A stretch of DNA of 64,000 nucleotides from Virgisporangium aliadipatigenens. Its GTDB lineage: Bacteria; Actinomycetota; Actinomycetes; Mycobacteriales; Micromonosporaceae. This document shows, one piece after another, positions 1 through 64,000 of the stretch (position 1 is the first letter of the stretch; every line of letters begins with the position of its first letter). The position numbers were made by a program, and so were the translations under genes. The stretch covers positions 1-64,000 of the forward strand of contig NZ_BOPF01000009.1 in assembly GCF_016863615.1 (NCBI RefSeq), given 5' to 3'. The notes below the pieces were generated by a model. It worked only from the letters and a program-made list of their open reading frames with translations. It was not told the DNA's origin and searched no databases.

Positions 1-112
1 AGCGCGCACGACGGACGCGCGACACAAATACCTACGCACCTTTCCCCATGTACGGCAACGGTTTCGGAGAAGCACCATCGACCTGTCGGAGAAACACCCG
101 CAGGGAGATGCG

Positions 113-211
113 ATGACCGACGAGGAACTGGCGGGCGTCCGGCCGGAACACATCAGCGTCCTCAGCCTCAAGTACGTCGAGGACGACCTCGAACCGCCCC
201 GCCCGGCCTGA
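113..211 (+). CDS. Tiny acidic peptide (32 aa) upstream of the GTPase
   Basis: ATG at 113 follows an AGGGAG ribosome binding site (102-107). The product is 32 aa, rich in Asp and Glu in its first half and after the centre, with a Pro/Arg tail. It lies 31 bases before the GTPase start on the same strand and is probably cotranscribed with it. Another frame running in from the window edge ends at 116 and overlaps this start as ATGA, so an upstream gene tail is possible. I recognise no family. The ribosome binding site and spacing are the only support; expression is inferred. Confidence 0.4.
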   Translation: MTDEELAGVRPEHISVLSLKYVEDDLEPPRPA

Positions 212-242
212 CCGGGACGGCACACCACGATTGGGAAAGGTC

Positions 243-1166
243 ATGGCAGGACTGAGCGACAGCGACAAGGAACGGCTACGCCAGGAGTGGGAACGCGAAC
301 TGACCCGCAAGCCGCCGACCATCGGCGTCGTCGGCGTCTCCGGTGTGGGAAAGAGTTCGACCATCAACACGATGTTCCGGACCGATCTGCCGATCAGCCA
401 CACCGTCGCCTGCACGAAGGCGGTCACCGACGTGCCGCTGCGGGTCAGGGTCACCGGCGGGCCGGGGGCCGGACGGGACGCCCGGCTGGTGGTGCGTGAC
501 GCGCCAGGGCTCGGCGAGGACGTCCGCAGGGATCCCGCCTATCTGCGGATGTACGAGGAGACGTTGCCGGAGTGCGACGTCATCCTGTGGGTCATGACGG
601 CCCGGCAGCGGGCGGTCGCCCTCGACCAGCAGTACCTGCGCCACTTCACCCACCTGCACGACCGGATCGTCTTCGGCCTGAGCCAGGTGGACCTCGTCGA
701 ACCGCGCGACTGGAAGGCCGGTTCCCTCGTGCCCTCCAAGGCCCAGGAACGGCACATCGAGCAGATCCGGGCGGACCGCGCCGAACGGCTCGGGGACGTG
801 CTCGGCCGGCCGGCGAAGGTGATCCCCTACTCGAACCATCAGGGCTTCAACCTCGAATGGCTCTTCGCCGGCGTGCTCGAGGCCTGCACCCCGGGACGGA
901 AGTGGATTTTCGAGGGCCTCCGCAACTTCCGGCTCGAGGACTGGATCCCGGCGACCCCGGCGGCACAGCCCACGCCCACGCCGGCTCCGGCACGGGAACG
1001 GGCTGCGCCCGGCGTCATGCGGCTCGGCGCCGACATCTGGCGGGTCCTCTTCGGCACCCAGGTCCCGACCACGGAGGAACTCGACCGGATGGACCGGATC
1101 GCCCGGAACCTTCGGGCGGAACGCGGCCACGCGGCGATGAAGGAGGTGCGCGATGACCACGTCTGA
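243..1166 (+). CDS. P-loop GTPase of the TRAFAC/Era-like class
   Basis: A 307-aa cytosolic GTPase. Motifs visible: G1 GVSGVGKS at residues 31-38, G3 DAPG at 86-89, a non-canonical G4 SQVD at 147-150 in place of NKxD, and a possible G5 near 197 (YSN). This resembles YfjP/HSR1-like and other stress or immunity GTPases. The substituted G4 could change guanine specificity; that is inference. A proline-rich linker (about 240-255) leads to a charged helical C-terminus. I chose ATG 243 because GGGAAAGG lies just before it; a TTG at 231 is in frame. It overlaps the next gene by 14 bases, so the two are probably translationally coupled and may interact. Confidence 0.85.
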   Translation: MAGLSDSDKERLRQEWERELTRKPPTIGVVGVSGVGKSSTINTMFRTDLPISHTVACTKAVTDVPLRVRVTGGPGAGRDARLVVRDAPGLGEDVRRDPAYLRMYEETLPECDVILWVMTARQRAVALDQQYLRHFTHLHDRIVFGLSQVDLVEPRDWKAGSLVPSKAQERHIEQIRADRAERLGDVLGRPAKVIPYSNHQGFNLEWLFAGVLEACTPGRKWIFEGLRNFRLEDWIPATPAAQPTPTPAPARERAAPGVMRLGADIWRVLFGTQVPTTEELDRMDRIARNLRAERGHAAMKEVRDDHV

Positions 1167-1353
1167 GTTCCTCGACGACGAGGACATCGCCCGGATGGAG
1201 CGCTACGTGCGGGACATGCGCCGCCGCCGCGCGCTCGGCCAGGCGATCTCCCGGGCCGACTTCGCCGCCTGGGCCTCGCACGCCGCGGCGTGGCTGCTCG
1301 ATCGGCTCGAGGACGCCTGGGACTGGGTGCGCCGGGCGCTCGGACTGGTGTGA
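1153..1353 (+). CDS. Small helical protein coupled to the GTPase
   Basis: A 66-aa protein starting inside the GTPase 3' end (AGGAGG at 1140-1145, ATG at 1153). The N-terminal half is acidic then strongly basic (an RRRR run), and the C-terminal half is rich in Trp, Ala and Leu with an amphipathic look, ending WVRRALGLV. It may be a membrane-surface or protein-binding helix. No catalytic motif and no family recognised. The overlap with the GTPase suggests a stoichiometric partner; that is inference. Confidence 0.65.
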   Translation: MTTSEFLDDEDIARMERYVRDMRRRRALGQAISRADFAAWASHAAAWLLDRLEDAWDWVRRALGLV

Positions 1354-1395
1354 ACCCGTCCCGGCGGGCAGACACCGGGCGGCACGCGCGGGAGC

Positions 1396-4300
1396 ATGGG
1401 CACTGTGGGATTGCCCGCCCGACAGCATCGGCCGGACCCGTCGTTCGTCGGGCGGGAGGACGAACTCGCGCACCTGGACCGGCGGCTGACCCAGGCCGCC
1501 GCGGGCGTGCCGTACGCCGTGCTGGTCCGGGGCGAGGCCGGCGTCGGCAAGAGCCGGCTGCTGCGCGAGTTCGCCCAGCGGGCCCGCGCCGCCGATGCCC
1601 TGGTGCTGAGCGGCTCGTGCGTCCCGCTCGGCGCCGGCGAACTGCCCTACGCACCGCTCATCGACGCCCTGCGCCGGCTGGTCCGCGAGGTCGGCGAGCC
1701 CACCCTCCTCCGGCTCGCCGCGCAGCCGTACGCCGACCTCGCCGACCTGATCCGGGACTTCAGCGACACCGTGCCCGAACCGGTCGGCGAGCCGCGTTCG
1801 CAACTGCGCATCTTCGGCGCGGTGCTGCGGCTGCTCGACCGGCTCGGCACGGACCGGCCGGTGCTGCTGACGCTGGAGGACCTCCAGTGGGCCGATCCGT
1901 CCACATTGGACCTGCTGGCCTACGTCATCCCGGCGCAGACCGACGAACGGGTGCTGGTGGTGTGCAGCTACCGCACCGGCGACCTGCCGCCACGGCATCC
2001 GCTGCGGGCGGTGGTCGCCGAACTCGCGCTGGCCCGACGGGTGGACCAGCTCGACCTGGTGCCGTTCACGCGCACCGAACTGCGGGCGTTCCTCGCGACG
2101 TTGACCGGCGCGCCGGTCGCCCCGGAAACGGCCGCCCACGTACACGAACTCTCCGACGGAAACGCCTTCTTCAGCGAGGAGCTGGTCATGGCAGGGGTGA
2201 TCGAACGCGGCGACCCCACGGCGCCGGCCGTCCGGCTGCCCGGCTCGCTGCGCGACCTCGTCCTGACCCGGTTCGAACTGCTCGGCGACGACGCCCGCGA
2301 GGTGCTGCGCATCGCCGCCGTCGCCGGCCGGCGGGTGGGCCATCGCCTCCTCGCGGGGGTGTGCGACCTGCCGGCCCGCCGGATGACGGCGGCCCTGCGC
2401 GAGTGCGTGGCACAGCACATGCTGCTGACCGATCCCGACGACGACGGCTACCTGTTCCGGCACGCGCTCGTCCGCGAGGCGGTGTACCAGGATCTGCTCC
2501 CCGGCGAGCGGGTGGAGCTGCACGCCGCGGTGGCCGCCGTCCTCACCGCCGACCGGCGCCTCGGCCGCACCGAGGACCTCACCTTCGGCGCCCAGCTCTC
2601 CTACCACTGGTACGAGGCGGGTGCGTATGCGGAGGCGCTCGCGGCCGCGGTCCGGGCCGGCGACACCGCCATCCGGGTGCGCGCCTTCCGCGAGGCCGAG
2701 CTGCAGTACCGGCGGGCGGTCGGACTCTGGTCGCGGGTACCGGATCCGGCCGCCGTCACCGGCACGACCCATGTCCGTCTCCTCGCCCGCGCCGCCGACG
2801 CGTCGCGCTGGTCGGGCCGGACAGAGCAGGCGGTCGAACTGGTCCGCGAGGCGCTGGCGGAGATCGACGCCGCCGACCGGGCCCAGGCGGGCGAACTGTG
2901 CGAGCGGCTGGGCCGCTACCTGTGGGAGGCCGCGGACACGGCCGGTTCGCAGCAGGCGTACGCCGCGGCGCTGCGCTGCCTCGCCGACGAACCGGACTCG
3001 GCGGTCTCCGCCCGCGTGCTGGCCGGCCAGGCGACGGCGGAGGTGCGCGCGGGACGCTACTCGGCGGGGCTGCGCATCGGTGTCCGGGCGGTCGAACTGG
3101 CCCGCCGGGTCGGCGCCAAGGCCGAGGAGGGGCAGGCGCTCAACACCGTCGGGGTGGCGCGCACGATGACCGGCCGGGTCGAGGAGGGCATCGCCGCGCT
3201 GCGCTCCGCGCTGCAGATCGCCGAGGCGACCGACCGGATCGAGGAACTCTTCCGCGGCTACGGCAACCTGATGCTGGCCCTGGAACACGCCGGCCGGTTG
3301 GAGGAGTCGGTGCGGGTGGCTCTCGAGGGGCTGGACCGCGCCCGCCGGCTCGGCCTGCAACACACCCGGGGCGGCGGCGTGCTCGCCAACAACGCCGGCG
3401 CCGTGCTCGCCTCGCTCGGCCGGTGGGACGAGGCGACCGCGCTCCTCGCCGACCTGGTCGAGGAACGGCCGGTGCGGGAGAGCCTGTATCCACGGCTGAC
3501 GTTGGCGGAGATCGAGGTGGGGCGGGGCCGGTTCGCCGACGCCGAACGGCATCTCGCGGCCGTTCGCGAGGAGGGCGACTCGTTGCGGGAGCCGAAGTTC
3601 GTCGCCTCGCGGCACGCGTGCGAGGCCGAGTGCGCCCTCTGGCGGCGGCAGTTCGACGACGTCGGCGCAACGGTCGCCGCCGGTCTGGCCGCGATCGGCG
3701 ACTCCGAGCAGTTCGTCCTGCTGCTGCGGCTGCACGCGCTCGGGCTGCGCGGCGCGGCCGACCGGTGGCTGCGGCTCTCGGCCCTGCACCGCGCCGGTTC
3801 GGAGGAACTGGCCCGGGTGGAGGCGGCTATCGTCGCGCACCGCGGCGCGGTCGACGCGTTGGTCGACTCGCCGGCCTGGTCCCCGCTGCCCGAGGCCCGC
3901 GCATTGCACCTGCTCTGCCTCGCCGAACGGGACCGGATCGCCGACGCGCCGGATCCGGCGAAGTGGGGCGCGGCGGCCGACGCATGGGACGCGTTCGGCC
4001 GGCCCTTTCCCGCCGCGTACGCCCGGTGGCGGCAGGCCGAGGCGGCGGTCGTCCGGCGCGACTCCGCCGTGGCGACCACCGCCGCGCGCAGCGCACACGC
4101 CGCGGCCGAACGCCTCGGCGCCGAGGCGCTGCGGGCGGAGGTCGAGTCGCTGGCCCGGCGGGCCCGCCTGGACCTGCGTGCCGGGGCCGCACCGCCGCCG
4201 CCGCGCAGACGCCCGGCCGACCCGTTCGGGTTGACCGCGCGGGAGCGGGAGGTGCTGCGCCTGATCTGCGACGGCAGCACCAACCGCCGGATCGCCCGGA

Positions 4301-4455
4301 CGCTGTTCATCGCGGAGAAGACCGCCGGCGTCCACGTGTCGAACATCCTGATGAAGCTGGGCGTGACGAGTCGCGGCGAGGCGGCCGCCGCGGCCCACCG
4401 GCTCGGCATTTTCGATCCCGATGACTCCGGCCCGAACGAGGGACCGGCACCGTGA
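1396..4455 (+). CDS. LAL-type STAND ATPase, LuxR-family regulator
   Basis: A 1019-aa signal-transducing ATPase with a DNA-binding C-terminus. An N-terminal FVGRE motif (about 17-21) opens the AAA/STAND domain, with Walker A GEAGVGKS at 46-53 and Walker B LTLEDLQWAD near 158-167. A winged-helix/lid region and then a long TPR-like helical array (about 400-930) follow. The GerE/LuxR HTH starts at LTAREREVLR near residue 946. The length is typical of LAL regulators. ATG 1396 follows GGGAG closely. It lies 42 bases after the small helical gene on the same strand and is the obvious candidate regulator of the protease genes downstream. The inducer is unknown. Confidence 0.9.
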   Translation: MGTVGLPARQHRPDPSFVGREDELAHLDRRLTQAAAGVPYAVLVRGEAGVGKSRLLREFAQRARAADALVLSGSCVPLGAGELPYAPLIDALRRLVREVGEPTLLRLAAQPYADLADLIRDFSDTVPEPVGEPRSQLRIFGAVLRLLDRLGTDRPVLLTLEDLQWADPSTLDLLAYVIPAQTDERVLVVCSYRTGDLPPRHPLRAVVAELALARRVDQLDLVPFTRTELRAFLATLTGAPVAPETAAHVHELSDGNAFFSEELVMAGVIERGDPTAPAVRLPGSLRDLVLTRFELLGDDAREVLRIAAVAGRRVGHRLLAGVCDLPARRMTAALRECVAQHMLLTDPDDDGYLFRHALVREAVYQDLLPGERVELHAAVAAVLTADRRLGRTEDLTFGAQLSYHWYEAGAYAEALAAAVRAGDTAIRVRAFREAELQYRRAVGLWSRVPDPAAVTGTTHVRLLARAADASRWSGRTEQAVELVREALAEIDAADRAQAGELCERLGRYLWEAADTAGSQQAYAAALRCLADEPDSAVSARVLAGQATAEVRAGRYSAGLRIGVRAVELARRVGAKAEEGQALNTVGVARTMTGRVEEGIAALRSALQIAEATDRIEELFRGYGNLMLALEHAGRLEESVRVALEGLDRARRLGLQHTRGGGVLANNAGAVLASLGRWDEATALLADLVEERPVRESLYPRLTLAEIEVGRGRFADAERHLAAVREEGDSLREPKFVASRHACEAECALWRRQFDDVGATVAAGLAAIGDSEQFVLLLRLHALGLRGAADRWLRLSALHRAGSEELARVEAAIVAHRGAVDALVDSPAWSPLPEARALHLLCLAERDRIADAPDPAKWGAAADAWDAFGRPFPAAYARWRQAEAAVVRRDSAVATTAARSAHAAAERLGAEALRAEVESLARRARLDLRAGAAPPPPRRRPADPFGLTAREREVLRLICDGSTNRRIARTLFIAEKTAGVHVSNILMKLGVTSRGEAAAAAHRLGIFDPDDSGPNEGPAP

Positions 4456-4479
4456 ATCCATTCTACGAAAGGCGAGAAA

Positions 4480-4743
4480 ATGACATCGGCGGAGAAGACT
4501 CCGGCGCCGCGAGGGATCCGGCTGCACGTGGGACGCTTCGACTACGCACTCGACCTGGGTGCGGAAAAAGATTCGGTAACCCTGCTCGCGGAGATCGAAA
4601 CCGCGGTCAGCTCCGGGGCGTTCGTGTCGGTTCCGGTTCTCGACGACCACGGTTGCCGGCTGACGCTTTACCTGAACGGCGCGCTGATCGATTCGTACGC
4701 GGTCGACAAAGGCCTCGGGCCTCGGCCGACCGAGTTCTCGTAG
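4480..4743 (+). CDS. Hypothetical protein, 87 aa
   Basis: The ORF starts at ATG 4480 behind GAAAGGCGAG (4467-4476). The product looks like a small single-domain alpha/beta protein: an N-terminal strand (IRLHVGRFDYALDLG), an acidic helix, then strands around VSVPVLDDHGCRLTLYLNG. There is no signal peptide or membrane segment. It lies 24 bases after the LAL regulator and is followed by a strong two-way terminator, so it is likely the last gene of the GTPase-LAL transcript. I do not recognise the family. An adaptor role in the same system is only suggested by position. Confidence 0.65.
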   Translation: MTSAEKTPAPRGIRLHVGRFDYALDLGAEKDSVTLLAEIETAVSSGAFVSVPVLDDHGCRLTLYLNGALIDSYAVDKGLGPRPTEFS

Positions 4744-4752
4744 GAATGGCGG

Positions 4753-4783
4753 GCGGATGCTCCGGTGACCCCGGGGCATCCGC
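4753..4783. terminator. Bidirectional hairpin between convergent genes
   Basis: GCGGATGC (4753-4760) pairs perfectly with GCATCCGC (4776-4783). The stem continues through a T-G wobble and CCGG/CCGG to a 5-base loop at 4766-4770, 13 pairs in all. It sits in the 43 bases between the stop of the 87-aa gene and the stop of the opposing LuxR gene, so it can serve both transcripts. There is no T-run, as is usual in actinomycetes. Confidence 0.7.
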
Positions 4784-4786
4784 GCC

Positions 4787-5239
4787 TCACATCATGCCCA
4801 GGCGCTGCGCGAGAAGCACGGTACCGAGCCGGTCGGCGGTCCCCATCTTGCGGTACAGCTTCTCCTGGTGCTTGGTCACCGTGCGCCGGGAGACGCCCAG
4901 CCGGTGCGCGATCGCCGCGGCGGTGAGCCCCTCGCCGAGCAGTCCGAGCACCTCCCGCTCCCGGGGCGTGAGCCGGGGCGCGACGGGCGCGTCCGTGCCG
5001 GGAGCCGGCCCGGCCGAGGGTGCGGGAGACGCGCCGGCCCAGACCCAGCGGCCCGCGCGGCGGGACAGCACCCCGAATTCGACACCGACCACGACGAGGG
5101 CGCGCACCACGGCGAGATCCCCGCGCGCCATCGTCCACAGCAGACGGAGGGTCTCCGGTTCGACCGGCCCACCGAGCAGTTCGACCAATTGACGATCGAC
5201 GGCCGCATCATACGGCTCGACGACGTTCACGGCTGTCAC
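4787..5239 (-). CDS. LuxR-type regulator resembling a truncated LAL (lid plus HTH)
   Basis: A 150-aa protein from GTG 5239, chosen because GGAGG lies 4 bases before it; an in-frame ATG at 5326 has no such site. The C-terminal half is a GerE/LuxR HTH (LTPREREVLGLLGEG..., recognition helix near SRRTVTKHQ). The N-terminal ~75 residues (LVELLGGPVEPETLRLLW...GRWVWAG) look like the helical lid/winged-helix piece that follows the ATPase core in LAL regulators, but there is no Walker motif. Neither a receiver domain nor an autoinducer-binding domain is present. It is transcribed divergently from the caspase gene and is well placed to control it; direct regulation is inferred. Confidence 0.8.
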   Translation of the reverse strand: MTAVNVVEPYDAAVDRQLVELLGGPVEPETLRLLWTMARGDLAVVRALVVVGVEFGVLSRRAGRWVWAGASPAPSAGPAPGTDAPVAPRLTPREREVLGLLGEGLTAAAIAHRLGVSRRTVTKHQEKLYRKMGTADRLGTVLLAQRLGMM

Positions 5240-5352
5240 GAATCCTCCATTTGAGTTCGCGATGAAAAGACGACACAACGCGGCGATCGCTGCGACCAGC
5301 ATCGCTTTCGAATGACCCGCGAACATGGGGAGAACTGCGCACGATCGACGCG

Positions 5353-5381
5353 GTGACCACCCTAGAAATCGCGCCTACGAT
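5353..5381 (+). promoter_or_regulatory. Possible promoter of the caspase-CHAT genes
   Basis: GTGACC (5353-5358), a 17-base spacer and TACGAT (5376-5381) resemble a housekeeping actinobacterial promoter. It sits about 40 bases before the caspase start. The flanking CCTAG (5361-5365) and CTAGG (5384-5388) form a short interrupted inverted repeat around the -10, a possible operator. Confidence 0.3.
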
Positions 5382-5422
5382 CCCTAGGCAGAAACGGATC
5401 GCATTCCTCCCGGAGGCACACC

Positions 5423-7975
5423 ATGGCACGACGGGCACTTCTCATCGGATCGGCGACCGGCGGACTCACCGGTGTCGCACGCGACATCGAATCCATGGGC
5501 GAACTGCTCGACGGCCGGGGATTCGAGATCCGCGAACTGACCGGCGCGAACGCCACGCGGGCGGGAATCCTCGACGGTTACGAGAAATTGATCGCCGACT
5601 GCGCTTCGCCCGACACCGCGTTCGTCTACTACAGCGGCCACGGCGGGATCGTGCGGCCGCTGGCGACCGACGCCGCGACGCCGGCCGGCGACATCCCGCG
5701 CGACCTGCAGTTCATCGTGCCGACCGACATCGAGGCGTCCACCCCGGCGGACTTTCTCGGAATCCTCGACACCGAGCTGGCGGTCCTGCTCGCCAGGCTG
5801 CTCGAGCGCACCGAGAACGCCGTCGTCATGCTCGACTGCTGCCACGCCGCGCACATGGCCCGCGATCCGCAGCTGCGGCCGCGCGCCCTGCCGCGACTGT
5901 CCTATCTGGACCTCGCCGACAACCTCGAACGCCGCCGGAAGGCGGGACTCCAGGTGGACCTGCTGCCGGCGCTCGGCAACCGGGGCGTGCGACTGGTCGC
6001 ATGCGCACCCGAGCAGTCCGCGTACGAGTACCCGAACCGGGACGGCGTCACCGCCGGCATCTTCACCGAGGCGTTCCGGGCGGCGCTGAGCGAGGCCGGC
6101 ACGGCGCCGGTCACCTGGTCGACGCTGATGCGCCGGATCCGGGACCGCACCCTGACCCTCGCCCCCGAGCAGCGGCCGGAGGTCGAGGGGAACTCCGCGC
6201 GCCTGCTCTTCGAAGTGGAGACCGCGGAGCGGACGGACGCCGTTCCGATCGCCTGGGTCGCCGGCACCCGGGCGTCGATCCCGGGCGCGGCACTGCTGGG
6301 CATCGGGGCCGGCGACCGGTTCGCCGTCATGCCCGCCGGCGCGGTGCGCGTCGACGACGCGACGACGATCGCGGTCGCGACCGTGGCGGCGGCCCGGGGT
6401 GCCGCGGCCGAGGCGATTCTGGAGTTCCGGCCGGGGCACGCCGCGGTGCCGATCGGCGCGCAGGCCCATCCGCTCAGCGCCGCCGCCCGCCGCCGTCCGG
6501 TCGCGAGCGGCGGGACGGGCCCGTTCGCCGAGCGGCTGCGGGCGGCTCTCGCGGCGGCGCCGACGCTGCGGCCGGCGGGCCCGGACGACGGCGTCCTGCT
6601 GGCCGATGTCGAGTTCACCGGCGACGCGGCGGTCATCCGGGACGCCGCCGGCCCGCTGACCCGACCGGTGCCGGCCGACGACGCGGGCATCGGGCAGCTG
6701 GTGACCATGCTCGGCCGGCTGGCCCGCTCGGCCACGCTGCGGGAGCTGGCGCCCGCCCCGGACGAGGTGCTGGACGAGGAGTTCGGCGTCGAGTGGGGAC
6801 GCGTGGTGGACGGCGCGGCGGTGCCGATGACGCCGTCGGGTGCCCTGGTGCACGCGGGCGACGCGGTGTATGTGCGACTGCGCAACGACAGCGACCGCCG
6901 GCTGTACTTCTTCGTGTTCGATCTGGGGGTGTCGGGCGTGATCGACCTGCTCACCCAGGACGATCCGTCCGGGCTGCGGATCGATCCGGGCCGCGAGTAC
7001 GTGCTCGGCGCCCGCGACGGGGTGCTCGAGGGCAGCGCGGTGAGCTGGCCGGCGGCCGTTCCGGCCGGTGCGGCCCGACCGGAGGCGCTGCTGGTCCTGG
7101 TCACCGCCGCCCGTCAGGAGCTGGCCGTGCTGCAGCAGGAGGGGATCACCGACGCCGGGTCCGCGAAGCGGTTCGAGGAGATCAGGCGGGACGGTTCCGC
7201 GCTCGAACGGGCGCTCGCCGACATCGTGCTCGGCGGCGAACGCGAGGTGGCCCGTGCCCGCGGACGGCCGGTCGTCCGCTACGCGGCGCAGCGGGTGGAG
7301 TTCCTGCTGAGCCCGTTGCCGCGGCCCACTCCGGAGGTCGCGACGTTCCTGGTCGACGAGCGGCCCGAGCGGTCGATACGGCTGCTGGGCGCCCGGGACG
7401 CCGCACCGGCCACCCCGGTGGCGATCCGCCTGCGCGAACTGGTCGTGCACCGCAACCGCGCGTGGGGCGGCAGCGACATCCGGGTCGACGCCCTGATCGT
7501 CACCGGCGGCGGCGACGGCGACGTCCCGGTGTACCGGGCGGGAACGGCGCGGTTCGGCAACGTACGCGACGGCGACCGGCTGCCGCTGGACAACCTGCTC
7601 GTCTACCACGGCCCCGCGGTCGGATACCTCGATCTCGCCTGGTGGGTGTCGCGGGACCGCACCGCGAGCCGCGCGCTCGGCGACCTGCTGGCCGAACGGC
7701 TCAACGCCGCGGAGTTCACGGCCGCCGCCGCGCAACTGGCCGGGCTGGCGGTCGCCGCGCCGCAGGCCGCCGCTGCCGTCGCGGCGGTGGGAGCGGCGGC
7801 GATCGTGGTCAACACCGCGTACCGGCTGCTGTCCGAGGCCGTCGGCGACAGCATCGGGATCTACCGCACGTCGTTCCTGGCCGGCGAGGACTTCGGGATC
7901 GGCCGGCATCCGCGCGACGGGCTGCTGCGCGCGCAGGACTTCTCCTACTCGTACGAGATCGTCGGGGTGGGCTGA
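5423..7975 (+). CDS. Caspase-family (peptidase C14) protein with C-terminal DUF4384-like region
   Basis: An 850-aa cytosolic protease. The caspase fold occupies roughly residues 1-270. Catalytic His73 lies in YYSGHGG and catalytic Cys140 in LDCCHAAH, both intact. The middle region is uncharacterised. Around residues 465-570 (AVYVRLRNDSDRRLYFFVFDLG...) it resembles DUF4384-type beta domains found behind bacterial caspases. An alanine-rich helical stretch follows near 770-800. GGAGG at 5412-5416 supports ATG 5423. The CHAT gene begins 3 bases after the stop, so the two proteases are almost certainly coexpressed. The substrate is unknown; families of this type act in conflict and programmed-death systems. 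Confidence 0.9.
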   Translation: MARRALLIGSATGGLTGVARDIESMGELLDGRGFEIRELTGANATRAGILDGYEKLIADCASPDTAFVYYSGHGGIVRPLATDAATPAGDIPRDLQFIVPTDIEASTPADFLGILDTELAVLLARLLERTENAVVMLDCCHAAHMARDPQLRPRALPRLSYLDLADNLERRRKAGLQVDLLPALGNRGVRLVACAPEQSAYEYPNRDGVTAGIFTEAFRAALSEAGTAPVTWSTLMRRIRDRTLTLAPEQRPEVEGNSARLLFEVETAERTDAVPIAWVAGTRASIPGAALLGIGAGDRFAVMPAGAVRVDDATTIAVATVAAARGAAAEAILEFRPGHAAVPIGAQAHPLSAAARRRPVASGGTGPFAERLRAALAAAPTLRPAGPDDGVLLADVEFTGDAAVIRDAAGPLTRPVPADDAGIGQLVTMLGRLARSATLRELAPAPDEVLDEEFGVEWGRVVDGAAVPMTPSGALVHAGDAVYVRLRNDSDRRLYFFVFDLGVSGVIDLLTQDDPSGLRIDPGREYVLGARDGVLEGSAVSWPAAVPAGAARPEALLVLVTAARQELAVLQQEGITDAGSAKRFEEIRRDGSALERALADIVLGGEREVARARGRPVVRYAAQRVEFLLSPLPRPTPEVATFLVDERPERSIRLLGARDAAPATPVAIRLRELVVHRNRAWGGSDIRVDALIVTGGGDGDVPVYRAGTARFGNVRDGDRLPLDNLLVYHGPAVGYLDLAWWVSRDRTASRALGDLLAERLNAAEFTAAAAQLAGLAVAAPQAAAAVAAVGAAAIVVNTAYRLLSEAVGDSIGIYRTSFLAGEDFGIGRHPRDGLLRAQDFSYSYEIVGVG

Positions 7976-7978
7976 GCG

Positions 7979-10900
7979 ATGGGTGGCACCGCGGTCGAAC
8001 TCCTTCCCGGCGGGCTGCTCGACCGGCTCGTCGCCACGGCCGGCCCCGACGGGCTCTCGCCGGTGCGCGCCGCGGCCGCTGCGGGTGCGTTCGTGCGGGC
8101 GCACGAGGAGGTGACGGCGTTGCGGGCCGGCGATCCCGTGTCGCTGCTCGCCTGGGAGCACTACACGTGGCACTCGCGCTGGCTCGGGCTGCCCGACGGC
8201 GACGCCCGGCCGATGGGCCACCTGCTGCTGCGGATGTTCGAACGGCCGCCCCGGCCGCGTCGCGAACGGGTCACCCGCGCGGAGGACTGGATCGTCGGCC
8301 GGCTGCTCACCGACCTTCGGGACACCCGCGCCACGCTCTCGCCGCAGCTGCTGTCCGCCTCCCCCGCCGGCACCGCCGCGTCGAACCTCGGTCTCGGGAT
8401 CGCGTCGATCGACGAGGCGCGCGAACGCCTCGCGGACCGGCCCGACCTGCTGGGACACCTGGACCTGCTCGCCGCCGACCTGGCCGCCCGCGCCGACGAG
8501 CGCACCCTGGCCGAGGAGTACCTCACCGCGGCGCAGCGGCGGCTGACCGATGCCGGCGACCGGTCCGGCCTGGCCGCCGCGGCGCTGCTGCTCGGCGACC
8601 TGCGCGCCGCGCCGCTGATGTCGCCCCTGGGCTGGAACTGCGTGCTGTCCGTGGAGCCTTCCTCGCCCGACTGCGCGCTGGCCGAGACGGTCGAGGCGGC
8701 CGAGTTCGACGGGTCCACTGTGGACAGTTCCGGGGCGTTGGCCGCCTACGCGACGGCGGCGCAGTGCTACGAGGCGACCGGCGGCGTGGCCGGCCTGGCG
8801 GCGGTGGCGCTGCGGCACTGCTATCTGGCGTTGCTCGACGGCGACCCGGCCGGCGCGATCGCTTTGGCCGAACGGGCCGGGGCGGCGTTCGCGGAGGAGG
8901 GCCGGCCGTTGGACGCGGCGGTGGCCGCCTGCCACGGCGCGCTGGCCGCGATCGCCGACGACCGGCTCGCGGTGGACGCGCAGGGCGCGGATCGGATCGT
9001 GGCGGCCGGCCGGGCGACGATCGGCGACGCGCCCACCGTCGGACTGGGGCTGTTGTGCACCAGGATGGCGCGCTACTGGGCCTCCCGCGGCCGCCGACCC
9101 GAACGGGCCCGCGCCGCGCTGGGCCTCGCGGAGCGGATCTTCGCCGGGATCGCCGAACCCGTGCTGCGCAGCCAGACCGTGGCGGAGATCGCCCAGGTGG
9201 CGGCCTCCGTCGGGGACGTGGCGGCGGTGCGGATCGCGGTGCGCGACGCGCTGGCCGCCGACGCGGCGCCGCTGGTCGAACCGGCCGACCCGACCGACGA
9301 CCGGCGCATCCGTCGCGCCCTGCTCGCGGGCCGCCTGTACACCCTGGCGAGCGGGGTGCGCGACGTCGACGGGATGCGGCTGGCGAGCCGTGACCTGGAG
9401 GACGCCCTGGGCCCGTTGCGCACCGGCCTGGCCGGCTACACCGGCCGCGCCCTCGTGATCGCGAACCACCTGCTGACGATCGCTACCCCGCCCGGGCATC
9501 GCATCGTGGACCTGCTCTACCGGGCCCGCGAGGCGCGCGACGCCGGCGCGTCCGACGTCGACGGGAGCCTCGTCGCGCAGGCCCGCGCCGATCTGGAACT
9601 GATCCCGTCCGGCGAGCGCGACCTCGCCGAGGCGTTGCTGCTGGCGCACGTCGGCGATCGCGCGGGTGCGTCGGAGGCGTTCGCCCGCCACACGCAGCGG
9701 GAACTGGCGCCGCTCCCCGCCGGCGGGCAGGAGTGGCGCATGGCGCACGTGGCGGGGTTGGCGTTCCAGCTCACCGTCGGCCACACCGCACGCGCCGCCG
9801 CCCATCACGCGGCGCTCGTCGCGGCGCGGACGCCCTGGTGGGCCGGGCTCGGACCGGACTGGCAGCACCTGAGCACGGAGGGTCGGCTGCGCGAACAGCA
9901 ACACGAGGAGGCGGCGGCGCTCGAGGCGTTCGACCGCGCTCTCGAGGAGATCGAGGGGGTCCGGGCCGGCCTCAATCGCGACGACCTGAAGACGTGGTTC
10001 TTCTCGGGCGCGGAGGTGCAGAACACCTATCTGGACGCGATCCGCGTCGCGCTGCGGCTCGGCGAGCACGGCCGCGCCTTCGGGTACGCCGAACGGGCCC
10101 GGGCCCGCGCGCTGCTCGACCTGCTGTCCGCGAACGCCGGGGTCGACCACGCCGGGCTCCCGGAGGAACTGGTCCGGCGCTGGCGATGGGCCGGCGCCGA
10201 CGTGACGCTCGCGCGCGGTCGCCTGGCGCGGGCGCTGCAGCGGCCGGAGCCCGACGGCGCGGAGATCGCCGAACTGCGCGCCCGGCTCGACCGGGCCGAC
10301 GAGCGGCTGCGCGCCGTCGAGGCGGAACTCCAGGCCGGCAACAGCAGGTTCTGGCGCACGGTCAACCCGCAGGCGGAGACGCGGAACCTGGCCGACGTGG
10401 CGGCCGCGCTGCCGCCCGGGGTGGCCGTCCTGCAGTACGCCGTCGGGCGCTACGACCTGCTCTCCTGGGCGGTGACCCGGGACGGGATGGTCGCCGCGCA
10501 CCGGGCGGAGGGCGAACACGGCATCCAGGGGCTGGTCGCCGGGATGCTCGACGCGTGCGCCACCGGTGACGAGTACGCCGCACCGGCCGAACGCCTCGCG
10601 GATCTCCTGCTGGAGCCGCTGCGCCCGGTCGTCGAGGCGGCCACCGCGCTGCTGCTGGTGCCCTCCGGGCCGTTGGCCCGGCTGCCGTTCGCGGCCCTGC
10701 CCTGGAACGGCTCCACCCTCGGCGCGGCGGTGCCGCTCACGGTGCTGCCGAGCGCGAGCGCATCGGCGACGGCGCGGCCCGCCGGACCCGCCGGTGGGCG
10801 CTCGCTGGTGGTGGGCGACCCGTCCGGGATGGCCTACGTCCCGGAGGGCTCGGCGGTCCCGATCCCGCAGCCCGCGCTGCCGGCCGCCGGCGTCGAGGCG

Positions 10901-11551
10901 TGGCGGGTCGCCGGCCTGCTGGGCGGCGCGGTGGACCTGCTGCTCGGCGACGACGCGACCGAGGCGCGGGTGCGCGCGCTCCTGCCCGACGCGGCCGTCG
11001 TGCATCTCGCCACGCACGGGGTCCTCGACCCGAACGCGCCCCTGGCGACCGCCGTCCTGCTGGCCTCCGGGGAGTCGTTGACGGCCGCGGAACTGTTCGG
11101 GCAGCGGCTGAACGCCGATCTCGTGGTGCTGAGCGCCTGCCGCACCGGCACCGGCACCGTGGTGCGCGGCGACGAACTGCTCGGCCTCGGCCGCGCGGTG
11201 CTGGCCGCCGGTGCCCGTTCCGTGGTGGTGACGCTCTGGTCGATCAGCGACCTGTCCGCGACGCTGTTCATGAGCGAGTTCCACCGGCGGCGGCTCGCCG
11301 GGGAGTCCGACGCGCGGGCACTGCGTGCGGCGGGAGGCTACCTGCGGGCGCTCTCCCGGGAGGAGGCCGTGGCCGCGTTCGAGGGGCTGCGCGCCGGTGC
11401 CGAACGCAGCGGTGACGGCGACCTCGTGGCGCGGCTGGACCGGGCCCGGGAGATCGGCGGGTGGTCGCGTACGTCCGCGCCGTTCGCCCACCCGTACCAC
11501 TGGGCGCCGTACGTGCTCGTCTCGGCCGGTGTCGGGGCGGCGCCCGGATGA
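7979..11551 (+). CDS. CHAT-domain protease with long helical-repeat N-terminus
   Basis: A 1190-aa protein. Residues 1 to ~850 are alpha-helical with TPR-like spacing (alternating A/L-rich helices), ending in a coiled-coil-like charged stretch near 720-790. The C-terminal CHAT domain (about 880-1190) carries the separase/caspase-type dyad His1013 (VVHLATHG) and Cys1054 (VVLSACRTGTG), followed by the usual GLGRAVLAAGARSVVVTLW. TPR-CHAT proteins are proteases switched on by a partner binding their repeats. Position straight after the caspase gene suggests a two-protease cascade; which acts first cannot be told. It contains one copy of the GTCCACTGTGGAC palindrome. Confidence 0.9.
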   Translation: MGGTAVELLPGGLLDRLVATAGPDGLSPVRAAAAAGAFVRAHEEVTALRAGDPVSLLAWEHYTWHSRWLGLPDGDARPMGHLLLRMFERPPRPRRERVTRAEDWIVGRLLTDLRDTRATLSPQLLSASPAGTAASNLGLGIASIDEARERLADRPDLLGHLDLLAADLAARADERTLAEEYLTAAQRRLTDAGDRSGLAAAALLLGDLRAAPLMSPLGWNCVLSVEPSSPDCALAETVEAAEFDGSTVDSSGALAAYATAAQCYEATGGVAGLAAVALRHCYLALLDGDPAGAIALAERAGAAFAEEGRPLDAAVAACHGALAAIADDRLAVDAQGADRIVAAGRATIGDAPTVGLGLLCTRMARYWASRGRRPERARAALGLAERIFAGIAEPVLRSQTVAEIAQVAASVGDVAAVRIAVRDALAADAAPLVEPADPTDDRRIRRALLAGRLYTLASGVRDVDGMRLASRDLEDALGPLRTGLAGYTGRALVIANHLLTIATPPGHRIVDLLYRAREARDAGASDVDGSLVAQARADLELIPSGERDLAEALLLAHVGDRAGASEAFARHTQRELAPLPAGGQEWRMAHVAGLAFQLTVGHTARAAAHHAALVAARTPWWAGLGPDWQHLSTEGRLREQQHEEAAALEAFDRALEEIEGVRAGLNRDDLKTWFFSGAEVQNTYLDAIRVALRLGEHGRAFGYAERARARALLDLLSANAGVDHAGLPEELVRRWRWAGADVTLARGRLARALQRPEPDGAEIAELRARLDRADERLRAVEAELQAGNSRFWRTVNPQAETRNLADVAAALPPGVAVLQYAVGRYDLLSWAVTRDGMVAAHRAEGEHGIQGLVAGMLDACATGDEYAAPAERLADLLLEPLRPVVEAATALLLVPSGPLARLPFAALPWNGSTLGAAVPLTVLPSASASATARPAGPAGGRSLVVGDPSGMAYVPEGSAVPIPQPALPAAGVEAWRVAGLLGGAVDLLLGDDATEARVRALLPDAAVVHLATHGVLDPNAPLATAVLLASGESLTAAELFGQRLNADLVVLSACRTGTGTVVRGDELLGLGRAVLAAGARSVVVTLWSISDLSATLFMSEFHRRRLAGESDARALRAAGGYLRALSREEAVAAFEGLRAGAERSGDGDLVARLDRAREIGGWSRTSAPFAHPYHWAPYVLVSAGVGAAPG
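8713..8725. repeat. Copy of dispersed palindrome GTCCACTGTGGAC
   Basis: Perfect copy, in frame as Ser-Thr-Val-Asp in the helical region of the CHAT protein. Confidence 0.85.
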
Positions 11552-11630
11552 GCGGACGCCTGCGGAAGCGAATCATGGGGCACTGCGTGCTTGTGTCTCG
11601 TGACGCCGCGGAGCGAAGCGAGGCGGTGTC

Positions 11631-12230
11631 ATGAGCACGCAGTTGCGGCGGGACCTGCACGACGTGCTCGGGCCGGCGTTGGCCGCGCTCGCGTTCCGGC
11701 TGGAGGCGGCGCAGGTCATCGTTCAGCGCGAGCCGCACCGGGCCGCGGAGGTGCTGCTGACGCTGCGGTCCGGCGTCGGGCACGCCGAACGCGCCCTGCG
11801 CGAACTGGTCGACGGGGTGCGACCGTCCACATCGGACAGTGCGCGGGGCTGCCCGGTCGCCCGGATCAGGGCGTTCGTCGACGGGCTCGCGGGCACACCC
11901 GGGCCGGCGATCACCGTGCACGCGCCCCCGGGACCGGCGGTGCCACCGACGGTCGGCGACGCCCTGTACCTCATCGTCACCGAGGCGTTGACGAACGTCC
12001 TGCGACACGCCGGCGCCGGCCGCTGCGCGGTGCGCATCACCCGCGGGGAGGCGCTGGAGGTGGAGGTGCGCGACGACGGCGTGGGCATGCCGGACGGGGT
12101 TCCCCGGCCCGGTGTGGGCCTGCGGTCGATGGCCGCTCGCGCGCGGGCGCTCGGTGGCACCTGCCGGGTCGAATCGGTGGCCGGCGTGGGCACCCGCGTA
12201 CGGGTGCGGCTCCCGCTGCCGGCCCGATGA
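11631..12230 (+). CDS. Minimal sensorless histidine kinase (NarL/HisKA_3 type)
   Basis: Only 199 aa: a HisKA_3 dimerisation helix begins at once (RRDLHDVLGPAL, phosphoacceptor His10) and is followed by an HATPase domain with N-box EALTNVLRHA, G1 DDGVGMPD and G2 GVGLRSM. No membrane segment or sensory domain is present, far short of the usual 380+ aa. ATG 11631 has GAGGCG upstream; no longer in-frame N-terminus with homology is evident. The response regulator gene overlaps its stop (ATGA). The kinase presumably senses through a partner protein, perhaps a product of the protease genes 80 bases upstream; that is inference. Confidence 0.85.
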   Translation: MSTQLRRDLHDVLGPALAALAFRLEAAQVIVQREPHRAAEVLLTLRSGVGHAERALRELVDGVRPSTSDSARGCPVARIRAFVDGLAGTPGPAITVHAPPGPAVPPTVGDALYLIVTEALTNVLRHAGAGRCAVRITRGEALEVEVRDDGVGMPDGVPRPGVGLRSMAARARALGGTCRVESVAGVGTRVRVRLPLPAR

Positions 12231-12886
12231 CGGACGACCCGATCCGGGTGCTGGTCGTCGACGACCACCCGGTCTTCCGGGACGGACTGTGCGCGCTGTT
12301 GGAGGCGTTCGAGGATCTGACGGTGGTGGGGCGCAGCGGTTGCGGTGCGGCGGCCGCGGAACTGGCGCACGCGCTGCGGCCGGACGTCGCCGTCCTCGAT
12401 CTCGGCCTGCCCGACGTGAGCGGATGCGAGGCGGCACAACGCATCCGCGCCCGCGCTCCGCGCGTCGGCCTGATCGCGTTGACCCTGGCCGACGACGACG
12501 CGTCGGTCTTCGCCGCGCTGCGCGCGGGGATGCGCGGGTACCTGCTCAAGGACGCCGACGCGGGTCGGGTCGCGCAGGCGGTCCGCACCGTGGCGAGCGG
12601 CGCCGCGTTCTTCGGCCCGGCGGTCGCCGAACGGCTGTCGGGGTTCTTCGCGGCGGCGCCCGGCGCGGCGGCGTTCCCCGAACTGACCGCCGGCGAACGG
12701 GCGGTGCTCGACCTGATGGCCGCCGGCCTGAGCAATCCGGAGATCGCCCGGCGCCTGATCGTCAGCCCGAAGACGGTCCGCAATCGGATCTCCTGCATCT
12801 TCGCCAAGCTCCGGGTGCCCGACCGGGCCCACGCGATCGTCCGCGCCCGGGAGGCCGGCATGGGCCGGCTCCGTTCGGCTCGGTGA
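12227..12886 (+). CDS. NarL-family response regulator
   Basis: A 219-aa two-component regulator, coupled to the kinase by an ATGA overlap. The receiver domain shows the acidic pair VVDDHP (about 10-15), phosphoacceptor Asp in AVLDLGLPD near residue 58, and the conserved Lys in LLKDA near 108. The C-terminal GerE HTH starts at LTAGERAVLDLMAAG. Likely targets are the protease genes or the secreted-protein gene just downstream; none is shown directly. Confidence 0.92.
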   Translation: MTDDPIRVLVVDDHPVFRDGLCALLEAFEDLTVVGRSGCGAAAAELAHALRPDVAVLDLGLPDVSGCEAAQRIRARAPRVGLIALTLADDDASVFAALRAGMRGYLLKDADAGRVAQAVRTVASGAAFFGPAVAERLSGFFAAAPGAAAFPELTAGERAVLDLMAAGLSNPEIARRLIVSPKTVRNRISCIFAKLRVPDRAHAIVRAREAGMGRLRSAR

Positions 12887-13015
12887 CGCGCCGGTGAACC
12901 CGGCGGGGACGTCCCGCGTTTCGGGGACACCGCTCCCCTGACGGCGGGACCGGTCCCCGTGAACGGTGTTCCCGTGCACCGCCACCCCGGCGGGCCACGT
13001 CCCTTGGGGGAACAC

Positions 13016-13567
13016 ATGCGCAGAATCATCACCGGATGTCTCACCGTCCTCACCACCCTGGCCGTCGTGGCGCTCACCGCGGCGCCGGCCGGGGCGGAAC
13101 CGTCCGGCTCGCAGGCGTCCGCACCGGCCGGCGCCGAACGGGCGACCGTCGAACAGATGCCCCGGCCGGAGACCGCACCGCAGGTGACCGTGCGGACGAG
13201 CGCGTACTTCGCCGACTGCCCGCAGTCCGCCGGGTACTGCACCTACGACAGCGGCTGGGAGTACTACGACGGGAGCTGCCAGGCACGCACCCAACTGGCC
13301 TGGTGGCGCGGCTCCAACACGGTCTCGATCCAGGTCCACGTGTACAGCCCGTTCCTCTTCGCGGCCTGCCGGGTGTACTCGACGCCGCAGTTCGCCACGA
13401 CGTTCAACTTCACGGTGAGCGGTGGGTCGTTCTACGCGATGGCCTGCTCGGCGACGGACCCGACCTGCTCGAACTACCAGATCTGGAGCTACTTCGACAA
13501 CTCCGGCCTGCACCCGTTCTTCGTCCCCTACGTGTACGCGATCTCGGCGGCACACACCAAGGCCTGA
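13016..13567 (+). CDS. Secreted protein with six cysteines, unknown function
   Basis: A 183-aa precursor. The start at 13016 is supported by GGGGG at 13006-13010; a GTG at 12959 is in frame but would delay the signal sequence. The signal peptide (basic MRR, hydrophobic core to about residue 24, cleavage near APAGA-EP) marks it for Sec export. The mature part is aromatic, with six Cys (DCP, YCT, SCQ, ACR, ACS, TCS) that could form three disulfides, and a beta-rich look. No catalytic motif recognised. It has its own strong terminator and lies 129 bases after the response regulator. It could be an output of that system or an independent gene. Confidence 0.8.
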   Translation: MRRIITGCLTVLTTLAVVALTAAPAGAEPSGSQASAPAGAERATVEQMPRPETAPQVTVRTSAYFADCPQSAGYCTYDSGWEYYDGSCQARTQLAWWRGSNTVSIQVHVYSPFLFAACRVYSTPQFATTFNFTVSGGSFYAMACSATDPTCSNYQIWSYFDNSGLHPFFVPYVYAISAAHTKA

Positions 13568-13574
13568 CCCGAAC

Positions 13575-13600
13575 GGCGCACCGGCCACCGCCGGTGCGCC
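13575..13600 (+). terminator. Strong hairpin after the secreted-protein gene
   Basis: GGCGCACCGG (13575-13584) pairs perfectly with CCGGTGCGCC (13591-13600) across a 6-base loop, 8 bases after the stop codon. It separates this gene from the fructose operon. Confidence 0.75.
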
Positions 13601-13627
13601 GGCATCGGACGAAACACGCGCGACATC

Positions 13628-13657
13628 TTGACGTGACGCGGGCCACGCGCCCAATAT
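13628..13657 (+). promoter_or_regulatory. Promoter of the frc-like operon
   Basis: TTGACG (13628-13633), an 18-base spacer and CAATAT (13652-13657). The palindromic operator lies 11 bases further on, about where transcription should start, which suits repression. Confidence 0.5.
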
Positions 13658-13668
13658 CCATAGAAGCA

Positions 13669-13682
13669 TGTCAACGTTGACA
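13669..13682. promoter_or_regulatory. LacI-type operator TGTCAACGTTGACA
   Basis: A perfect 14-bp palindrome with the central CG and AACGTT core usual for LacI-family operators. A further half site, CGTTGA, follows at 13685-13690. It lies between the promoter and the transporter genes, whose operon includes a LacI gene (16560-17588), so autoregulation by that protein is the simplest reading. Confidence 0.75.
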
Positions 13683-13716
13683 CACGTTGATCTCTGCTCC
13701 AGGGAGGTGTGCGACC

Positions 13717-14709
13717 GTGGCCGACCGCAGGACGACGACCCTGTTCCTGACCATCGTGCTCGGCTCCGCGTTAGGGGCGGCCGCCTGCGGCGACTCCGAC
13801 GGCGGGAGCGACAAGGTCAAGATCGGACTGATCACCAAGACCGACACCAACCCCTTCTTCGTGAAGATGAAGGAGGGCGCGCAGAAGGCCGCCGACGCGG
13901 CGGGCGTCGAGCTGATGACCGCCGCCGGCAAGAACGACGGGGACAACGCCAGTCAGGTGACCGCCGTGGAGAACATGGTGGCCGCCGGCGTGAAGGGCAT
14001 CATGATCACGCCCAGCGACACCAAGGCGATCGTGCCGACCATCCAGAAGGCGCGCGCGAAGGGCGTTCTGGTCATCGCGCTGGACACGCCGACCGAGCCG
14101 CAGGACGCCACCGACGCCCTCTTCGCCACCGACAATCTCAAGGCCGGTGTCCTCATCGGACAGTACGCCAAGGGCGCGATGGCCGGCCGGACGCCGAAGA
14201 TCGCCACACTGGACCTGGCGCCCGGCATCACCGTGGGAGTGTTGCGGCACAACGGTTTCCTGCAGGGCATGGGCCTCAAGGACGGCGACCCGTCGATCGT
14301 GTGTTCCCAGGACACCCTGGGCGATCAGGCCAAGGGCCAGACCGCGATGGAGAACTGCCTCACCAAGGCGCCCGACATCAACCTCGTCTACACCATCAAC
14401 GAACCCTCGGCGTTCGGCGCGTACACGGCGCTCAAGGCGAAGGGCCGGGAGAAGGACGTCATGATCGTCTCCGTGGACGGCGGCTGTGCCGGGGTCCGCG
14501 GCGTCCAAAGTGGACAGATCGCGGCCACCTCCCAGCAGTACCCGCTCAAGATGGCCGAACAGGGCGTGCAGGCCGTGGTGAAGTTCGCCAAGGACGGGAC
14601 GAAGGCGACCGGCTACACCGACACCGGGGTCACGCTCGTGACGGACAAACCGATGCCGGGCCAGGACACCAAGGACACCGCGTTCGGCCTCGCCAACTGC
14701 TGGGGCTGA
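13717..14709 (+). CDS. frcB: Fructose-type sugar ABC transporter, substrate-binding lipoprotein
   Basis: A 330-aa ribose/fructose-class (CUT2) periplasmic-binding-fold protein. GTG 13717 sits 9 bases after GGGAGG (13702-13707). A short hydrophobic signal ends in a lipobox-like LGAAAC with Cys24. Mature motifs such as GLITKTDTNPFFVKMKEGA and GIMITPSDTKAIVPTIQKA match the FrcB-like subgroup. It should capture an extracellular sugar and deliver it to the permease encoded 7 bases downstream. Fructose is favoured because the operon is followed by a GH32 fructanase; specificity is not proven by the sequence. Confidence 0.85.
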   Translation: MADRRTTTLFLTIVLGSALGAAACGDSDGGSDKVKIGLITKTDTNPFFVKMKEGAQKAADAAGVELMTAAGKNDGDNASQVTAVENMVAAGVKGIMITPSDTKAIVPTIQKARAKGVLVIALDTPTEPQDATDALFATDNLKAGVLIGQYAKGAMAGRTPKIATLDLAPGITVGVLRHNGFLQGMGLKDGDPSIVCSQDTLGDQAKGQTAMENCLTKAPDINLVYTINEPSAFGAYTALKAKGREKDVMIVSVDGGCAGVRGVQSGQIAATSQQYPLKMAEQGVQAVVKFAKDGTKATGYTDTGVTLVTDKPMPGQDTKDTAFGLANCWG

Positions 14710-14716
14710 GCGGCGG

Positions 14717-15709
14717 ATGTCGACCGAAACCGCCGCCGCCCCGCTGACCGGACCGCCGCTGTGGCGGCGCATGGTGACCGGCTCCACGCTGGGGCCGCTC
14801 GCCGCGCTGCTCATCGCGGGCGCGTTCTTCTCGATCCGGACCGAACAATTTCTCAGCGCGGGCAACTTCTCGCTCATCATCCAGCAGGTGATGGTCGTGG
14901 GCACGCTCGCGCTCGGCCAGACCCTGGTCATCCTGACCGCCGGCATCGACCTGTCCAACGGGGCGGTGATGGCGTTCGGGACGATCGTCATGACGAAGCT
15001 CGCCGTGGACGGTTCGCTGCCGCCGGTGCTAGCCGTCGCGCTCGGGGTGCTGGTGTGTGCCGCGTTCGGGGCCGCCAACGGGCTGCTCGTGACGCGGATC
15101 GCGCTGCCGCCGTTCATCGTGACGCTGGGCATGCTCAACATCGCCTTCGCGCTCACGCACATCTACTCGAAGGACCAGACCGTCTCCGGCCTTCCGGGAG
15201 CGCTCACCGCGCTCGGTAACACGTTCACGCTCGGCGGCACCGACGTGACGTACGGGTCCATCGTGACGATCGCGCTGTTCCTGCTCTTCGCCTACGTGCT
15301 GAGCCAGACGGCGTGGGGCCGGCACGTCTACGCCACCGGCAACAACCCCGAGGCGGCGCGGCTGACCGGCATCGCCACCAAGCGGGTGCTCGTCAGCGTG
15401 TACACGGTCGCCGGTGTGGTGTACGGGATCGCCGGGCTGCTGCTCATCGCGCGCACCAGCGTCGGCGACCCGCAGGCCGGGCAGACGGAGAACCTCGACA
15501 GCATCACCGCCGTGGTGCTCGGCGGCACGAGCCTCTTCGGCGGCCGCGGCGCCGTGCTGGGCACGCTCATCGGGGCGCTCATCGTCGGCATCTTCCGCAA
15601 CGGCCTGCAGCTGATGGGTGTCCAGTCCATCTACCAGACGCTCATCACCGGCGTGCTCGTCATCCTGGCCGTCACCGTCGACCAGCTCTCCCGCCGGAGG
15701 GCATCGTGA
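14717..15709 (+). CDS. frcC: CUT2 sugar ABC transporter permease
   Basis: A 330-aa integral membrane protein with about nine hydrophobic segments. The typical CUT2 permease motifs are seen: GQTLVILTAGIDLSNGAVMAF in the first half, and GGTSLFGGRGAVLGTLIGALIVGIFRNGLQLMG near the C-terminus. It starts 7 bases after the binding-protein stop and overlaps the ATPase start as GTGA. RbsC/FrcC class; the channel for the sugar bound by the upstream lipoprotein. Confidence 0.9.
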   Translation: MSTETAAAPLTGPPLWRRMVTGSTLGPLAALLIAGAFFSIRTEQFLSAGNFSLIIQQVMVVGTLALGQTLVILTAGIDLSNGAVMAFGTIVMTKLAVDGSLPPVLAVALGVLVCAAFGAANGLLVTRIALPPFIVTLGMLNIAFALTHIYSKDQTVSGLPGALTALGNTFTLGGTDVTYGSIVTIALFLLFAYVLSQTAWGRHVYATGNNPEAARLTGIATKRVLVSVYTVAGVVYGIAGLLLIARTSVGDPQAGQTENLDSITAVVLGGTSLFGGRGAVLGTLIGALIVGIFRNGLQLMGVQSIYQTLITGVLVILAVTVDQLSRRRAS

Positions 15710-16563
15710 GCGCGCCTGCGCGGGAGGGCCTCGTGAGCGAGCCGATTCTTCAGGCCCGCGGGCTGTTCAAGCGCTACGGGCACGTGACGGCGTTGGACGG
15801 CGCGGACTTCGACCTCGAGCCCGGCGAGGTCCTCGCGGTCATCGGCGACAACGGCGCCGGTAAGTCCACGCTCATCAAGGTGCTCACCGGCGCCGAACGT
15901 CCCGACGCCGGTGAGGTCCGGCTCGACGGCCGGCCGCTGCACCTGCGCAACCCGCTCGACGCCCGCCGGCAGGGCATCGAGACCGTGTACCAGGATCTCG
16001 CCGTCGCGCCGGCCCTGGACATCGCCAGCAACCTGTACCTCGGCCGGGAACTGCGCCGAAAAGGGTTGCTGGGCAACGTTTTCCGGATGCTCGACACGCC
16101 AAGGATGCGGGCCGAGTCGGCGCGGCACATGGCGGAGCTGCGGATCGGCCTGCGCACGCTGACCCAGCCGGTGGAGAACCTCTCCGGCGGCCAGCGCCAG
16201 GGCGTCGCCGTGGCCCGCGCGGCGGCGTGGGGCAGCCGCGTCCTCGTGATGGACGAGCCGACCGCCGCGCTGGGCGTCAAGGAGTCCGGGCAGGTGCTCG
16301 ACCTCATCCGCCGCATCCGCGACCGCGGCCTGCCGGTGGTGCTGGTCAGTCACAACATGCCGCACGTCTTCGAGATCGCCGACCGGATCCACGTGCAGCG
16401 CCTCGGCAAGCGCGTGGCGGTGGTCAAACCGTCGGAGTACTCGATGGCCGAGGTGGTCGCCGTGATGACCGGAGCGGTCACCGTCGACGGCGGCGCGGCG
16501 ACCGTCGTGGACCGGGCCGCCGCCGACGCCGCGGGTCTGTCCACAGAGGACGATTCCGCGTGA
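15706..16563 (+). CDS. frcA: Sugar ABC transporter ATP-binding protein, single-domain FrcA type
   Basis: A 285-aa ATPase with Walker A GDNGAGKST near 47-55, signature LSGGQRQG, Walker B VLVMDEPT and switch His in VSHNM. Most CUT2 transporters use a duplicated ~500-aa ATPase; this is the half-length FrcA kind, and the NPLDARRQGIETVYQDLAVAP stretch fits that subgroup. GTG 15706 overlaps the permease stop and has GGAGG before it; a second in-frame GTG at 15733 with GGGAGG upstream is an alternative. It overlaps the LacI gene as GTGA. Confidence 0.9.
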   Translation: MSAPAREGLVSEPILQARGLFKRYGHVTALDGADFDLEPGEVLAVIGDNGAGKSTLIKVLTGAERPDAGEVRLDGRPLHLRNPLDARRQGIETVYQDLAVAPALDIASNLYLGRELRRKGLLGNVFRMLDTPRMRAESARHMAELRIGLRTLTQPVENLSGGQRQGVAVARAAAWGSRVLVMDEPTAALGVKESGQVLDLIRRIRDRGLPVVLVSHNMPHVFEIADRIHVQRLGKRVAVVKPSEYSMAEVVAVMTGAVTVDGGAATVVDRAAADAAGLSTEDDSA

Positions 16564-17588
16564 ACGCCCGGACGCGGGCCCACGGTTCGCGTCCCACCCT
16601 GCACGACGTGGCCCGGGAGGCGCAGGTCAGCGCCCGCACCGTCTCCCGGGTCCTCAACGACGAGCCGCGGATCAGCGCACCCACCCGCGAACGGGTCCTG
16701 CAAGCCGTGGCCCGCCTGGGATACCGGCGCAACGCCATGGCCCGCAACATGCGCGTCGGCGCCCGGGACTCCGCGGTCGGCCTGGTCATCCCGGACCTGG
16801 CCAATCCGTTCTTCAGTGTCGTCGCGGCGGCGGTGGAACGAACGCTGCGCACCAGGGGCCTGTACGTCGTCATCGCGTCGTCGGAGGAGGACCCGGCGCG
16901 GGAACGGGCCGTCGTCACCGACATGCTCGGCCGGCAGGTGGCGGCGCTCGTCGTGGTGCCCTCCGGCGACGACCACGCGTACCTGCGCCTGGAACGCCGT
17001 CGCGGCCTGCCCGTGGTGTTCCTGGACCGGCCGCCGAACCGCCTCGCGGCGGACGCGTTCGTCAGCGCGAACACCGACGGGGCGCACCAGGCCGTCACGC
17101 ATCTGCTCGCGCACGGCCACCGGCGGATCGGCTTCATCGGCGACCGGCCCACGACGCTCTACACCCGCCGCGAACGCTTCCGCGGCTACCGTTCCGCGCT
17201 CGCGCAGGCGGGGATCGCCGTGGATCCCGCCCTGGTCGACCGCGGCCATCACGAGAACGACGCCGCCGAGGCGACCGTTCGGCTGCTGTCCGCTGTGGAC
17301 CCGCCGACGGCGGTCTTCGCGGCGAACAACCTCGCCTGCATGGGCGCCATGATGGCGCTGGCCCGGGCCCGCCGCCGCGACGTGGCGCTGGTGGGCTTCG
17401 ACGACTTCACGCTCGCCGACGTCTTCGACCCCGGCATCACCGTCGTGGCGCAGGACCCGCACGGGCTCGGCACCGCCGCCGCCGAACGCGTCTTCGCCCG
17501 CCTCGACGGCGATCGCGGCCGGGCCCGCACGACGGTTCTCGCGACGCGGCTGATCGTGCGCGGTTCCGGAGAGATCTCAGCATCCTGA
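16560..17588 (+). CDS. LacI-family repressor of the fructose/fructan operon
   Basis: A 342-aa regulator with an N-terminal HTH (TLHDVAREAQVSARTVSRVLN) and a sugar-binding core (GLVIPDLANPFFSVV, ending in a typical dimerisation region). It is translated by a GTGA overlap with the ATPase gene, so repressor and importer are made together. The perfect palindrome at 13669-13682 in front of the operon is its probable operator, with the imported sugar or a derivative as inducer. GntR/RbsR-like members are the nearest kind. Confidence 0.9.
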   Translation: MNARTRAHGSRPTLHDVAREAQVSARTVSRVLNDEPRISAPTRERVLQAVARLGYRRNAMARNMRVGARDSAVGLVIPDLANPFFSVVAAAVERTLRTRGLYVVIASSEEDPARERAVVTDMLGRQVAALVVVPSGDDHAYLRLERRRGLPVVFLDRPPNRLAADAFVSANTDGAHQAVTHLLAHGHRRIGFIGDRPTTLYTRRERFRGYRSALAQAGIAVDPALVDRGHHENDAAEATVRLLSAVDPPTAVFAANNLACMGAMMALARARRRDVALVGFDDFTLADVFDPGITVVAQDPHGLGTAAAERVFARLDGDRGRARTTVLATRLIVRGSGEISAS

Positions 17589-17599
17589 GGAGTGGCACC

Positions 17600-20026
17600 A
17601 TGGACCGTCGCACCGTTCTCAAGACCGGCCTCGCGGCGGGTGTGGCCTCGATGGCCGTTCCCGCGCTGGAGGAGCCCGCCGTGGCCGCCGACGACCTGCC
17701 CGGCTATCCCGAGTTCCCGTACCCGCCGACGGACTATCGGGAGCCGCTGCGCGGGCAGTTCCACTTCAGCGCGCGCTACGGCTGGATGAACGATCCCAAC
17801 GGGCTCGTGTACCACGACGGGCAGTACCACCTCTTCTTCCAGCACAACCCGCACGGGCTCGAGTGGGCGGAGATGCACTGGGGCCACGCCACCAGTCCGG
17901 ACCTGGTGCACTGGACGCAGAAGCCGATGGCGCTGCAACCGGGGACCCATCCCAACCGGCTCTGGTCCGGCAACGGCGTCGTCGACACCGCCGACGTGTC
18001 CGGGCTCGGTGCCGGGGCGCTGCTGGTCTTCACGGCCACCGAGGGGGTGGCGGTGGCGTACAGCACCGACGGCGCGCGGACGTTCCAGAACTACGACAAC
18101 GGCCGCAAGCTCGTCGTGCCGCCCGGTACCGAGAGCCGCGACCCGGTGGTGCGCTGGGATCCCGGCAGCGGCCGGTGGGTGATGGTGGTGTGGTCGAACG
18201 GCGGCGGCAACGGCGGATCCTTCTACACCTCCCCCGACCTGCTGAACTGGACCTACCGCAGCCGCTTCGGCGCCGACTGGTTCTTCGAGTGCCCGGACTT
18301 CTTCCGCCTGCCGGTCGACGGCGACCCGGCCCGCACGCGCTGGGTGCTGACCCACGCCGGCGGCGACTACGTCATCGGCACCTTCGACGGCACCACCTTT
18401 CGGCCCGAGTGGCCGTCCCCGCAGCGGATGGACCACGGCACCAACTTCGCCGGCGGCACCTTCTACGCCGGGCAGACGTTCGGCGGGGTGCCGGACGGGC
18501 GGGTCGTGCAACTGGTGTGGCAGCAGGGCGACGTGCGCGGCGCCGCCTGGACCGGCAACGCGAGTTTCCCCTGCGAACTGCGCCTGGTGAGCTCCCCGGA
18601 CGGGATCCGCCTCACCCGCACACCGGTGGCCGAGATCGCGCTGCTGCGCACCGGTTCGCAGACCTGGCGGGACCGCACGGTGCCGGCCGACGGCACGGGC
18701 GACCCCTTCGCCGGCCAGCACGCCGACACCTACGAGATTCTCGCCGAGTTCGACCTGTCGCGGACGACGGCGCGGCAGTTCGGGTTCCAGTTGCACCGGC
18801 GGCCCGACGGGACGGCCGATCGCACGCTCACCTACGACGTCGCCGCGCGAACCCTCGACGGCAGGCCGCTGCCGGCCGTGGACAACCTCCTCGAGCTGCG
18901 CCTGCTCGTCGACCGCGGGCAGCTGGAGATCTTCGGCAACGACGGGCTCTTCTCCTGGACGGACACCGTCGCGTTCAACAGTGCGGCGGACAGCCAGGGC
19001 ATCCGGCTCTTCGCCACCGGCGGCGCGGTGCGCGTCGTCAGCGCGACCCTGCACCGGCTCGGCTCCGCGTGGGGTCGCGGCGAGTCCACATTGGACGGCA
19101 ACCTCGCCGGGCCGTGGACAGCGGTCGGCGCCGTCTGGTCCGACACCCGGAACGGCAAGCAGGGCAACGCCGGCGGCGACGGCTTCTACCTGAGCGCCAC
19201 GCGCGCCACGGACTTCGTCTACGAGGGCGACGTGCGCCTGGAGACGGCCCGGGCGGTGGCGCTCACGTTCCGGGCCAGCGCGGACGCCCGACAGCACTAC
19301 ACCGCCTGCGTCGACTCCGGCGGGATCGTGAAGCTGTGGCGCCCCGGCCGGGACATCGCCACCGCCCGCGCCGCGATCTTCAGCGGCCGCTGGTTCCATC
19401 TGAAGATCGAGGCGACGGGGCCGCGGATCCGGGTCCACCTCGACCACCGGCCGGTCATCGACGCGACCGACACGGCTTACGCCACCGGTCTTCTCGGCGC
19501 GAACGTCTACAGTGGAATCGCCACGGTGCAGAACCTGATGCTGAACGGCCCCGGCCTCGTCAGCACCCTCGCCGGCCCGTGGACGCCGGTCAGCGGCGCG
19601 TGGACGGTGCCGGTGGCCCGCCCCGGCCTGCACGGGCTCTCCCACTCGGACGCCTTCGCGCTCAGCGCCACGAGCCGGGCCGATCTCACCTACGAGGGCG
19701 ACCTCACCATCGTCAACGGCACCGCGGCGGCACTGACGTTCCGCGCCAACGCCGACGCCTCCCAGCACTACACCGCGAACATCGACGCGGCCGGGCTGGT
19801 GAAGCTGTGGCGGCCGGGCCGCGACATCGCCACGTACGCGACGCCGATCCGGCAGGGTCGCCCGTACCACCTGCGGGTCGTGGCGACAGGTGCGCGGCTC
19901 CAGGTCTTCCTGGACGGTGGCGCCGCTCCGGTCATCGACGCCACGGACACCGCGTTCGGCTCGGGACTGTTGGGGGTCAACGTCTTCCGCGGCTCCGGGG
20001 TCGCGCAGAACCTGCGTCACACCTGA
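17600..20026 (+). CDS. Secreted GH32 fructanase (levanase/inulinase-like) with two CBM66-like modules
   Basis: An 808-aa exported glycosidase. MDRRTVLKTG is a Tat-type signal. The GH32 five-bladed propeller has nucleophile Asp65 in WMNDPNG, the RDP motif with Asp181, and acid/base Glu230 in FECPDFF, so all catalytic residues are present. After the GH32 beta-sandwich there are two tandem ~150-aa repeats (about 485-650 and 655-808), each with LTFRA(S/N)ADA(R/S)QHYTA...VKLWRPGRDIAT, resembling CBM66 fructan-binding modules. It starts 11 bases after the LacI gene and ends the locus. It likely frees fructose from levan or inulin for the importer; the preferred linkage cannot be told. Confidence 0.9.
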   Translation: MDRRTVLKTGLAAGVASMAVPALEEPAVAADDLPGYPEFPYPPTDYREPLRGQFHFSARYGWMNDPNGLVYHDGQYHLFFQHNPHGLEWAEMHWGHATSPDLVHWTQKPMALQPGTHPNRLWSGNGVVDTADVSGLGAGALLVFTATEGVAVAYSTDGARTFQNYDNGRKLVVPPGTESRDPVVRWDPGSGRWVMVVWSNGGGNGGSFYTSPDLLNWTYRSRFGADWFFECPDFFRLPVDGDPARTRWVLTHAGGDYVIGTFDGTTFRPEWPSPQRMDHGTNFAGGTFYAGQTFGGVPDGRVVQLVWQQGDVRGAAWTGNASFPCELRLVSSPDGIRLTRTPVAEIALLRTGSQTWRDRTVPADGTGDPFAGQHADTYEILAEFDLSRTTARQFGFQLHRRPDGTADRTLTYDVAARTLDGRPLPAVDNLLELRLLVDRGQLEIFGNDGLFSWTDTVAFNSAADSQGIRLFATGGAVRVVSATLHRLGSAWGRGESTLDGNLAGPWTAVGAVWSDTRNGKQGNAGGDGFYLSATRATDFVYEGDVRLETARAVALTFRASADARQHYTACVDSGGIVKLWRPGRDIATARAAIFSGRWFHLKIEATGPRIRVHLDHRPVIDATDTAYATGLLGANVYSGIATVQNLMLNGPGLVSTLAGPWTPVSGAWTVPVARPGLHGLSHSDAFALSATSRADLTYEGDLTIVNGTAAALTFRANADASQHYTANIDAAGLVKLWRPGRDIATYATPIRQGRPYHLRVVATGARLQVFLDGGAAPVIDATDTAFGSGLLGVNVFRGSGVAQNLRHT

Positions 20027-20047
20027 CCACCCTTGCAGATAAGACAG

Positions 20048-20063
20048 TAGCGATATATCGTTA
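20048..20063. promoter_or_regulatory. Palindrome at the padR start, probable autoregulatory site
   Basis: TAGCGATATATCGTTA has a perfect 10-bp core CGATATATCG (20051-20060) and near-symmetric flanks. It is only 5 bases before the PadR start codon and is the only A+T-rich palindrome nearby. PadR proteins often bind such sites over their own promoters. Transcription may be nearly leaderless. Confidence 0.6.
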
Positions 20064-20068
20064 CCGCC

Positions 20069-20620
20069 ATGAGAACACACTTCAGAGGGCGGCCGGAGCG
20101 CCGCCACCATCACCCGGACGCCCCGCACGGGGGCATCCAGCACGGTCGCGGTCGCGGCGGACGTCGGCACGGCGGCCGCATGCCCCGCGGCGACGTCCGC
20201 ACGGCCGTCCTGCTCCTGCTCGCCGACGAGCCGATGCACGGCTACCAGCTCATGCAGGCCGTGGCCGACCGCACCGGCGGCCAGTGGCGCCCCAGCCCGG
20301 GCGCCGTCTACCCCACCATCAACCAGCTCGAGGACGAGGGCCTCGTGACCATCACGGCCGACGCCGGGCGCAAGCTCGTGGCGCTCACCGACACCGGCCG
20401 CGAGCACGTGGCCGCGCTCGGCGATACCGACCCGTTCGCGTCGTTCGCGGACGGTGGGCGCCCGGTCGACCTGCACGGCGCCGTCCGGCAGGTGCACGAG
20501 GCCGTGCGCCAGGTCGGGCGCACCGGCACCGAGGACCAGATCGCGGCCGCCGCGCGGATCCTCGCCGACACCCGCAAGGCGCTTTACCTCCTGCTCGCCG
20601 ACGGCCCGTCGACCACCTGA
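20069..20620 (+). CDS. PadR-family regulator with His/Arg-rich N-terminus
   Basis: A 183-aa protein. Residues 1-40 are a basic, His-, Gly- and Arg-rich tail (RRHHHPDAPHGG), followed by the PadR winged helix (MPRGDVRTAVLLLLADEPMHGYQLMQ, then GAVYPTINQLEDEGLV) and a C-terminal dimerising helix. The tail could bind metal or DNA. No transporter gene of the kind PadR often controls sits next to it, so its target is unknown beyond likely autoregulation. Confidence 0.88.
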   Translation: MRTHFRGRPERRHHHPDAPHGGIQHGRGRGGRRHGGRMPRGDVRTAVLLLLADEPMHGYQLMQAVADRTGGQWRPSPGAVYPTINQLEDEGLVTITADAGRKLVALTDTGREHVAALGDTDPFASFADGGRPVDLHGAVRQVHEAVRQVGRTGTEDQIAAAARILADTRKALYLLLADGPSTT

Positions 20621-20638
20621 GAATCGCTCCGCACCCCC

Positions 20639-20749
20639 ATGAGCTTCCAGGCATACCTCGACACCAGCGACAGGCACGTGGGGACCACCGGCAGGCACCG
20701 GGACGAGTCCACCACCCTGCACCTCGACGGCGTGCACAACCGCCCCTGA
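20639..20749 (+). pseudogene. Remnant of a DUF4287-like gene
   Basis: A 36-codon frame that begins MSFQAYLDT, the typical N-terminus of DUF4287 proteins, then loses similarity and stops. The family is normally several times longer. It sits 18 bases after padR. It could also be a chance short gene; the decayed-gene reading rests only on the first nine residues. Confidence 0.35.
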
Positions 20750-20896
20750 CGGGGCCGTCAGGCGTGGCGGGAAGGTCGCGCTCCTCGACTCCACTGTGGA
20801 CGGTCACGGCCTCGCCGCGCCGCGCTGAACAACTCGGCCGCCGGACTTCGCCCGCACGCCGCCTCCCGTACACGCGGATGGCGTTCGATCACGAGG

Positions 20897-21535
20897 ATGC
20901 GCACCGTCCGGGTCCGGCTCGCCGCCGAGTACGTCCTCGTCTTCTTCGTGCTCGTCGGCGGATACGCCTGGCTCCGGCCGCCCGGCGGGCCCGTCCCACC
21001 GCTCGTGCTGCTCTGCGGGGCGGCCCTGTGGTGGCTGCGGCGGCGGCCGGAGTTCGACCGGCGGGACCTGTGGCGGTGGTCCGCCGTGCGGCCGGCGCTC
21101 CCCCGGATCCTCGCCCTGTGGGCCGTCGCGACGGCCGCCACGCTCGTGGTCGTCACACTGGTCGAGCCGCAGCGGCTGTTCCAGCTGCCGCGCCAGGAAC
21201 CGTTGCTGTGGTTGGCAATCATGGCGTTCTACCCGCTGGTGTCGGTGTATCCGCAGGAGGTGTTGTTCCGGGCTTTCCTGCTGCACCGGTACGCGCCGGT
21301 GTTCGGCTCCGGGTGGGGCGTGGTGGCCGCCAGCGCGGCGGCGTTCGGCTTCGCGCACATCATCTTCGGCAACGTGATCGCCGTCGCGGCGACGCTCGTC
21401 GGTGGGTGGATGTTCGCGCGGAGGTACCGGCGGACCCACTCGCTCGCGGCGGTCTGCGTCGAACACGCCCTGTACGGCGTCGCCATCTTCACCGTCGGGC
21501 TCGGCGACCTGTTCTACCACGGCACAAGCCGCTGA
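20897..21535 (+). CDS. CPBP-family intramembrane protease
   Basis: A 212-aa membrane protein with about six hydrophobic segments. The abortive-infection/CAAX-protease motifs are present: PQEVLFRAFLLHRY (QExxxR in place of the common EExxxR), FAHIIFGN with the metal or activation His, and EHALYG. The Q-for-E form appears in a known subgroup, so activity is plausible. ATG 20897 has GAGG directly in front. No obvious substrate or partner gene. These proteins process membrane substrates in maturation, stress or immunity roles. Confidence 0.85.
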   Translation: MRTVRVRLAAEYVLVFFVLVGGYAWLRPPGGPVPPLVLLCGAALWWLRRRPEFDRRDLWRWSAVRPALPRILALWAVATAATLVVVTLVEPQRLFQLPRQEPLLWLAIMAFYPLVSVYPQEVLFRAFLLHRYAPVFGSGWGVVAASAAAFGFAHIIFGNVIAVAATLVGGWMFARRYRRTHSLAAVCVEHALYGVAIFTVGLGDLFYHGTSR

Positions 21536-21882
21536 CCCGCCCGATCGCGCCGCTGCCGCCCCGGGTAAGGAGCGCGTCGGCGACGGTGTGCGCAGATCGT
21601 TCCCACGACCGTCCACACAGGACGGTCGATGCCCCCCTCGTCATCAGATCCACCACGATGAACACCGGCACGCACAACGGGTCGAGCGCGCCCGCCACGC
21701 CGTGGCCGTCAGCCGCAACGGCACCGGCCGTCCCACGCGCTGCAACCCCTACGCCGCAACGGCCGCCGCGTCGGTTCGAGGTGACGGCTCGCACGTTTCT
21801 CCGTTTGCCCCTTCCCGTAAGGGTCGATGGCGTGAAATGGTACGCAGGGTTTAACACCGGTGAACGGACGGAGGTGGGCAGC
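21536..21882. other. Gene-free stretch before the lysine peptide
   Basis: About 350 bases with no frame I can support. It holds the variant palindrome GTCCACACAGGAC (21611-21623) and a slightly A+T-richer patch around 21795-21855, which probably includes the promoter of the next gene. I see no clear -35/-10 pair. Confidence 0.4.
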
Positions 21883-21948
21883 ATGGCCAAGAAGTCGAAG
21901 AAGGACAAGAAGGACAAGAAGAGCAAGAAGAAGGACAAGAAGAAGTAG
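21883..21948 (+). CDS. Lysine-rich 21-aa micropeptide
   Basis: ATG 21883 is preceded by a near-perfect ribosome binding site GGAGGTGGG (21870-21878). The product has 14 Lys, all AAG, with three Asp and two Ser spaced as KKxKK units, and stops with TAG at 21946. The good ribosome binding site argues for real translation. The charge suggests binding to nucleic acid, polyphosphate or acidic surfaces. I know no assigned function. Two polyphosphate-polymerase-like loci exist in this window, but any link is speculation. Confidence 0.6.
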   Translation: MAKKSKKDKKDKKSKKKDKKK

Positions 21949-22038
21949 CTTGCGGTCGATGCCGCGTCGGCCCGCTGCCGTTGGTGTGGCGGGTTCGACG
22001 GCGGCCGCCGCCGGCAATTCATCAGTCGCACGCCTGAT

Positions 22039-22754
22039 GTGCGACCACCGCTGCCACGGACGTCATTCGACGTTCTCAGCCTCGGTAAGGTGCGCAACCC
22101 CCTGACCGCCGTCGCGGCCGCGATCGTCGCCGGCGGGCTCGTCCTGCAACTGCTGTTCGTCCCCCTGCTGCTGCTCGTGCGCGGCGCCTGGTGGGGACTG
22201 GTGTTGGTGCCCGTCGCGGCGACGACGATGCCGCTGTGGTCCCTGGTGCACGAGGCGATCCACGGCACACTCTCCGCCGATCGTCGGTGGAACGACCGCT
22301 GCGGCCGCGCGCTCGCCGTCGGTTACGGCGCGCCGTTCGTGTTGCTCAAGGGTGGGCATCTGCTGCACCACCGCTACAGCCGCACCCGTAAGGAGCGCAC
22401 CGAGGTCTTCGACCCCACGCGCACCACGAGAACACGCGCGGCACCGCTGTACTACGTGAGACTCCTCGGCGGGCTGTACCTGTCGGAAGCGGCGTCCGTT
22501 CTGCTGGCCGTGCTGCCGCGGCGCGCGTGGTACCGCCTCGCCGCGCGGTGGGACAGCCCGGACACCGTCACCCGTGAGCTCCTGGAACGGGTGGCCGCGC
22601 GCCAGCTCCGCCGGGGCTGCGCTGGCACGAACTGCGGGCCGCGTTCGACGCCGACGGCGACCGGTTCCATCTCGGCTGGGTCGAGGCGGTGGCGCGGCAG
22701 TTCCGCGGGCCGATCCCGGAGACCGATCCGGCGATCCGTGCGCCTGACGGGTGA
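22039..22754 (+). pseudogene. Fatty acid desaturase, internally deleted and frameshifted
   Basis: The first ~170 codons (GTG 22039, or GTG 22090) encode a membrane desaturase N-terminus with histidine boxes HEAIHG and HLLHH. At about 22605-22618 the coding signal moves to another frame, which reads LRWHELRAAFDADGDRFHLGW and ends at 22754, resembling the family's normal C-terminus. The region between, which should hold further membrane helices and the third histidine box, is missing. So this is an out-of-frame internal deletion. If read straight through, the first frame continues into the next gene. A sequencing artefact would not explain the missing segment. Confidence 0.75.
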
Positions 22755-22847
22755 ACGACACGCCTTTTGTGCACGGGGACACCTACGGCGACGTCGGGCG
22801 GTGCAGAATCGGCCGCGTCGCCGTTCCCCCACGATCGGAGCACCCCC

Positions 22848-23960
22848 ATGACCCACGCGGACGTCCTCATCCTGACGGCGCTGCCGAAGGAGCTGAAGGC
22901 GGCGAAGGCCGCCGGCGCGGAGGCCGGCATCGCGTCGTGGTCGGAGGAGGGTCGCTACACGGACAGCCCGTACTGGCGCGGCGATCTTCTCTGCGGGGAC
23001 GGCCGGAAGCTGTCGGTGGCGCTGGCCCGCCCGACCCGGATGGGCAGCCGCTCGTTGATCGGCCCGGCGACGGAGCTGACCCGGCTGCTGAGGCCGCGCT
23101 GTCTCGCGATGACCGGGGTCTGCGCGGGTCACCCGGAACGTACCGCGTTCGGGGACGTCATCGTGGCCGAGGTCGCCTACGACTACGGCGAGGGAAAGCT
23201 CGGCGAGACGGAGTTCAGCGGCGACCACCGCCAGTACAAGCTCAACGAGCGGTGGCTGTTCGCGGCGCAGGACTTCGAGCCCGACGGGCTGCCGAGCCAC
23301 GGTGCCGCCACGGTGATGGACGCCGCGATCTGGTTCCTGGAAAGGCTTCTGCGCGGGCAGGACCCGGCGAAGCATCCGGCCCGGGCGCGGTACTTCCCGC
23401 GCAACACGTGGGCGCCCCGGCTCGAGGCGATCGCGGCGGACGGGCTGATCGTCCGGGACGGCTCGGGATACTCGCTCACGCCCGACGGTCGGGAGTACGT
23501 CGAGCGCGTCCTCTTCGACGACGTCGACGGACCGTCGCGACTGCCGTTCGCGGTGGTGACCGGGCCGATGGCAAGCGGCAGCGCGGTCCGGGCCGACGGC
23601 CGGGCGTGGCAGCAACTGGCCGCCATGGGGATGCGTTCGATCGTCGGGCTGGAGATGGAGGGCGCGGCGCTCGCCACGGTGGCGCAGTCGCAGAAGGTTC
23701 CCGAGTGGGTGGTGGTGAAGGGCGTGATGGATCACGCCGACGGGGACAAGGACGACCGCTTCAAGGAGTTCGCGGCGACGGCCTCCGCCGAGGTCCTCTT
23801 CGCGCTGCTGGACCGGCTGGGCAGGCCGGCCGAGGGCGGCGCGGACGAGGACGTCACCCCGACGGCCGGCGCCGAGGGCGGCAAGTACCACGTCACCATC
23901 ACCAACGCGCACGGCGTCCAGATCGGCGACCGCAACGTCCAGTGGAACGAGTTCCGCTGA
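22848..23960 (+). CDS. Nucleoside-phosphorylase-like effector with C-terminal RHIM-like amyloid motif
   Basis: A 370-aa protein. Residues ~1-320 have the PNP/MTA-SAH nucleosidase fold: ILTALPKELKA at the N-terminus, purine-site VGLEMEGAALA and the VKGVMDHAD segment with the catalytic-type Asp. A winged-helix-like insert lies near residues 190-225. The last ~25 residues (KYHVTITNAHGVQIGDRNVQWNEF) contain GVQIGDRNVQ, matching the V-Q-I-G core of RHIM and related bacterial amyloid signalling motifs, after an acidic Gly-rich linker. GGAG before ATG 22848 supports the start. Such motifs usually recruit an enzyme to an NLR-type or other sensor carrying a matching motif; no partner was recognised in the window. 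Confidence 0.85.
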   Translation: MTHADVLILTALPKELKAAKAAGAEAGIASWSEEGRYTDSPYWRGDLLCGDGRKLSVALARPTRMGSRSLIGPATELTRLLRPRCLAMTGVCAGHPERTAFGDVIVAEVAYDYGEGKLGETEFSGDHRQYKLNERWLFAAQDFEPDGLPSHGAATVMDAAIWFLERLLRGQDPAKHPARARYFPRNTWAPRLEAIAADGLIVRDGSGYSLTPDGREYVERVLFDDVDGPSRLPFAVVTGPMASGSAVRADGRAWQQLAAMGMRSIVGLEMEGAALATVAQSQKVPEWVVVKGVMDHADGDKDDRFKEFAATASAEVLFALLDRLGRPAEGGADEDVTPTAGAEGGKYHVTITNAHGVQIGDRNVQWNEFR

Positions 23961-24035
23961 TCGGCGGTGGCGCTGACCCGGCAATCCCGATGTCACCTGG
24001 GGAAACTCTCAGCGAAACCGTACAGTCGCACGTGC

Positions 24036-24041
24036 TAGTTT
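24036..24041 (+). promoter_or_regulatory. -10 element TAGTTT of a possible leaderless promoter
   Basis: TAGTTT lies 6 bases before ATG 24048, the spacing of leaderless actinobacterial transcripts. No good -35 is seen. Confidence 0.35.
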
Positions 24042-24047
24042 GGGTAC

Positions 24048-24131
24048 ATGTCACGCTCCGACGACGGGTGCAGTACCGGGCCGGTCACTGACCGGCCTCC
24101 CCTTCCCGCCCCACGGGCCGCCACATGTTGA
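24048..24131 (+). CDS. Possible leaderless leader peptide overlapping the CNNM gene
   Basis: A 27-codon frame, proline- and arginine-rich with two Cys, from ATG 24048 to TGA 24129-24131. It has no ribosome binding site but a -10-like element at leaderless distance. Its end overlaps the start of the transporter gene at 24125, and the hairpin at 24079-24097 lies inside it. This layout suits translational coupling or attenuation. It may also be chance. Confidence 0.3.
   Translation: MSRSDDGCSTGPVTDRPPLPAPRAATC
24079..24097 (+). repeat. Perfect 9-bp stem palindrome in the CNNM leader
   Basis: GGCCGGTCA and TGACCGGCC flank one C. It lies 28 bases before the transporter start. It may be an operator or, with the arms paired in RNA, a structure controlling the first transporter gene. 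Confidence 0.45.
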
Positions 24132-25453
24132 TCATCATCGGCCTGCTGTCGATCACGCTGCTGACCGTGGCCACCGGCTACTTCGTGGCGCAGGAGTTCG
24201 CCTACGTCGCCGTGGACCGGGGCCGCCTGCGCGCCCTCGCCGAGTCCGGTGACGCCGCCGCCGAACGCGCCCTCACCGTGACGGCGCGGCTGTCGTTCAT
24301 GCTCTCCGGCGCCCAGCTCGGCATCACCGTCACCGCGCTGCTCGCCGGTTACGTCGCCGAGCCGTACCTGGGGCAGGGCCTCGCCGCGCTGCTCGGCGCC
24401 GCCGGTGTACCCACCGCCGTCAGCCTCTCGGTGAGCGTGGCGCTGGCGCTGGTGTTCGCCACCGTCATCCAGATGGTCTTCGGCGAACTGGCACCGAAGA
24501 ACCTCGCCATCGCCCGCCCCGAGACGCTGGCCCGCGCGCTGGCCCGCTCGACCCTGATGTACCTGGCGATCGCCGGGCCGCTGATCCGGCTCTTCGACGC
24601 CGCGTCCAACCGGCTGCTGCGGACGTTCGGGATCGAGCCGGTGGAGGAGCTGCCGCACGGCGCCACCCCCGAGGACCTCGACCGCATCATCGCCACGTCC
24701 CGCTCCGAGGGGCTGCTCGACGCGGAGACGTCGCGGCTGCTCGAGCACGGGCTGGAGTTCCGGGGGCGCACCGCCGCGGACGTCATGGTGCCGCGCGTGG
24801 ACGTGGTGACCGTTCGGCCCGAGGACCCGGCCACGCGCGTGGTGGAGCTGCTCGACACCGGCCACAGCCGGTTCCCCGTCGTGGACGGCGCGGCCGACGA
24901 GCTGATCGGCGTCGTGCACATCTCCGACGTGGTCGACGTCGAGCCCGCGCAGCGGCACACCGTGCCGGCGCTCACGCTCGCCGCGCCGCCGGTGCTCGTT
25001 CCCGAGACGCTGCCGGTGCCGGCCGTGCTCGAACGCCTGCGCGCCGAACGCACCCAGCTCGCCTGCGTCATCGACGAGTTCGGCGGCTTCGCCGGTGTGG
25101 TGGGGCTGGAGGACATCGCCGAGGAACTGGTCGGCGACATCCGCGACACCGACGATCCGCCCGCGCCGAAGGCCGCCCGGCAGGACGACGGCTCCTGGCG
25201 CCTGCCGGCCCGCTGGCGGCTCGACGAGGTCGAGGAGGCGACCGGGGTCACGCTGCCGGAGCACGAGGACTACCGGACGCTCTCCGGGCTGGTGCTCAAG
25301 AGCCTGGGCCGGGTGGCCGTTCCGGGCGACACCGTCACCGTCGCGCTGCCGTCCACTGTGGACGGACCCGCCGGCGAGGTGCGGCTGCGCGTCGAGAGTG
25401 TGCGCCGGCACGTACCCGAGTCGGTCACCATCCACGGTGGAGGGTCGCGGTGA
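24125..25453 (+). CDS. CNNM/CorC (HlyC) family transporter, full length
   Basis: A 442-aa membrane protein. The N-terminal DUF21/CNNM domain (about 1-190, four hydrophobic segments, GELAPKNLAIARPE) is followed by a CBS pair (about 215-335, VMVPRVDVVTV and HISDVVDVE) and a C-terminal CorC_HlyC transporter-associated domain. The family exports or controls Mg2+/Co2+, and the CBS pair binds nucleotides. It overlaps the second CNNM gene as GTGA. Its end carries a copy of the 13-bp palindrome. Confidence 0.92.
   Translation: MLIIIGLLSITLLTVATGYFVAQEFAYVAVDRGRLRALAESGDAAAERALTVTARLSFMLSGAQLGITVTALLAGYVAEPYLGQGLAALLGAAGVPTAVSLSVSVALALVFATVIQMVFGELAPKNLAIARPETLARALARSTLMYLAIAGPLIRLFDAASNRLLRTFGIEPVEELPHGATPEDLDRIIATSRSEGLLDAETSRLLEHGLEFRGRTAADVMVPRVDVVTVRPEDPATRVVELLDTGHSRFPVVDGAADELIGVVHISDVVDVEPAQRHTVPALTLAAPPVLVPETLPVPAVLERLRAERTQLACVIDEFGGFAGVVGLEDIAEELVGDIRDTDDPPAPKAARQDDGSWRLPARWRLDEVEEATGVTLPEHEDYRTLSGLVLKSLGRVAVPGDTVTVALPSTVDGPAGEVRLRVESVRRHVPESVTIHGGGSR
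25351..25363. repeat. Copy of dispersed palindrome GTCCACTGTGGAC
   Basis: Perfect copy, in frame as Ser-Thr-Val-Asp in the CorC_HlyC domain of the first CNNM protein. Confidence 0.85.
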
Positions 25454-26493
25454 CGCTCTTCTTCTCGCTGATCCTGTTGGCGCTCAACGCCTTCTTCGTC
25501 GCGGCCGAGTTCGCGCTCGTCGCCGCCAAGCGGCACCGGCTCGAGCAGGCCGCCGCCGAGGGCAGCCGCGGCGCACGGGCCGCCCTGGCCGGCGTGCGGG
25601 AGCTGTCGATGATGCTCGCCGGTGCGCAGCTGGGCATCACCTTGTGCACCCTCGGTCTCGGCGCGCTCGCGAAGCCGGCCGTGGCGCACCTGATGGAGCC
25701 GGCGTTCGAGTCCGTCGGGCTGCCGCCGGAGGCGGCCTACGGTGTGGCGTTCGTGCTCGCCGTGGCGGTCGTCGGGTTCCTGCACGTCGTCGTGGGCGAG
25801 ATGGCGCCGAAGTCGTGGTCGATCAGCCATCCCGAGGACTCGGCGGTGTTGCTCGCGCCGGCTTTCCGGGCGTTCACCCGGATGACAAGGCCGGCACTGG
25901 CGGCCCTCAACGGCCTCGCCAACGCCGCGCTGCGACTGGTCCGCGTCGAGCCGCAGGACGAGCTCGCACAGGCCCACGGCCCCAACGAGCTGCGGATGCT
26001 GATCGCCGCCTCGAAGGAGCACGGCACGCTCCCGGACCCCGACCACGACCTGCTCACCGCGATGCTGTCCGTCTCCGACATCACCGTCGACCGGGTCATG
26101 ACGCCGGCCGAGCGGATCGTGTCGGTCGCGCCCGAGACGCCCGCCCGCGAGGTCGAGCTGGCGTGCCGCCGCGCGGGCCTGTCCCGCCTCGCCGTCTCGG
26201 ACGACGGTCGGATCACCGGGATCGTCCACCTGCGCGACGCGATCCGCGCCACCACCGCCGGTCATCAGGCCTTTGCGGGGGAACTGGCAACGCCTACGCT
26301 CTCGATTCCCGTCGACACGCCCGTGGCGACCGCCGTGGGAAAGCTGCGCGACCGGCAGGCCCAGCTGGCCGTGGTGTCCACTGTGGACGGCGGCGTCGCC
26401 GGTCTGGTGGCCCTGGAGGACCTGCTGGAGGAACTGATCGGCGACTTCGAGGACGAGACGGACCCGGTGCCCGGCGCCGCCCGCAGGCGCTGA
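25450..26493 (+). CDS. CNNM-family transporter lacking the C-terminal CorC domain
   Basis: A 347-aa protein with DUF21/CNNM (about 1-180, VVVGEMAPKSWSISHPE) and two CBS motifs (VMTPAERIVSV; LVALEDLLEELIGDFEDE). It stops directly after the CBS pair, so unlike its neighbour it has no CorC_HlyC domain. The GTG start lies within the upstream stop. Paired long and short CNNM genes are common in actinobacteria and probably form a heteromeric divalent-cation transporter. Confidence 0.9.
   Translation: MTLFFSLILLALNAFFVAAEFALVAAKRHRLEQAAAEGSRGARAALAGVRELSMMLAGAQLGITLCTLGLGALAKPAVAHLMEPAFESVGLPPEAAYGVAFVLAVAVVGFLHVVVGEMAPKSWSISHPEDSAVLLAPAFRAFTRMTRPALAALNGLANAALRLVRVEPQDELAQAHGPNELRMLIAASKEHGTLPDPDHDLLTAMLSVSDITVDRVMTPAERIVSVAPETPAREVELACRRAGLSRLAVSDDGRITGIVHLRDAIRATTAGHQAFAGELATPTLSIPVDTPVATAVGKLRDRQAQLAVVSTVDGGVAGLVALEDLLEELIGDFEDETDPVPGAARRR
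26376..26388. repeat. Copy of dispersed palindrome GTCCACTGTGGAC
   Basis: Perfect copy, in frame as Ser-Thr-Val-Asp in the CBS region of the second CNNM protein. Confidence 0.85.
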
Positions 26494-26512
26494 CCGGACA
26501 CCGGGACGTCGC

Positions 26513-27808
26513 TCAACGCGGCGGTGCCTGCACCGGGTGACGCGTCCACCGGATGCCGTCGCTCGAGCGGTACACCGCCTCGGTGTCGAACGCCAGGAAC
26601 ACCCCGGGCGCGGGATTCGTGACCAGCGGGCCCCGCCCCATCGCCCGGTCGCCCAGCTTCGCCAGCACGTCCGGGGTCTCCTGCGTGTAGCCCGAACGGC
26701 CGGCGCCGCCGACCCACCACTGCCGCCCGTTCTGGCTCAGCCGGTGCGTGCCGTCGGCGGCGACGTAGGCGTGCGCGCTGTACAGGGTCGGCTCGGTCAT
26801 GGCCGGCCCCGGCTCGTCCCGGTACCAGGTCGTCCCGCCGTCGTTCGTGCGGTACACGACGTACCGCCGCCCGGTGGGACCGTTCACCGCGATGAACGCG
26901 TAGGCGATGCCGCGTTCGGCCCCGACCGCCAGGGAGCCCAGCGCCGAACCGGGCGGCACGTCGGCCGCACCGGCCCCGAGCGTGTTCCGCACCCAGCTGC
27001 GGCCGCGGTCGTGACTGGTCGCGACGGTCAGCACCCCCGCGTCGTCGAACCCGGTGACCCACAACCCCACCGACGGGGGCACCGGCACGACGCGCAGATT
27101 CTCGACCGGCGGCTGCGTGGCCAGCGGCGCGGCGCGGCGCGTGGCCGGGTCGAAGGCCCCCACGACGCACGGCTGCGGGGGCAACCCGCCGTCGTAAGTG
27201 TTCATGCACTCCGCCCACCCGCCGGCCGGCACCTCGGCGACCGGCTCGGTCCGCAGCTCCAGCTCGGCCCAGGAGCGGCCGCCGTCGGTGCTGGTGCGGT
27301 ACAGCGTGCTCGACCTCCGCTCGCCGTCGGCCGGCGGCTGCTCGACGAGGCGCAGCAGCACACCCGGTGCCGGTGAGCTGACCCGCCCGTCGCCGAACTC
27401 GGCCTGGCGCAGCGTCCAGGTGCGCCCACCGTCGTCGGAGCCCATCAGCGTCGCCGCGCAGGCGCGCTGCCCGCCCCCGTCCAGGACGCAGGAATTGACG
27501 CCCGCGTAGACGTGCTCGGCGTCGGTGGCGACCGCCGAGATGACGGTGCCGTTGCGGGTGTCGGCGGGCCAGCCGTCGGCGGTCGGGTCCGGTGACGGCC
27601 GCGCCGCGGGGTCGTTCCGCGCCGCCGACACCACCGCCAGTCCGGCGCCGGCGGTCAGCCCGATCACGGCCAGCAGCGCGGCGGCACCCATCGCCAGCCG
27701 CTGCTGCCGGCGCCGCCAACCCGCCCGGTACACGGCGTCGGCGGTCAGCCGGCTCGGTGGTGCCGGCGTGCCGGCCAGGTCCTCGAAGCGTTCCCGCAGC
27801 CCGTTCAT
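26513..27808 (-). CDS. Membrane-anchored BNR-repeat (sialidase-like propeller) protein, partner of the sigma factor
   Basis: A 431-aa protein with a ~37-aa cytoplasmic head, one membrane segment (about 38-62, MGAAALLAVIGLTAGAGLAVV) and an extracellular propeller. Asp-box repeats are visible: SDDGGRTW, STDGGRSW, SHDRGRSW, TNDGGTTW. The start overlaps the sigma-factor stop as ATGA. In this position an anti-sigma or sensor role is likely. The short head lacks a clear zinc anti-sigma motif (HxxxCxxC), so the mechanism is uncertain. There is no evidence of true sialidase activity. Confidence 0.82.
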   Translation of the reverse strand: MNGLRERFEDLAGTPAPPSRLTADAVYRAGWRRRQQRLAMGAAALLAVIGLTAGAGLAVVSAARNDPAARPSPDPTADGWPADTRNGTVISAVATDAEHVYAGVNSCVLDGGGQRACAATLMGSDDGGRTWTLRQAEFGDGRVSSPAPGVLLRLVEQPPADGERRSSTLYRTSTDGGRSWAELELRTEPVAEVPAGGWAECMNTYDGGLPPQPCVVGAFDPATRRAAPLATQPPVENLRVVPVPPSVGLWVTGFDDAGVLTVATSHDRGRSWVRNTLGAGAADVPPGSALGSLAVGAERGIAYAFIAVNGPTGRRYVVYRTNDGGTTWYRDEPGPAMTEPTLYSAHAYVAADGTHRLSQNGRQWWVGGAGRSGYTQETPDVLAKLGDRAMGRGPLVTNPAPGVFLAFDTEAVYRSSDGIRWTRHPVQAPPR

Positions 27809-28338
27809 CGCGTCCCCTCGGTCATCGCCATCGCGCCGTTGTCCCCCAGCTCCGCGCGCAGTTTCGCCAGGGCCTTGGCCGTCTGGCTCTTCACCGTCCC
27901 CTCGGCACACCCGAGCGTCGCGGCCGTCTCCGCGACGTCGAGATCCTGATAGAACCGGCACACGAGCACCGCCCGCTGCCGTGGCGGCAACCGCCGCAGC
28001 GCCTCCTCGAACGCCAGCCGCCGCGCCGCCCCCTCGGTGGAATCGTCGGGCGCAGCCCGCTCCGGCAGGGCGGCCACGCTCCGCTCGCGTCGCCGCCACA
28101 CCCGCCGCACGTCGGCCAGGTACGTTCGCACCAGGACGGTGCGCACGTAGGCACCGAGCGCCTCCCGGTCGCGCACCTTCCTCCAGCGCACCGCCAACCG
28201 CATGAACGCCTTCTGCGTCAGGTCGTCCGCCCAGTGCCAGTCGCCGCAGAGCACGTACGCCGTGCGCCGAACGGCGTCCCGCCGCGCCGTGAAGTATTCC
28301 CGGAACTGTCTCTGATCCTCGGTCTCGCCGCCCCGCAT
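27805..28338 (-). CDS. SigE-family ECF RNA polymerase sigma factor
   Basis: A 177-aa protein with region 2 (RRTAYVLCGDWHWADDLTQKAFMRLAVRW) and region 4 (LRRLPPRQRAVLVCRFYQDLDVAETAATLGCAEGTVKSQTAKALAKLR). These are the marks of the actinobacterial SigE (SigL-like) ECF family. ATG 28338 is preceded by GAGGAGGTG. A GGGCAACC stretch in the 100 bases upstream (minus strand) could be a self-recognised -35. Translation is coupled to the BNR protein gene. Confidence 0.92.
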   Translation of the reverse strand: MRGGETEDQRQFREYFTARRDAVRRTAYVLCGDWHWADDLTQKAFMRLAVRWRKVRDREALGAYVRTVLVRTYLADVRRVWRRRERSVAALPERAAPDDSTEGAARRLAFEEALRRLPPRQRAVLVCRFYQDLDVAETAATLGCAEGTVKSQTAKALAKLRAELGDNGAMAMTEGTR

Positions 28339-28437
28339 GGGCACCTCCTCGCTCCAAGGTGCCCGTCGGCCGGGCGTTCGGTTGCCCGCTCCCGCCGGAC
28401 AATTTCCGCGCGGCACGGTCGGCGGGACGGGACGCGT

Positions 28438-29208
28438 CTAACGCTCGACGTGGAACACGAACTCCGCCCAGTGCGCCCGCAGGAAGGCGTACCGGGCGGA
28501 GTTCCCCCACAGGGTCCGCAGGCGGGTGTCCACTGTGGAGCGGTGCGCGTCCACCCACTCCAGCATCGGCTCCGCCACCGGGCGGTACGACCAGTGCCAG
28601 CGTTCCTCGGTGTACGCGTGTGCGACGGCCGCCGACCGGGCGGTGAAGGGCTGGATGAAGCCGAACGCCGCGGCGTGGCGGGTCAGCCAGGAGTATTCGT
28701 TCGCCAGGCTTCCGCCGTCGGCGTAGTGCACGGCCGAGGTGTTCCACAGGTCCAGATCGGTGCCCCAGTGGTGCCGGGAGATGCCGGGGCCGCTGGAGGT
28801 GCGCATGATCTCCCTGCCCCGTTCCTCGGCGCTCAGCCCCTCCCAGCAGGTGCGGTGGGTGTCGTCGGCGGTGTCCCACTCGACGGCGGCGCCCAGCGCG
28901 GGGAACGCGGCGCGGGCCTCGTCGGTGATCGCACCGAACCTGCCGACCCCCACCTCGAAGTCGAACTTCCGGGACCAGATGCGTTCCTGCCGGGTGTAGT
29001 CGCGGTGCCCGGACACCACCGTCGGCCGCCCGGTCGCGGTGAACGTCGCACCGGGCGCCGCGGCGTCCGCCCGCAGCGCGGCGATCATGCGCTCCAGCTG
29101 AGCGGCGACCTCGCCGGTGACCGCGGCCGGCGGCGGTGCCACGCCGGTCATCCAGTCCAGGACGGCGCTCTCCCCCAACCCCGCGAACACGGGTGGAAGC
29201 TTACGCAT
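28438..29208 (-). CDS. M15-family D-Ala-D-Ala carboxypeptidase-like protein
   Basis: A 256-aa protein with VanY-type zinc motifs: SRHHWGTDLDLWN (metal His and Asp) and EERWHWSY (catalytic Glu and metal His). The fold is M15B, usually cleaving peptidoglycan stem peptides. No clear signal peptide is seen from ATG 29208, and there is no ribosome binding site, so the start is uncertain; the protein may be cytosolic or leaderless. A large hairpin separates it from the CotH operon upstream. One near-palindrome copy (GTCCACTGTGGAG, 28528-28540) codes STVD near its C-terminus. Confidence 0.8.
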   Translation of the reverse strand: MRKLPPVFAGLGESAVLDWMTGVAPPPAAVTGEVAAQLERMIAALRADAAAPGATFTATGRPTVVSGHRDYTRQERIWSRKFDFEVGVGRFGAITDEARAAFPALGAAVEWDTADDTHRTCWEGLSAEERGREIMRTSSGPGISRHHWGTDLDLWNTSAVHYADGGSLANEYSWLTRHAAAFGFIQPFTARSAAVAHAYTEERWHWSYRPVAEPMLEWVDAHRSTVDTRLRTLWGNSARYAFLRAHWAEFVFHVER

Positions 29209-29213
29209 GCGAC

Positions 29214-29259
29214 GGCGCGAAACGCGGGTCAAGGTCAGCGACAACCCGCGTTTCGCGCC
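29214..29259 (-). terminator. 16-bp stem hairpin after the CotH operon
   Basis: GGCGCGAAACGCGGGT (29214-29229) pairs perfectly with ACCCGCGTTTCGCGCC (29244-29259) across a 14-base loop. It lies 17 bases past the CotH stop on the minus strand and just before the M15 gene start, so it probably ends the CotH transcript. It has no T-run, and an operator role for the M15 gene is possible. Confidence 0.65.
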
Positions 29260-29276
29260 AGTACCTGCCGGCGTCG

Positions 29277-31364
29277 CTACGTCGCGGCGCAGGTGAGCGT
29301 CGGCGGGTCGTTCGTGGTGCCGTTCCACGCGCCGAGGAAGCCGAACGTGGTGCTGGACCCGGCGGCCACGGCGCCATTGTGCGAGAGGTTCCGGGCGGTC
29401 ACCGTCGCACCGGAGCTCGTGGCGCTCGCCTCCCAGATCTGGGTGACCGTCTGGCCGTTGCGGAACGTCATCGTCACCGTCCAGCCGCCGATCGCGACCG
29501 TGCCGGCGGCGACGCGGACTTCGCCCTGGAAGCCGCCGGGCCACTGCCCGCGGGCCGTGTAGGTGGCGGTGCACGCCCTACCGGCCGGGACCGACGGCGA
29601 CGCGCTGGACGGCGCCGCACTCGACGGCCCCGCCGAAGACGGCCGGGGCGAGGACGGGCCGGGTGAGGACGGCGCCGGTGAGACCGTTCCGCCCCAGCCC
29701 GCCGCGCTGTCGAGCCACGCGGCCCGCTGCGCCATCCAGTCCCGCATGACGGTGAGCTGTCCCTGCCAGGTGGCCGCCGTCGGCGTCACGAAGAAGCCGA
29801 CCTGCGCCTGGGTCAGGATCGGCCAGCGCTGGAAGTTGCGCTGGGCGGCGTTCGCCAGCCGGGCGGTGAGCGTGGCGACGCGCTGGTTCAACGCCGTCGG
29901 GGAGAGCAGGCCCTGGCGCAGGCTCTGCCAGCGGCGCCGCACCTGGTCCACATAGGACGGATCCTGCAGCAGGCGCTGGTGCCAGTCGTTCGCGGACGGG
30001 CTGCGGGTCTGCTGGTACTGCCAGCCGCTGGTGGACTGGTTGTTGAAGAAGCCGCCGGTGTTGAACGACAGGTCGTAGTCCCACACCGGCCCGGCGGTGA
30101 TCTTCCCGCCGCGGTCCTTGTAGAAGTACGCGCTGCGCACGTAGGCGTCCATCTCGCGGCCCAGTTCGTTGAGGATCGTCCGGTCGATGAACGACCCCAC
30201 GTCGATGTACGCGGGATAGCCGGTCGCCGGGTCGGCGAAGCCGGGTGAGCGCAGCATGTCGTGGAACTGTTGCAGATGCTGCGTGAGCCAGGTGCGTTGG
30301 GTGGCGTTGAGCGGGTCCGGGTCGTCGACCTCCAGGTAGTGCCAGCAGGTGGTGTCGTTGCCGGCACACGGCAGGATCGGCTCCTCGGCCGCCATCCAGT
30401 CGAACTTCCAGATGTACCCGCCGGTGATCTTCGCCGGGTCGACGTCGTCCTCGTCGAGCTGCTTGAGGTTCAGCCGGTTCTTGGAGTTCTTGATGGTCTC
30501 GGTGAGCAGGTACACGCCCATGTAGTCGTTGGCGGCCATCGGCTGCGCGTCGGTGTTGAGGTACACCTCGAAGAACGCGAAGCGGGGCGCCTGCAGGCCC
30601 ATGTCGCGCGCCAGCCCGTAGGCGAACGCGTCGTGGATCAGCGTCTTGTCCGGATACGGGCCGCGCAGCACCCAGTCGGAGTCGGCGGGCATGCCGCCCA
30701 ACGGGTAGTCGGCGTCATCGTCGTCGTTCCCCCGCAACTCGAGGCGGTACGGCGCCTTGGGGAACGTCGCGCTGGACTGGCCGCGCAGGTGGATGCCGGC
30801 GCGGGTGGCGACGGCCGGTGCGGTGGCGAGCGTCGCGGACCCGCCGGAGGGCTGGATCTCCAGCACGGCGGCGTCGACGTAGTCCCGCCCGGGTGCCCCG
30901 CGCCCGTACGCGTCGAGCACGAGCAGCGGCAGGTCGTGGCTCGTGCCGACGGAGCCGCGCGCCACGTAGAGCGCGGTGCCGGGCGCCCCGGACGCGGCCC
31001 CGTTGACGTACGCCTGCGCCCGCACCTGGGTGGTGCGGGTCAGCGCGATCGGCGCCGAGTACACCGGTGAGGAGGCGTTCGGCAGCGTGCCGTCGGTGGT
31101 GTAGCGCAGCTGCGCGCCGGCGACGGAGGTGCTCAGCGCGACGCTCTGCGCGGTGGCGAAGGTGCCGCTCGGCGGCGTGAACACGATGTCGCCGAGCAGT
31201 TCGGTCCTCGACTCCGCCGCCTTGGCGCGGTCGGCGTCGGTCATGTCGGCGGGCGTGTAGGCGCCGGCGCCGGCGGCCGTGTCGGCGGCGGACTCCGGTG
31301 CCTGCACGGTGACCACGACCAGCGCGGCGGCCGCCAGCAGGACACCGCAGACGAGGCGTCTCAT
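29277..31364 (-). CDS. Secreted CotH-kinase protein with chitobiase-like and CBM2 modules
   Basis: A 695-aa exported protein. The signal peptide (MRRLVCGVLLAAAALVVVTVQ) is followed by a CHB_HEX-like Ig module near 60-120 (YTTDGTLPNASSPVYSAP). The CotH kinase domain (about 130-560) has MGVYLLTETIKNSKNRLN, GGYIWKFDW and the metal/catalytic-type WDYDLSF. A Ser/Pro linker leads to a C-terminal CBM2 (ending PPTLTCAAT) that should bind cellulose or chitin. CotH proteins are atypical secretory-pathway kinases. Its start overlaps the VTC gene stop as ATGA, tying it to polyphosphate synthesis. Confidence 0.88.
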   Translation of the reverse strand: MRRLVCGVLLAAAALVVVTVQAPESAADTAAGAGAYTPADMTDADRAKAAESRTELLGDIVFTPPSGTFATAQSVALSTSVAGAQLRYTTDGTLPNASSPVYSAPIALTRTTQVRAQAYVNGAASGAPGTALYVARGSVGTSHDLPLLVLDAYGRGAPGRDYVDAAVLEIQPSGGSATLATAPAVATRAGIHLRGQSSATFPKAPYRLELRGNDDDDADYPLGGMPADSDWVLRGPYPDKTLIHDAFAYGLARDMGLQAPRFAFFEVYLNTDAQPMAANDYMGVYLLTETIKNSKNRLNLKQLDEDDVDPAKITGGYIWKFDWMAAEEPILPCAGNDTTCWHYLEVDDPDPLNATQRTWLTQHLQQFHDMLRSPGFADPATGYPAYIDVGSFIDRTILNELGREMDAYVRSAYFYKDRGGKITAGPVWDYDLSFNTGGFFNNQSTSGWQYQQTRSPSANDWHQRLLQDPSYVDQVRRRWQSLRQGLLSPTALNQRVATLTARLANAAQRNFQRWPILTQAQVGFFVTPTAATWQGQLTVMRDWMAQRAAWLDSAAGWGGTVSPAPSSPGPSSPRPSSAGPSSAAPSSASPSVPAGRACTATYTARGQWPGGFQGEVRVAAGTVAIGGWTVTMTFRNGQTVTQIWEASATSSGATVTARNLSHNGAVAAGSSTTFGFLGAWNGTTNDPPTLTCAAT

Positions 31365-32128
31365 GTGGACACTCCTTCGGTGCGCGGGAAATGCCGGCGC
31401 AGCGTGCGCCACCAGGGCGTCGCGGGCAGGCCGGGGTGCAGGGCCGCGAGCCCCGTGGCGAACTTCGACACGCGCGCCGGCCGGTGCCCGTGTGTCCACA
31501 GGAGACGGTCGGCGGCCGAGGCGGTGGAACCGGTCTTCGTCTCCACGATCGCCAGGTGCGGCAACCGCAGCACCCGACCGCCGGTGCTTTCCCAGGTGAG
31601 GTCGACGTCGACGGTGACCCGGCTGGACGTCTCCGGCAGGAACAGCGTCGTGCGCCGGTAGCGGGTCACCAGCACCGGCGCGAAGTCGTGGTGGCCCACC
31701 GCGATGCGTTCGCCGGAGAGCACACCGGCGACGAATTCGCGTCCCGGGTGGATGGTGCCGCGGTGCGCGACGTCGTACGGCAGGCGGTTCTTCAGCGTGT
31801 CGCCGCGGCCGCCGCGCGTCTTCACCTCCAGCCAGCACTCCGCGGAGTCCACGTAGAGCCGCGTGCGTATCTTGAACCGGCGCCGGCGGCGGCGCGCGGC
31901 CAGCCGGTAGCAGTAGAGCGCCTCGGTGTCGAAGTACACCGACTCGTAGCCGAACTCCCGCACGCCGCCGATGTCGAGCACGAACGCCCTGTCGGACAAC
32001 GCCTCCACGAGCCGGTCGGCCGCCTCGACCGGCAGCACGTACTTCCGGTCGAACCGGCACTGCAACGCGGCGCGCTCGACCAGTTCGGCGAGCTCGATCG
32101 CGGGGAGCGTGGTGGCCGCGGCCGTCAT
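31361..32128 (-). CDS. VTC-domain polyphosphate polymerase (locus 1)
   Basis: A 255-aa cytosolic protein with the triphosphate-tunnel fold of VTC4. Seen: FDRKYVLPVE (strand 1 Arg/Lys), the basic run RRRRRRFKIRTRLYVDSAECWLEVKTRGGRGDTLKNR, and ETKTGS near the end, which line the tunnel for nucleotide and polyphosphate. It overlaps both neighbours as ATGA. With the membrane protein upstream it should make and possibly export polyphosphate. A paralogue lies at 50982-51773. Confidence 0.88.
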   Translation of the reverse strand: MTAAATTLPAIELAELVERAALQCRFDRKYVLPVEAADRLVEALSDRAFVLDIGGVREFGYESVYFDTEALYCYRLAARRRRRRFKIRTRLYVDSAECWLEVKTRGGRGDTLKNRLPYDVAHRGTIHPGREFVAGVLSGERIAVGHHDFAPVLVTRYRRTTLFLPETSSRVTVDVDLTWESTGGRVLRLPHLAIVETKTGSTASAADRLLWTHGHRPARVSKFATGLAALHPGLPATPWWRTLRRHFPRTEGVST

Positions 32129-32712
32129 CGCAGCACCTTGTCGCGGTCGAGGGTGACGACCCGGGACGGTCCGGCGTAGCGCACGTCGACGACGGTGGTG
32201 TCGTTGACCAGGTCGACGCGTTCGACGTTTGCGGAGTAGACGCGCGTGCCGAGCAGCCGTTGCAGGTGCGCGAGGAGTGCGGCGTCGTCGGTGACGGCGG
32301 TGTCGAGCACCATCACCTGCCGCCGGTGCCCGCGCAGCAGTCGCGGATGGTCGCCGACATACATCACCGCCAGAAGCAACGCCATCATCGCCACCGGCCG
32401 CCACAGCGGGGTGGCGTCGAGCGCGCCGAGGATGCCGAGCGCGAGCGCGCAGAAGTAGTACGCCACCTCCTGCTGATCCAGCTCGGTGGAGCGCAGCCGG
32501 ATGATCGACAGCACCCCGAACAGCGCGAATCCGAGGCCGAGCCCGGCTCCGGCACCGGCCGCGCCGAGCGATCCGGCGACGGCCAGCACGCCGATGTTCA
32601 CCCCGAGGTAGGCGACGACGAGGTCGCGCCGGCGGTGGCGGGGCACGTAGAGGCCGAAGACGAGCACGGTGACGGCGACGAGGTCGCTCCCGAAGAGCAA
32701 CAGTTGGGGCAT
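32125..32712 (-). CDS. DUF4956 membrane protein (locus 1)
   Basis: A 195-aa protein with about four membrane helices in the first 125 residues and a soluble C-terminal ferredoxin-like part (HLQRLLGTRVYSANVERVDLVNDTTVVDVRY). FGVLSIIRLRSTELDQQEVAYYF is the family hallmark. ATG 32712 follows GGGTGG; a GTG at 32721 is in frame. DUF4956 proteins accompany VTC-domain polymerases and may be the membrane channel or scaffold; that role is inferred. Confidence 0.88.
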   Translation of the reverse strand: MPQLLLFGSDLVAVTVLVFGLYVPRHRRRDLVVAYLGVNIGVLAVAGSLGAAGAGAGLGLGFALFGVLSIIRLRSTELDQQEVAYYFCALALGILGALDATPLWRPVAMMALLLAVMYVGDHPRLLRGHRRQVMVLDTAVTDDAALLAHLQRLLGTRVYSANVERVDLVNDTTVVDVRYAGPSRVVTLDRDKVLR

Positions 32713-32997
32713 GCGGTCCACCCTTCGGTACGCAGACTTTCGGTGTACGGCAGGTATCCGCCGGGGAACGGAAAGTGGTCCAAAGAATGTCCATCGGAGG
32801 CCGTGAATACAACCGCGCGCCCCGGTTGCGGGGCGGACTTTCGACGCCCGGTGCCAGGTCCCGCCGCGGGAAGGGTGCGAAAATACCCGTGCAAGTTTCG
32901 TGAAATGTTCGGTAGCGTGCCCGGTCGCGCATCCGGGTCAAATGACACTTCCACCCGCGATCGTGCGCGTGCCCGCCGACGAACAGGCGGGCCCGGG
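32713..32997. other. Intergenic region with operon promoter and a terminator
   Basis: About 285 bases without a gene. It is A+T-richer than its surroundings near 32790-32950 and presumably carries the promoter of the DUF4956-VTC-CotH operon. I cannot fix -35/-10 elements. Its left-to-right end holds the hairpin at 32971-32992. Confidence 0.45.
32971..32992 (-). terminator. Hairpin after the CUT1 importer operon
   Basis: GCCCGCC (32971-32977) pairs with GGCGGGC (32986-32992) across 8 bases, 5 bases past the stop of the permease gene on the minus strand. Confidence 0.55.
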
Positions 32998-33822
32998 TCA
33001 GCCCTTCAGCGAGCCCTGCAGGAGCGCGCTGATGAAATGCCGCTGGAAGATCAGGAAGACGACCAGGGTCGGCGTGAGGATCAGCAGCGAGCCGGCGCAG
33101 AGCAGGACCTGGTCGGTGCCCCACTGGCCCTGGAAGGCGCCGAGGGCACCGGCCATCGTGCGTTCGGTCGCGTCGTCGACGAGGACGATGGCCAGCAGGA
33201 ACTGATTCCAGGTCCAGAGGAACAGCAGAATGGTCAGGGACGCGATCGCGGGCCGGGCCAACGGGACATGCACGCGCCAGAAGAGCTGCCAGGTGGTGCT
33301 CCCGTCGACGCGGGCGGCGTCGGACAGTTCCTGCGGGACGTTGGTGAAGTGGGCGCGCATCCAGAAGACGGCGAACGGCATGTAGAGACCGATCAGCGGC
33401 AGCACGATCGCCCAGCGCGTGTTGAGCAGGCCGAGATCGCGCATCTGGTAGTAGATCGGCGTGACGACGGCCTCGAACGGCAGCGTGAGCCCGATGAGCA
33501 GGAGACCGAACGCGATCCGCCCGCCCGGTACCCGGAGGTGACCGAGGCCGAAACCGGCCATGGTGGCGATGGCGACCGAGACCGGTACCACGCCGACGGT
33601 GATGAACAGGCTGCTGCGCAGCAGCGCGGCCATGTTCGCGACGGTGAACGCGTCGACGAAGTTGCTCCACTGTGGATCCGCGGGCCAGGCCAATCCGGTC
33701 GGCACGGTGCCGCGCGGCTGGAGCGCCGCGGAGAGCATGCTGACGAAGGGCAGCAGCGTGATCAGCGCCAGCGCGACCAGGAAGGCGCGCCCGGTGAGCC
33801 GTTCGCGGCGGCTCAGCCTCAT
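32998..33822 (-). CDS. CUT1 sugar ABC transporter permease (MalG type)
   Basis: A 274-aa protein with six membrane helices and the EAA loop ELSDAARVDGSTTWQLFWRVHVPLARP, which docks the ATPase. Its start overlaps the partner permease as ATGA. No ATPase gene is present in the operon, so it probably uses a shared MsiK-like ATPase encoded elsewhere, as is usual in actinomycetes. Confidence 0.92.
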   Translation of the reverse strand: MRLSRRERLTGRAFLVALALITLLPFVSMLSAALQPRGTVPTGLAWPADPQWSNFVDAFTVANMAALLRSSLFITVGVVPVSVAIATMAGFGLGHLRVPGGRIAFGLLLIGLTLPFEAVVTPIYYQMRDLGLLNTRWAIVLPLIGLYMPFAVFWMRAHFTNVPQELSDAARVDGSTTWQLFWRVHVPLARPAIASLTILLFLWTWNQFLLAIVLVDDATERTMAGALGAFQGQWGTDQVLLCAGSLLILTPTLVVFLIFQRHFISALLQGSLKG

Positions 33823-34691
33823 GCCTTGTCCCCCCGGGTGAGCCGCTGGATCGGCAGGACGCAGACGAGCACCAGCACCATGAGCACGATGGCGAGCGCG
33901 GAGGCGAGGCCCACCTGGCGCTGGGCGAACGCGAGCCGGTAGATCTCCAGGCCGGGCACGGTGGTCTGCAGGCCCGGACCGCCGGCGGTGGCGATGTAGA
34001 CGATGTCGAAGCTGGCCAGCGCGGCGATCACGGTGACGGTGAGACAGACGCCGATCTCCCGCCGCAGGCTGGGCAGGGTGACGGCGAGGAACTCACGGAT
34101 CGGACCGGCACCGTCGATGCGGGCCGCCTCGTACAGCGCGGGGTCGATCTTGCTCATCCCGGTGACCAGAAGGATGGTGCAGAGGCCGAGCAGGACCCAG
34201 GCGCCGATCATCCCCACCGACGGCAGGGCGGTGTCGAACTCGCCGAGCCACGCGCGGGCCCACCCGCCCAGGCCCACGGCCCTGAGCAGCTGGTTGATCA
34301 CGCCGTTCGAGGAGAGCAGCCAGCTCCAGGCGATGCCGGCCGCCACCAGCGGGATCACCTGGGGCAGGAAGAGGATGGTCCGCACGACGGTGCCGAACGG
34401 CCCGCCGCTGGCCCTGCGGACCAGGCTCGCCACCAGCAGGCCCAACCCGACCGGGATGAAGCTGAAGAAGATGATCAGGACGAACGCGTTGCCGATGATC
34501 TTCAGCAGGTCCCCGTCGGTGAAGACGGTCAGGTAGTTGTCGAGGCCGGCCCAGCGCGCCACCCCGATGCCGTTCCAGTGGTACAGCGAGTACTGGAACG
34601 TGAGGCCGAGCGGGCGCAGCACGAAGATCGCGTACATCGCCAGGGCGGGCAGCACGTAGAGCCAGCCGCTCCAGCGGGCTGCGCGGGTCAC
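33819..34691 (-). CDS. CUT1 sugar ABC transporter permease (MalF type)
   Basis: A 290-aa protein with six membrane helices and the EAA motif YEAARIDGAGPIREFLAVTLPSL. It overlaps the substrate-binding gene upstream and the second permease downstream, each by 4 bases, so the three are one translational unit. Confidence 0.92.
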   Translation of the reverse strand: MTRAARWSGWLYVLPALAMYAIFVLRPLGLTFQYSLYHWNGIGVARWAGLDNYLTVFTDGDLLKIIGNAFVLIIFFSFIPVGLGLLVASLVRRASGGPFGTVVRTILFLPQVIPLVAAGIAWSWLLSSNGVINQLLRAVGLGGWARAWLGEFDTALPSVGMIGAWVLLGLCTILLVTGMSKIDPALYEAARIDGAGPIREFLAVTLPSLRREIGVCLTVTVIAALASFDIVYIATAGGPGLQTTVPGLEIYRLAFAQRQVGLASALAIVLMVLVLVCVLPIQRLTRGDKA

Positions 34692-36052
34692 CGAGACAGT
34701 TCCTTCGCGTACTCCGCCTGGACGGCCTTCACGTACCCCTCCGGGGTCTGCTGGCCGGCAACGAGCTTCTGCATCTCCGGAGTGATCGCGGACGCGAAGA
34801 TGGCGCCGGTGGCGTTCGCGGTGAAGTCGACCGCCCCGTTCTCGGCGCCCAGCTGTTGTGCCGCCTTGAGCGTCTCGGCCAGCACGGTGCCGGCGGCGGC
34901 GGGTGGCACCGGCAGGTCGGGCGGGCCGCCGGGGCTGGAACCGCCGACCGTCACGGTGATCTCGCGCGCCTTGGGGTCGGTGTGCACCCAGTTGAGGAAG
35001 AACGCGGCGGCGCCCGGGTTCTTCGCCTTGGCGCCGATGCCGAACGTGTTCGGGGCGGACATGGCCACGTGCTTGGCGCCGGCGGTCTCGCCGGGGAAGA
35101 GGAAGAATCCGACGTTGCCGCTCATGTTCTTGTCGAGGTTGGCCGACTCCCAGTCACCGTTGAACATGAACAGGCCGTTGCCCTTCTGGAACTCGCCCAC
35201 CATCGTCGTGTAGTCGATGGCGTTCGCGTCCTTGGGGAAATAGCCGGCCTGGGCCCACTTCTGGATCGTCTGGCTCGCCCGCAGCGCGGCCGGCGTGTCG
35301 AACGTGGCGCCCGGCTTCTGGAAGATCCAGTCGGCGATCCGAGCCGGGTCACCGAACTGGTTCTGCAGCGCCTGGTGCGCGAAGTTGATGCCGGCCGTGT
35401 TCTTGTTGAACTGCATGATCGGCTGCACCCCGGCGGTCTTCGCCCGGGCCAGCAGATCCTCGAACTCGGCCACCGTCGCCGGCGGTCCGGACATGCCGAT
35501 CCGCTGGGCGAGGGACCTGTTGTAGAACACGCCGGTGACGCTGTAGCCCAGCCCCATCGCGTACAGCGAGCCGATGCCGCGCGGGCGGCCCCCGTCACCC
35601 ACACGCAACTGCACCAGCTGCGAGGCGGGGAACCTGTTCCAGCCGTAGGCGGTGAAGTACGGGTCGAGGTTGCGCAGCAGGTTGTCCTTCACCAGGTCGA
35701 CCATCGTGGGCAACCGGATGATGTCCGGCGCCTTGTCCGAGGCCAGCACGCGTGGAGCGTTTTCCACGATGACCGTGAACTGGTCCTCGCGGACGTTGAA
35801 CTTGACGTTCGGGTGCTGCTTGCCGAACTCGTCGGCCAGCGCCTTCGCGAGCGGGAATCCCGTCTCGGCGTACATCTCCAGGGTGATCGGCGCATCACCC
35901 AGGTCGGTGCGCACCGGCTCGGCGTTCTGCGTCGGCGACGACTCGTCGGCACCCGGTGCGCTGCACGCCGCGTTCGCCAGGGCCGCGGCCACGAGCGGGA
36001 CCGTCAGCACCACGCTTCGCCGCGACAACCGTCCTGCCGTCGATTCAGTCAT
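34688..36052 (-). CDS. CUT1 extracellular sugar-binding lipoprotein
   Basis: A 454-aa family-1 solute-binding protein. RLSRRSVVLTVPLVAAALANAAC combines a twin-arginine-like motif with a lipobox-like end, so it is probably a Tat-exported lipoprotein. The mature protein has the bilobal MalE-like layout (GDWESANLDKNMSGNVGFFLFPG). First gene of the operon, 75 bases after the operator at 36128-36143. The sugar is unknown; a di- or oligosaccharide is usual for this class. Confidence 0.9.
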   Translation of the reverse strand: MTESTAGRLSRRSVVLTVPLVAAALANAACSAPGADESSPTQNAEPVRTDLGDAPITLEMYAETGFPLAKALADEFGKQHPNVKFNVREDQFTVIVENAPRVLASDKAPDIIRLPTMVDLVKDNLLRNLDPYFTAYGWNRFPASQLVQLRVGDGGRPRGIGSLYAMGLGYSVTGVFYNRSLAQRIGMSGPPATVAEFEDLLARAKTAGVQPIMQFNKNTAGINFAHQALQNQFGDPARIADWIFQKPGATFDTPAALRASQTIQKWAQAGYFPKDANAIDYTTMVGEFQKGNGLFMFNGDWESANLDKNMSGNVGFFLFPGETAGAKHVAMSAPNTFGIGAKAKNPGAAAFFLNWVHTDPKAREITVTVGGSSPGGPPDLPVPPAAAGTVLAETLKAAQQLGAENGAVDFTANATGAIFASAITPEMQKLVAGQQTPEGYVKAVQAEYAKELSR

Positions 36053-36127
36053 CTGTGGCTCCTCGCTACGTCACCGGCCGCGCGTTCCGGGGGGTTCCGC
36101 CATGGCGACGTTGTCCGTTGACCCATT

Positions 36128-36176
36128 GCTAAACTGATTTAGCGCGAGCATGCGCGTGTTCGGCCGACCGTGTCAA
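36128..36176 (-). promoter_or_regulatory. Promoter and LacI-type operator of the CUT1 operon
   Basis: On the minus strand: TTGACA (36176-36171), an 18-base spacer, CATGCT (36152-36147), then the operator GCTAAATCAGTTTAGC (36143-36128), whose 6-base arms are perfect inverted repeats. The same arrangement recurs before the hydrolase gene at 38735-38783. The LacI gene starts 119 bases away in the opposite direction. Confidence 0.75.
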
Positions 36177-36294
36177 GAACCGTCCGGCAACAGCTCGGAA
36201 ACGGCGTATTCACCACACCCACCGTGCTCGCACGGCCCGGGACGGCGCATGATGTTGGGCGAGGCGGCCCGTTGACCGCCGCTGCGGAGGACTG

Positions 36295-37320
36295 ATGAGG
36301 CACAACCGAGCGACCCTGGCGGACGTGGCGCGCCGCGCCGGACTGTCCAAGACGGCCGCGTCCATGGTGTTGAACGGACGGGAAGGCACCCGCCTCTCCG
36401 CCGAGGCGCACCAGCGCGTCTTCGCCGCCGCGGAGGAACTCGGCTACCGGCCCAACGTCGCCGCGCGGAGCCTGCGCACCCGCAAGACCGCCACCATCGC
36501 ATTCGTCTCCGACGTCGTCGCCACCACCCGCTTCGCCGGAGACCTCATCCGTGGCGCGCTCGACGCGGCCCGCGAACGCGACCACGTGCTGCTCATCGCC
36601 GAGACGCAGGGCGATGCGGCGTTCGAGCAGCACGCCATCGACGCCATGCTCGACCGCCAGGTCGACGGCGTCATCTACGCCGCCATGGCCACCCGCCGGC
36701 TCACGGTGCCGCCGGCGCTGCGCACCGGTCCCGTCGTGCTCCTGAACGCCACCAGCTCCGACGGCCTGCCGTGCGTGGTGCCCGACAACGAGCGGGCCGG
36801 GCGCACCGCCGTCGCCGCGCTGCTGGACCGGGGCCATCACGACCGGATCGCCCTGATCGGCCGCAACCGCCCCAAGGAGAACGACCCCGAGATCTCCCTC
36901 GCCGCGCACGCCCGCCTGCGCGGCATCCAGGACGCGCTGGCGGAGGCCGGCACCACCCTCTGCCGCGAGGCGTTCTGCCACGAATGGCTGCCCGAACACG
37001 GGTTCAAGGCGATGCGGACGATACTGCGCCGGTCAGCCCGGCCGACCGCGGTCATCTGCATGAACGACCGTCTCGCGTTCGGCGTCTACCAGGCCCTCGC
37101 CGAGGCCGGGCTGGCCGTGCCCGACGACGTCTCGGTGGTCTCGTTCGACGACGACCCGATCGCCGCCTGGCTGCGCCCCGGGCTGTCCACCATCGGCCTG
37201 CCGCACGTACAGATGGGCCGGCGCGCCGTCGAACTTCTCCTCGACGGCAAGGCGACCGGGCCCACCACGGTACCGATGACGATGCGGCGGCGCAGTTCGA
37301 TCGGGTCTCCCGCCGCCTGA
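36295..37320 (+). CDS. LacI-family regulator of the CUT1 operon and the hydrolase
   Basis: A 341-aa protein with HTH TLADVARRAGLSKTAASMVLNGR and a ligand-binding core ending in VSVVSFDDDPIAAWLRPGLSTIGLP. GGAGG lies 7 bases before ATG 36295. It is divergent from the importer operon and convergent with the hydrolase gene, and both of those have the same operator. It is therefore the probable local repressor, released by the imported sugar. Confidence 0.92.
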   Translation: MRHNRATLADVARRAGLSKTAASMVLNGREGTRLSAEAHQRVFAAAEELGYRPNVAARSLRTRKTATIAFVSDVVATTRFAGDLIRGALDAARERDHVLLIAETQGDAAFEQHAIDAMLDRQVDGVIYAAMATRRLTVPPALRTGPVVLLNATSSDGLPCVVPDNERAGRTAVAALLDRGHHDRIALIGRNRPKENDPEISLAAHARLRGIQDALAEAGTTLCREAFCHEWLPEHGFKAMRTILRRSARPTAVICMNDRLAFGVYQALAEAGLAVPDDVSVVSFDDDPIAAWLRPGLSTIGLPHVQMGRRAVELLLDGKATGPTTVPMTMRRRSSIGSPAA

Positions 37321-37360
37321 GCGCCGGGCTGCGGGAGACCGCGCGTACGGGGTGGCCCGA

Positions 37361-38680
37361 TCAGGCCTGCGGCTTGGTCCGGCTGAGCAGCCACCGCAGG
37401 ATCGAGCCGTCCTCGTAGGTCGGGCCGAACGCCGCGTGGTAGTCCGGCAGCGCGAACGAGGCGTCCTCGTACTCGGTGTAGCGCAGCAGTTCCTCGATCT
37501 CCTGGGGTGTCCTGCCGCGGGCGGCGTGCGCGTCCCGCAACGCCGTGCGGGTGTTGCGCGCGAGGGAGATGTTCAACAGGTGGTCGTGCACGCCGTGGGT
37601 CACCCACAGCGGGATCCCGGCCGCCGCGATGGCCGCCGCCTGGTCGGCGTTCACCGCGAAGCCACCGGTGACGAGCCCCGCGGCGAACAGGTCGGGCCGC
37701 TTGGCGAACGCGTTCCACAGCAGCTGCGAGCCGTACGAGACGGTCGTCGCGTAGACCCGCCGCTTGTCGACGGCGAAGTCCGCGACGAACCGGTCCAGGA
37801 GCTTCACCAGCAGGTCCGCCTCGGCGGGGCCGCCCACCCGCTGGTGCTGCGGAGCGAGGATGATGACGTCCTCCGTGGTGCCGGTCCGCTGCGGTTGCAG
37901 CCACGCGGTCGCCGGTATGTCGGCGGCCACCTGCACCAGGAAGTTGTCGCCGTCCCACCCCATGCCGTGCCCGGGCAGCACCACCATCAGCGGGTAGGAG
38001 CGGGCCGGGTCGTAGTTCGCCGGCAGGTGGTAGTGGTACGGCAGCACCGTTCCACGATCGAGGAACGAGCCGTACCGGAACTCGTCGACCAGCAGGTTGA
38101 CCGGCTTTCCGGTCATCTTCCGGTCCTGCTGCGGATTTCCCCTGGCCAGTACGGGACCCCTGCCGGCACCGAAGCGGGGCAGGCCGTACACGGTCTTCCG
38201 CTGGGCCACCCGGGTCGGCAGTTCGGGGTTGACCTTCACCGTGCACAGGAACGTCGGGCACTTGGAAACGACCACGGTCCAACCGGCGTTCTGGTCCGGA
38301 TCGAGCTCCACGATGACGTACCGCCCGGGTATCGAACGACGGTCCGCCCGGGTGGTGGCGGCGTCGTTGGTGTAGGTGCGCACCACCGTCCGGTCGACCA
38401 GCCGGGGCAGGTCCTCGACGGGATTGAAGCGGAAGTTGTAGCGGGTGTCCCGGACGGAGAACGTCGCGTTGTCGAGCATCCGGTGATTGACGATGTCGCC
38501 GTACTCGACCGCCACCGCGGAGACCTTCTGACCGTAGGTGTAGACGGTGGTGATGGGGGTGATGCCGCGGATTCCTTCATCCGCACCGCCTCCGCCGCCG
38601 TTGTGGGCGCCGTACGCCAGTCCCGTCGTTGCCAACGCCAGGGTCGAGGCGATCGCCGCGACCCGCCTGCCGAGGTGCAT
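37361..38680 (-). CDS. Secreted alpha/beta hydrolase (esterase/PHB-depolymerase-like)
   Basis: A 439-aa exported protein. ATG 38680 (GAGAGG upstream) starts a signal peptide (RRVAAIASTLALATTGLAYGA). An N-terminal ~200-aa beta-rich domain precedes a hydrolase core: LMVVLPGHGMGWDGDNF (oxyanion-loop type), nucleophile Ser in TTVSYGSQL, and a late WVTHGVHDHLL that could carry the acid and base. The fold resembles feruloyl-esterase/PHB-depolymerase-type enzymes. The shared operator with the CUT1 importer suggests it frees or deacylates the imported carbohydrate; the substrate is unknown. Confidence 0.82.
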   Translation of the reverse strand: MHLGRRVAAIASTLALATTGLAYGAHNGGGGGADEGIRGITPITTVYTYGQKVSAVAVEYGDIVNHRMLDNATFSVRDTRYNFRFNPVEDLPRLVDRTVVRTYTNDAATTRADRRSIPGRYVIVELDPDQNAGWTVVVSKCPTFLCTVKVNPELPTRVAQRKTVYGLPRFGAGRGPVLARGNPQQDRKMTGKPVNLLVDEFRYGSFLDRGTVLPYHYHLPANYDPARSYPLMVVLPGHGMGWDGDNFLVQVAADIPATAWLQPQRTGTTEDVIILAPQHQRVGGPAEADLLVKLLDRFVADFAVDKRRVYATTVSYGSQLLWNAFAKRPDLFAAGLVTGGFAVNADQAAAIAAAGIPLWVTHGVHDHLLNISLARNTRTALRDAHAARGRTPQEIEELLRYTEYEDASFALPDYHAAFGPTYEDGSILRWLLSRTKPQA

Positions 38681-38734
38681 TTCGCCGTCCTCTCCCGCCA
38701 CCCGCGAGTCGAACCGAGACGCTCAGCGACGATC

Positions 38735-38783
38735 GCTAAACTGATTTAGCACGAGCATGTGCGGATCTACACACACCTGTCAA
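38735..38783 (-). promoter_or_regulatory. Second copy of the LacI-type promoter/operator
   Basis: TTGACA (38783-38778), 18 bases, CATGCT (38759-38754) and GCTAAATCAGTTTAGC (38750-38735) on the minus strand. The 16-base operator, the spacing and the flanking CG match the copy at 36128-36176. Confidence 0.75.
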
Positions 38784-38808
38784 GAACGCTGCGGCGGATG
38801 CGCCCGCC

Positions 38809-40329
38809 CTAGAGGGTCCAGAGGCGGGGCCGCTCGGCGAAGGTCGACACCTCCTCCGGCGACGGTCCCCGGCAGAACCGGTCCTGTGCCGGCAGTACGC
38901 CACCGACCAGGAATCCGGTGGTGACGGCGTCGGTGCACGGGCCGGAGCGGAGGGCGTAGATGCCGTGGCCCCCGGCGTCGACGCTGACGAACGCCGCCCG
39001 GTCGCCGAGCGCGCGGCGCAGCCCGTAGCCGTTGCGCCACGAGGTCGACGGGTCGCGCAGGTTCTGCAGGATCAGCACGTTGCGTGGGCCTCGACCGGTC
39101 ACCGCGACCGGCGGCTCGACCGGCTGCGCCCAGAACGCGCACGGCCAGATGTTGCCGGGCATGCCGGCCAGCCCCGGGTAGGCGCGGCGGTCGGCGGCGG
39201 AGTTGCGTGCGTACAGCCCGATCCCGCGCGGCCAACTCACGTCGCCGCAGACGACCGCGTACAGCACCGAGGTGACGTTGTCCGGTGCCGGCGCGGCGAG
39301 CGGGACCGTCGCGGCGGACCGGGTGGCGGGCGGCGCGGCCGGGTCGGACAGCACGTGCCAGAACTCGGCGAGGTCGCCGAAGGCCCGATCGTGCTCCAGC
39401 GTGCGGAGGTTCAGCTGGCGGAAGATATTGCCGTTGACGGTGAGCTCGGGGAAGGCGACCGGCGCGCGGTCCAACTGTTCGGCGATGCGGTAGTAGGTGC
39501 GTTCCACCGCGTCCGGGGTGGCCCCGAGGTGGTAGACGTCGTCGCGGGCCGCCGCCCATTTCGTGAAGTCGGGCAGCCGCAACGCGAACGCCTCGCTCTT
39601 GCTGCGGATCAGGCCGTACCACACGCTCGTCGGGTCGACCGCGCTGTCCAGCACGATCCGGTCGGTCCGCTGCGGGAACAGCGACGCGTAGACCGCACCG
39701 AGGTACGTGCCGTAGGAGTACCCGAGGTAGGAGAGCTTCGGCTCGCCGAGCGCCGCGCGGATGCGGTCCATGTCCCGGGCGGTGTTGGCGGTGGTGATGT
39801 GCGGCAGCAGGTCCCCGACGGACTCGGCGCAGCGCCGCGCGGTGTCCCGGGCGAAGGCGATGTTCCGGTCGATCGAACCGTCCGGCGCCGGGTACGGCAG
39901 GTACAGGTCCGGCGGCGTGTCTTCCGGGATCCCGCAACTGATCGGCGTGCTGCGCCCGACACCCCGCGGGTCGAACCCGATCAGGTCGTAGCGTTCGCGA
40001 ACCTCGGCCGGCAGCGCGTCGGCCAGGTGGGCGGCCAGTTCGATCCCGCTGCCGCCCGGACCGCCGGGATTGACGAGCAGGATCCCGCGACGTTTGCGCG
40101 GATCGGCCGCCTTCACCCGGGAGACGGCGACGGTCAGGTGCGCACCGCCCATGGCCCGGTAGTCGCGCGGCACGGAGAGGTCGGCGCATTCCGTGCGGGT
40201 GTCGGTGACGTCGGCGCACGGCCCCCACCGGATGGACTGTGGGGGCTGCGCCCGCACGGGAGTGGCGGGTACGAGCGCCGCGACGACGGCGATGGCGACG
40301 GTCGATCGCAAACGTGAGAGTTTCGACAT
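38809..40329 (-). CDS. Secreted tripeptidyl-aminopeptidase-like serine hydrolase (S33)
   Basis: A 506-aa alpha/beta hydrolase of the TAP/SlpD-E kind. ATG 40329 starts a signal peptide (LRSTVAIAVVAALVPATPVRA). Motifs: oxyanion NPGGPGGSG, nucleophile Ser in YLGYSYGTYLG, and a TAP-like C-terminal domain with NLRDPSTSW (acid) and GGHGIY (His). All triad positions look intact. It probably cleaves short peptides outside the cell. Monocistronic by spacing. Confidence 0.9.
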   Translation of the reverse strand: MSKLSRLRSTVAIAVVAALVPATPVRAQPPQSIRWGPCADVTDTRTECADLSVPRDYRAMGGAHLTVAVSRVKAADPRKRRGILLVNPGGPGGSGIELAAHLADALPAEVRERYDLIGFDPRGVGRSTPISCGIPEDTPPDLYLPYPAPDGSIDRNIAFARDTARRCAESVGDLLPHITTANTARDMDRIRAALGEPKLSYLGYSYGTYLGAVYASLFPQRTDRIVLDSAVDPTSVWYGLIRSKSEAFALRLPDFTKWAAARDDVYHLGATPDAVERTYYRIAEQLDRAPVAFPELTVNGNIFRQLNLRTLEHDRAFGDLAEFWHVLSDPAAPPATRSAATVPLAAPAPDNVTSVLYAVVCGDVSWPRGIGLYARNSAADRRAYPGLAGMPGNIWPCAFWAQPVEPPVAVTGRGPRNVLILQNLRDPSTSWRNGYGLRRALGDRAAFVSVDAGGHGIYALRSGPCTDAVTTGFLVGGVLPAQDRFCRGPSPEEVSTFAERPRLWTL

Positions 40330-40431
40330 GGTCCCATCGTCACGATTCGATGCGCGCCGCGAGTCGGCCGCGGGTCGGACGCCACCCTCCGTCCCGCGGC
40401 CGACCGCCGTCATCAACAGAACTGACATATG

Positions 40432-41172
40432 TCACGGGCGGATGCTGCCCTGCAACAGTTCCAACGCATACCGCCGCAGGTCCGGACCCGCCTTGTCCGG
40501 GCTGCCGCTGTCGAACGGCGGATCGGGGTCGTACTCGACGACGAGCTGCGCGGCCCGGGCGGTCCGCTCGTCGGTCAGCCGGGCGGTGAGGTGCAGGGCG
40601 AGGTCGATGCCGGCGGAGACACCGGCGGAGGTCATTATCTTGCCCGCCTCGACGAACCGCCGGGGCACGTACGTCGCGCCGAAACTCGCGAGCCGGTCCG
40701 TCAACGCCCAGTACGTGGTCGCCGGCAGCCCGCGCAGCAGGCCGGCCGTGCCGAGGATCAGGGCGCCGGTGCAGACCGCGACGGTCCACGTCGTGTGCCG
40801 GTGCAGCCGCTGGATCCAATGGATCGTCTCCGGGTCGGCCTGGACGTCGGCGACCCCTCCGCCGGGCACGAGCAGGACGTCGGCCCGATCGACCTCGCGC
40901 AGGGCACGCGCGACGCCGAGGGTGATCGCGCCGGTCTCGGTGCGGACCGCGCCGCGCCGCTTGCCGACGGTCAGCACGGACGCGCCGGGGATCCGGCTCA
41001 GCACCTCGTAGGGGCCGATCGCGTCCATCGCGGTGATTCCGTCGAAGAGCAGCAGCGCGATGCGCGGGCCCGCGCTCCCGGCGGCGGTGGTGGGCGCGGC
41101 TGCGGGAAGGGCCACGCCGGCGGCCGCGGTGGCCCTGAGGATCGTGCGTCGGTCGATGTTCTCGGTGTGCAC
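40432..41172 (-). CDS. Tat-exported DJ-1/PfpI protein (isonitrile-hydratase-like)
   Basis: A 246-aa protein. GTG 41172 follows GGAG and gives an N-terminus with a twin-arginine signal (NIDRRTILRATAAAGVAL). The core is DJ-1/PfpI: LLLFDGITAMDAIGPYEVL, nucleophile elbow Cys in VAVCTGALILG, and GVSAGIDLALHL. That places it with InhA/GlxA-like enzymes. A Tat signal on this fold is uncommon. It is divergent from a DJ-1/AraC regulator of the same superfamily. Confidence 0.82.
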   Translation of the reverse strand: MHTENIDRRTILRATAAAGVALPAAAPTTAAGSAGPRIALLLFDGITAMDAIGPYEVLSRIPGASVLTVGKRRGAVRTETGAITLGVARALREVDRADVLLVPGGGVADVQADPETIHWIQRLHRHTTWTVAVCTGALILGTAGLLRGLPATTYWALTDRLASFGATYVPRRFVEAGKIMTSAGVSAGIDLALHLTARLTDERTARAAQLVVEYDPDPPFDSGSPDKAGPDLRRYALELLQGSIRP

Positions 41173-41320
41173 AGGAGTCTCCGTCCGGATCGGTGTGAGG
41201 GTGGTCGACGTGTGGCGGGGCACCGGTTCCCGGCCCGTCGGGACCGGTCCGGATGTGCCGGGTTCCGGTCCGGATCGGATGTGTGGGAACCGGCGCGGCC
41301 GGGCCGGGGACTACCTCCGC

Positions 41321-42289
41321 GTGGCTCGACAACCCGCGCATGACGTCGTCGTCGTGGTGCACGACGGCGTGGTGCTGCTCGACGTGGCCGGACCGCTCCA
41401 GGTGCTGGGCGTCGCCGGTGGCTACCGGGTGCGCCTGGCGTCGCCCGGCGGACGGCCGGTGCTGACGGACGTCGGCGTGCGCCTGCGTGCCGACGTGGCG
41501 CTGGCCCGGGTGACCGCACCGGTCGACACGCTGCTGGTCGTGGGGCGCCCGTTCCCGGCGCACACCGGTGCGCCCGCCGCGGTGGTCGACGGGGTCCGGC
41601 GCCTCGGCGCATCGGCGGCGCGGGTCGCTTCGGTCTGCACCGGCGCGCTGGTCCTGGCCGGGGCGGGCCTGCTGGACGGCCGGCGGGCCACCACGCACTG
41701 GGCCGCCTGCGCCGAACTCGCCCGGTTCCCCCGGGTCGCCGTGCGGCCCGACGCGATCTGCGTGCGGGACGGGGCCGTGCTCACCTCGGCCGGCGTGACC
41801 GCGGGGATCGACCTCGCGCTGGCGCTGGTGTCCGAGGACCACGGTCTCGACCGGGCCCGCACGGTGGCGAAGTATCTGCTCGTGTTCCCGCACCGGCCGG
41901 GTGGTCAGGCGCAGTTCGGCGCGGCGGGTCCGGAGCCGCGCGACCCGGCCCTGCGGCGGGTGCTCGACGCGGTGCGCGAACGGCCGTCGGACGGGCACGG
42001 CCTCGCCGCCATGGCGGTGCGCGCCGCCGTCAGCGAACGCCACCTGACCCGGCTGTTCCGCCGCGAACTCGGCACCACGCCGGCCCGATACGTCGAGCAC
42101 GCGCGGGTCCGGACGGCACAGGCGCTGCTGGACACCGGTGCCGCCACGCTCACCGCCGTCGCGCACCGCTGCGGGTTCGGCTCCGCCGAGACGATGCGTC
42201 GGGCGTTCCTGCGGGTCGTAGGCGTCACGCCGACCGCCTACCGGCGCCGGTTCGCGAAACCGCTGGACGGCATGATCTCCGGGCGGTAA
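41321..42289 (+). CDS. GlxA-family regulator (DJ-1 domain plus AraC HTH)
   Basis: A 322-aa regulator. The DJ-1/PfpI domain (about 1-185; HDGVVLLDVAGPLQVLG, Cys in VASVCTGALVLAGAG) is fused to an AraC/XylS DNA-binding domain (about 220-322, AVSERHLTRLFRRELGTTPARYVEHARV, then CGFGSAETMRRAF). I place the start at GTG 41321 so that the first strand follows at once; ATG 41279 is in frame. It probably controls the divergent DJ-1 enzyme gene. Confidence 0.88.
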   Translation: MARQPAHDVVVVVHDGVVLLDVAGPLQVLGVAGGYRVRLASPGGRPVLTDVGVRLRADVALARVTAPVDTLLVVGRPFPAHTGAPAAVVDGVRRLGASAARVASVCTGALVLAGAGLLDGRRATTHWAACAELARFPRVAVRPDAICVRDGAVLTSAGVTAGIDLALALVSEDHGLDRARTVAKYLLVFPHRPGGQAQFGAAGPEPRDPALRRVLDAVRERPSDGHGLAAMAVRAAVSERHLTRLFRRELGTTPARYVEHARVRTAQALLDTGAATLTAVAHRCGFGSAETMRRAFLRVVGVTPTAYRRRFAKPLDGMISGR

Positions 42290-42314
42290 CTTCGGTGGCC
42301 CGTGACACCGCCCG
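42280..42314 (+). terminator. Inverted repeat at the end of the GlxA regulator gene
   Basis: CGGGCGGT (42280-42287) and ACCGCCCG (42307-42314) can form an 8-bp stem over the stop codon. It may end the transcript or lie in the leader of the next one. Confidence 0.35.
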
Positions 42315-42328
42315 AGGAGGTGAGACCC

Positions 42329-43850
<1,522 letters not shown>

Positions 43851-43853
43851 GGC

Positions 43854-44234
43854 CTACTCCTGGAGCACCGACAGGATGTTGCCGGCCGGGTCACGGAACC
43901 ACGCCTGCCACGGCCCCGGGTGCGCGATGCCCAGTTCGTCGGTGGCGATGGGGCCGGAGTCGTAGCGTTCGAAGACGACTCCGGCCGCCGTCAGACGCTC
44001 CACAGTGGACCGGATGTCCGCGACCGGGAAGTTGAGCACCGTGTGCGCCGCCGGCACGTGGCCGGGTTTGGGATAGACCAGCACCCCGGCGCCGTTGCCG
44101 GCGCGCAGCCACAGCAGGCCGCCGGCGTCCTCGACGGTCACACCCAGGACGTCGGCGTAGAACGCCCGCGCCGCGTCGAGGTCGTCGACGGCGAAACCGG
44201 CGTAGAAGGGCGCGTTCGTCTGGATCCCGCTCAT
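43854..44234 (-). CDS. VOC-family (glyoxalase-like) protein
   Basis: A 126-aa two-module vicinal-oxygen-chelate protein (FYAGFAVDDLDAARAFYADVLGVTVED...WFRDPAGNILSVLQE). Its stop is 3 bases from the stop of the convergent monooxygenase. Possible roles are antibiotic binding or small-molecule isomerisation; the metal ligands are not complete enough to say. It carries an imperfect palindrome copy (CTCCACAGTGGAC, 43998-44010). Confidence 0.85.
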   Translation of the reverse strand: MSGIQTNAPFYAGFAVDDLDAARAFYADVLGVTVEDAGGLLWLRAGNGAGVLVYPKPGHVPAAHTVLNFPVADIRSTVERLTAAGVVFERYDSGPIATDELGIAHPGPWQAWFRDPAGNILSVLQE

Positions 44235-44289
44235 CGGGCCACCGTATCCCGTGTACCGCCGACCCGCGCGCGTTTGCGATGCTCCACCG

Positions 44290-44802
44290 GTGACCGACGC
44301 ACCGACCGGCTTCCCGGGAACCTTCGCCGACGACGTCATCGCCGAGAGCGCCAGGACGCAGTTCGAGGTGTTCATCGACGAGCACCGCGCCGCGCTGAAC
44401 GCCTCCCTCGACGGGCTCACCGAGGAGGAGGCGCGGCGCTCGCTGGTGCCGTCCCGCACGACCCTGCTGGGGCTGGTGAAGCACGCGACCTTCGTGGAGA
44501 GGGTGTGGTTCGACGAGGCGATCACGTGCCGCCCGCGCGCGGAGATCGGCATCCCGGCCTCGCCGGACGAGTCGTTCGCGCTCGACGCGGCCGACACGGT
44601 GGCGAACGTGCGCGCGGCACACCGTGCGGCGTGCGAGGCGTCCCGGCGGGCGACGGCCGGCCTCGCCCTGGACGACGTGCTGCGCGGCAACCGGCGCGGG
44701 CCGCTCCCGTTGCGCTGGGTGTACCTGCACATGCTGCGCGAACTGGCCCAGCACTGCGGCCACGCCGATATCCTCCGCGAGCAGATCCTCGGCGCCCGGT
44801 AG
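44290..44802 (+). CDS. DinB/DUF664-family protein
   Basis: A 170-aa four-helix-bundle protein. Metal-type histidines occur in LGLVKHATFVERVWF and in LHMLRELAQHCGHADILREQ, the family signature. GTG 44290 is chosen as the start because the first helix follows soon; the upstream ATG at 44278 is out of frame. DinB-like proteins include thiol-dependent transferases (for mycothiol in actinobacteria), so a detoxification role is plausible. A flavin monooxygenase gene follows 10 bases on. Confidence 0.85.
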   Translation: MTDAPTGFPGTFADDVIAESARTQFEVFIDEHRAALNASLDGLTEEEARRSLVPSRTTLLGLVKHATFVERVWFDEAITCRPRAEIGIPASPDESFALDAADTVANVRAAHRAACEASRRATAGLALDDVLRGNRRGPLPLRWVYLHMLRELAQHCGHADILREQILGAR

Positions 44803-44812
44803 CGTTCGTCGC

Positions 44813-45853
44813 ATGCGGGTGCTCGTGGTGGGCGGCGGCGTGGCCGGTACGGCGACGGCACTGGCGCTGCGGAGATACGGCATACCGTCGACCGTTTTCG
44901 AGGCGTACGGCGCCGGCGGCGACGACGCGGGGGCGTTCCTCACCGTGATGGCCGGTGGCATGTCCGCCCTCGCGTCGATCGACGCCGCCGACGCCGTCGT
45001 CGCGGTCTCCTACCCGGCCGCCGCCGTGGAGACGTTCACCGCCGACGGCACGCATCTCAAGCACGGCGACATCGCCGGTCCGGCCCGGACGTTGAGCCGC
45101 GCCGCGCTGTACCGCGCACTTCAGGAGCTGGCGGTCGAACGGGAAATCGAGATCGCGCACGGCCGGCGGATGGTGGACGCCACGCGCACCGGCGGCGGCG
45201 GTGTCGAGGTGCGCTTCGCCGACGGCAGCCGTCGGGACGGCGACCTCCTCGTCGGCGCCGACGGCATCCACTCGCTGACCCGCCGGCTCATCGACCCGCA
45301 GGCCCCGTCGCCGCGCTACACCGGACAGCACGTCGTCTACGGCTACGCCGACGGGCAGCCGGTGCCGAGCGCACCCGACGCGTACCACATGGTCTTCGGC
45401 AGCCGCGCCTTCTTCGGATTCACCGCGCCGGGCGACGGGCGCACCTGGTGGTTCACCCGGATCAACGGCGAGAGCCGGCCGGCCGGGACGACGCCGGCGC
45501 AGTGGCGGGACCTCGCCCTGGCGGCGGCCCGCGTCGACGACGGCCCGGCGGCGGCGATCATCGGGGCGACCGGCGAGCACGTCGTCGGCGGCGACTCCTA
45601 CGACATCCCGACGACGCCGCACTGGCACGACGACCGCATGGTGCTGGTCGGCGACGCCGCGCACGCCGCCTCCCCGGCCGCCGCGCAGGGCGCGTCGATG
45701 GCGGTCCAGGACGCCGTCGCCCTGGCCGAGGCCCTGCACGAGCAGGCCGAGCCCGCCGCGGCCTTCGCCGCGTACGCGGCCCGCCGCCGCCCGCCGGCCG
45801 AGGAGACCGTCGCCGCGAGCGCCCGCCTCACCGACCGCGGGGAGCCGCGGTAG
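44813..45853 (+). CDS. FAD-dependent monooxygenase
   Basis: A 346-aa flavoprotein with VLVVGGGVAGTATALALRRYGI (dinucleotide fold), DGDLLVGADGIHSLTRR (DG motif) and VLVGDAAHAASPAAAQGASMAVQDAVALAEAL (FAD ribityl motif). Shorter than the Rox-like enzyme and without its C-terminal domain. It is probably cotranscribed with the DinB gene. The substrate is unknown. Confidence 0.88.
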   Translation: MRVLVVGGGVAGTATALALRRYGIPSTVFEAYGAGGDDAGAFLTVMAGGMSALASIDAADAVVAVSYPAAAVETFTADGTHLKHGDIAGPARTLSRAALYRALQELAVEREIEIAHGRRMVDATRTGGGGVEVRFADGSRRDGDLLVGADGIHSLTRRLIDPQAPSPRYTGQHVVYGYADGQPVPSAPDAYHMVFGSRAFFGFTAPGDGRTWWFTRINGESRPAGTTPAQWRDLALAAARVDDGPAAAIIGATGEHVVGGDSYDIPTTPHWHDDRMVLVGDAAHAASPAAAQGASMAVQDAVALAEALHEQAEPAAAFAAYAARRRPPAEETVAASARLTDRGEPR

Positions 45854-45882
45854 CGCCCGCAGGGGTGCCGTTCGGCGGGTGG

Positions 45883-46953
45883 TCAGGCCGCGACGATGTC
45901 GGCCACGACGCAGGCGACGTTGTCGGGCGCACCGGCGGCGTAGGCGAGTTCCACGAGGCGCCGCACGGCGTCCTCGGGCTCCTCGGCCGCGAGCAGGGTC
46001 TCCCGCAGCGCGTCGCGACCCACCACAGTGGACAGTCCGTCGGAGCACAGCAGGTACCGGTCCCCCGGCAGCGCGGTGCGCAGCGCCAGGTCGGCCTCGA
46101 CCGCGGCCGCACCGGTGCCGAGCGCGCGCACCAGCAGCGCCCGGCGCGGGTGCGCGGCGGCCTCCTGTTCCGTCATCCGGCCCTGGTCCACCTCGGTCCG
46201 CACCCAGGTGTGGTCCTGGGTGAGCGGCGCCAGTTCGCCCCGACGCAGCAGGTACGCGCGGGTGTCGCCGATGTGCACCAGGGCCAGCCGCGGGCCGCTG
46301 CGCAGGATCGCGGTGAGCGTGGTGACCGGCCGGTGGTCACCGGTGGCCGAGGCGCGCACGTCCCGGTCGGCCCGGCCGAGCGCGTCGGCGAGCAGGGCCA
46401 GCAGCTCCGCCGGCGGCGCGTCCGCCCGTTCCAGCGGCTTGAGGGCCTCGACGGCGGTGGCGCTCGCCGCGGCGCCGCCCGGCCCTCGCGCGCCGTCGGC
46501 GACGGCGAACAGGCGGTCACCGGCGTACGCGCTGTCCTCGTTGCTGTCCCGCCCGCGGCCCGTCACGCAGGCGGCGGCGTGGCGCACGGTCACACCGGAG
46601 TCGTTGTCGGACACGGCTGTGCTCCTTCCGGTCAGTTCCGCGACGAGGGCGGCGACCTGCTGCGCGCGGGCCGCGGTGTGCGTGGTGACCCGCCGCCAGT
46701 AGGCGTCGACGGCCTCGGCGGCCGCGGCCGGCGGCAGGTCGCACGTGGCACGCACGTCCGCCAACGGCATGCCGACCCGACGCAGCGCGGCGATCAGCCG
46801 GGCCCGGGCCAGTTGGGCCGGGTCGTAGAGCCGGTAGCCGTTCTCCGGGTCGACGGCGGCCGGGGGCAGCAGCCCCAGCTCGTCGTAGAGGCGCAGCGCC
46901 TTGGGGGTGAGCCGGGCCGCGCGGGCGAACGCCCCGATCGTCAGCAGCGCCAC
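45883..46953 (-). CDS. MerR-HTH fused to a PP2C protein phosphatase
   Basis: A 356-aa fusion. Residues 1-110 are a MerR winged helix and coiled coil (MALLTIGAFARAARLTPKALRLYDELGL...YDPAQLARARLIAALRRVGM). Residues ~120-356 are a PP2C Ser/Thr phosphatase with metal residues in RDSNEDS, AVADGARG, CSDGLS and APDNVA, all present. GTG 46953 has GAGGAGG before it. MerR domains normally carry small-ligand sensors, so here promoter control may depend on phosphatase state, or the phosphatase may be targeted to DNA. No kinase gene is adjacent. Confidence 0.88.
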   Translation of the reverse strand: MALLTIGAFARAARLTPKALRLYDELGLLPPAAVDPENGYRLYDPAQLARARLIAALRRVGMPLADVRATCDLPPAAAAEAVDAYWRRVTTHTAARAQQVAALVAELTGRSTAVSDNDSGVTVRHAAACVTGRGRDSNEDSAYAGDRLFAVADGARGPGGAAASATAVEALKPLERADAPPAELLALLADALGRADRDVRASATGDHRPVTTLTAILRSGPRLALVHIGDTRAYLLRRGELAPLTQDHTWVRTEVDQGRMTEQEAAAHPRRALLVRALGTGAAAVEADLALRTALPGDRYLLCSDGLSTVVGRDALRETLLAAEEPEDAVRRLVELAYAAGAPDNVACVVADIVAA

Positions 46954-47022
46954 GTCACCGTCCTCCTCGCGCCGGTCGGGTGACCGGCAACCGCCACCCT
47001 TGGCCTTCCCCGAGGGTGAAGG

Positions 47023-47985
47023 TCAAGCGCCCGGCGAGGTGCGGTAACGGCCCGGCGCCACACCCACCGTCCGCTTGAACGCCCGCGCGAACGCGAACTC
47101 CGAGTCGTAGCCCACCCGTGCGGCGACCTCGCGCAGCGGCCGCCGTTCCTCCCGCAGCAGGCGGGCGGCGACGGCCATCCGCCACGCCGTCACGTACGCC
47201 ATCGGCGGCTGCCCGATGAGCGCGGTGAACCGGCGGCTGAACGTCGCACGTGGACAGTCGACCGCACGGGCGAGCGCGGCGACGCTCCAGGGGCGCCCCG
47301 GCTCGGTGTGCACCAACGTGAGGGCCCGCCCGACCACGGGATCGTGCAGCGCGCGGATCCATCCGTCGGCGGCGCCTCCCCGCTCGGCGAGCCAGGCCCG
47401 CAGGACGTAGACGAAGAGAAGTTCGACCAGGGAGGTGAGAACGGCCGGTGCGCCCGGGTCCGCGCGCTCGACCTCGTCGGACAGCAGGTCCACGGCCGCG
47501 GCGAGCCCGGAGTCCCGGGAACGCGCCGCGGCGACGTGCACCACGGGCGGCAGCGCGGCGGTGAGCGGGTGCGCGGGCCCGGCGTCGAGCAGATAGCCCC
47601 CGCACAGCAGAACGGTGGCCGGCCCCGGCCCGTCGATGACGAGGTCGCGCGGCGGCGTCTCCCCCAGCGGCCCGCCGATCAGCTCGGTCAACGGCCGCAC
47701 CGGGCTCCCCGGACTGTCCACAAGGGAGTGTCCCGCCCCGAACGGCACCAGCACCACGTCGCCGCGGCTCAGCCGCACGGGCGCGGCGCCGTCCGGGAGG
47801 AGCCAGCCGGCGCCGGCCGTCACGACGTGGCAGCTCGCCACGTGCCCGCCGTCGACACGGATGCCCCACGGCGCGTGGAACCGGTTGCGCGAGTACAGCG
47901 CGGTGCCCCGCCGGGTGGTCGCCACGATGTCCGCGACGAGGTCGGCCACGAGGTCGCGCGCGGGAGCACCGGCGAGCAGCACCAT
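47023..47985 (-). CDS. AraC-family regulator with cupin N-terminus
   Basis: A 320-aa protein with an AraC_binding-2/cupin-like N-terminal domain (FHAPWGIRVDGGHVASCHVVTAGAGWLL) and a C-terminal double HTH (VAALARAVDCPRATFSRRFTALIGQPPMAYVTAWRM and VAARVGYDSEFAFARAFKRTVGVAPGRYR). It is divergent from an NmrA-like gene with 90 bases between starts, the classic regulator/target layout. Confidence 0.9.
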   Translation of the reverse strand: MVLLAGAPARDLVADLVADIVATTRRGTALYSRNRFHAPWGIRVDGGHVASCHVVTAGAGWLLPDGAAPVRLSRGDVVLVPFGAGHSLVDSPGSPVRPLTELIGGPLGETPPRDLVIDGPGPATVLLCGGYLLDAGPAHPLTAALPPVVHVAAARSRDSGLAAAVDLLSDEVERADPGAPAVLTSLVELLFVYVLRAWLAERGGAADGWIRALHDPVVGRALTLVHTEPGRPWSVAALARAVDCPRATFSRRFTALIGQPPMAYVTAWRMAVAARLLREERRPLREVAARVGYDSEFAFARAFKRTVGVAPGRYRTSPGA

Positions 47986-48075
47986 GCGCGCCAGCGTACG
48001 CCGATGAGCCGATCGGACATGTTTCGGCGGTGAAGTGTCATGGATCGTCGCAGAAAGCCGTTCCATCGTGGAGCG

Positions 48076-48924
48076 ATGACCGACACGATCCTGGTGACCG
48101 GCGCGACCGGGAAGACCGGCCGCCGCCTCGTCCCGCAACTCCTGCGGCGCGGCGCCGTCGTGCGCGCGGCGAGCCGCACCCGCGCGGGGATTCCCTTCGA
48201 CTGGACCGATCCCGGCACCTACGCGGCGGCGCGCAAGGGCGCCGACGCCATCTATCTCGTCACCGACTTCCCGGCGAGCGGCGACCCCACCGACCGGGTG
48301 CGCGAACTGCTCGACGGCGCCGACGCGCGGCGGGTCGTGCTGCTCTCGGCGCTCGGCGCCGGCGAGGCGCCGCCGGACGACCCGCTGCGCCGCGTCGAAC
48401 TGGCCGTCGAGTCCGCCGGCATCCCGTGGACGATCCTGCGTCCCGGGGCCTTCGCCCAGAACTTCTCCGAGCCGCACTGGATGCGCCTGCGCGAGGGCAT
48501 CCGCGACCGCGACGAGATCGTCATGCCCGGCGGCGAGGGGCGCGTGTCGTGGGTGTCCACAGTGGACATCGCGGCCGTGGCGGCGGCGGCGCTGACCGAG
48601 GAGGGCCACGGCGGCAGGGGATACACCGTCGTGGGGCCGGAACCGCTGACGATGCCGGAGGTCGCCGCCCGGATCTCGGCCGCCGCCGGACGGCCGATCG
48701 GCTACGTCGAGTCCGGGCGGGCCGCGGTGCGCGCCGGCCTCGTCGCCGCCGGCTATCCGGGGGAACTGGTGGAGCCGGTCAGCGACCTCTACGTGCACGC
48801 CCTGACGAGCGGCGCCTACGGCATCGGCAACGACGTCGTGGAGTCCGTGACGGGACGGCCGGCGGAGAGCTTCGCCGAGTACGCGGCCGGCGCGGCGGCG
48901 GCCTGGGAACGCCGGTATACATGA
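48076..48924 (+). CDS. NmrA/SDR-type NAD(P)-binding protein
   Basis: A 282-aa atypical short-chain dehydrogenase: ILVTGATGKTGRRLVPQLLRRG binds the dinucleotide, and PWTILRPGAFAQNFSE is typical of NmrA/QOR2-like proteins. Such proteins act as redox sensors or quinone reductases. Probably regulated by the divergent AraC protein. It contains one palindrome copy. Confidence 0.9.
   Translation: MTDTILVTGATGKTGRRLVPQLLRRGAVVRAASRTRAGIPFDWTDPGTYAAARKGADAIYLVTDFPASGDPTDRVRELLDGADARRVVLLSALGAGEAPPDDPLRRVELAVESAGIPWTILRPGAFAQNFSEPHWMRLREGIRDRDEIVMPGGEGRVSWVSTVDIAAVAAAALTEEGHGGRGYTVVGPEPLTMPEVAARISAAAGRPIGYVESGRAAVRAGLVAAGYPGELVEPVSDLYVHALTSGAYGIGNDVVESVTGRPAESFAEYAAGAAAAWERRYT
48555..48567. repeat. 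Copy of dispersed palindrome GTCCACAGTGGAC
   Basis: Perfect copy, in frame as Ser-Thr-Val-Asp in the NmrA-like protein. Confidence 0.85.
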
Positions 48925-48927
48925 GGG

Positions 48928-49257
48928 ATGCACACTCACGTGGATGCCGACCTGCACTCCGAGGTGGCCGTCCGTAACCTGACGGCGGCCACGTTCGGTC
49001 TGGTCGGCAGCCTGCCCGCACAGGCGACCACCGGCTGCGGGATCCGCGTGCCGTACGTGGAGACCTCCACCGAGCCGGACTCCGTCACCTGCCCGCCGTG
49101 CCGCGAGTACGCCCACCGCCGCTACCTCGAACTGGCCGACTACGTGGTGCGGGCGACCGACATCCCCGGCACGCCACCGGATCTGCGCGCGCGGGCGGCC
49201 CGGGCCCGGACGGAGTACCAGGAGCTGGCCGGCCGGTACGCCGCGCCGCGGGAGTGA
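48928..49257 (+). CDS. Hypothetical protein with CxxC motif, 109 aa
   Basis: Starts 3 bases after the NmrA-like gene. A Cys in TTGCGIR and a CPPC motif in TCPPCREYAHRR could bind zinc or be redox-active. The C-terminal half is helical and basic. No membrane segment. I do not recognise a named family. A strong terminator follows. Confidence 0.7.
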   Translation: MHTHVDADLHSEVAVRNLTAATFGLVGSLPAQATTGCGIRVPYVETSTEPDSVTCPPCREYAHRRYLELADYVVRATDIPGTPPDLRARAARARTEYQELAGRYAAPRE

Positions 49258-49259
49258 CA

Positions 49260-49295
49260 GCCGGGCGGGCTCCCCGTCGAGGGCGCCCGCCCGGC
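49260..49295. terminator. Bidirectional terminator between convergent genes
   Basis: GCCGGGCGGGC (49260-49270) pairs perfectly with GCCCGCCCGGC (49285-49295), with a few more pairs inside the loop. It lies 2 bases after the plus-strand stop and 14 bases from the minus-strand stop. Confidence 0.8.
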
Positions 49296-49308
49296 GCGGA
49301 CCGGGCCG

Positions 49309-51018
49309 CTACCTGCCGGCCACCACGGTGGAGACCCTGGTGCCCGACAGCGTGCCGCCGGTGTACATGTTCCCGCCGACGGCGGTGCCGCTGACGCTGC
49401 CGCCGGTGTACACGTCGTAGCTGGTGCCCCGGGTGATCTGGGTCGAGGAGAAGACCACCTGCCGGAACGCCTTCGTCGAGCGGTACGCCGCGATCTGCGT
49501 GCCGGACGTGGTCGCCAGGTGCACGATCGTGCCGGCGGGCTGGTTCGCGGCGAACGTCACCCGCAGCCAGCCCTGGCCGGACGCCGGCAGCGTGCTGGTC
49601 GAGGCGCTGATGCCGGTGGAGTAGACGACGCCGCCGGTGATGGTCAGCGCGCCGTTGGAGTCCAGGCCGCCCTCGCCGCCGCCGCGGGTGCCGGAGCCGG
49701 CGACGACCACGGTGCCGCCGGTCAGCTGGAGGGTGCCGTTGGAGTCGAGGCCGTCGGTGCCGCCGTCGGCGACGACGGTCCCACCCGTGACGCGGATGAA
49801 CGCGTTCGGCGCGACCTGCATCTCCGGCACACCCTCCTCGGCGGCGTTGACCGCGTCGTCGGAGGCGACCGCGCTCGCGCTGCCGCCGCTGAACGTCACC
49901 TTCAGCCCCTCGAAGCCCTCGTACGACTTCGTCACGTTGACGGTGCCGGCCCGAACGTCCAATGTGGACTCGGCGTGCACGCCGTCGTCGGCGGTGGCCA
50001 CGGTGGTGGTGCCGCCCTCGACCACGATCGCCGCGTCGGAGTGCACCCCGTCGTCGGAGGAGTCCACAGTGGACTGCCCGTCGCTGAGGATCAGCAGCAC
50101 ACCCGCCTTGAGCCCTTTCGCCGAACCGTCGGCGGGCGGCTGGACGGTGCTGCCGCCGCCGGACTTCACGCTCAACGTGCCGCCGGACTTGATGACGTCG
50201 GTCGTGGCGGTGACGCCGTCGCCGGTGGCCGTCACGCCGACGGTGCCGGCGACGAGGGAGACGTAGCCGCGCGTGGCATCCTCGTCGTTGTCGGACTTGA
50301 TGCCGTCACCGGTGGCGGTCACGCTCAGCGTGCCGCTGTTGACGATGACGTAGTCCTGACCGCGGATGCCGTCGTCCCTGGCCGTGACGGTGATCCGGGC
50401 GCTGTCGATGACGAGCCCGTCCTTGCCGGCGATGCCGTCGTTGAAGCGGCCGTTGACGGTCAGCGTCCCGCCGCCGGTGATGGTGAGGTCGGCGGCGCTG
50501 AACAGGGCGGCGTTCGGGTCGTCGGCGACGGGCGTGTACGTGGTGGCGTCGGTGAGGGTGTTGGTGGTGCCGTCGGCCACCACGACCATCACCTCGTCGG
50601 CGGCGATGACGTTCACGGCGGCGTTGGTGTTGTTGGTGACCGTGACGCCGTTCAGGATGAGGCGCACGATGCCGGTGCCGGTGGAGTTCACCGCGATCTG
50701 GCCGTCGGTGAGCGTTCCGCTGAACCGGTAGGTGCCGGCCTGGGTCACCGTCACCGTGCTGCCGCTGACGGTCACGCCGGGCGCGGTGGTGCTGGCGCCC
50801 GAGCCGGTGAGGGTGACGGCGTGGACGTCCGCGCTGTTCCAGGAGTGGTCGGCCGTCGAGTCGTGGCTCGGCTGGTTGGCGGCGAGGGCGGCGGCCGCCG
50901 CGGGACCGGCGACGAGCGGCTGCGCGTCGGCCTCGGCGACCGTGATGCCGGCGGCGGTCGCGGCGACGGTGGTCACGGCCGTCACCGCGCTGAGGAGTAC
51001 TCGTCTGGTGCGAGGCAC
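49309..51018 (-). CDS. Secreted beta-helix-like carbohydrate-binding-domain protein
   Basis: A 569-aa exported protein. GTG 51018 with GGAAAGGAA upstream starts a signal peptide (RRVLLSAVTAVTTVAATAAGITVAEA). The rest is a long series of Gly/Thr/Asp-rich turns (GDGIKSDND, DDGVHSDAA, DDGVHAES, GTDGLDSNGTLQLTGGTVVV), which suggest a right-handed parallel beta-helix of the cthB/DUF4353 kind. The repeated DDG(V/I)(H/K) turns could bind Ca2+. The start overlaps the VTC gene by 37 bases. It replaces the CotH protein of the first VTC locus and is probably a surface polymer-binding protein. Confidence 0.82.
   Translation of the reverse strand: MPRTRRVLLSAVTAVTTVAATAAGITVAEADAQPLVAGPAAAAALAANQPSHDSTADHSWNSADVHAVTLTGSGASTTAPGVTVSGSTVTVTQAGTYRFSGTLTDGQIAVNSTGTGIVRLILNGVTVTNNTNAAVNVIAADEVMVVVADGTTNTLTDATTYTPVADDPNAALFSAADLTITGGGTLTVNGRFNDGIAGKDGLVIDSARITVTARDDGIRGQDYVIVNSGTLSVTATGDGIKSDNDEDATRGYVSLVAGTVGVTATGDGVTATTDVIKSGGTLSVKSGGGSTVQPPADGSAKGLKAGVLLILSDGQSTVDSSDDGVHSDAAIVVEGGTTTVATADDGVHAESTLDVRAGTVNVTKSYEGFEGLKVTFSGGSASAVASDDAVNAAEEGVPEMQVAPNAFIRVTGGTVVADGGTDGLDSNGTLQLTGGTVVVAGSGTRGGGEGGLDSNGALTITGGVVYSTGISASTSTLPASGQGWLRVTFAANQPAGTIVHLATTSGTQIAAYRSTKAFRQVVFSSTQITRGTSYDVYTGGSVSGTAVGGNMYTGGTLSGTRVSTVVAGR
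50062..50074. repeat. Copy of dispersed palindrome GTCCACAGTGGAC
   Basis: Perfect copy; minus-strand frame reads Ser-Thr-Val-Asp in the beta-helix protein. Confidence 0.85.
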
Positions 51019-51773
51019 GAGGGTTCCTTTCCTTCCGAGGGAACGAACCAGCGGCGCAGGGTGCGTCGCCAGGGGGTGGCGGGCAGGTCGGGCCGGAGCG
51101 CGGCCAGGCCCGTCGCGTACTTGGAGAGGGCGACGGGGCGGTTGCCCCGGGCCCACAGCAGCCGGTCGACCGGTGAGGCGCCGGAGCGGGACTTGGTCTC
51201 CACGACGGCCACACCGGGCAGGTCCAGCCGCCGGCCGTCGGCGTCCTCCCAGGCGAGGTCGACGTCGACGGTGAGCCGGCCGGCGTCGCCGGGCAGCAGG
51301 AGGGTGGCGCGCCGGTAGCGGGTCACCAGGACGGGCGCGAGGTCCCGCGGGGCCGCGAGTCCGGCGAGGGCCGCGTCGACGAAGCCGCGCCCGGGGGCGA
51401 TCGTGGCGCCGTCGTCGGCCCGGTAGGGGTGCCGGTTCTTGACCGTCCCGGCCCGGGTGCCCCGGGTCTTGACCTCCAGCCAGCACTCGGCCGAGTCGAG
51501 GTAGGTGCGGGTTCTTATCTTGAACCGGCGCCGCCGGCGGTGCGCGGCCAGCCGGAAGCAGGTGAGTTCGGCCGTGTCGAAGTAGACCGACGCGTAGCGG
51601 AACTGCCGCAGCCCGTCGACGTCGAGCACGCGCGTCAGCGGCCCGAGCTGCTGCACCAGGGTGAACGCGCCGGCGCGGGACAGCACGTACTTGCGGTCGA
51701 TGCGGGTGAGCAGCGCCGCGCGTTCGATCAGCTCGGCGAGGCCGATCCCGGGCAGGCCGGCCAGTTCGCTCAC
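50982..51773 (-). CDS. VTC-domain polyphosphate polymerase (locus 2)
   Basis: A 263-aa paralogue of the protein at 31361-32128, sharing RRRRFKIRTR, YLDSAECWLEVKTRG, PVLVTRYRR and LPATPWRRTLRRWF. The tunnel-lining basic residues are kept. It overlaps DUF4956 as GTGA and the beta-helix gene by 37 bases. Confidence 0.87.
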   Translation of the reverse strand: MSELAGLPGIGLAELIERAALLTRIDRKYVLSRAGAFTLVQQLGPLTRVLDVDGLRQFRYASVYFDTAELTCFRLAAHRRRRRFKIRTRTYLDSAECWLEVKTRGTRAGTVKNRHPYRADDGATIAPGRGFVDAALAGLAAPRDLAPVLVTRYRRATLLLPGDAGRLTVDVDLAWEDADGRRLDLPGVAVVETKSRSGASPVDRLLWARGNRPVALSKYATGLAALRPDLPATPWRRTLRRWFVPSEGKEPSCLAPDEYSSAR

Positions 51774-52342
51774 TTGTGCGCTCCGACGCGGGCGGCGAGG
51801 CGGGTCCCCTCGGAGTAGCGCACCTCGACCGTGGTGGTCTCGTTGGCGAGGTCGACGCGTTCGACGGTGGCGGCGTGGACCCGCGCGCCGAGCACCTGTT
51901 CCAGGTGGGCGACGAGCGCGACCCGGTCGGTGACGGCGGTGTCGAGGACGACGATCTGCCGCCGGTACGTGCGCAGCAGCCGGGGATGATCGCCGAGGAA
52001 CATCACGACGAGCACGAGCGTCATGAGCGCGGCCGCCATGTGCACCGAGCCGCTGAGCGGGCCGAGAATGCCGAGCGCCAGCGCGGAGAAGTAGTAGGCG
52101 ACCTCGTGCTGGTCCAGTTCGGTGGAGCGCAGCCGGATGATGGACAGCACGCCGAACAGGCCGAGCCCGAGGCCGGCACCGACGTTGCTCGCGCTGAGCG
52201 AGGCGGCCACGGCGAGCACGCCGACGTTGACCCCGAGGTAGGCCACGACCAGGTCCCGGCGGCGGTGCCGCGGGAAGTACAGGCCGAACACGAGCAGGCT
52301 CACCGCGATCAGGTCGACGCCGATCGATGCATATCGCGCCAT
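51770..52342 (-). CDS. DUF4956 membrane protein (locus 2)
   Basis: A 190-aa paralogue of the protein at 32125-32712, with PRHRRRDLVVAYLGVNVGVLAVA and FGVLSIIRLRSTELDQHEVAYYF almost unchanged. About four membrane helices and a soluble C-terminus. First gene of the second VTC operon. Confidence 0.87.
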   Translation of the reverse strand: MARYASIGVDLIAVSLLVFGLYFPRHRRRDLVVAYLGVNVGVLAVAASLSASNVGAGLGLGLFGVLSIIRLRSTELDQHEVAYYFSALALGILGPLSGSVHMAAALMTLVLVVMFLGDHPRLLRTYRRQIVVLDTAVTDRVALVAHLEQVLGARVHAATVERVDLANETTTVEVRYSEGTRLAARVGAHK

Positions 52343-52511
52343 GCGCGCCCCTTCCCGAATGCCGATTGCGCCATCGATGGGCGCGAATGGCTAGGTTAGG
52401 CGCGATTCACCCGGTGTCCACGGATTCGAACCTCGGAGTTTCCTCAAAGTTCGCTTGCACGGCCTTCGTCGGGCCGCGACGCGCGGGCGCTGAAACATTC
52501 ACCGACGGCGA

Positions 52512-52537
52512 CGGGGCGGTGGTTTCCCACCGCCCCG
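52512..52537 (-). terminator. Hairpin after the DoxX gene
   Basis: CGGGGCGGTGG (52512-52522) pairs perfectly with CCACCGCCCCG (52527-52537) around a TTTC loop, 15 bases past the DoxX stop on the minus strand. The rest of 52343-52552 presumably carries the promoter of the second VTC operon. Confidence 0.75.
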
Positions 52538-52552
52538 CACTCCCCGATCGGG

Positions 52553-53107
52553 CTACCGCAGCCAGGCGTTGGTCCGCACGATCGGCAGCTTCTTCCAGAA
52601 CCGGCCGAGCCCGAGCGTGTCGCCGGCGCCCACGAGGGCGAGCGCGACGATCAGGCCGGCGTAGATCAGGTGGTCGTCCATGAAGAGGTTGTTCTCGGGG
52701 GGCAGCACGGCGGTCCACATCAGGACCAGGAGGGTGGCCCCGGCGGCGGCGGCGACGCGCATGCCGACCCCGAGGATGAGCGCCAGGCCGATGCCGAGCA
52801 GGCCGAGCATGAACAGCCAGTCGGCCCACGCCTGACCGGCGAGGTCGTTGTAGACGCCCTGGAACGGACCCTTCGCGGCGTGCGCCAGGAAGCCCTCGGT
52901 CGGGTGTCCGCCGTTGATCCAGGCGGCCTTCTCGGCGGTCTCGTGGCCGAGCCCGAACGTCTTGTCCAGGAACGCCCACAGGAAGACCCAGCCGAGCGCG
53001 AGCCGCAGCCCGGCGAAGACGTAGCGGGTGGCGGTCGCGGTGCGGGCCGTGACGGCCGCCTCGGTGCGGGGTGTCGTGGCGAGCGTGCCGTGGGCGATGG
53101 TCGCCAT
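52553..53107 (-). CDS. DoxX-family membrane protein
   Basis: A 184-aa protein with four membrane helices (GLRLALGWVFLWAFLDKTFGLG, LFMLGLLGIGLALILGVGMR, ATLLVLMWTAVLPPENN, LIYAGLIVALALVG). The WAFLDKTFGLG and PPENN(L/P) elements are typical of actinobacterial DoxX-like proteins. The family is tied to redox stress at the membrane. It is divergent from a universal stress protein gene, which fits. Confidence 0.85.
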   Translation of the reverse strand: MATIAHGTLATTPRTEAAVTARTATATRYVFAGLRLALGWVFLWAFLDKTFGLGHETAEKAAWINGGHPTEGFLAHAAKGPFQGVYNDLAGQAWADWLFMLGLLGIGLALILGVGMRVAAAAGATLLVLMWTAVLPPENNLFMDDHLIYAGLIVALALVGAGDTLGLGRFWKKLPIVRTNAWLR

Positions 53108-53268
53108 CAGACTCACTGTCCCTTCGTTCTCGTGTCCCTCGTGGTGACATCCACAGCGTCGCTCCCGCGTCGGGCGAACGGGCAGAGCCGAAGGTCCCCC
53201 GACGGGTCCCGACGGCACGGGACCGAAGCCTCTGGGCCGGCGCCGCTGGAAGGGCAGACGCTGGTCGC

Positions 53269-54120
53269 ATGAGAAGCAACGAGATCGTCGTGGGCGTCGA
53301 CGGTTCGGCCCGGAGCCGGGTGGCGCTGCGCTTCGCGGCCGCCGAGGCGGATCGCCACGACGCCGCCCTGCGCGTGGTCGCCGCCTACGAGATCGACGCC
53401 CGCGCGGAACGGTTCGGCCCGGTCCGGTCGCTGGTGCGCGAGCGGTACGTGGGCATCGTCGACGAGGCGCTGCGCGAGGTCGCGAACATGGTGCCCGAGG
53501 TCGTCGCGTCCGGCGCCGCGCTGGAGGGCGTTCCGGGACGGGTGCTCGTGGACGCGGCCGACGGTGCGCGGCTGCTGGTCGTCGGCAACCGCGGGCTCGG
53601 CGGATTCGCCGGGCTGCTGCTCGGTTCGGTGGGCGGGTACGTGGCGACGCACGCGCGGGTGCCGGTGATCGTGGTGCGCGGCGGGTCCGACACCGCCGGC
53701 GGGGCCGTCGTCGCCGGGCTGGATCTGTCCACGAGAGACAGTGCGGTGCTGGAGGCGGCGTTCGCGGAGGCGGGGGTGCGCGGGACCGGACTGGTCGCGG
53801 TGCACGCCTATCCGATGCCGGTGACGGCGTGGAGCGCGGCTTTCGCGGCGGTGCCGTTCGACCCGGCGGAGGTGCGCGAGGCGGCCGTCGAGGAGGTGGA
53901 GACGGCTCTCGCGCCGTGGCGGGAGAAGTACCCGCGCGTGCCGGTCGAGGTGGTGGTCGGCGGCGGGAGCGCGGCGCGCCTGCTGGTGGACCGGTCGCAC
54001 GGCGCGGGGCTGGTCGTCGTCGGTTCGCGCGGGCACGGGGTGACGGCCGGGACGCTGCTCGGCTCGGTGGGGCTGCAGCTGTTGCACCACGCCGACAGCC
54101 CGGTGCTGATCGCCCACTAG
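53269..54120 (+). CDS. Tandem universal stress protein
   Basis: A 283-aa protein with two Usp domains. The first has IVVGVDGSARSRVAL and the nucleotide-binding LLVVGNRGLGGFAGLLLGSVGGYVATHARVPVIVV; the second ends VVVGSRGHGVTAGTLLGSVGLQLLHHADSPVLIAH. Both G-x2-G-x9-G(S/T) ATP motifs are intact. Likely induced by hypoxia or stationary phase, as is common in actinobacteria. Confidence 0.92.
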   Translation: MRSNEIVVGVDGSARSRVALRFAAAEADRHDAALRVVAAYEIDARAERFGPVRSLVRERYVGIVDEALREVANMVPEVVASGAALEGVPGRVLVDAADGARLLVVGNRGLGGFAGLLLGSVGGYVATHARVPVIVVRGGSDTAGGAVVAGLDLSTRDSAVLEAAFAEAGVRGTGLVAVHAYPMPVTAWSAAFAAVPFDPAEVREAAVEEVETALAPWREKYPRVPVEVVVGGGSAARLLVDRSHGAGLVVVGSRGHGVTAGTLLGSVGLQLLHHADSPVLIAH

Positions 54121-54129
54121 AGCACAGGG

Positions 54130-54163
54130 GCGGCGGCCGCGAGCCTCCCCACGCGGCCGCCGC
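54130..54163. terminator. Bidirectional terminator between convergent genes
   Basis: GCGGCGGCCGCG (54130-54141) pairs perfectly with CGCGGCCGCCGC (54152-54163) across 10 bases, between the stress-protein stop and the stop of the large minus-strand gene. Confidence 0.8.
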
Positions 54164-54181
54164 TGTCCTGCGGTGTGCTGA

Positions 54182-57100
54182 CTAGAGGGTCATCGGCTCG
54201 AGCCAGATGTTGCGGTAGCGCACGTTCGCGCCGGCGTCACCGTGGTCCTGCAGCCGGAGCGGGCCGGCCGTCGGGCCCTCGGCGGCGCCGCCGCCCGTGG
54301 AGCCGTCGATCTCGACCCAGTCGTGCACGACGACGCCGTTCCAGACGACGGTGGTGCGGGCGTTCTCCGTCTTCGTGGTGCCGTTGTAGCGGGGCGCGCG
54401 GAACAGGATCTCGTACGTCTGCCACGTTTCCGGTGCGGTCGAACGGTTCGAGTCCGGCGCGCGCTTCTGGTAGAAGCCGCCGCACTCGTCGTTGGCCGGG
54501 GTGGTGTCGCCGTACGAGTCGAGGATCTGCAACTCGTAGCGGTCCTGGAGGTAGACGCCGCTGTTGCCGCGGGCCTGCCCGGTCACGTCCGCCGGCAGCT
54601 GCGGAATCTTGAACTCCACGTGCACCCGGAAGTCGCCGAAGCTCTGCCGCGTGCGCAGGTCGCCACCGAGCACCTCGGCCGAACCGTCGGAGATCGGCCA
54701 CGTCGACGCCGACCCGTTGGTGTGCTGCCAGTCGGCGAGGCTGGTGCCGTCGAAGAGCACCTGCCGGTTGGCGGCACCGCTGCCGTACACCTCGAACTCG
54801 TAGATGCGCGCCGCCCCGTTGGTGTCCTGCGCCGGGGTGGTGATGTTCAGCCGCACGTATCGCGCCGTGACGGCGTTCACCGGGTGGTTGGTGCTGTTGG
54901 CGGTGTTGCCGGTGACCGTCGCGACGGTGTTCCACGTGCTGCCGTCGGTGCTGACCGCGATGGAGAAGTCGCGGGTGTTCCAGGTGGCCGTCTCACCACC
55001 GGCGCCGGCGTGCTGCACGGCGAACCGGCTCACCGAACGGTTGGAGCCGAGGTCGACCTGCAGCCACTTGGTCGTTCCCGCGGAGCACCACTTGTCGGTG
55101 TTGCCGCCGGAGATGGTGCCGTTGAACGCCTTCGACGGCCCCTCGGCTGCCGCGCACGAACTGTCCGATGTGGACCGTGCGCCGAGGGCGATGTTGGCCG
55201 CCGGTGGTGTCCCGTCCGAGCCGTACGCCTCGAACTCGTAGATGCGCGCGGCGGTGTTGCCGTCGGACGACGGGGTGGTGATGTTCAGTCGTAGGTAGCG
55301 GGCCTGGGTGGCGGTGAAGTCGTGCGTGGTGGTCGAGGCGGTGTTGCCGCTGACCGTGGCGACCGTGCTCCACGTGGAGCCGTTCGTGCTGGCCTGCAGC
55401 GTGAAGTCCCGCGTGTTCCAGGACGTCTGTTCGGCGCCGGCACCGGCGTGCTTGAGCACGATGCGGTTGACCTGCTTGGTGGCGCCGAGATCGACCTGCA
55501 GCCACTTCGTGCCGCCGGTGGAGCACCACTTGTCGAGGTTGCCCGAGGTGACGGTGCCGTTGAACGCCCGGCCCGGGCTCTCGGCCGCCGCGCACGAGGA
55601 GTCCGCCGACGCGGCCCCGCCGAGCGCGAGGTTGGTCGGCGCCGGGGCACCCGGGATGGAGTTCAGCGTGTACCACGCCTCGGTGCTCCACAGCGACTGG
55701 CCGCTGCTCGAGGAGAACGGCTTCGGCGAACGGATGTACACGACCCGGCCGGCCTGCAGGCCGTTGATGACGAGCGTGACCTTCTTGCCGTCGGCCGACA
55801 CGGTGGCCGAGGAGACGCCGAGGGTCTGCTCGTCGATCTTCGGGCCGCCGTAGGCCGCGGTCGGCGTGTAGCGCCACTGCTTGACGGTGAACTTCGCGGC
55901 GAGCCCGCTGATCGTGTCGGCCGACAGCGGCTGGGTGTACTCGATCTCAAAGCCGTTCGGCTTGGCGCGCATCGCGAGCATGTCGAACGGCGTCGTCCCG
56001 TTGGGGGTCAGCTTCTGCAGGCCGAACTGGAGCTTGCCGGCCTGGCCCCAGTTGCCGTCGGCGCCGAGGCCGCCCGCGTAGATCGCCCCGTCGGGGCCGA
56101 GCGCCAGCTTGGTGAGCCCGGCCTCCATGCCCTGCGTCATCCGGAACAGCGCGCCCTGGTCCTGCCCGTTCACCTGCTCCAGGAACGCCCGCTGGATGCC
56201 GCCGTAGGTGACGTCGGAGATGAGCGTCTGCCCGGCGTAGGGGCCGTTGTTGACCAGCAGCGGCGTGCTGGGCGAGTTGGCGATCTCGTTCTGCGGCATC
56301 CACAGCACCGGTGCGGTGACCGGCCGGTCGTCGAACGGCCCGACCGGGTTGGTGTAGTGGTTGAAGAAGCGGCCCTGCTTGATACGCAGCAGCTTCGAGG
56401 AGGGCAGCCAGCCGCCCTGGTTGTCGGTGACGTAGATGTCGCCGTCGGCGCCCCAGCCGATGCCGTGCGGGGTGCGCAGGCCGCCGGCGAGGTAGGTGAC
56501 GGCGCCGGTGCTGCGTTCCACCCGGATGGTGGTGCCGCGGTTGGGCGAGCCCTGCGGGTCGGTGGTGGCGCCGCCGAGGTTGATGCTGACGGAGAGGTTC
56601 AGGTAGAAGTAACCGTCCTTGTAGAGCAGGCCGAAGCCGAACTCGTGGAAGTTGCCGTCGAACGGCCACGTCGCCACGGTGCGCTTGCGGTCCAGGGAGC
56701 CGTCGCCGTTGCTGTCGGTCAGCTCGCTCAGTTGCTGTTTCTCGCTGACGTAGACGATCCCGTCGACGATCTTGAGCCCCATGGGTTCGCGCAGGCCGGT
56801 GGCGACCCGGGTGCGTGTCACGTTGCCGGGCGAGGTGTTGCCGGTGACGTTCCCGAGAATCCAGACCTCGCCGGCGATCTGGTCGCTCTTGCCCCACGTG
56901 GAGATCGCGAGACGGCCGTCGGGGAAGAAGTCCATGCCCGTGACCTGCGGCTCGAAGCCGGACGGGCGCAGGTTGGTGAGGTTGTAGCCGGGGTTGACGC
57001 CGGTCAGCGGGAGGCCGTCGCCGGGTGAGTCGCCGGTGGCCTCGCACTCCTTGCGACCGGGCGCGGTGACGCGCACGACGCCGGCGTCGGTGCTGAGCAC

Positions 57101-57625
57101 CGAGTTGGGGACGGTGACGAAGCCCGAGGTGCCGGGCGGCTGCCACTGGAGGGTCAGCTGCTGGCCGCCGGTGGCCTCGAAGAAGTCGATGCGCAGCGCG
57201 TGGGGGCCGGTGGTGAGGGCGATCGCGCCGTCCTTGGACGAGACGCCGTGCAGCCCGTCGTGGTCGATGACGAGCTGGTCGTCGATGAGCAGGCGCGAGC
57301 CGTCGTCGCTGGAGAGCCGGAACGTGTAGGTGCCGGCGGTGGAGATGTTCACGTAGCCGAGGGCCTGCGCGGCGAAGTTGTCCTCGATGCCGAACTGGGT
57401 GGCGCTGTTCCAGTCCACTGTGGACATAAGTTTGTCCACATTTGGCGTTTGTCCGGGCTTGAGGGTGCAGAGCTTACTGAGGCTCTGCTGGAGGTCGAAG
57501 ACACGCAGCGTGACGCCGGGCTCCTGGGGCGGGATCGCGGCTTTGGCGGGGGCCGGTGCGGTCGCGGCAACGGCCGCGAGCACGAGTGCGGTCGCCGTGA
57601 AGGCACGGCGATGCCAGCGGTTCAT
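54182..57625 (-). CDS. Giant secreted protein: PA14, PQQ-type propeller, two F5/8 domains, DUF1080
   Basis: A 1147-aa exported protein. ATG 57625 (AGGAG 8 bases before) starts a signal peptide ending near APAKA. In order: PA14-like domain (about 40-165, TAGTYTFRLSSDDGSRLLID); a sorbosone/glucose-dehydrogenase-like beta-propeller (about 195-520, GLREPMGLKIVDGIVYVS, GIGWGADGDIYVTDNQGGW); a sandwich region; two ~130-aa F5/8 (discoidin) repeats, both with NxDKWCSxGxTKWLQVDLG; and a C-terminal DUF1080/3-keto-disaccharide-hydrolase-like domain (LFDGTSLADWQHTNG...NSGVYLQDRYELQILDSYGD). It probably binds and processes surface polysaccharide. Transcribed alone, divergent from the Ebo-type operon. Confidence 0.88.
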   Translation of the reverse strand: MNRWHRRAFTATALVLAAVAATAPAPAKAAIPPQEPGVTLRVFDLQQSLSKLCTLKPGQTPNVDKLMSTVDWNSATQFGIEDNFAAQALGYVNISTAGTYTFRLSSDDGSRLLIDDQLVIDHDGLHGVSSKDGAIALTTGPHALRIDFFEATGGQQLTLQWQPPGTSGFVTVPNSVLSTDAGVVRVTAPGRKECEATGDSPGDGLPLTGVNPGYNLTNLRPSGFEPQVTGMDFFPDGRLAISTWGKSDQIAGEVWILGNVTGNTSPGNVTRTRVATGLREPMGLKIVDGIVYVSEKQQLSELTDSNGDGSLDRKRTVATWPFDGNFHEFGFGLLYKDGYFYLNLSVSINLGGATTDPQGSPNRGTTIRVERSTGAVTYLAGGLRTPHGIGWGADGDIYVTDNQGGWLPSSKLLRIKQGRFFNHYTNPVGPFDDRPVTAPVLWMPQNEIANSPSTPLLVNNGPYAGQTLISDVTYGGIQRAFLEQVNGQDQGALFRMTQGMEAGLTKLALGPDGAIYAGGLGADGNWGQAGKLQFGLQKLTPNGTTPFDMLAMRAKPNGFEIEYTQPLSADTISGLAAKFTVKQWRYTPTAAYGGPKIDEQTLGVSSATVSADGKKVTLVINGLQAGRVVYIRSPKPFSSSSGQSLWSTEAWYTLNSIPGAPAPTNLALGGAASADSSCAAAESPGRAFNGTVTSGNLDKWCSTGGTKWLQVDLGATKQVNRIVLKHAGAGAEQTSWNTRDFTLQASTNGSTWSTVATVSGNTASTTTHDFTATQARYLRLNITTPSSDGNTAARIYEFEAYGSDGTPPAANIALGARSTSDSSCAAAEGPSKAFNGTISGGNTDKWCSAGTTKWLQVDLGSNRSVSRFAVQHAGAGGETATWNTRDFSIAVSTDGSTWNTVATVTGNTANSTNHPVNAVTARYVRLNITTPAQDTNGAARIYEFEVYGSGAANRQVLFDGTSLADWQHTNGSASTWPISDGSAEVLGGDLRTRQSFGDFRVHVEFKIPQLPADVTGQARGNSGVYLQDRYELQILDSYGDTTPANDECGGFYQKRAPDSNRSTAPETWQTYEILFRAPRYNGTTKTENARTTVVWNGVVVHDWVEIDGSTGGGAAEGPTAGPLRLQDHGDAGANVRYRNIWLEPMTL
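57413..57425. repeat. Copy of dispersed palindrome GTCCACTGTGGAC
   Basis: Perfect copy; minus-strand frame reads Ser-Thr-Val-Asp in the PA14 region of the large secreted protein. A half-like TGTCCACATTT follows at 57433-57443. Confidence 0.85.
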
Positions 57626-57713
57626 GGGCATGACTCCTGGCGGTGAAGGGGTGGTAGACCGTCGACTCCGCCGAAAAGTCACGGGCTGTGATGCCAGAGA
57701 GTAGGGATCGCAT

Positions 57714-57729
57714 GGTATCGATGTCTACC
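57714..57729. promoter_or_regulatory. Interrupted inverted repeat GGTA-N8-TACC in the divergent promoter region
   Basis: Read on the minus strand it is GGTAGACATCGATACC. The centre of the hairpin at 57838-57878 reads GGTAGACGCCGACTACC, closely alike. The two copies sit between the large secreted gene and the Ebo-type operon and might bind one regulator. Confidence 0.35.
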
Positions 57730-57837
57730 CCCCTTTCGGATGTTCCAAGCAAAAGTTCTGGCGATCCATATAGAAGTTCGTGCCCGCGCGCTCTTTCTTT
57801 TCGCCCCTGGCCCGTCTAGCGTCCTGCACTACCAACC

Positions 57838-57878
57838 TCGTGACGGTGAGGTAGACGCCGACTACCCCACCGTCACGA
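57838..57878 (+). promoter_or_regulatory. Long leader hairpin before the Ebo-type operon
   Basis: TCGTGACGGTG (57838-57848) pairs with CACCGTCACGA (57868-57878); after one A-C mismatch GGTAG (57850-57854) pairs with CTACC (57862-57866), leaving a 7-base loop. Sixteen pairs in total, 33 bases before the first start codon. An extra CACTACC at 57828-57834 could pair with GGTAG instead, so two alternative folds exist. It may be an RNA switch, an attenuator or a DNA operator. Confidence 0.65.
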
Positions 57879-57911
57879 CGGGTTCCCCGTGCACCAGAAA
57901 GGGGGCCAGGG

Positions 57912-59033
57912 ATGACAGCCGAAAAAACCGGGGTGTGGTTCCTCGGAGCCCGCGGATCGGTGGCCACCACCGCCACGGTCGGGGCGCTCGCCCTACGCGC
58001 CCGACTGATCGACCCCATCGGATGCGTCACCGAGCTACCACCGCTACGCAGTCCCGCACTACCCGGCTGGTCGGACCTGGTCCTCGGGGGCCATGACCTG
58101 GACACCACCCCGCTACCGAAGAAGGCCGACGCGCTCGCCGCCGCCGGGGTCCTGCCCGCCCGGGTGGCCACCGCCGTCGCCGACGAGCTGTCCGCGGTCG
58201 AGGAGGAACTGCGCCCGCTCCCCCACGCCGCGACGCAGTCGCAGCTCGTCGAGGCGATCGAGGCCGATCTGCGGTCGTTCCGTCAGCGTCATTCGGTCGA
58301 ACGACTCGTAGTGGTCAACGTGGCCACCACCGAGCCCGTGCCGTCGTGGTTACCCGAGCACGACGACCCGTCCCGGCTGCTGCACGATCCGCTTCCGCCC
58401 AGCGCGCTGGCCGCCTACGCCGCGTTCCGGGCGGGAGCGTCCTATGTGGACTTCACCCCCTCGACCGGCGCCCGCCTGCCCGCGCTCGACGCCCTGGCAC
58501 ACCGCGTCGGGGTGCCGTACGCCGGCCACGACGGCAAGACCGGCGAGACCCTGGTCAAGTCGGTGCTGGCGCCGATGTTCGCCCTGCGGGCGCTGCGCGT
58601 GCACTCCTGGTCCGGGCTCAACCTGCTCGGCGGCGGCGACGGCGCCAACCTCGCCGACCCGGGTGCCAACGCCGCCAAGGTGGCCAGCAAACAGCGCGTG
58701 CTGCAGGACTCGCTCGGCTACGCGCCGCAGGGCACCAGCCGCATCGACTACGTGCCCGAACTGGGCGACTTCAAGACGGCGTGGGACCTCATCTCGTTCA
58801 GCGGCTTCATGGGAACGGCGATGCGGATGGAGTTCACCTGGCACGGGTGCGACTCGGCGCTGGCCGCCCCGCTGGTGCTCGACCTGGCGCGGATCACCGC
58901 CGCCGCGCACCGGGCCGGGCGGGTCGGCCCGCTGCCGGAGCTGGGCTTCTTCTTCAAGGACCCGCTCGGCGACGGCCCTTCCGACCTCTCCTCGCAGTGG
59001 GACCGGCTCGTGACTTTTGTAGGAACGTTGTGA
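57912..59033 (+). CDS. Inositol-3-phosphate-synthase-like protein, first gene of the Ebo-type operon
   Basis: A 373-aa NAD-dependent synthase-like protein. N-terminal GVWFLGARGSVATTATVGAL is the dinucleotide fold; GHDGKTGETLVKSVLAPMF and GLNLLGGGDGANLADPGANAAKVASKQRVL match the MIPS core. Primary-metabolism MIPS genes normally stand apart, so this is probably a specialised member making an inositol-like or cyclitol precursor. GGGGGCCAGGG precedes ATG 57912. The next gene starts within its stop (GTGA). Confidence 0.85.
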   Translation: MTAEKTGVWFLGARGSVATTATVGALALRARLIDPIGCVTELPPLRSPALPGWSDLVLGGHDLDTTPLPKKADALAAAGVLPARVATAVADELSAVEEELRPLPHAATQSQLVEAIEADLRSFRQRHSVERLVVVNVATTEPVPSWLPEHDDPSRLLHDPLPPSALAAYAAFRAGASYVDFTPSTGARLPALDALAHRVGVPYAGHDGKTGETLVKSVLAPMFALRALRVHSWSGLNLLGGGDGANLADPGANAAKVASKQRVLQDSLGYAPQGTSRIDYVPELGDFKTAWDLISFSGFMGTAMRMEFTWHGCDSALAAPLVLDLARITAAAHRAGRVGPLPELGFFFKDPLGDGPSDLSSQWDRLVTFVGTL

Positions 59034-60013
59034 ACGCTCTCTTCGAGTTGGTGCGGGCGCCCGCCGCACTGTCGGTGCCCGGTGACGTGATCGCCGGCGC
59101 GGTCGCCGCGGGAGTTCCCGTACGGCACGCCGTCGGGCTCTCCGCCGCGTCGGTCTGCCTCTACTGGGCCGGCATGGCCGCCAACGACTGGGCCGACCGC
59201 CACGTCGACGCCGTCGAACGCCCGCACCGGCCGATCCCCTCCGGGCGGGTGTCGCCGGAGGCCGCGTTCGGCGTCGCCGCCGGGCTCACGGCCGCCGGTG
59301 TGGCCCTCGCCGGGGCCGCCGGCGGCAAGCGCGCCCTCGCCGTGGCCGTGCCGCTCGCCGCCACCGTCTGGACCTACGACCTCGCCGCGAAGAACGGTCC
59401 CGCCGGCCCCCTGGCGATGGCCACCTGCCGCGCGCTCGACGTGCTCCTGGGCGCCAGCACGGGACGGCCGGCGCGCGCCCTGCCCGCGGCGCTCACCGTC
59501 GGCGTGCACACCTACACCGTCACCGCCCTGTCCCGGCACGAGGTCGCCGCGCCGCTGCCGCCGCCCACGCGCGAACGCGCCGTCCGCGACGTCGCGCGCC
59601 GTACCCGCGCCACGACGGGGATCGTGGCGGGCACGGTCGCCGCCGGAGCCCTGGCCGCCGCGGCGACCCGCGCGCTCACCTCCCCCGCCCCGGCACGTGC
59701 GAAGAGCCCGCGGAGGCGTTCGCTGAGCGGTCTGGCCCGCTCCGTCCTCGGTGGACGGTCGCCGGTCGGGACGGTCGCGGTGGCCGCCGCGCTGGCCGCC
59801 GGCTACGCGGTCCGCTACGGCAAGGCGCAGCAGCGCGTGCTCGCCGACCCGCAGGCGCCCCGGGTGCGTTCGGCCGTGGGCGCCGGCATCACCTCCCTGC
59901 CGGCCCTGCAGGGAGCACTGACCGCCCGCGCCGGTGCGCCACTGGCCGGCCTCGCCGTCGCGCTCGCCGCCCCGGCGGGCCGGATCCTCGCCCGGCTCGT
60001 CTCCCCCACCTGA
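59030..60013 (+). CDS. eboC: UbiA-like membrane prenyltransferase EboC
   Basis: A 327-aa membrane protein of the UbiA superfamily. The first Asp-rich motif is WAGMAANDWADRHVDAVERPHRPIPSG (N-D-x2-D-x3-D), and a weaker second motif follows (VWTYDLAAKN). About eight hydrophobic segments, with a basic cytosolic insert near 215-245. EboC is proposed to attach a lipid-like prenyl group or to help move a precursor across the membrane. GTG start overlaps the MIPS-like gene. Confidence 0.85.
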   Translation: MNALFELVRAPAALSVPGDVIAGAVAAGVPVRHAVGLSAASVCLYWAGMAANDWADRHVDAVERPHRPIPSGRVSPEAAFGVAAGLTAAGVALAGAAGGKRALAVAVPLAATVWTYDLAAKNGPAGPLAMATCRALDVLLGASTGRPARALPAALTVGVHTYTVTALSRHEVAAPLPPPTRERAVRDVARRTRATTGIVAGTVAAGALAAAATRALTSPAPARAKSPRRRSLSGLARSVLGGRSPVGTVAVAAALAAGYAVRYGKAQQRVLADPQAPRVRSAVGAGITSLPALQGALTARAGAPLAGLAVALAAPAGRILARLVSPT

Positions 60014-60026
60014 GGAGGTTCCCCCG

Positions 60027-60872
60027 ATGCTGCGCTACGGCTACGGCACCAACGGTTTCGCCAACCACCGCCTGCCCGACGCGCTCCGGGTCATCGCCGA
60101 CCTCGGCTACTCCGGCGTGGCGCTCACGCTCGACCACGACCACCTGGACCCGTTCGCCCCGGGACTGGCGCGGGAGGTGGCGCAGACGGGCGACCTGCTG
60201 CGCGAGACCGGACTGGCCGTCGTCATCGAGACCGGCGCCCGCTACCTGCTGGACCCGTGGCGCAAGCACGCGCCGACGTTCCTGCACGAGGAACGGGCGC
60301 GCCGGGTGGACTTCCTGCGCCGGGCCGTCGCGATCGGCGCCGACCTCGGGGCCGAGGCGGTCTCCTGCTGGGCCGGCGTGCGGCCGCCCGACGTGCCGCC
60401 CGAGACGGCGTGGCCGCGCCTGATCGACGGCCTCGCCGAGGTGCTGGCCGCCGCGGAGCGGGTGGGCGTGCCGATCGGGTTCGAGCCGGAGCCGGGCATG
60501 CTCGTCGCCGACGTGGCCGACTGGCACCGGCTGCGCGCCGCACTCGGCGAACCGCCGGGGCTCGGCCTCACCCTCGACATCGGGCACTGCCGCTGCCTCG
60601 AGCCCCTGGACGTCCCACAGGTGGTGGCCGCCGTCGCGCCTTACCTGGTCAACGTGCAGATCGACGACATGCGCCGGCACGTGCACGAACATCTGGAGTT
60701 CGGCGACGGCGAGATCGACTTCCCGCCGGTGCTGGCCGCCCTGGCCGACGGCGGCTACCGCGGCCTGGTGGCGGTCGAACTCCCCCGCCACTCGCATGCC
60801 GCCCCGGACGTCGCCCGCCGGTCGCTGGAGTTCCTGAAGGCGGCCGAGGCGCGGGTGGAGATCGCCGCATGA
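60027..60872 (+). CDS. Sugar phosphate isomerase/epimerase (TIM barrel)
   Basis: A 281-aa xylose-isomerase-like TIM barrel. Metal ligands can be placed at the Glu in IGFEPEPGML, the Asp and His in LTLDIGHCRCL, His in QIDDMRRHVHEHLEFGDGEIDF, and a final Glu in VAVELPRH. GAGGAGG (60012-60018) precedes ATG 60027. It overlaps EboA as ATGA. Likely substrate: a cyclitol or sugar made by the first enzyme. Confidence 0.88.
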   Translation: MLRYGYGTNGFANHRLPDALRVIADLGYSGVALTLDHDHLDPFAPGLAREVAQTGDLLRETGLAVVIETGARYLLDPWRKHAPTFLHEERARRVDFLRRAVAIGADLGAEAVSCWAGVRPPDVPPETAWPRLIDGLAEVLAAAERVGVPIGFEPEPGMLVADVADWHRLRAALGEPPGLGLTLDIGHCRCLEPLDVPQVVAAVAPYLVNVQIDDMRRHVHEHLEFGDGEIDFPPVLAALADGGYRGLVAVELPRHSHAAPDVARRSLEFLKAAEARVEIAA

Positions 60873-61474
60873 CCCCCGACGACCTGCGGGCGGGACTGCT
60901 CGGGCATCCGAAGTGGGACTGGCTGGTGGCCGCCGAGGCGCACGTGCGGGCCGACCCCGACGCCGTCGCGACGCTGTTCGCCCGCGCCGAACGCACCCTC
61001 GGCCGCGACCCGCTACCCGGCCGTCCACAGTGGACCAGCGGCCGGGCCGGACGCGCACTGCTGCTCGTGGCCCTCGCCCGCACGCCCGACCGGGTCGACC
61101 GCATCACCACCGTGTACACCCAGGGCGACACCGCCGAACGGATCGCCGTCCTGCAGGCGCTGCCCATGCTGCCGATCGGCGCGGCGGCGGCCCCGCTGCT
61201 GCACGACGCCCTGCGCACGAACGACGCCCGCCTGGTCGCCGCCGCACTCGGCCCGTACGCCGCGCACCTGGACCAGCCGTCCTGGCGGCAGGGCGTCGTC
61301 AAATGCGTGTTCATGGGCATCCCGTTGGACGCGGTCGACCGCCTCGACGAGCGGGCTGACGCGGGGCTCGCCGCGATGCTCGCGGCCCTGGCGGAGGAAC
61401 GCACCGCCGCCGGCCGTGCCGTCCCGGACGACGCGCTCGCCCTGCTGCACCGGCTCACCGAGAGCGCTTCCTGA
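60869..61474 (+). CDS. eboA: EboA-family protein
   Basis: A 201-aa helical protein with HEAT-like spacing (RAGRALLLVALARTPDRVDRITTVYTQGDTAERIAVLQALPMLPIG...KCVFMGIPLDAVDRLDERADAGLAAML), as in EboA of ebo clusters. No catalytic motif; probably a scaffold. Contains a palindrome copy in a non-STVD frame. Confidence 0.85.
   Translation: MTPDDLRAGLLGHPKWDWLVAAEAHVRADPDAVATLFARAERTLGRDPLPGRPQWTSGRAGRALLLVALARTPDRVDRITTVYTQGDTAERIAVLQALPMLPIGAAAAPLLHDALRTNDARLVAAALGPYAAHLDQPSWRQGVVKCVFMGIPLDAVDRLDERADAGLAAMLAALAEERTAAGRAVPDDALALLHRLTESAS
61023..61035. repeat. Copy of dispersed palindrome GTCCACAGTGGAC
   Basis: Perfect copy inside the EboA gene, read here as Pro-Gln-Trp-Thr rather than Ser-Thr-Val-Asp, so the DNA word is kept across reading frames. 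Confidence 0.85.
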
Positions 61475-61541
61475 GAGCAGCAAGGAGCGCAGCTTGCGAG
61501 CACCGCCGTCGCGAACAACCGCCACAGAGGAGGCGACTGCC

Positions 61542-62393
61542 ATGCGCGTCTTCGACCCGCACATCCACATGACCTCACGCACCACCGACGACTACCGCAA
61601 CATGGCCGCCGCCGGCGTGCGCGCCGTGCTCGAACCGGCGTTCTGGCTCGGGCAGCCGCGCACCAACCCCGGCTCGTTCGCCGACTACTTCGACTCGCTC
61701 ATCGGCTGGGAGCCGTACCGGGCCGCGCAGTTCGGGATCAGGCACCACTCCGCCATCTCGCTGAACCCGAAGGAGGCCAACGACCCGCGCTGCCGCGCCG
61801 TGCTGGACCTCATCCCGCGCTACCTCGACAAGGACGGCGTCGTGGCGGTCGGCGAGATCGGCTACGACTCGATGACCCCGGTCGAGGACACCGTGTTCGC
61901 CGCACAGCTGGCCCTGGCGCGCAGCTACGGCCTGCCCGCACTGGTGCACACGCCGCACCGGGACAAGGCCGTCGGCACGAAGCGCACGCTCGACGTGGTC
62001 GCCGAGTCCGGCATCGACCCCGGCTGGGTGCTCGTCGACCACCTCAACGAGGTGACCGTGCGACAGGTGCGCGACTCCGGCTGCTGGACGGGGTTCTCCA
62101 TCTATCCGGAGACGAAGATGTCGCCGGATCGCATGGTGGCCATCCTCAAGGAGTACGGCCCCGAACGGGTGCTGGTGAACTCGGCCGCCGACTGGGGACA
62201 CTCCGACCCGCTGCTGACCGTCGTCACCGGCAACGCCATGCTGGCGGCCGGGTTCAGCGAGGACGACGTGGACCTGGTGCTGTGGCGCAATCCCGTGGAG
62301 TTCTACGGGCAGTCGGGGAAGCTGGACCTCTCCGACGTGCCGAAGCCGGAGGGCACCTTCGCCGGGAGTTCGATCGCGCGGGGCGGCAGCTGA
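61542..62393 (+). CDS. TatD-family metal hydrolase of the Ebo-type operon
   Basis: A 283-aa TIM-barrel amidohydrolase: FDPHIHM (metal HxH), AVGEIGYD (Glu), LVHTPHRDK and VDHLNE (His), and VNSAADWGHSD (catalytic-type Asp). GAGGAGG precedes ATG 61542. TatD hydrolases are regular members of ebo clusters (EboB position). Its stop overlaps the next start as TGATG. Confidence 0.88.
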   Translation: MRVFDPHIHMTSRTTDDYRNMAAAGVRAVLEPAFWLGQPRTNPGSFADYFDSLIGWEPYRAAQFGIRHHSAISLNPKEANDPRCRAVLDLIPRYLDKDGVVAVGEIGYDSMTPVEDTVFAAQLALARSYGLPALVHTPHRDKAVGTKRTLDVVAESGIDPGWVLVDHLNEVTVRQVRDSGCWTGFSIYPETKMSPDRMVAILKEYGPERVLVNSAADWGHSDPLLTVVTGNAMLAAGFSEDDVDLVLWRNPVEFYGQSGKLDLSDVPKPEGTFAGSSIARGGS

Positions 62394-63532
62394 TGCGGCT
62401 GCGCCATCGCGACGGGACCTTGGTGCACCTGTCCTACTGCACCAACGTGCACGCCGCCGAGGATCTGGAGGGCATCCTCGCGCAGCTGGACACGTTCGCC
62501 GTCCCGGTGCGCGAACGCCTGAACGCCGACGTGCTCGGCCTGGGCCTGTGGCTCGCCGCGCCGGTCGCCGGACACCTGGCCCGCGACGCCGCCGCCCGGC
62601 ACGTCCTGCGCCGGGCGCTGACCGAGCGGGGGCTGGAGGTCGTCACGCTGAACGGCTTCCCGTACGCGGCGTTCCAGAGCCCGGTCGTCAAGTACGACGT
62701 GTACCGGCCGGACTGGACGGACCGGCGGCGCCTGTCGTACACCCTCGACCTGGCCCGGGTGCTGGTGAGCCTCCTCCCGGACGACGCGGCGCACGGCTCG
62801 ATCTCCACGCTCCCGCTCGCCTGGCGCACCCCGTGGACCGTGCAGCGCGCCGACGCGGCCCGGCGCAACCTCGACGCCCTCGCCACCGAACTGGCCCGAC
62901 TGGAGCGCCCCGTGCGCGTAGCGCTGGAGCCGGAGCCGGGCTGCGTCGTCGAGACGACCACGCAGGCGGCGGCGCTGCTGTCCGGCGTGGACACCGAACG
63001 GGTCGGCGTCTGCGTGGACCTGGCGCACCTGGCCGTGGCGTGGGAGCAGCCCGTCGACGCGTTGGCCCGACTGGCGAACGCCGGCCTGCCGATCGTGAAG
63101 ACCCAGGTCTCGGCCGCCCTGGAGAGCGCCGACCCGCACGCCGACGCCGAGGCGCTGGGCCGCTACGTCGAACCGCGGTTCCTGCACCAGACGCGCGGCC
63201 GCGCGGGACTGTCGACCGACGACCTGGACGAGGCGTTCGAGGCGCTGGAGACCGGGAGCGCGCCGCAGCCGTGGCGGGTGCACTACCACGTGCCGCTGCA
63301 CGCCGAACCGGAGCCGCCCTTGAGGTCCACTGTGGACTTCCTCGGAACCGCGCTGGAAGCGTTGCTCAGCGACAGGGCTCGATGTGACCATCTCGACGTC
63401 GAGACCTACACCTGGCACGTGCTGCCCGAGGGCCACCGCCCCGACACCGACGCGCGCCTGGCCGAGGGGATCGCCGCCGAGTTGGCCTACGCCCGGGAAG
63501 CCCTCAAAGCGATCGGGCTCAAGGAGGAATGA
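62393..63532 (+). CDS. eboE: Metabolite traffic protein EboE (TIM barrel)
   Basis: A 379-aa xylose-isomerase-like protein: LVHLSYCTNVHAAEDLEGI at the N-terminus, VALEPEPGCVVET, VGVCVDLAHLAVAWE and HYHVPLHAEP supply likely metal ligands. This pattern is characteristic of EboE. Overlaps the TatD gene by one base and the following gene by 4 bases. Confidence 0.87.
   Translation: MRLRHRDGTLVHLSYCTNVHAAEDLEGILAQLDTFAVPVRERLNADVLGLGLWLAAPVAGHLARDAAARHVLRRALTERGLEVVTLNGFPYAAFQSPVVKYDVYRPDWTDRRRLSYTLDLARVLVSLLPDDAAHGSISTLPLAWRTPWTVQRADAARRNLDALATELARLERPVRVALEPEPGCVVETTTQAAALLSGVDTERVGVCVDLAHLAVAWEQPVDALARLANAGLPIVKTQVSAALESADPHADAEALGRYVEPRFLHQTRGRAGLSTDDLDEAFEALETGSAPQPWRVHYHVPLHAEPEPPLRSTVDFLGTALEALLSDRARCDHLDVETYTWHVLPEGHRPDTDARLAEGIAAELAYAREALKAIGLKEE
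63325..63337. repeat. Copy of dispersed palindrome GTCCACTGTGGAC
   Basis: Perfect copy, in frame as Ser-Thr-Val-Asp in the eboE gene. Confidence 0.85.
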
Positions 63533-64000
63533 CCGTGAGCGCCGTGAAACCTGTCGTCGTGCTGGACGTCGTCGGCCTGACCCCGCGTCTCCTGGCGCAC
63601 ATGCCGCGCCTGCGGGCGGTGGCGGACAAGGGGTTCCAGGCGCCGCTCGGCACCGTGCTGCCCGCCGTGACCTGTTCGGCGCAGTCGACGTTCCTGACCG
63701 GCGCGCTGCCGACCGAGCACGGCATCGTCGGCAACGGCTGGTACTTCCGGGACCTCGGTGAGGTGTTCCTGTGGCGCCAGCACAACGGCCTCGTCGGCGG
63801 GGAGAAGCTGTGGCACGCCGCCCGCAAGCGGCAGCCCGGGTTCACCGTGTCGAACGTGTGCTGGTGGTACGCGATGGGCGCCGACGTCAACTTCACCGTG
63901 ACGCCGCGCCCGGTGTACCACGCGGACGGGCGCAAGGATCCCGACTGCTACACGGATCCGCCGTCGCTGCACGACGAACTGGAGGCGAAGTTCGGCACGT
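63529..64000 (+). CDS. Nucleotide pyrophosphatase/phosphodiesterase of the Ebo-type operon (partial)
   Basis: The first 157 codons of an alkaline-phosphatase-superfamily enzyme, cut by the window end. Metal Asp in VVLDVVGL, nucleophile Thr probably in TVLPAVTCSAQSTFLTG, then the PTEHGIVGNGWYFRDLGEVFLW segment typical of NPP proteins. Starts at ATG 63529 within the eboE stop (ATGA), with AAGGAGG before it. An enzyme of this class holds the EboF position in ebo clusters. Confidence 0.85.
   Translation, partial: MTVSAVKPVVVLDVVGLTPRLLAHMPRLRAVADKGFQAPLGTVLPAVTCSAQSTFLTGALPTEHGIVGNGWYFRDLGEVFLWRQHNGLVGGEKLWHAARKRQPGFTVSNVCWWYAMGADVNFTVTPRPVYHADGRKDPDCYTDPPSLHDELEAKFGT

Follow-up and report, generated by a model that had tools for sequence, protein, structure and literature searches.

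Genes and features at the locus

The window, i.e., the whole stretch of 64,000 nucleotides from Virgisporangium aliadipatigenens that was analyzed here, starts at base 1 of its contig (C9), with any genes 5′ of the GTPase gene outside of the view. Ten products encoded at 231-13567 were scanned with NCBIfam; the Pfam scan covered the GTPase, B, LAL, LuxR, caspase, CHAT and regulator products, and for the kinase only NCBIfam and PADLOC were used. The gene finder had the window as its training sequence; its calls are less certain outside of the actinobacteria. Every gene named in a preliminary description of this DNA was found in place by Pfam, NCBIfam and inspection of the open reading frames. 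The start of the GTPase gene, which had been put at 113, lies at 231 or 243, the frame from 113 being short and stopping at 211. The features are as follows:

231 or 243-1166, plus strand: GTPase, one half of a separate pair outside the conserved unit (Pfam MMR_HSR1 2.8e-9, Dynamin_N 8e-8)
1153-1353, plus strand: small protein B, 66 aa, outside the conserved unit; overlaps the GTPase end and is also near a GTPase in L049/L139
1396-4455, plus strand: LAL-type STAND regulator with AAA_16 NTPase, a middle part with sub-cutoff TPR likeness and a C-terminal LuxR HTH (Pfam)
4480-4743, plus strand: small partner D, 87 aa, no hydrophobic segment (alignment A1)
4723-4740, plus strand: conserved C-terminal tail of D, here RPTEFS (family pattern [RK]P[PST]{1,2}[EQ][IMFT]S)
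4787-5326, minus strand: LuxR-type HTH protein, divergent from the caspase-CHAT genes (Pfam)
5423-7975, plus strand: caspase, 850 aa, with metacaspase-like N-terminal protease, beta-rich middle and C-terminal domain (Pfam Peptidase_C14, PF00656, 3e-14; alignment A2)
5639-5641, plus strand: caspase His73 codon (SGHG), invariant in 44/44 (window and 43 relatives)
5837-5842, plus strand: caspase Cys139/Cys140 codons (DCCH); C140 invariant in 44/44, C139 in 41/44
7400-7972, plus strand: caspase C-terminal domain (CTD), hydrophobic stretch at residues 777-796 (alignment A5)
7979-11551, plus strand: CHAT protease, 1190 aa, with long N-terminal region and CHAT domain at residues 868-1181 (PF12770, 2e-58)
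11015-11017, plus strand: CHAT His1013 codon, invariant in 34/34 rows of alignment A4
11138-11140, plus strand: CHAT Cys1054 codon, invariant in 34/34 rows of A4
11631-12230, plus strand: soluble histidine kinase, 199 aa, local and outside the conserved unit, no hydrophobic segment (NCBIfam)
12227-12886, plus strand: response regulator, local and outside the conserved unit (NarL/MadR-type NCBIfam matches)

GTPase and B genes overlap, B and LAL are separated by 42 bases, caspase and CHAT, as had been described, by 3 bases, and CHAT and kinase by 79 bases. As the LuxR gene is encoded on the minus strand, the 13 kb cannot constitute one transcript. Downstream of the regulator gene, the frames 13036-13680 and 13668-14747 are shadow frames and not genes.

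Both proteases possess the intact His/Cys dyads that had been ascribed to them. The caspase belongs to the peptidase C14 family by virtue of its C14 domain and its dyad, and its structural model resembles metacaspase 9 (VIA Z 18.9, rmsd 3.3, 229 aligned). Metacaspases carry the pattern D-x-C-H; Cys140 is likely to be the catalytic cysteine. Because the model has a mean pLDDT of 69.5 and is weak over parts of the CTD, this domain is not assigned a fold. The CHAT protease scored 198.5 bits against PF12770 (cut-off 24) and carries the dyad H1013/C1054. The label "TPR-CHAT" used previously is not supported, since no Pfam TPR match was obtained for this protein.

The product of 1396-4455 (1019 aa) was classified as a LAL-type regulator because it combines AAA_16 (3.6e-31, residues 17-189) with a GerE/LuxR-type HTH (1.2e-17, residues 946-998). 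This is the architecture of LAL (large ATP-binding LuxR) regulators, which have an N-terminal ATPase, a C-terminal LuxR HTH and a length of ~900-1000 aa. For the small partner D, Pfam yielded only sub-cutoff matches to DUF3107 (6 of 14 members, best 0.0029), and a search against the PDB gave one match, at E 0.94.

Conservation of the gene neighborhood

Conservation extends over LAL, D, the divergent LuxR gene, caspase and CHAT (1396-11551), a smaller unit than the one initially described. This unit recurs in soil actinobacteria and was delimited with 43 caspase relatives, chosen from 80 loci by excluding L101-L137, which matched the protease domain only. Full-length caspases were found in 15 of 150 genomes of the family, the own genome included; as the 43 loci overlap with these genomes, the two sets are not independent. 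LAL adjoins the caspase (within two genes) in 20 of the 43 relatives, and D is present at all 20 of these LAL-type loci vs none of the 23 others. One of these 23, L069 (V. ochraceum), was counted as lacking LAL and D because its contig ends inside LAL, with D located on another contig end, and the window itself is flagged as negative for LAL in the co-occurrence table because two genes separate LAL from the caspase. The D recorded at L091 is a caspase-D fusion.

A Pfam-matched CHAT gene lies in the fetched stretch at 33 of the 43 caspase loci, while about one would be expected from the CHAT density (144 matches in 143 Mb, 5 to 14 CHAT genes per genome in the 16 genomes searched). The CHAT HMM built here matched at 34 loci; 33 of these matches were submitted to Pfam and all of them were confirmed (E 0.001 or better), and a 209-aa CHAT fragment at L084 was excluded from A4. 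Some of the ten loci missing a Pfam-matched CHAT are cut by contig ends. Flanks are short at L066, L069, L070, L080, L081 and others; in the genome of L066, a CHAT lies 13 kb away from the caspase. The linkage of LAL, D, caspase and CHAT is far above chance. Paractinoplanes deccanensis (L058) shows the identical LAL-D-caspase-CHAT order in a compact four-gene form, and the caspase tree groups the window with L058 and L071 (support 100/97). The window CHAT is 57% identical to that of L058 and 52% to that of L071; its identities with the remaining 31 rows of A4 are 19-33%. Lentzea californiensis carries two subtypes, L071 and L076, separated by about 43 kb of the same contig, the CHAT of L076 being 21% identical to the window CHAT. 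A Nonomuraea locus combines a LAL-like gene, a caspase and two CHATs without D.

Of the two orphan small proteins that had been counted as members of the system, D indeed is a specific partner, being present at every LAL-type locus, whereas B is not. D is a single-copy gene in ten of ten genomes chosen for the caspase (nine times at the caspase locus, once on a matching contig end). Its tail pattern, which was composed after the tails had been seen, fits 21 of 21 D proteins and occurs in three copies in the L091 fusion; 14 of the 21 also conform to a narrower pattern, RP[ST]E[IMF]S. A further D, in contig L138 of a genome of the same genus (G024), ends in RPHEFG and matches neither pattern; a same-strand LuxR copy adjoins it. 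Besides D, the recurring companions are the LuxR gene in some relatives (near the caspase at 4/43 loci) and, in most LAL-bearing relatives, a gene termed c0 (20/43 caspase loci). The c0 model (pLDDT 72.7) matched mostly sigma factors (Foldseek E 0.12 and up, VIA Z <=5.9), which is no more than suggestive of a sigma-like protein; Pfam gave single-member matches only (0.0097 or worse), and PDB sequences nothing better than E 0.17. As c0 was not found in the genome of the window, it is not part of the locus described here.

Homologues of the GTPase and of B occur at none of the 43 loci, and those of kinase and response regulator at one, at which they lie upstream of the caspase, on the opposite strand. 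B is paired with a GTPase in one other genome. Genes lying at unrelated places in homologous genomes had been named in the preliminary description as the observation that would speak against its larger unit, and this is the situation in genome G113, where the GTPase/B pair is 3.5 Mb away from the caspase locus. The co-occurrence analysis proposed there therefore bears out the linkage of LAL, D, caspase and CHAT and rejects the 13-kb all-in-one system, the full set of which, among the loci examined, was met in this genome alone. Both the GTPase/B pair and the two-component pair look like local additions, judging from their distribution. The repeated helix noted between the GTPase tail and B lacks statistical significance, as 32 of 1000 shuffles scored as high. 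The kinase, which had been called sensorless, is a soluble 199-aa protein with no hydrophobic segment. GTPase and kinase are to be left out of a minimal reconstruction, which corrects the first reading.

Relation to known protease systems

PADLOC gave no system-level match for the window genes and the likenesses which it reported were generic (caspase, 2e-11; CHAT, BovA, 12 bits; GTPase, mad8 and LeoA, 15-17 bits; TPR and HTH). In the searched literature, which left most subscription papers outside, neither a description of this gene set nor a "CATRA" caspase family was met.

The CTD is found without a caspase in L140, where it is a stand-alone gene directly 3′ of a CHAT gene, and in L141, and on a Nostoc plasmid it forms a separate gene of an operon that also contains EAD1, MoxR and VWA genes. 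According to PMC7159879, such genes make up predicted conflict systems, and this reuse of the CTD therefore links the caspase to published predicted conflict systems. The window unit differs from these MoxR-vWA/EAD1 ternary systems in that the Pfam and NCBIfam matches for its genes, from base 1 on, include no MoxR, VWA or EAD. The shared CTD is a tie to predicted conflict systems and also a handle for finding more.

For CHAT proteases, the SAVED-CHAT cascade of type III CRISPR is said to run in the order CHAT to caspase. The likeness to that system would be a CHAT protease taking part in a protease cascade (PMC11229360), but Pfam yielded no SAVED match for the window CHAT. In the type III-E Craspase (Cas7-11/Csx29/Csx30/CASP-sigma; PMC10028731), CHAT adjoins transcription regulators as it does in the window; some relatives of the window, in which a dyad-bearing CHAT, predicted to be active, is paired with a CHAT gene without dyad, share a further likeness, whereas the window module has a second, true caspase, and no CRISPR gene was noticed. 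EACC2-caspase systems with an ECF sigma factor (PMC8195603) combine a caspase with a sigma-factor gene, as the c0-bearing relatives may do. No EACC2 was named in the scans of the window, CHAT and LAL are present in addition, and the C14 match of the caspase begins at residue 3, which would seem to leave no room in front for such a domain.

Possible functions of the module

On the basis of its gene content, intact dyads and specific linkage and of the reuse of the CTD, the LAL-D-caspase-CHAT module may represent a conflict or cell-death switch that is gated by proteases and controlled by transcription, a reading to which we assign a probability of roughly 0.55. A trigger would be sensed by the long N-terminal region of CHAT or by the CTD, one protease would activate the other, and D could, via its conserved tail, serve the caspase as docking peptide, as substrate or as brake. 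LAL and LuxR, in relatives also the sigma-like protein, would set expression or carry the output. With low confidence we further propose a CRISPR-independent CHAT-caspase cascade in Actinomycetota and Myxococcota, in which one protease would read the RPSEIS-like tail of D and the CTD, common to EAD1/MoxR/VWA systems, would be a released effector. The interpretation as a conflict switch is weakened by the recurring companions being transcription regulators, which fit control of development or stress as well. Also speaking against it are the missing system-level match in PADLOC, the ten loci lacking a Pfam-matched CHAT, the 23 lacking LAL and D, the Nonomuraea locus devoid of D, and the caspase-free CTDs of L140 and L141. 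Control of development or stress through a proteolysis-gated transcription switch, in which the proteases process LAL, LuxR or the sigma-like protein without cell death, appears possible but doubtful: LAL and c0 each accompany the caspase at 20 of 43 loci, and cleavage of an anti-sigma factor by a CHAT protease is known from Csx29/Csx30 (PMC10028731), but the caspase lacks an adjoining LAL at 23 of 43 loci, the sparse spread over the family (15/150) is unlike that of a core developmental gene, and the CTD is shared with the EAD1/MoxR/VWA operon.

It is improbable that GTPase, small proteins, LAL, caspase, CHAT and two-component pair form one unit, as originally suggested; the genes do share one strand except for LuxR, with short intergenic gaps, and other P-loop GTPases (sequences judged by eye) lie near the Nonomuraea locus, but the counts of 0/43 and 1/43 and the distant GTPase/B pair of G113 argue against it. 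About as improbable is a divergent EACC1-caspase two-gene system in which D replaces EACC1. The EACC1-associated caspase family NF047832 is the sole NCBIfam match of the caspase at E 0.05, yet its 33 bits stay far below the cut-off of 140, and Pfam, which presumably includes an EACC1 model, named no EACC1 family among its matches for the A1 members. The EACC1-caspase system (Kaur et al., 2020, PMC7159879) is an actinobacterial conflict system with a two-gene core that is associated with a multicellular way of life, and like the window module it joins a caspase with modular C-terminus to a constant small partner. The EACC1 protein is there defined by one TM helix, whereas D has no TM-like segment, D and B both lack a hydrophobic segment, and LAL and CHAT are added in the window. 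That the genes are mere chance neighbors is hardly credible: CHAT genes are indeed numerous (5 to 14 per genome in 16 genomes), but their presence at 33 of 43 loci vs about one expected and the recurrence across families contradict this.

The module is directly testable, given that its dyads are conserved, the tail of D is short and Paractinoplanes has it in a compact form of four genes. Two caspase-fold proteases in one heritable unit would be a bacterial counterpart of initiator-executioner cascades, outside of CRISPR. If the proposed CHAT-caspase cascade is true, bacteria would possess in this module a two-tier protease system of initiator and executioner, in which LAL, LuxR or a sigma-like protein could be exchanged as the transcriptional output.

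Recurrence of the gene set around the caspase

Within the opening 64 kb of contig C9, part of a genome of 10.3 Mb, positions 243-12886 are occupied by nine genes, encoding a GTPase, a small protein B, a LAL-type STAND regulator (LAL), a small protein D, a LuxR protein (minus strand), a caspase, a CHAT protease, a histidine kinase and a response regulator. As read from the sequence, genes for a secreted protein and a sugar transporter follow downstream of 12886. The LuxR gene runs opposite to its neighbors and starts 96 bases from the caspase start, so that LAL-D and caspase-CHAT (possibly with kinase and regulator) form at least two transcripts.

A caspase query matched 27 of 150 family genomes, 15 of them, including the window's own, over the full length. 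Beside 13 of the 14 full-length family relatives, a LAL homologue and D were found; for the 14th, from V. ochraceum, the contig ends inside LAL, with the remaining LAL, D, LuxR and c0 (a gene of the relatives' loci) being located at the end of a different contig (L138). Scanning named genomes yielded 80 loci, of which the 43 matching beyond the protease domain were analyzed; these overlap with the family set. LAL lies within two genes of the caspase at 20 of these 43 loci. All 20 contain D, compared to none of the other 23 (one being the cut V. ochraceum locus), and c0 is present at 19 of the 20 versus one of the 23. An exception to the D linkage comes from Nonomuraea gerenzanensis, in which a LAL-like gene, a caspase and two CHATs share a locus at which D was not seen. 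Our own CHAT HMM matched 34 of the 43 loci, and PF12770 was found in all 33 submitted to Pfam; a same-strand CHAT directly adjoins the caspase at 14 loci.

The c0 proteins (loci among L031-L045 and L058-L097) comprise ~330 amino acids, have no convincing Pfam match and, judged by a structural model, may weakly resemble sigma factors; in several loci two copies flank the LAL-caspase pair. Small, helical-looking c6/c7 genes (about 50-87 aa; L031-L042) occur at module borders, in some loci at both ends, and two of their proteins scanned had no above-cut-off Pfam match.

Further downstream in the window, a PNP/UDP-phosphorylase-like protein (22848-23960, plus strand) exhibits a C-terminal RHIM match of 0.0018, below the family cut-off, and carries the motif GVQIGDRNVQWN, which we take to resemble bacterial amyloid signaling motifs; it is possibly another cell-death effector. 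In the adjacent frame (22090-22851, plus strand) a fatty acid desaturase match is limited to residues 33-155 and the remainder looks odd, perhaps indicating a frameshift or remnant.

Linkage, chance and the flanking genes

Across 16 family genomes 144 CHAT matches occur in ~143 Mb, which corresponds to 0.02 expected per 22.5-kb stretch, or about one locus of 43, compared to 33 observed; as a single family supplied the density and the loci are related to each other, this comparison is a guide and not a test. The linkage of D is more telling against chance. Ten caspase-bearing genomes, chosen for the caspase, contain one D copy each, nine of them at the caspase locus and the tenth (V. ochraceum) on the matching contig end. 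Among 296 genomes drawn across the phylum D was matched in only three: the window's own, G003, whose copy belongs to the caspase locus, and a third with a weak match at 2.8e-5.

The caspase tree groups the window with Paractinoplanes deccanensis and Lentzea californiensis L071 (support 100/97), whose CHATs are 57% and 52% identical to that of the window, compared to 19-33% for the other 31 alignment rows. P. deccanensis has LAL, D, caspase, CHAT and LuxR (minus strand) in that order, and D shares a 4-base overlap with the caspase; neither the GTPase nor the two-component pair was found at this locus. In L. californiensis, the contig of L071 contains a second, c0-type locus (L076) at a distance of ~43 kb, whose CHAT shares 21% identity with that of the window. 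Thus, CHAT type tracks caspase type inside one genome, for which species history alone would be an insufficient explanation.

The preliminary description had placed these genes in one candidate system, and this larger unit was not supported. Kinase and regulator were each found at one of the 43 caspase loci, a LuxR of the window's type at four, and GTPase and B at none. The GTPase query matched nine of 150 family genomes including its own; its closest relative was found in G113 (74% identity across 131 residues), where it has a B homologue nearby and lies 3.5 Mb away from the caspase locus. GTPase and B look like a separate pair, upstream here by happenstance. Judged by eye, two Nonomuraea proteins with GTPase-like P-loops (L149:1391-5093, minus strand) are divergent from the LAL-like/caspase/CHAT/CHAT locus, which might count against this separation.

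Proteases, C-terminal domain and the tail of D

The dyads of both proteases, described as intact, indeed are: the caspases of the window and its 43 relatives all share H73 and C140, and CHAT His and Cys are likewise invariant in the window and the best CHAT of 33 relatives. As C139 is replaced by Ser or Ala in three sequences, C140 is the likely nucleophile. The caspase model aligns with metacaspase 9 (Z 18.9, rmsd 3.3, 229 residues). Seven loci (L059, L061, L062, L063, L065, L072, L088) have a back-to-back CHAT pair after the caspase, the second CHAT exhibiting neither His nor Cys at the aligned columns. This resembles Csx29, which combines one pseudo-caspase with one active caspase domain (PMC10028731).

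With matches in 18 of 150 family genomes, the caspase C-terminal domain (CTD) is rare. In 26 of 32 relatives exceeding 750 aa it bears a hydrophobic stretch close to its end (19-residue mean >1.6); by the same criterion the L071 CTD has none. Outside the caspase it was found at four places in family genomes: as a 239-aa gene overlapping a CHAT gene end (L140), as a gene alone (L141), within a 419-aa protein, cyclase-like by reading of the sequence, of which it forms the N-terminal half (L142), and ~180 bases from a CHAT gene start on the opposite strand, where the gene finder called no gene (L143). By eye, the lone gene adjoins an apparent radical-SAM peptide cluster (L141:5006-7264). Among 17 additional genomes representing other phyla, the CTD was present in two, both Myxococcota MAGs. 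In the first, a CHAT-like gene comes after caspase-CTD (L156) and, at another locus, CHAT precedes the caspase (L100); no CHAT was seen at the two caspase loci of the other (L096, L158). In Nostoc sp. ATCC 53789 a stand-alone CTD gene (HMM E 1.4e-61) immediately precedes genes annotated EAD1, EAD1, MoxR, VWA and EAD1:

L148:1486-8181, plus strand, Nostoc plasmid operon with CTD, EAD1, MoxR and VWA genes

EAD1, MoxR and VWA are components of predicted conflict systems, according to Kaur et al. (2020; PMC7159879).

D is alpha/beta-looking, about 70-94 aa long and without a hydrophobic segment. The tail pattern [RK]P[PST]{1,2}[EQ][IMFT]S, written after the tails had been seen, matched 21 of 21 D proteins versus none of 622 other called proteins (0.2 expected from shuffles). 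One locus repeats the tail:

L091:10001-12718, plus strand, caspase-D fusion in a single reading frame, ending in RPTEISG three times

This repetition suggests that the tail may be bound or cut by some partner.

Possible mode of action

The SAVED-CHAT cascade of type III CRISPR reportedly includes a caspase step. Each protein kind of the module is already known, and caspase-based conflict systems have been published; for the LAL-D-caspase-CHAT module itself no report was found in the searchable literature, where most subscription papers are absent. For type III CRISPR, a cascade involving SAVED-CHAT has been reported (PMC11229360).

The main alternative is a role of the module in transcription only. 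For the LAL-D-caspase-CHAT module, the analysis shows linkage, intact dyads and domain sharing. In such a module, CHAT or the CTD would sense a trigger and one protease would activate the other, while D would serve as substrate, dock or brake and LAL and LuxR would control expression.
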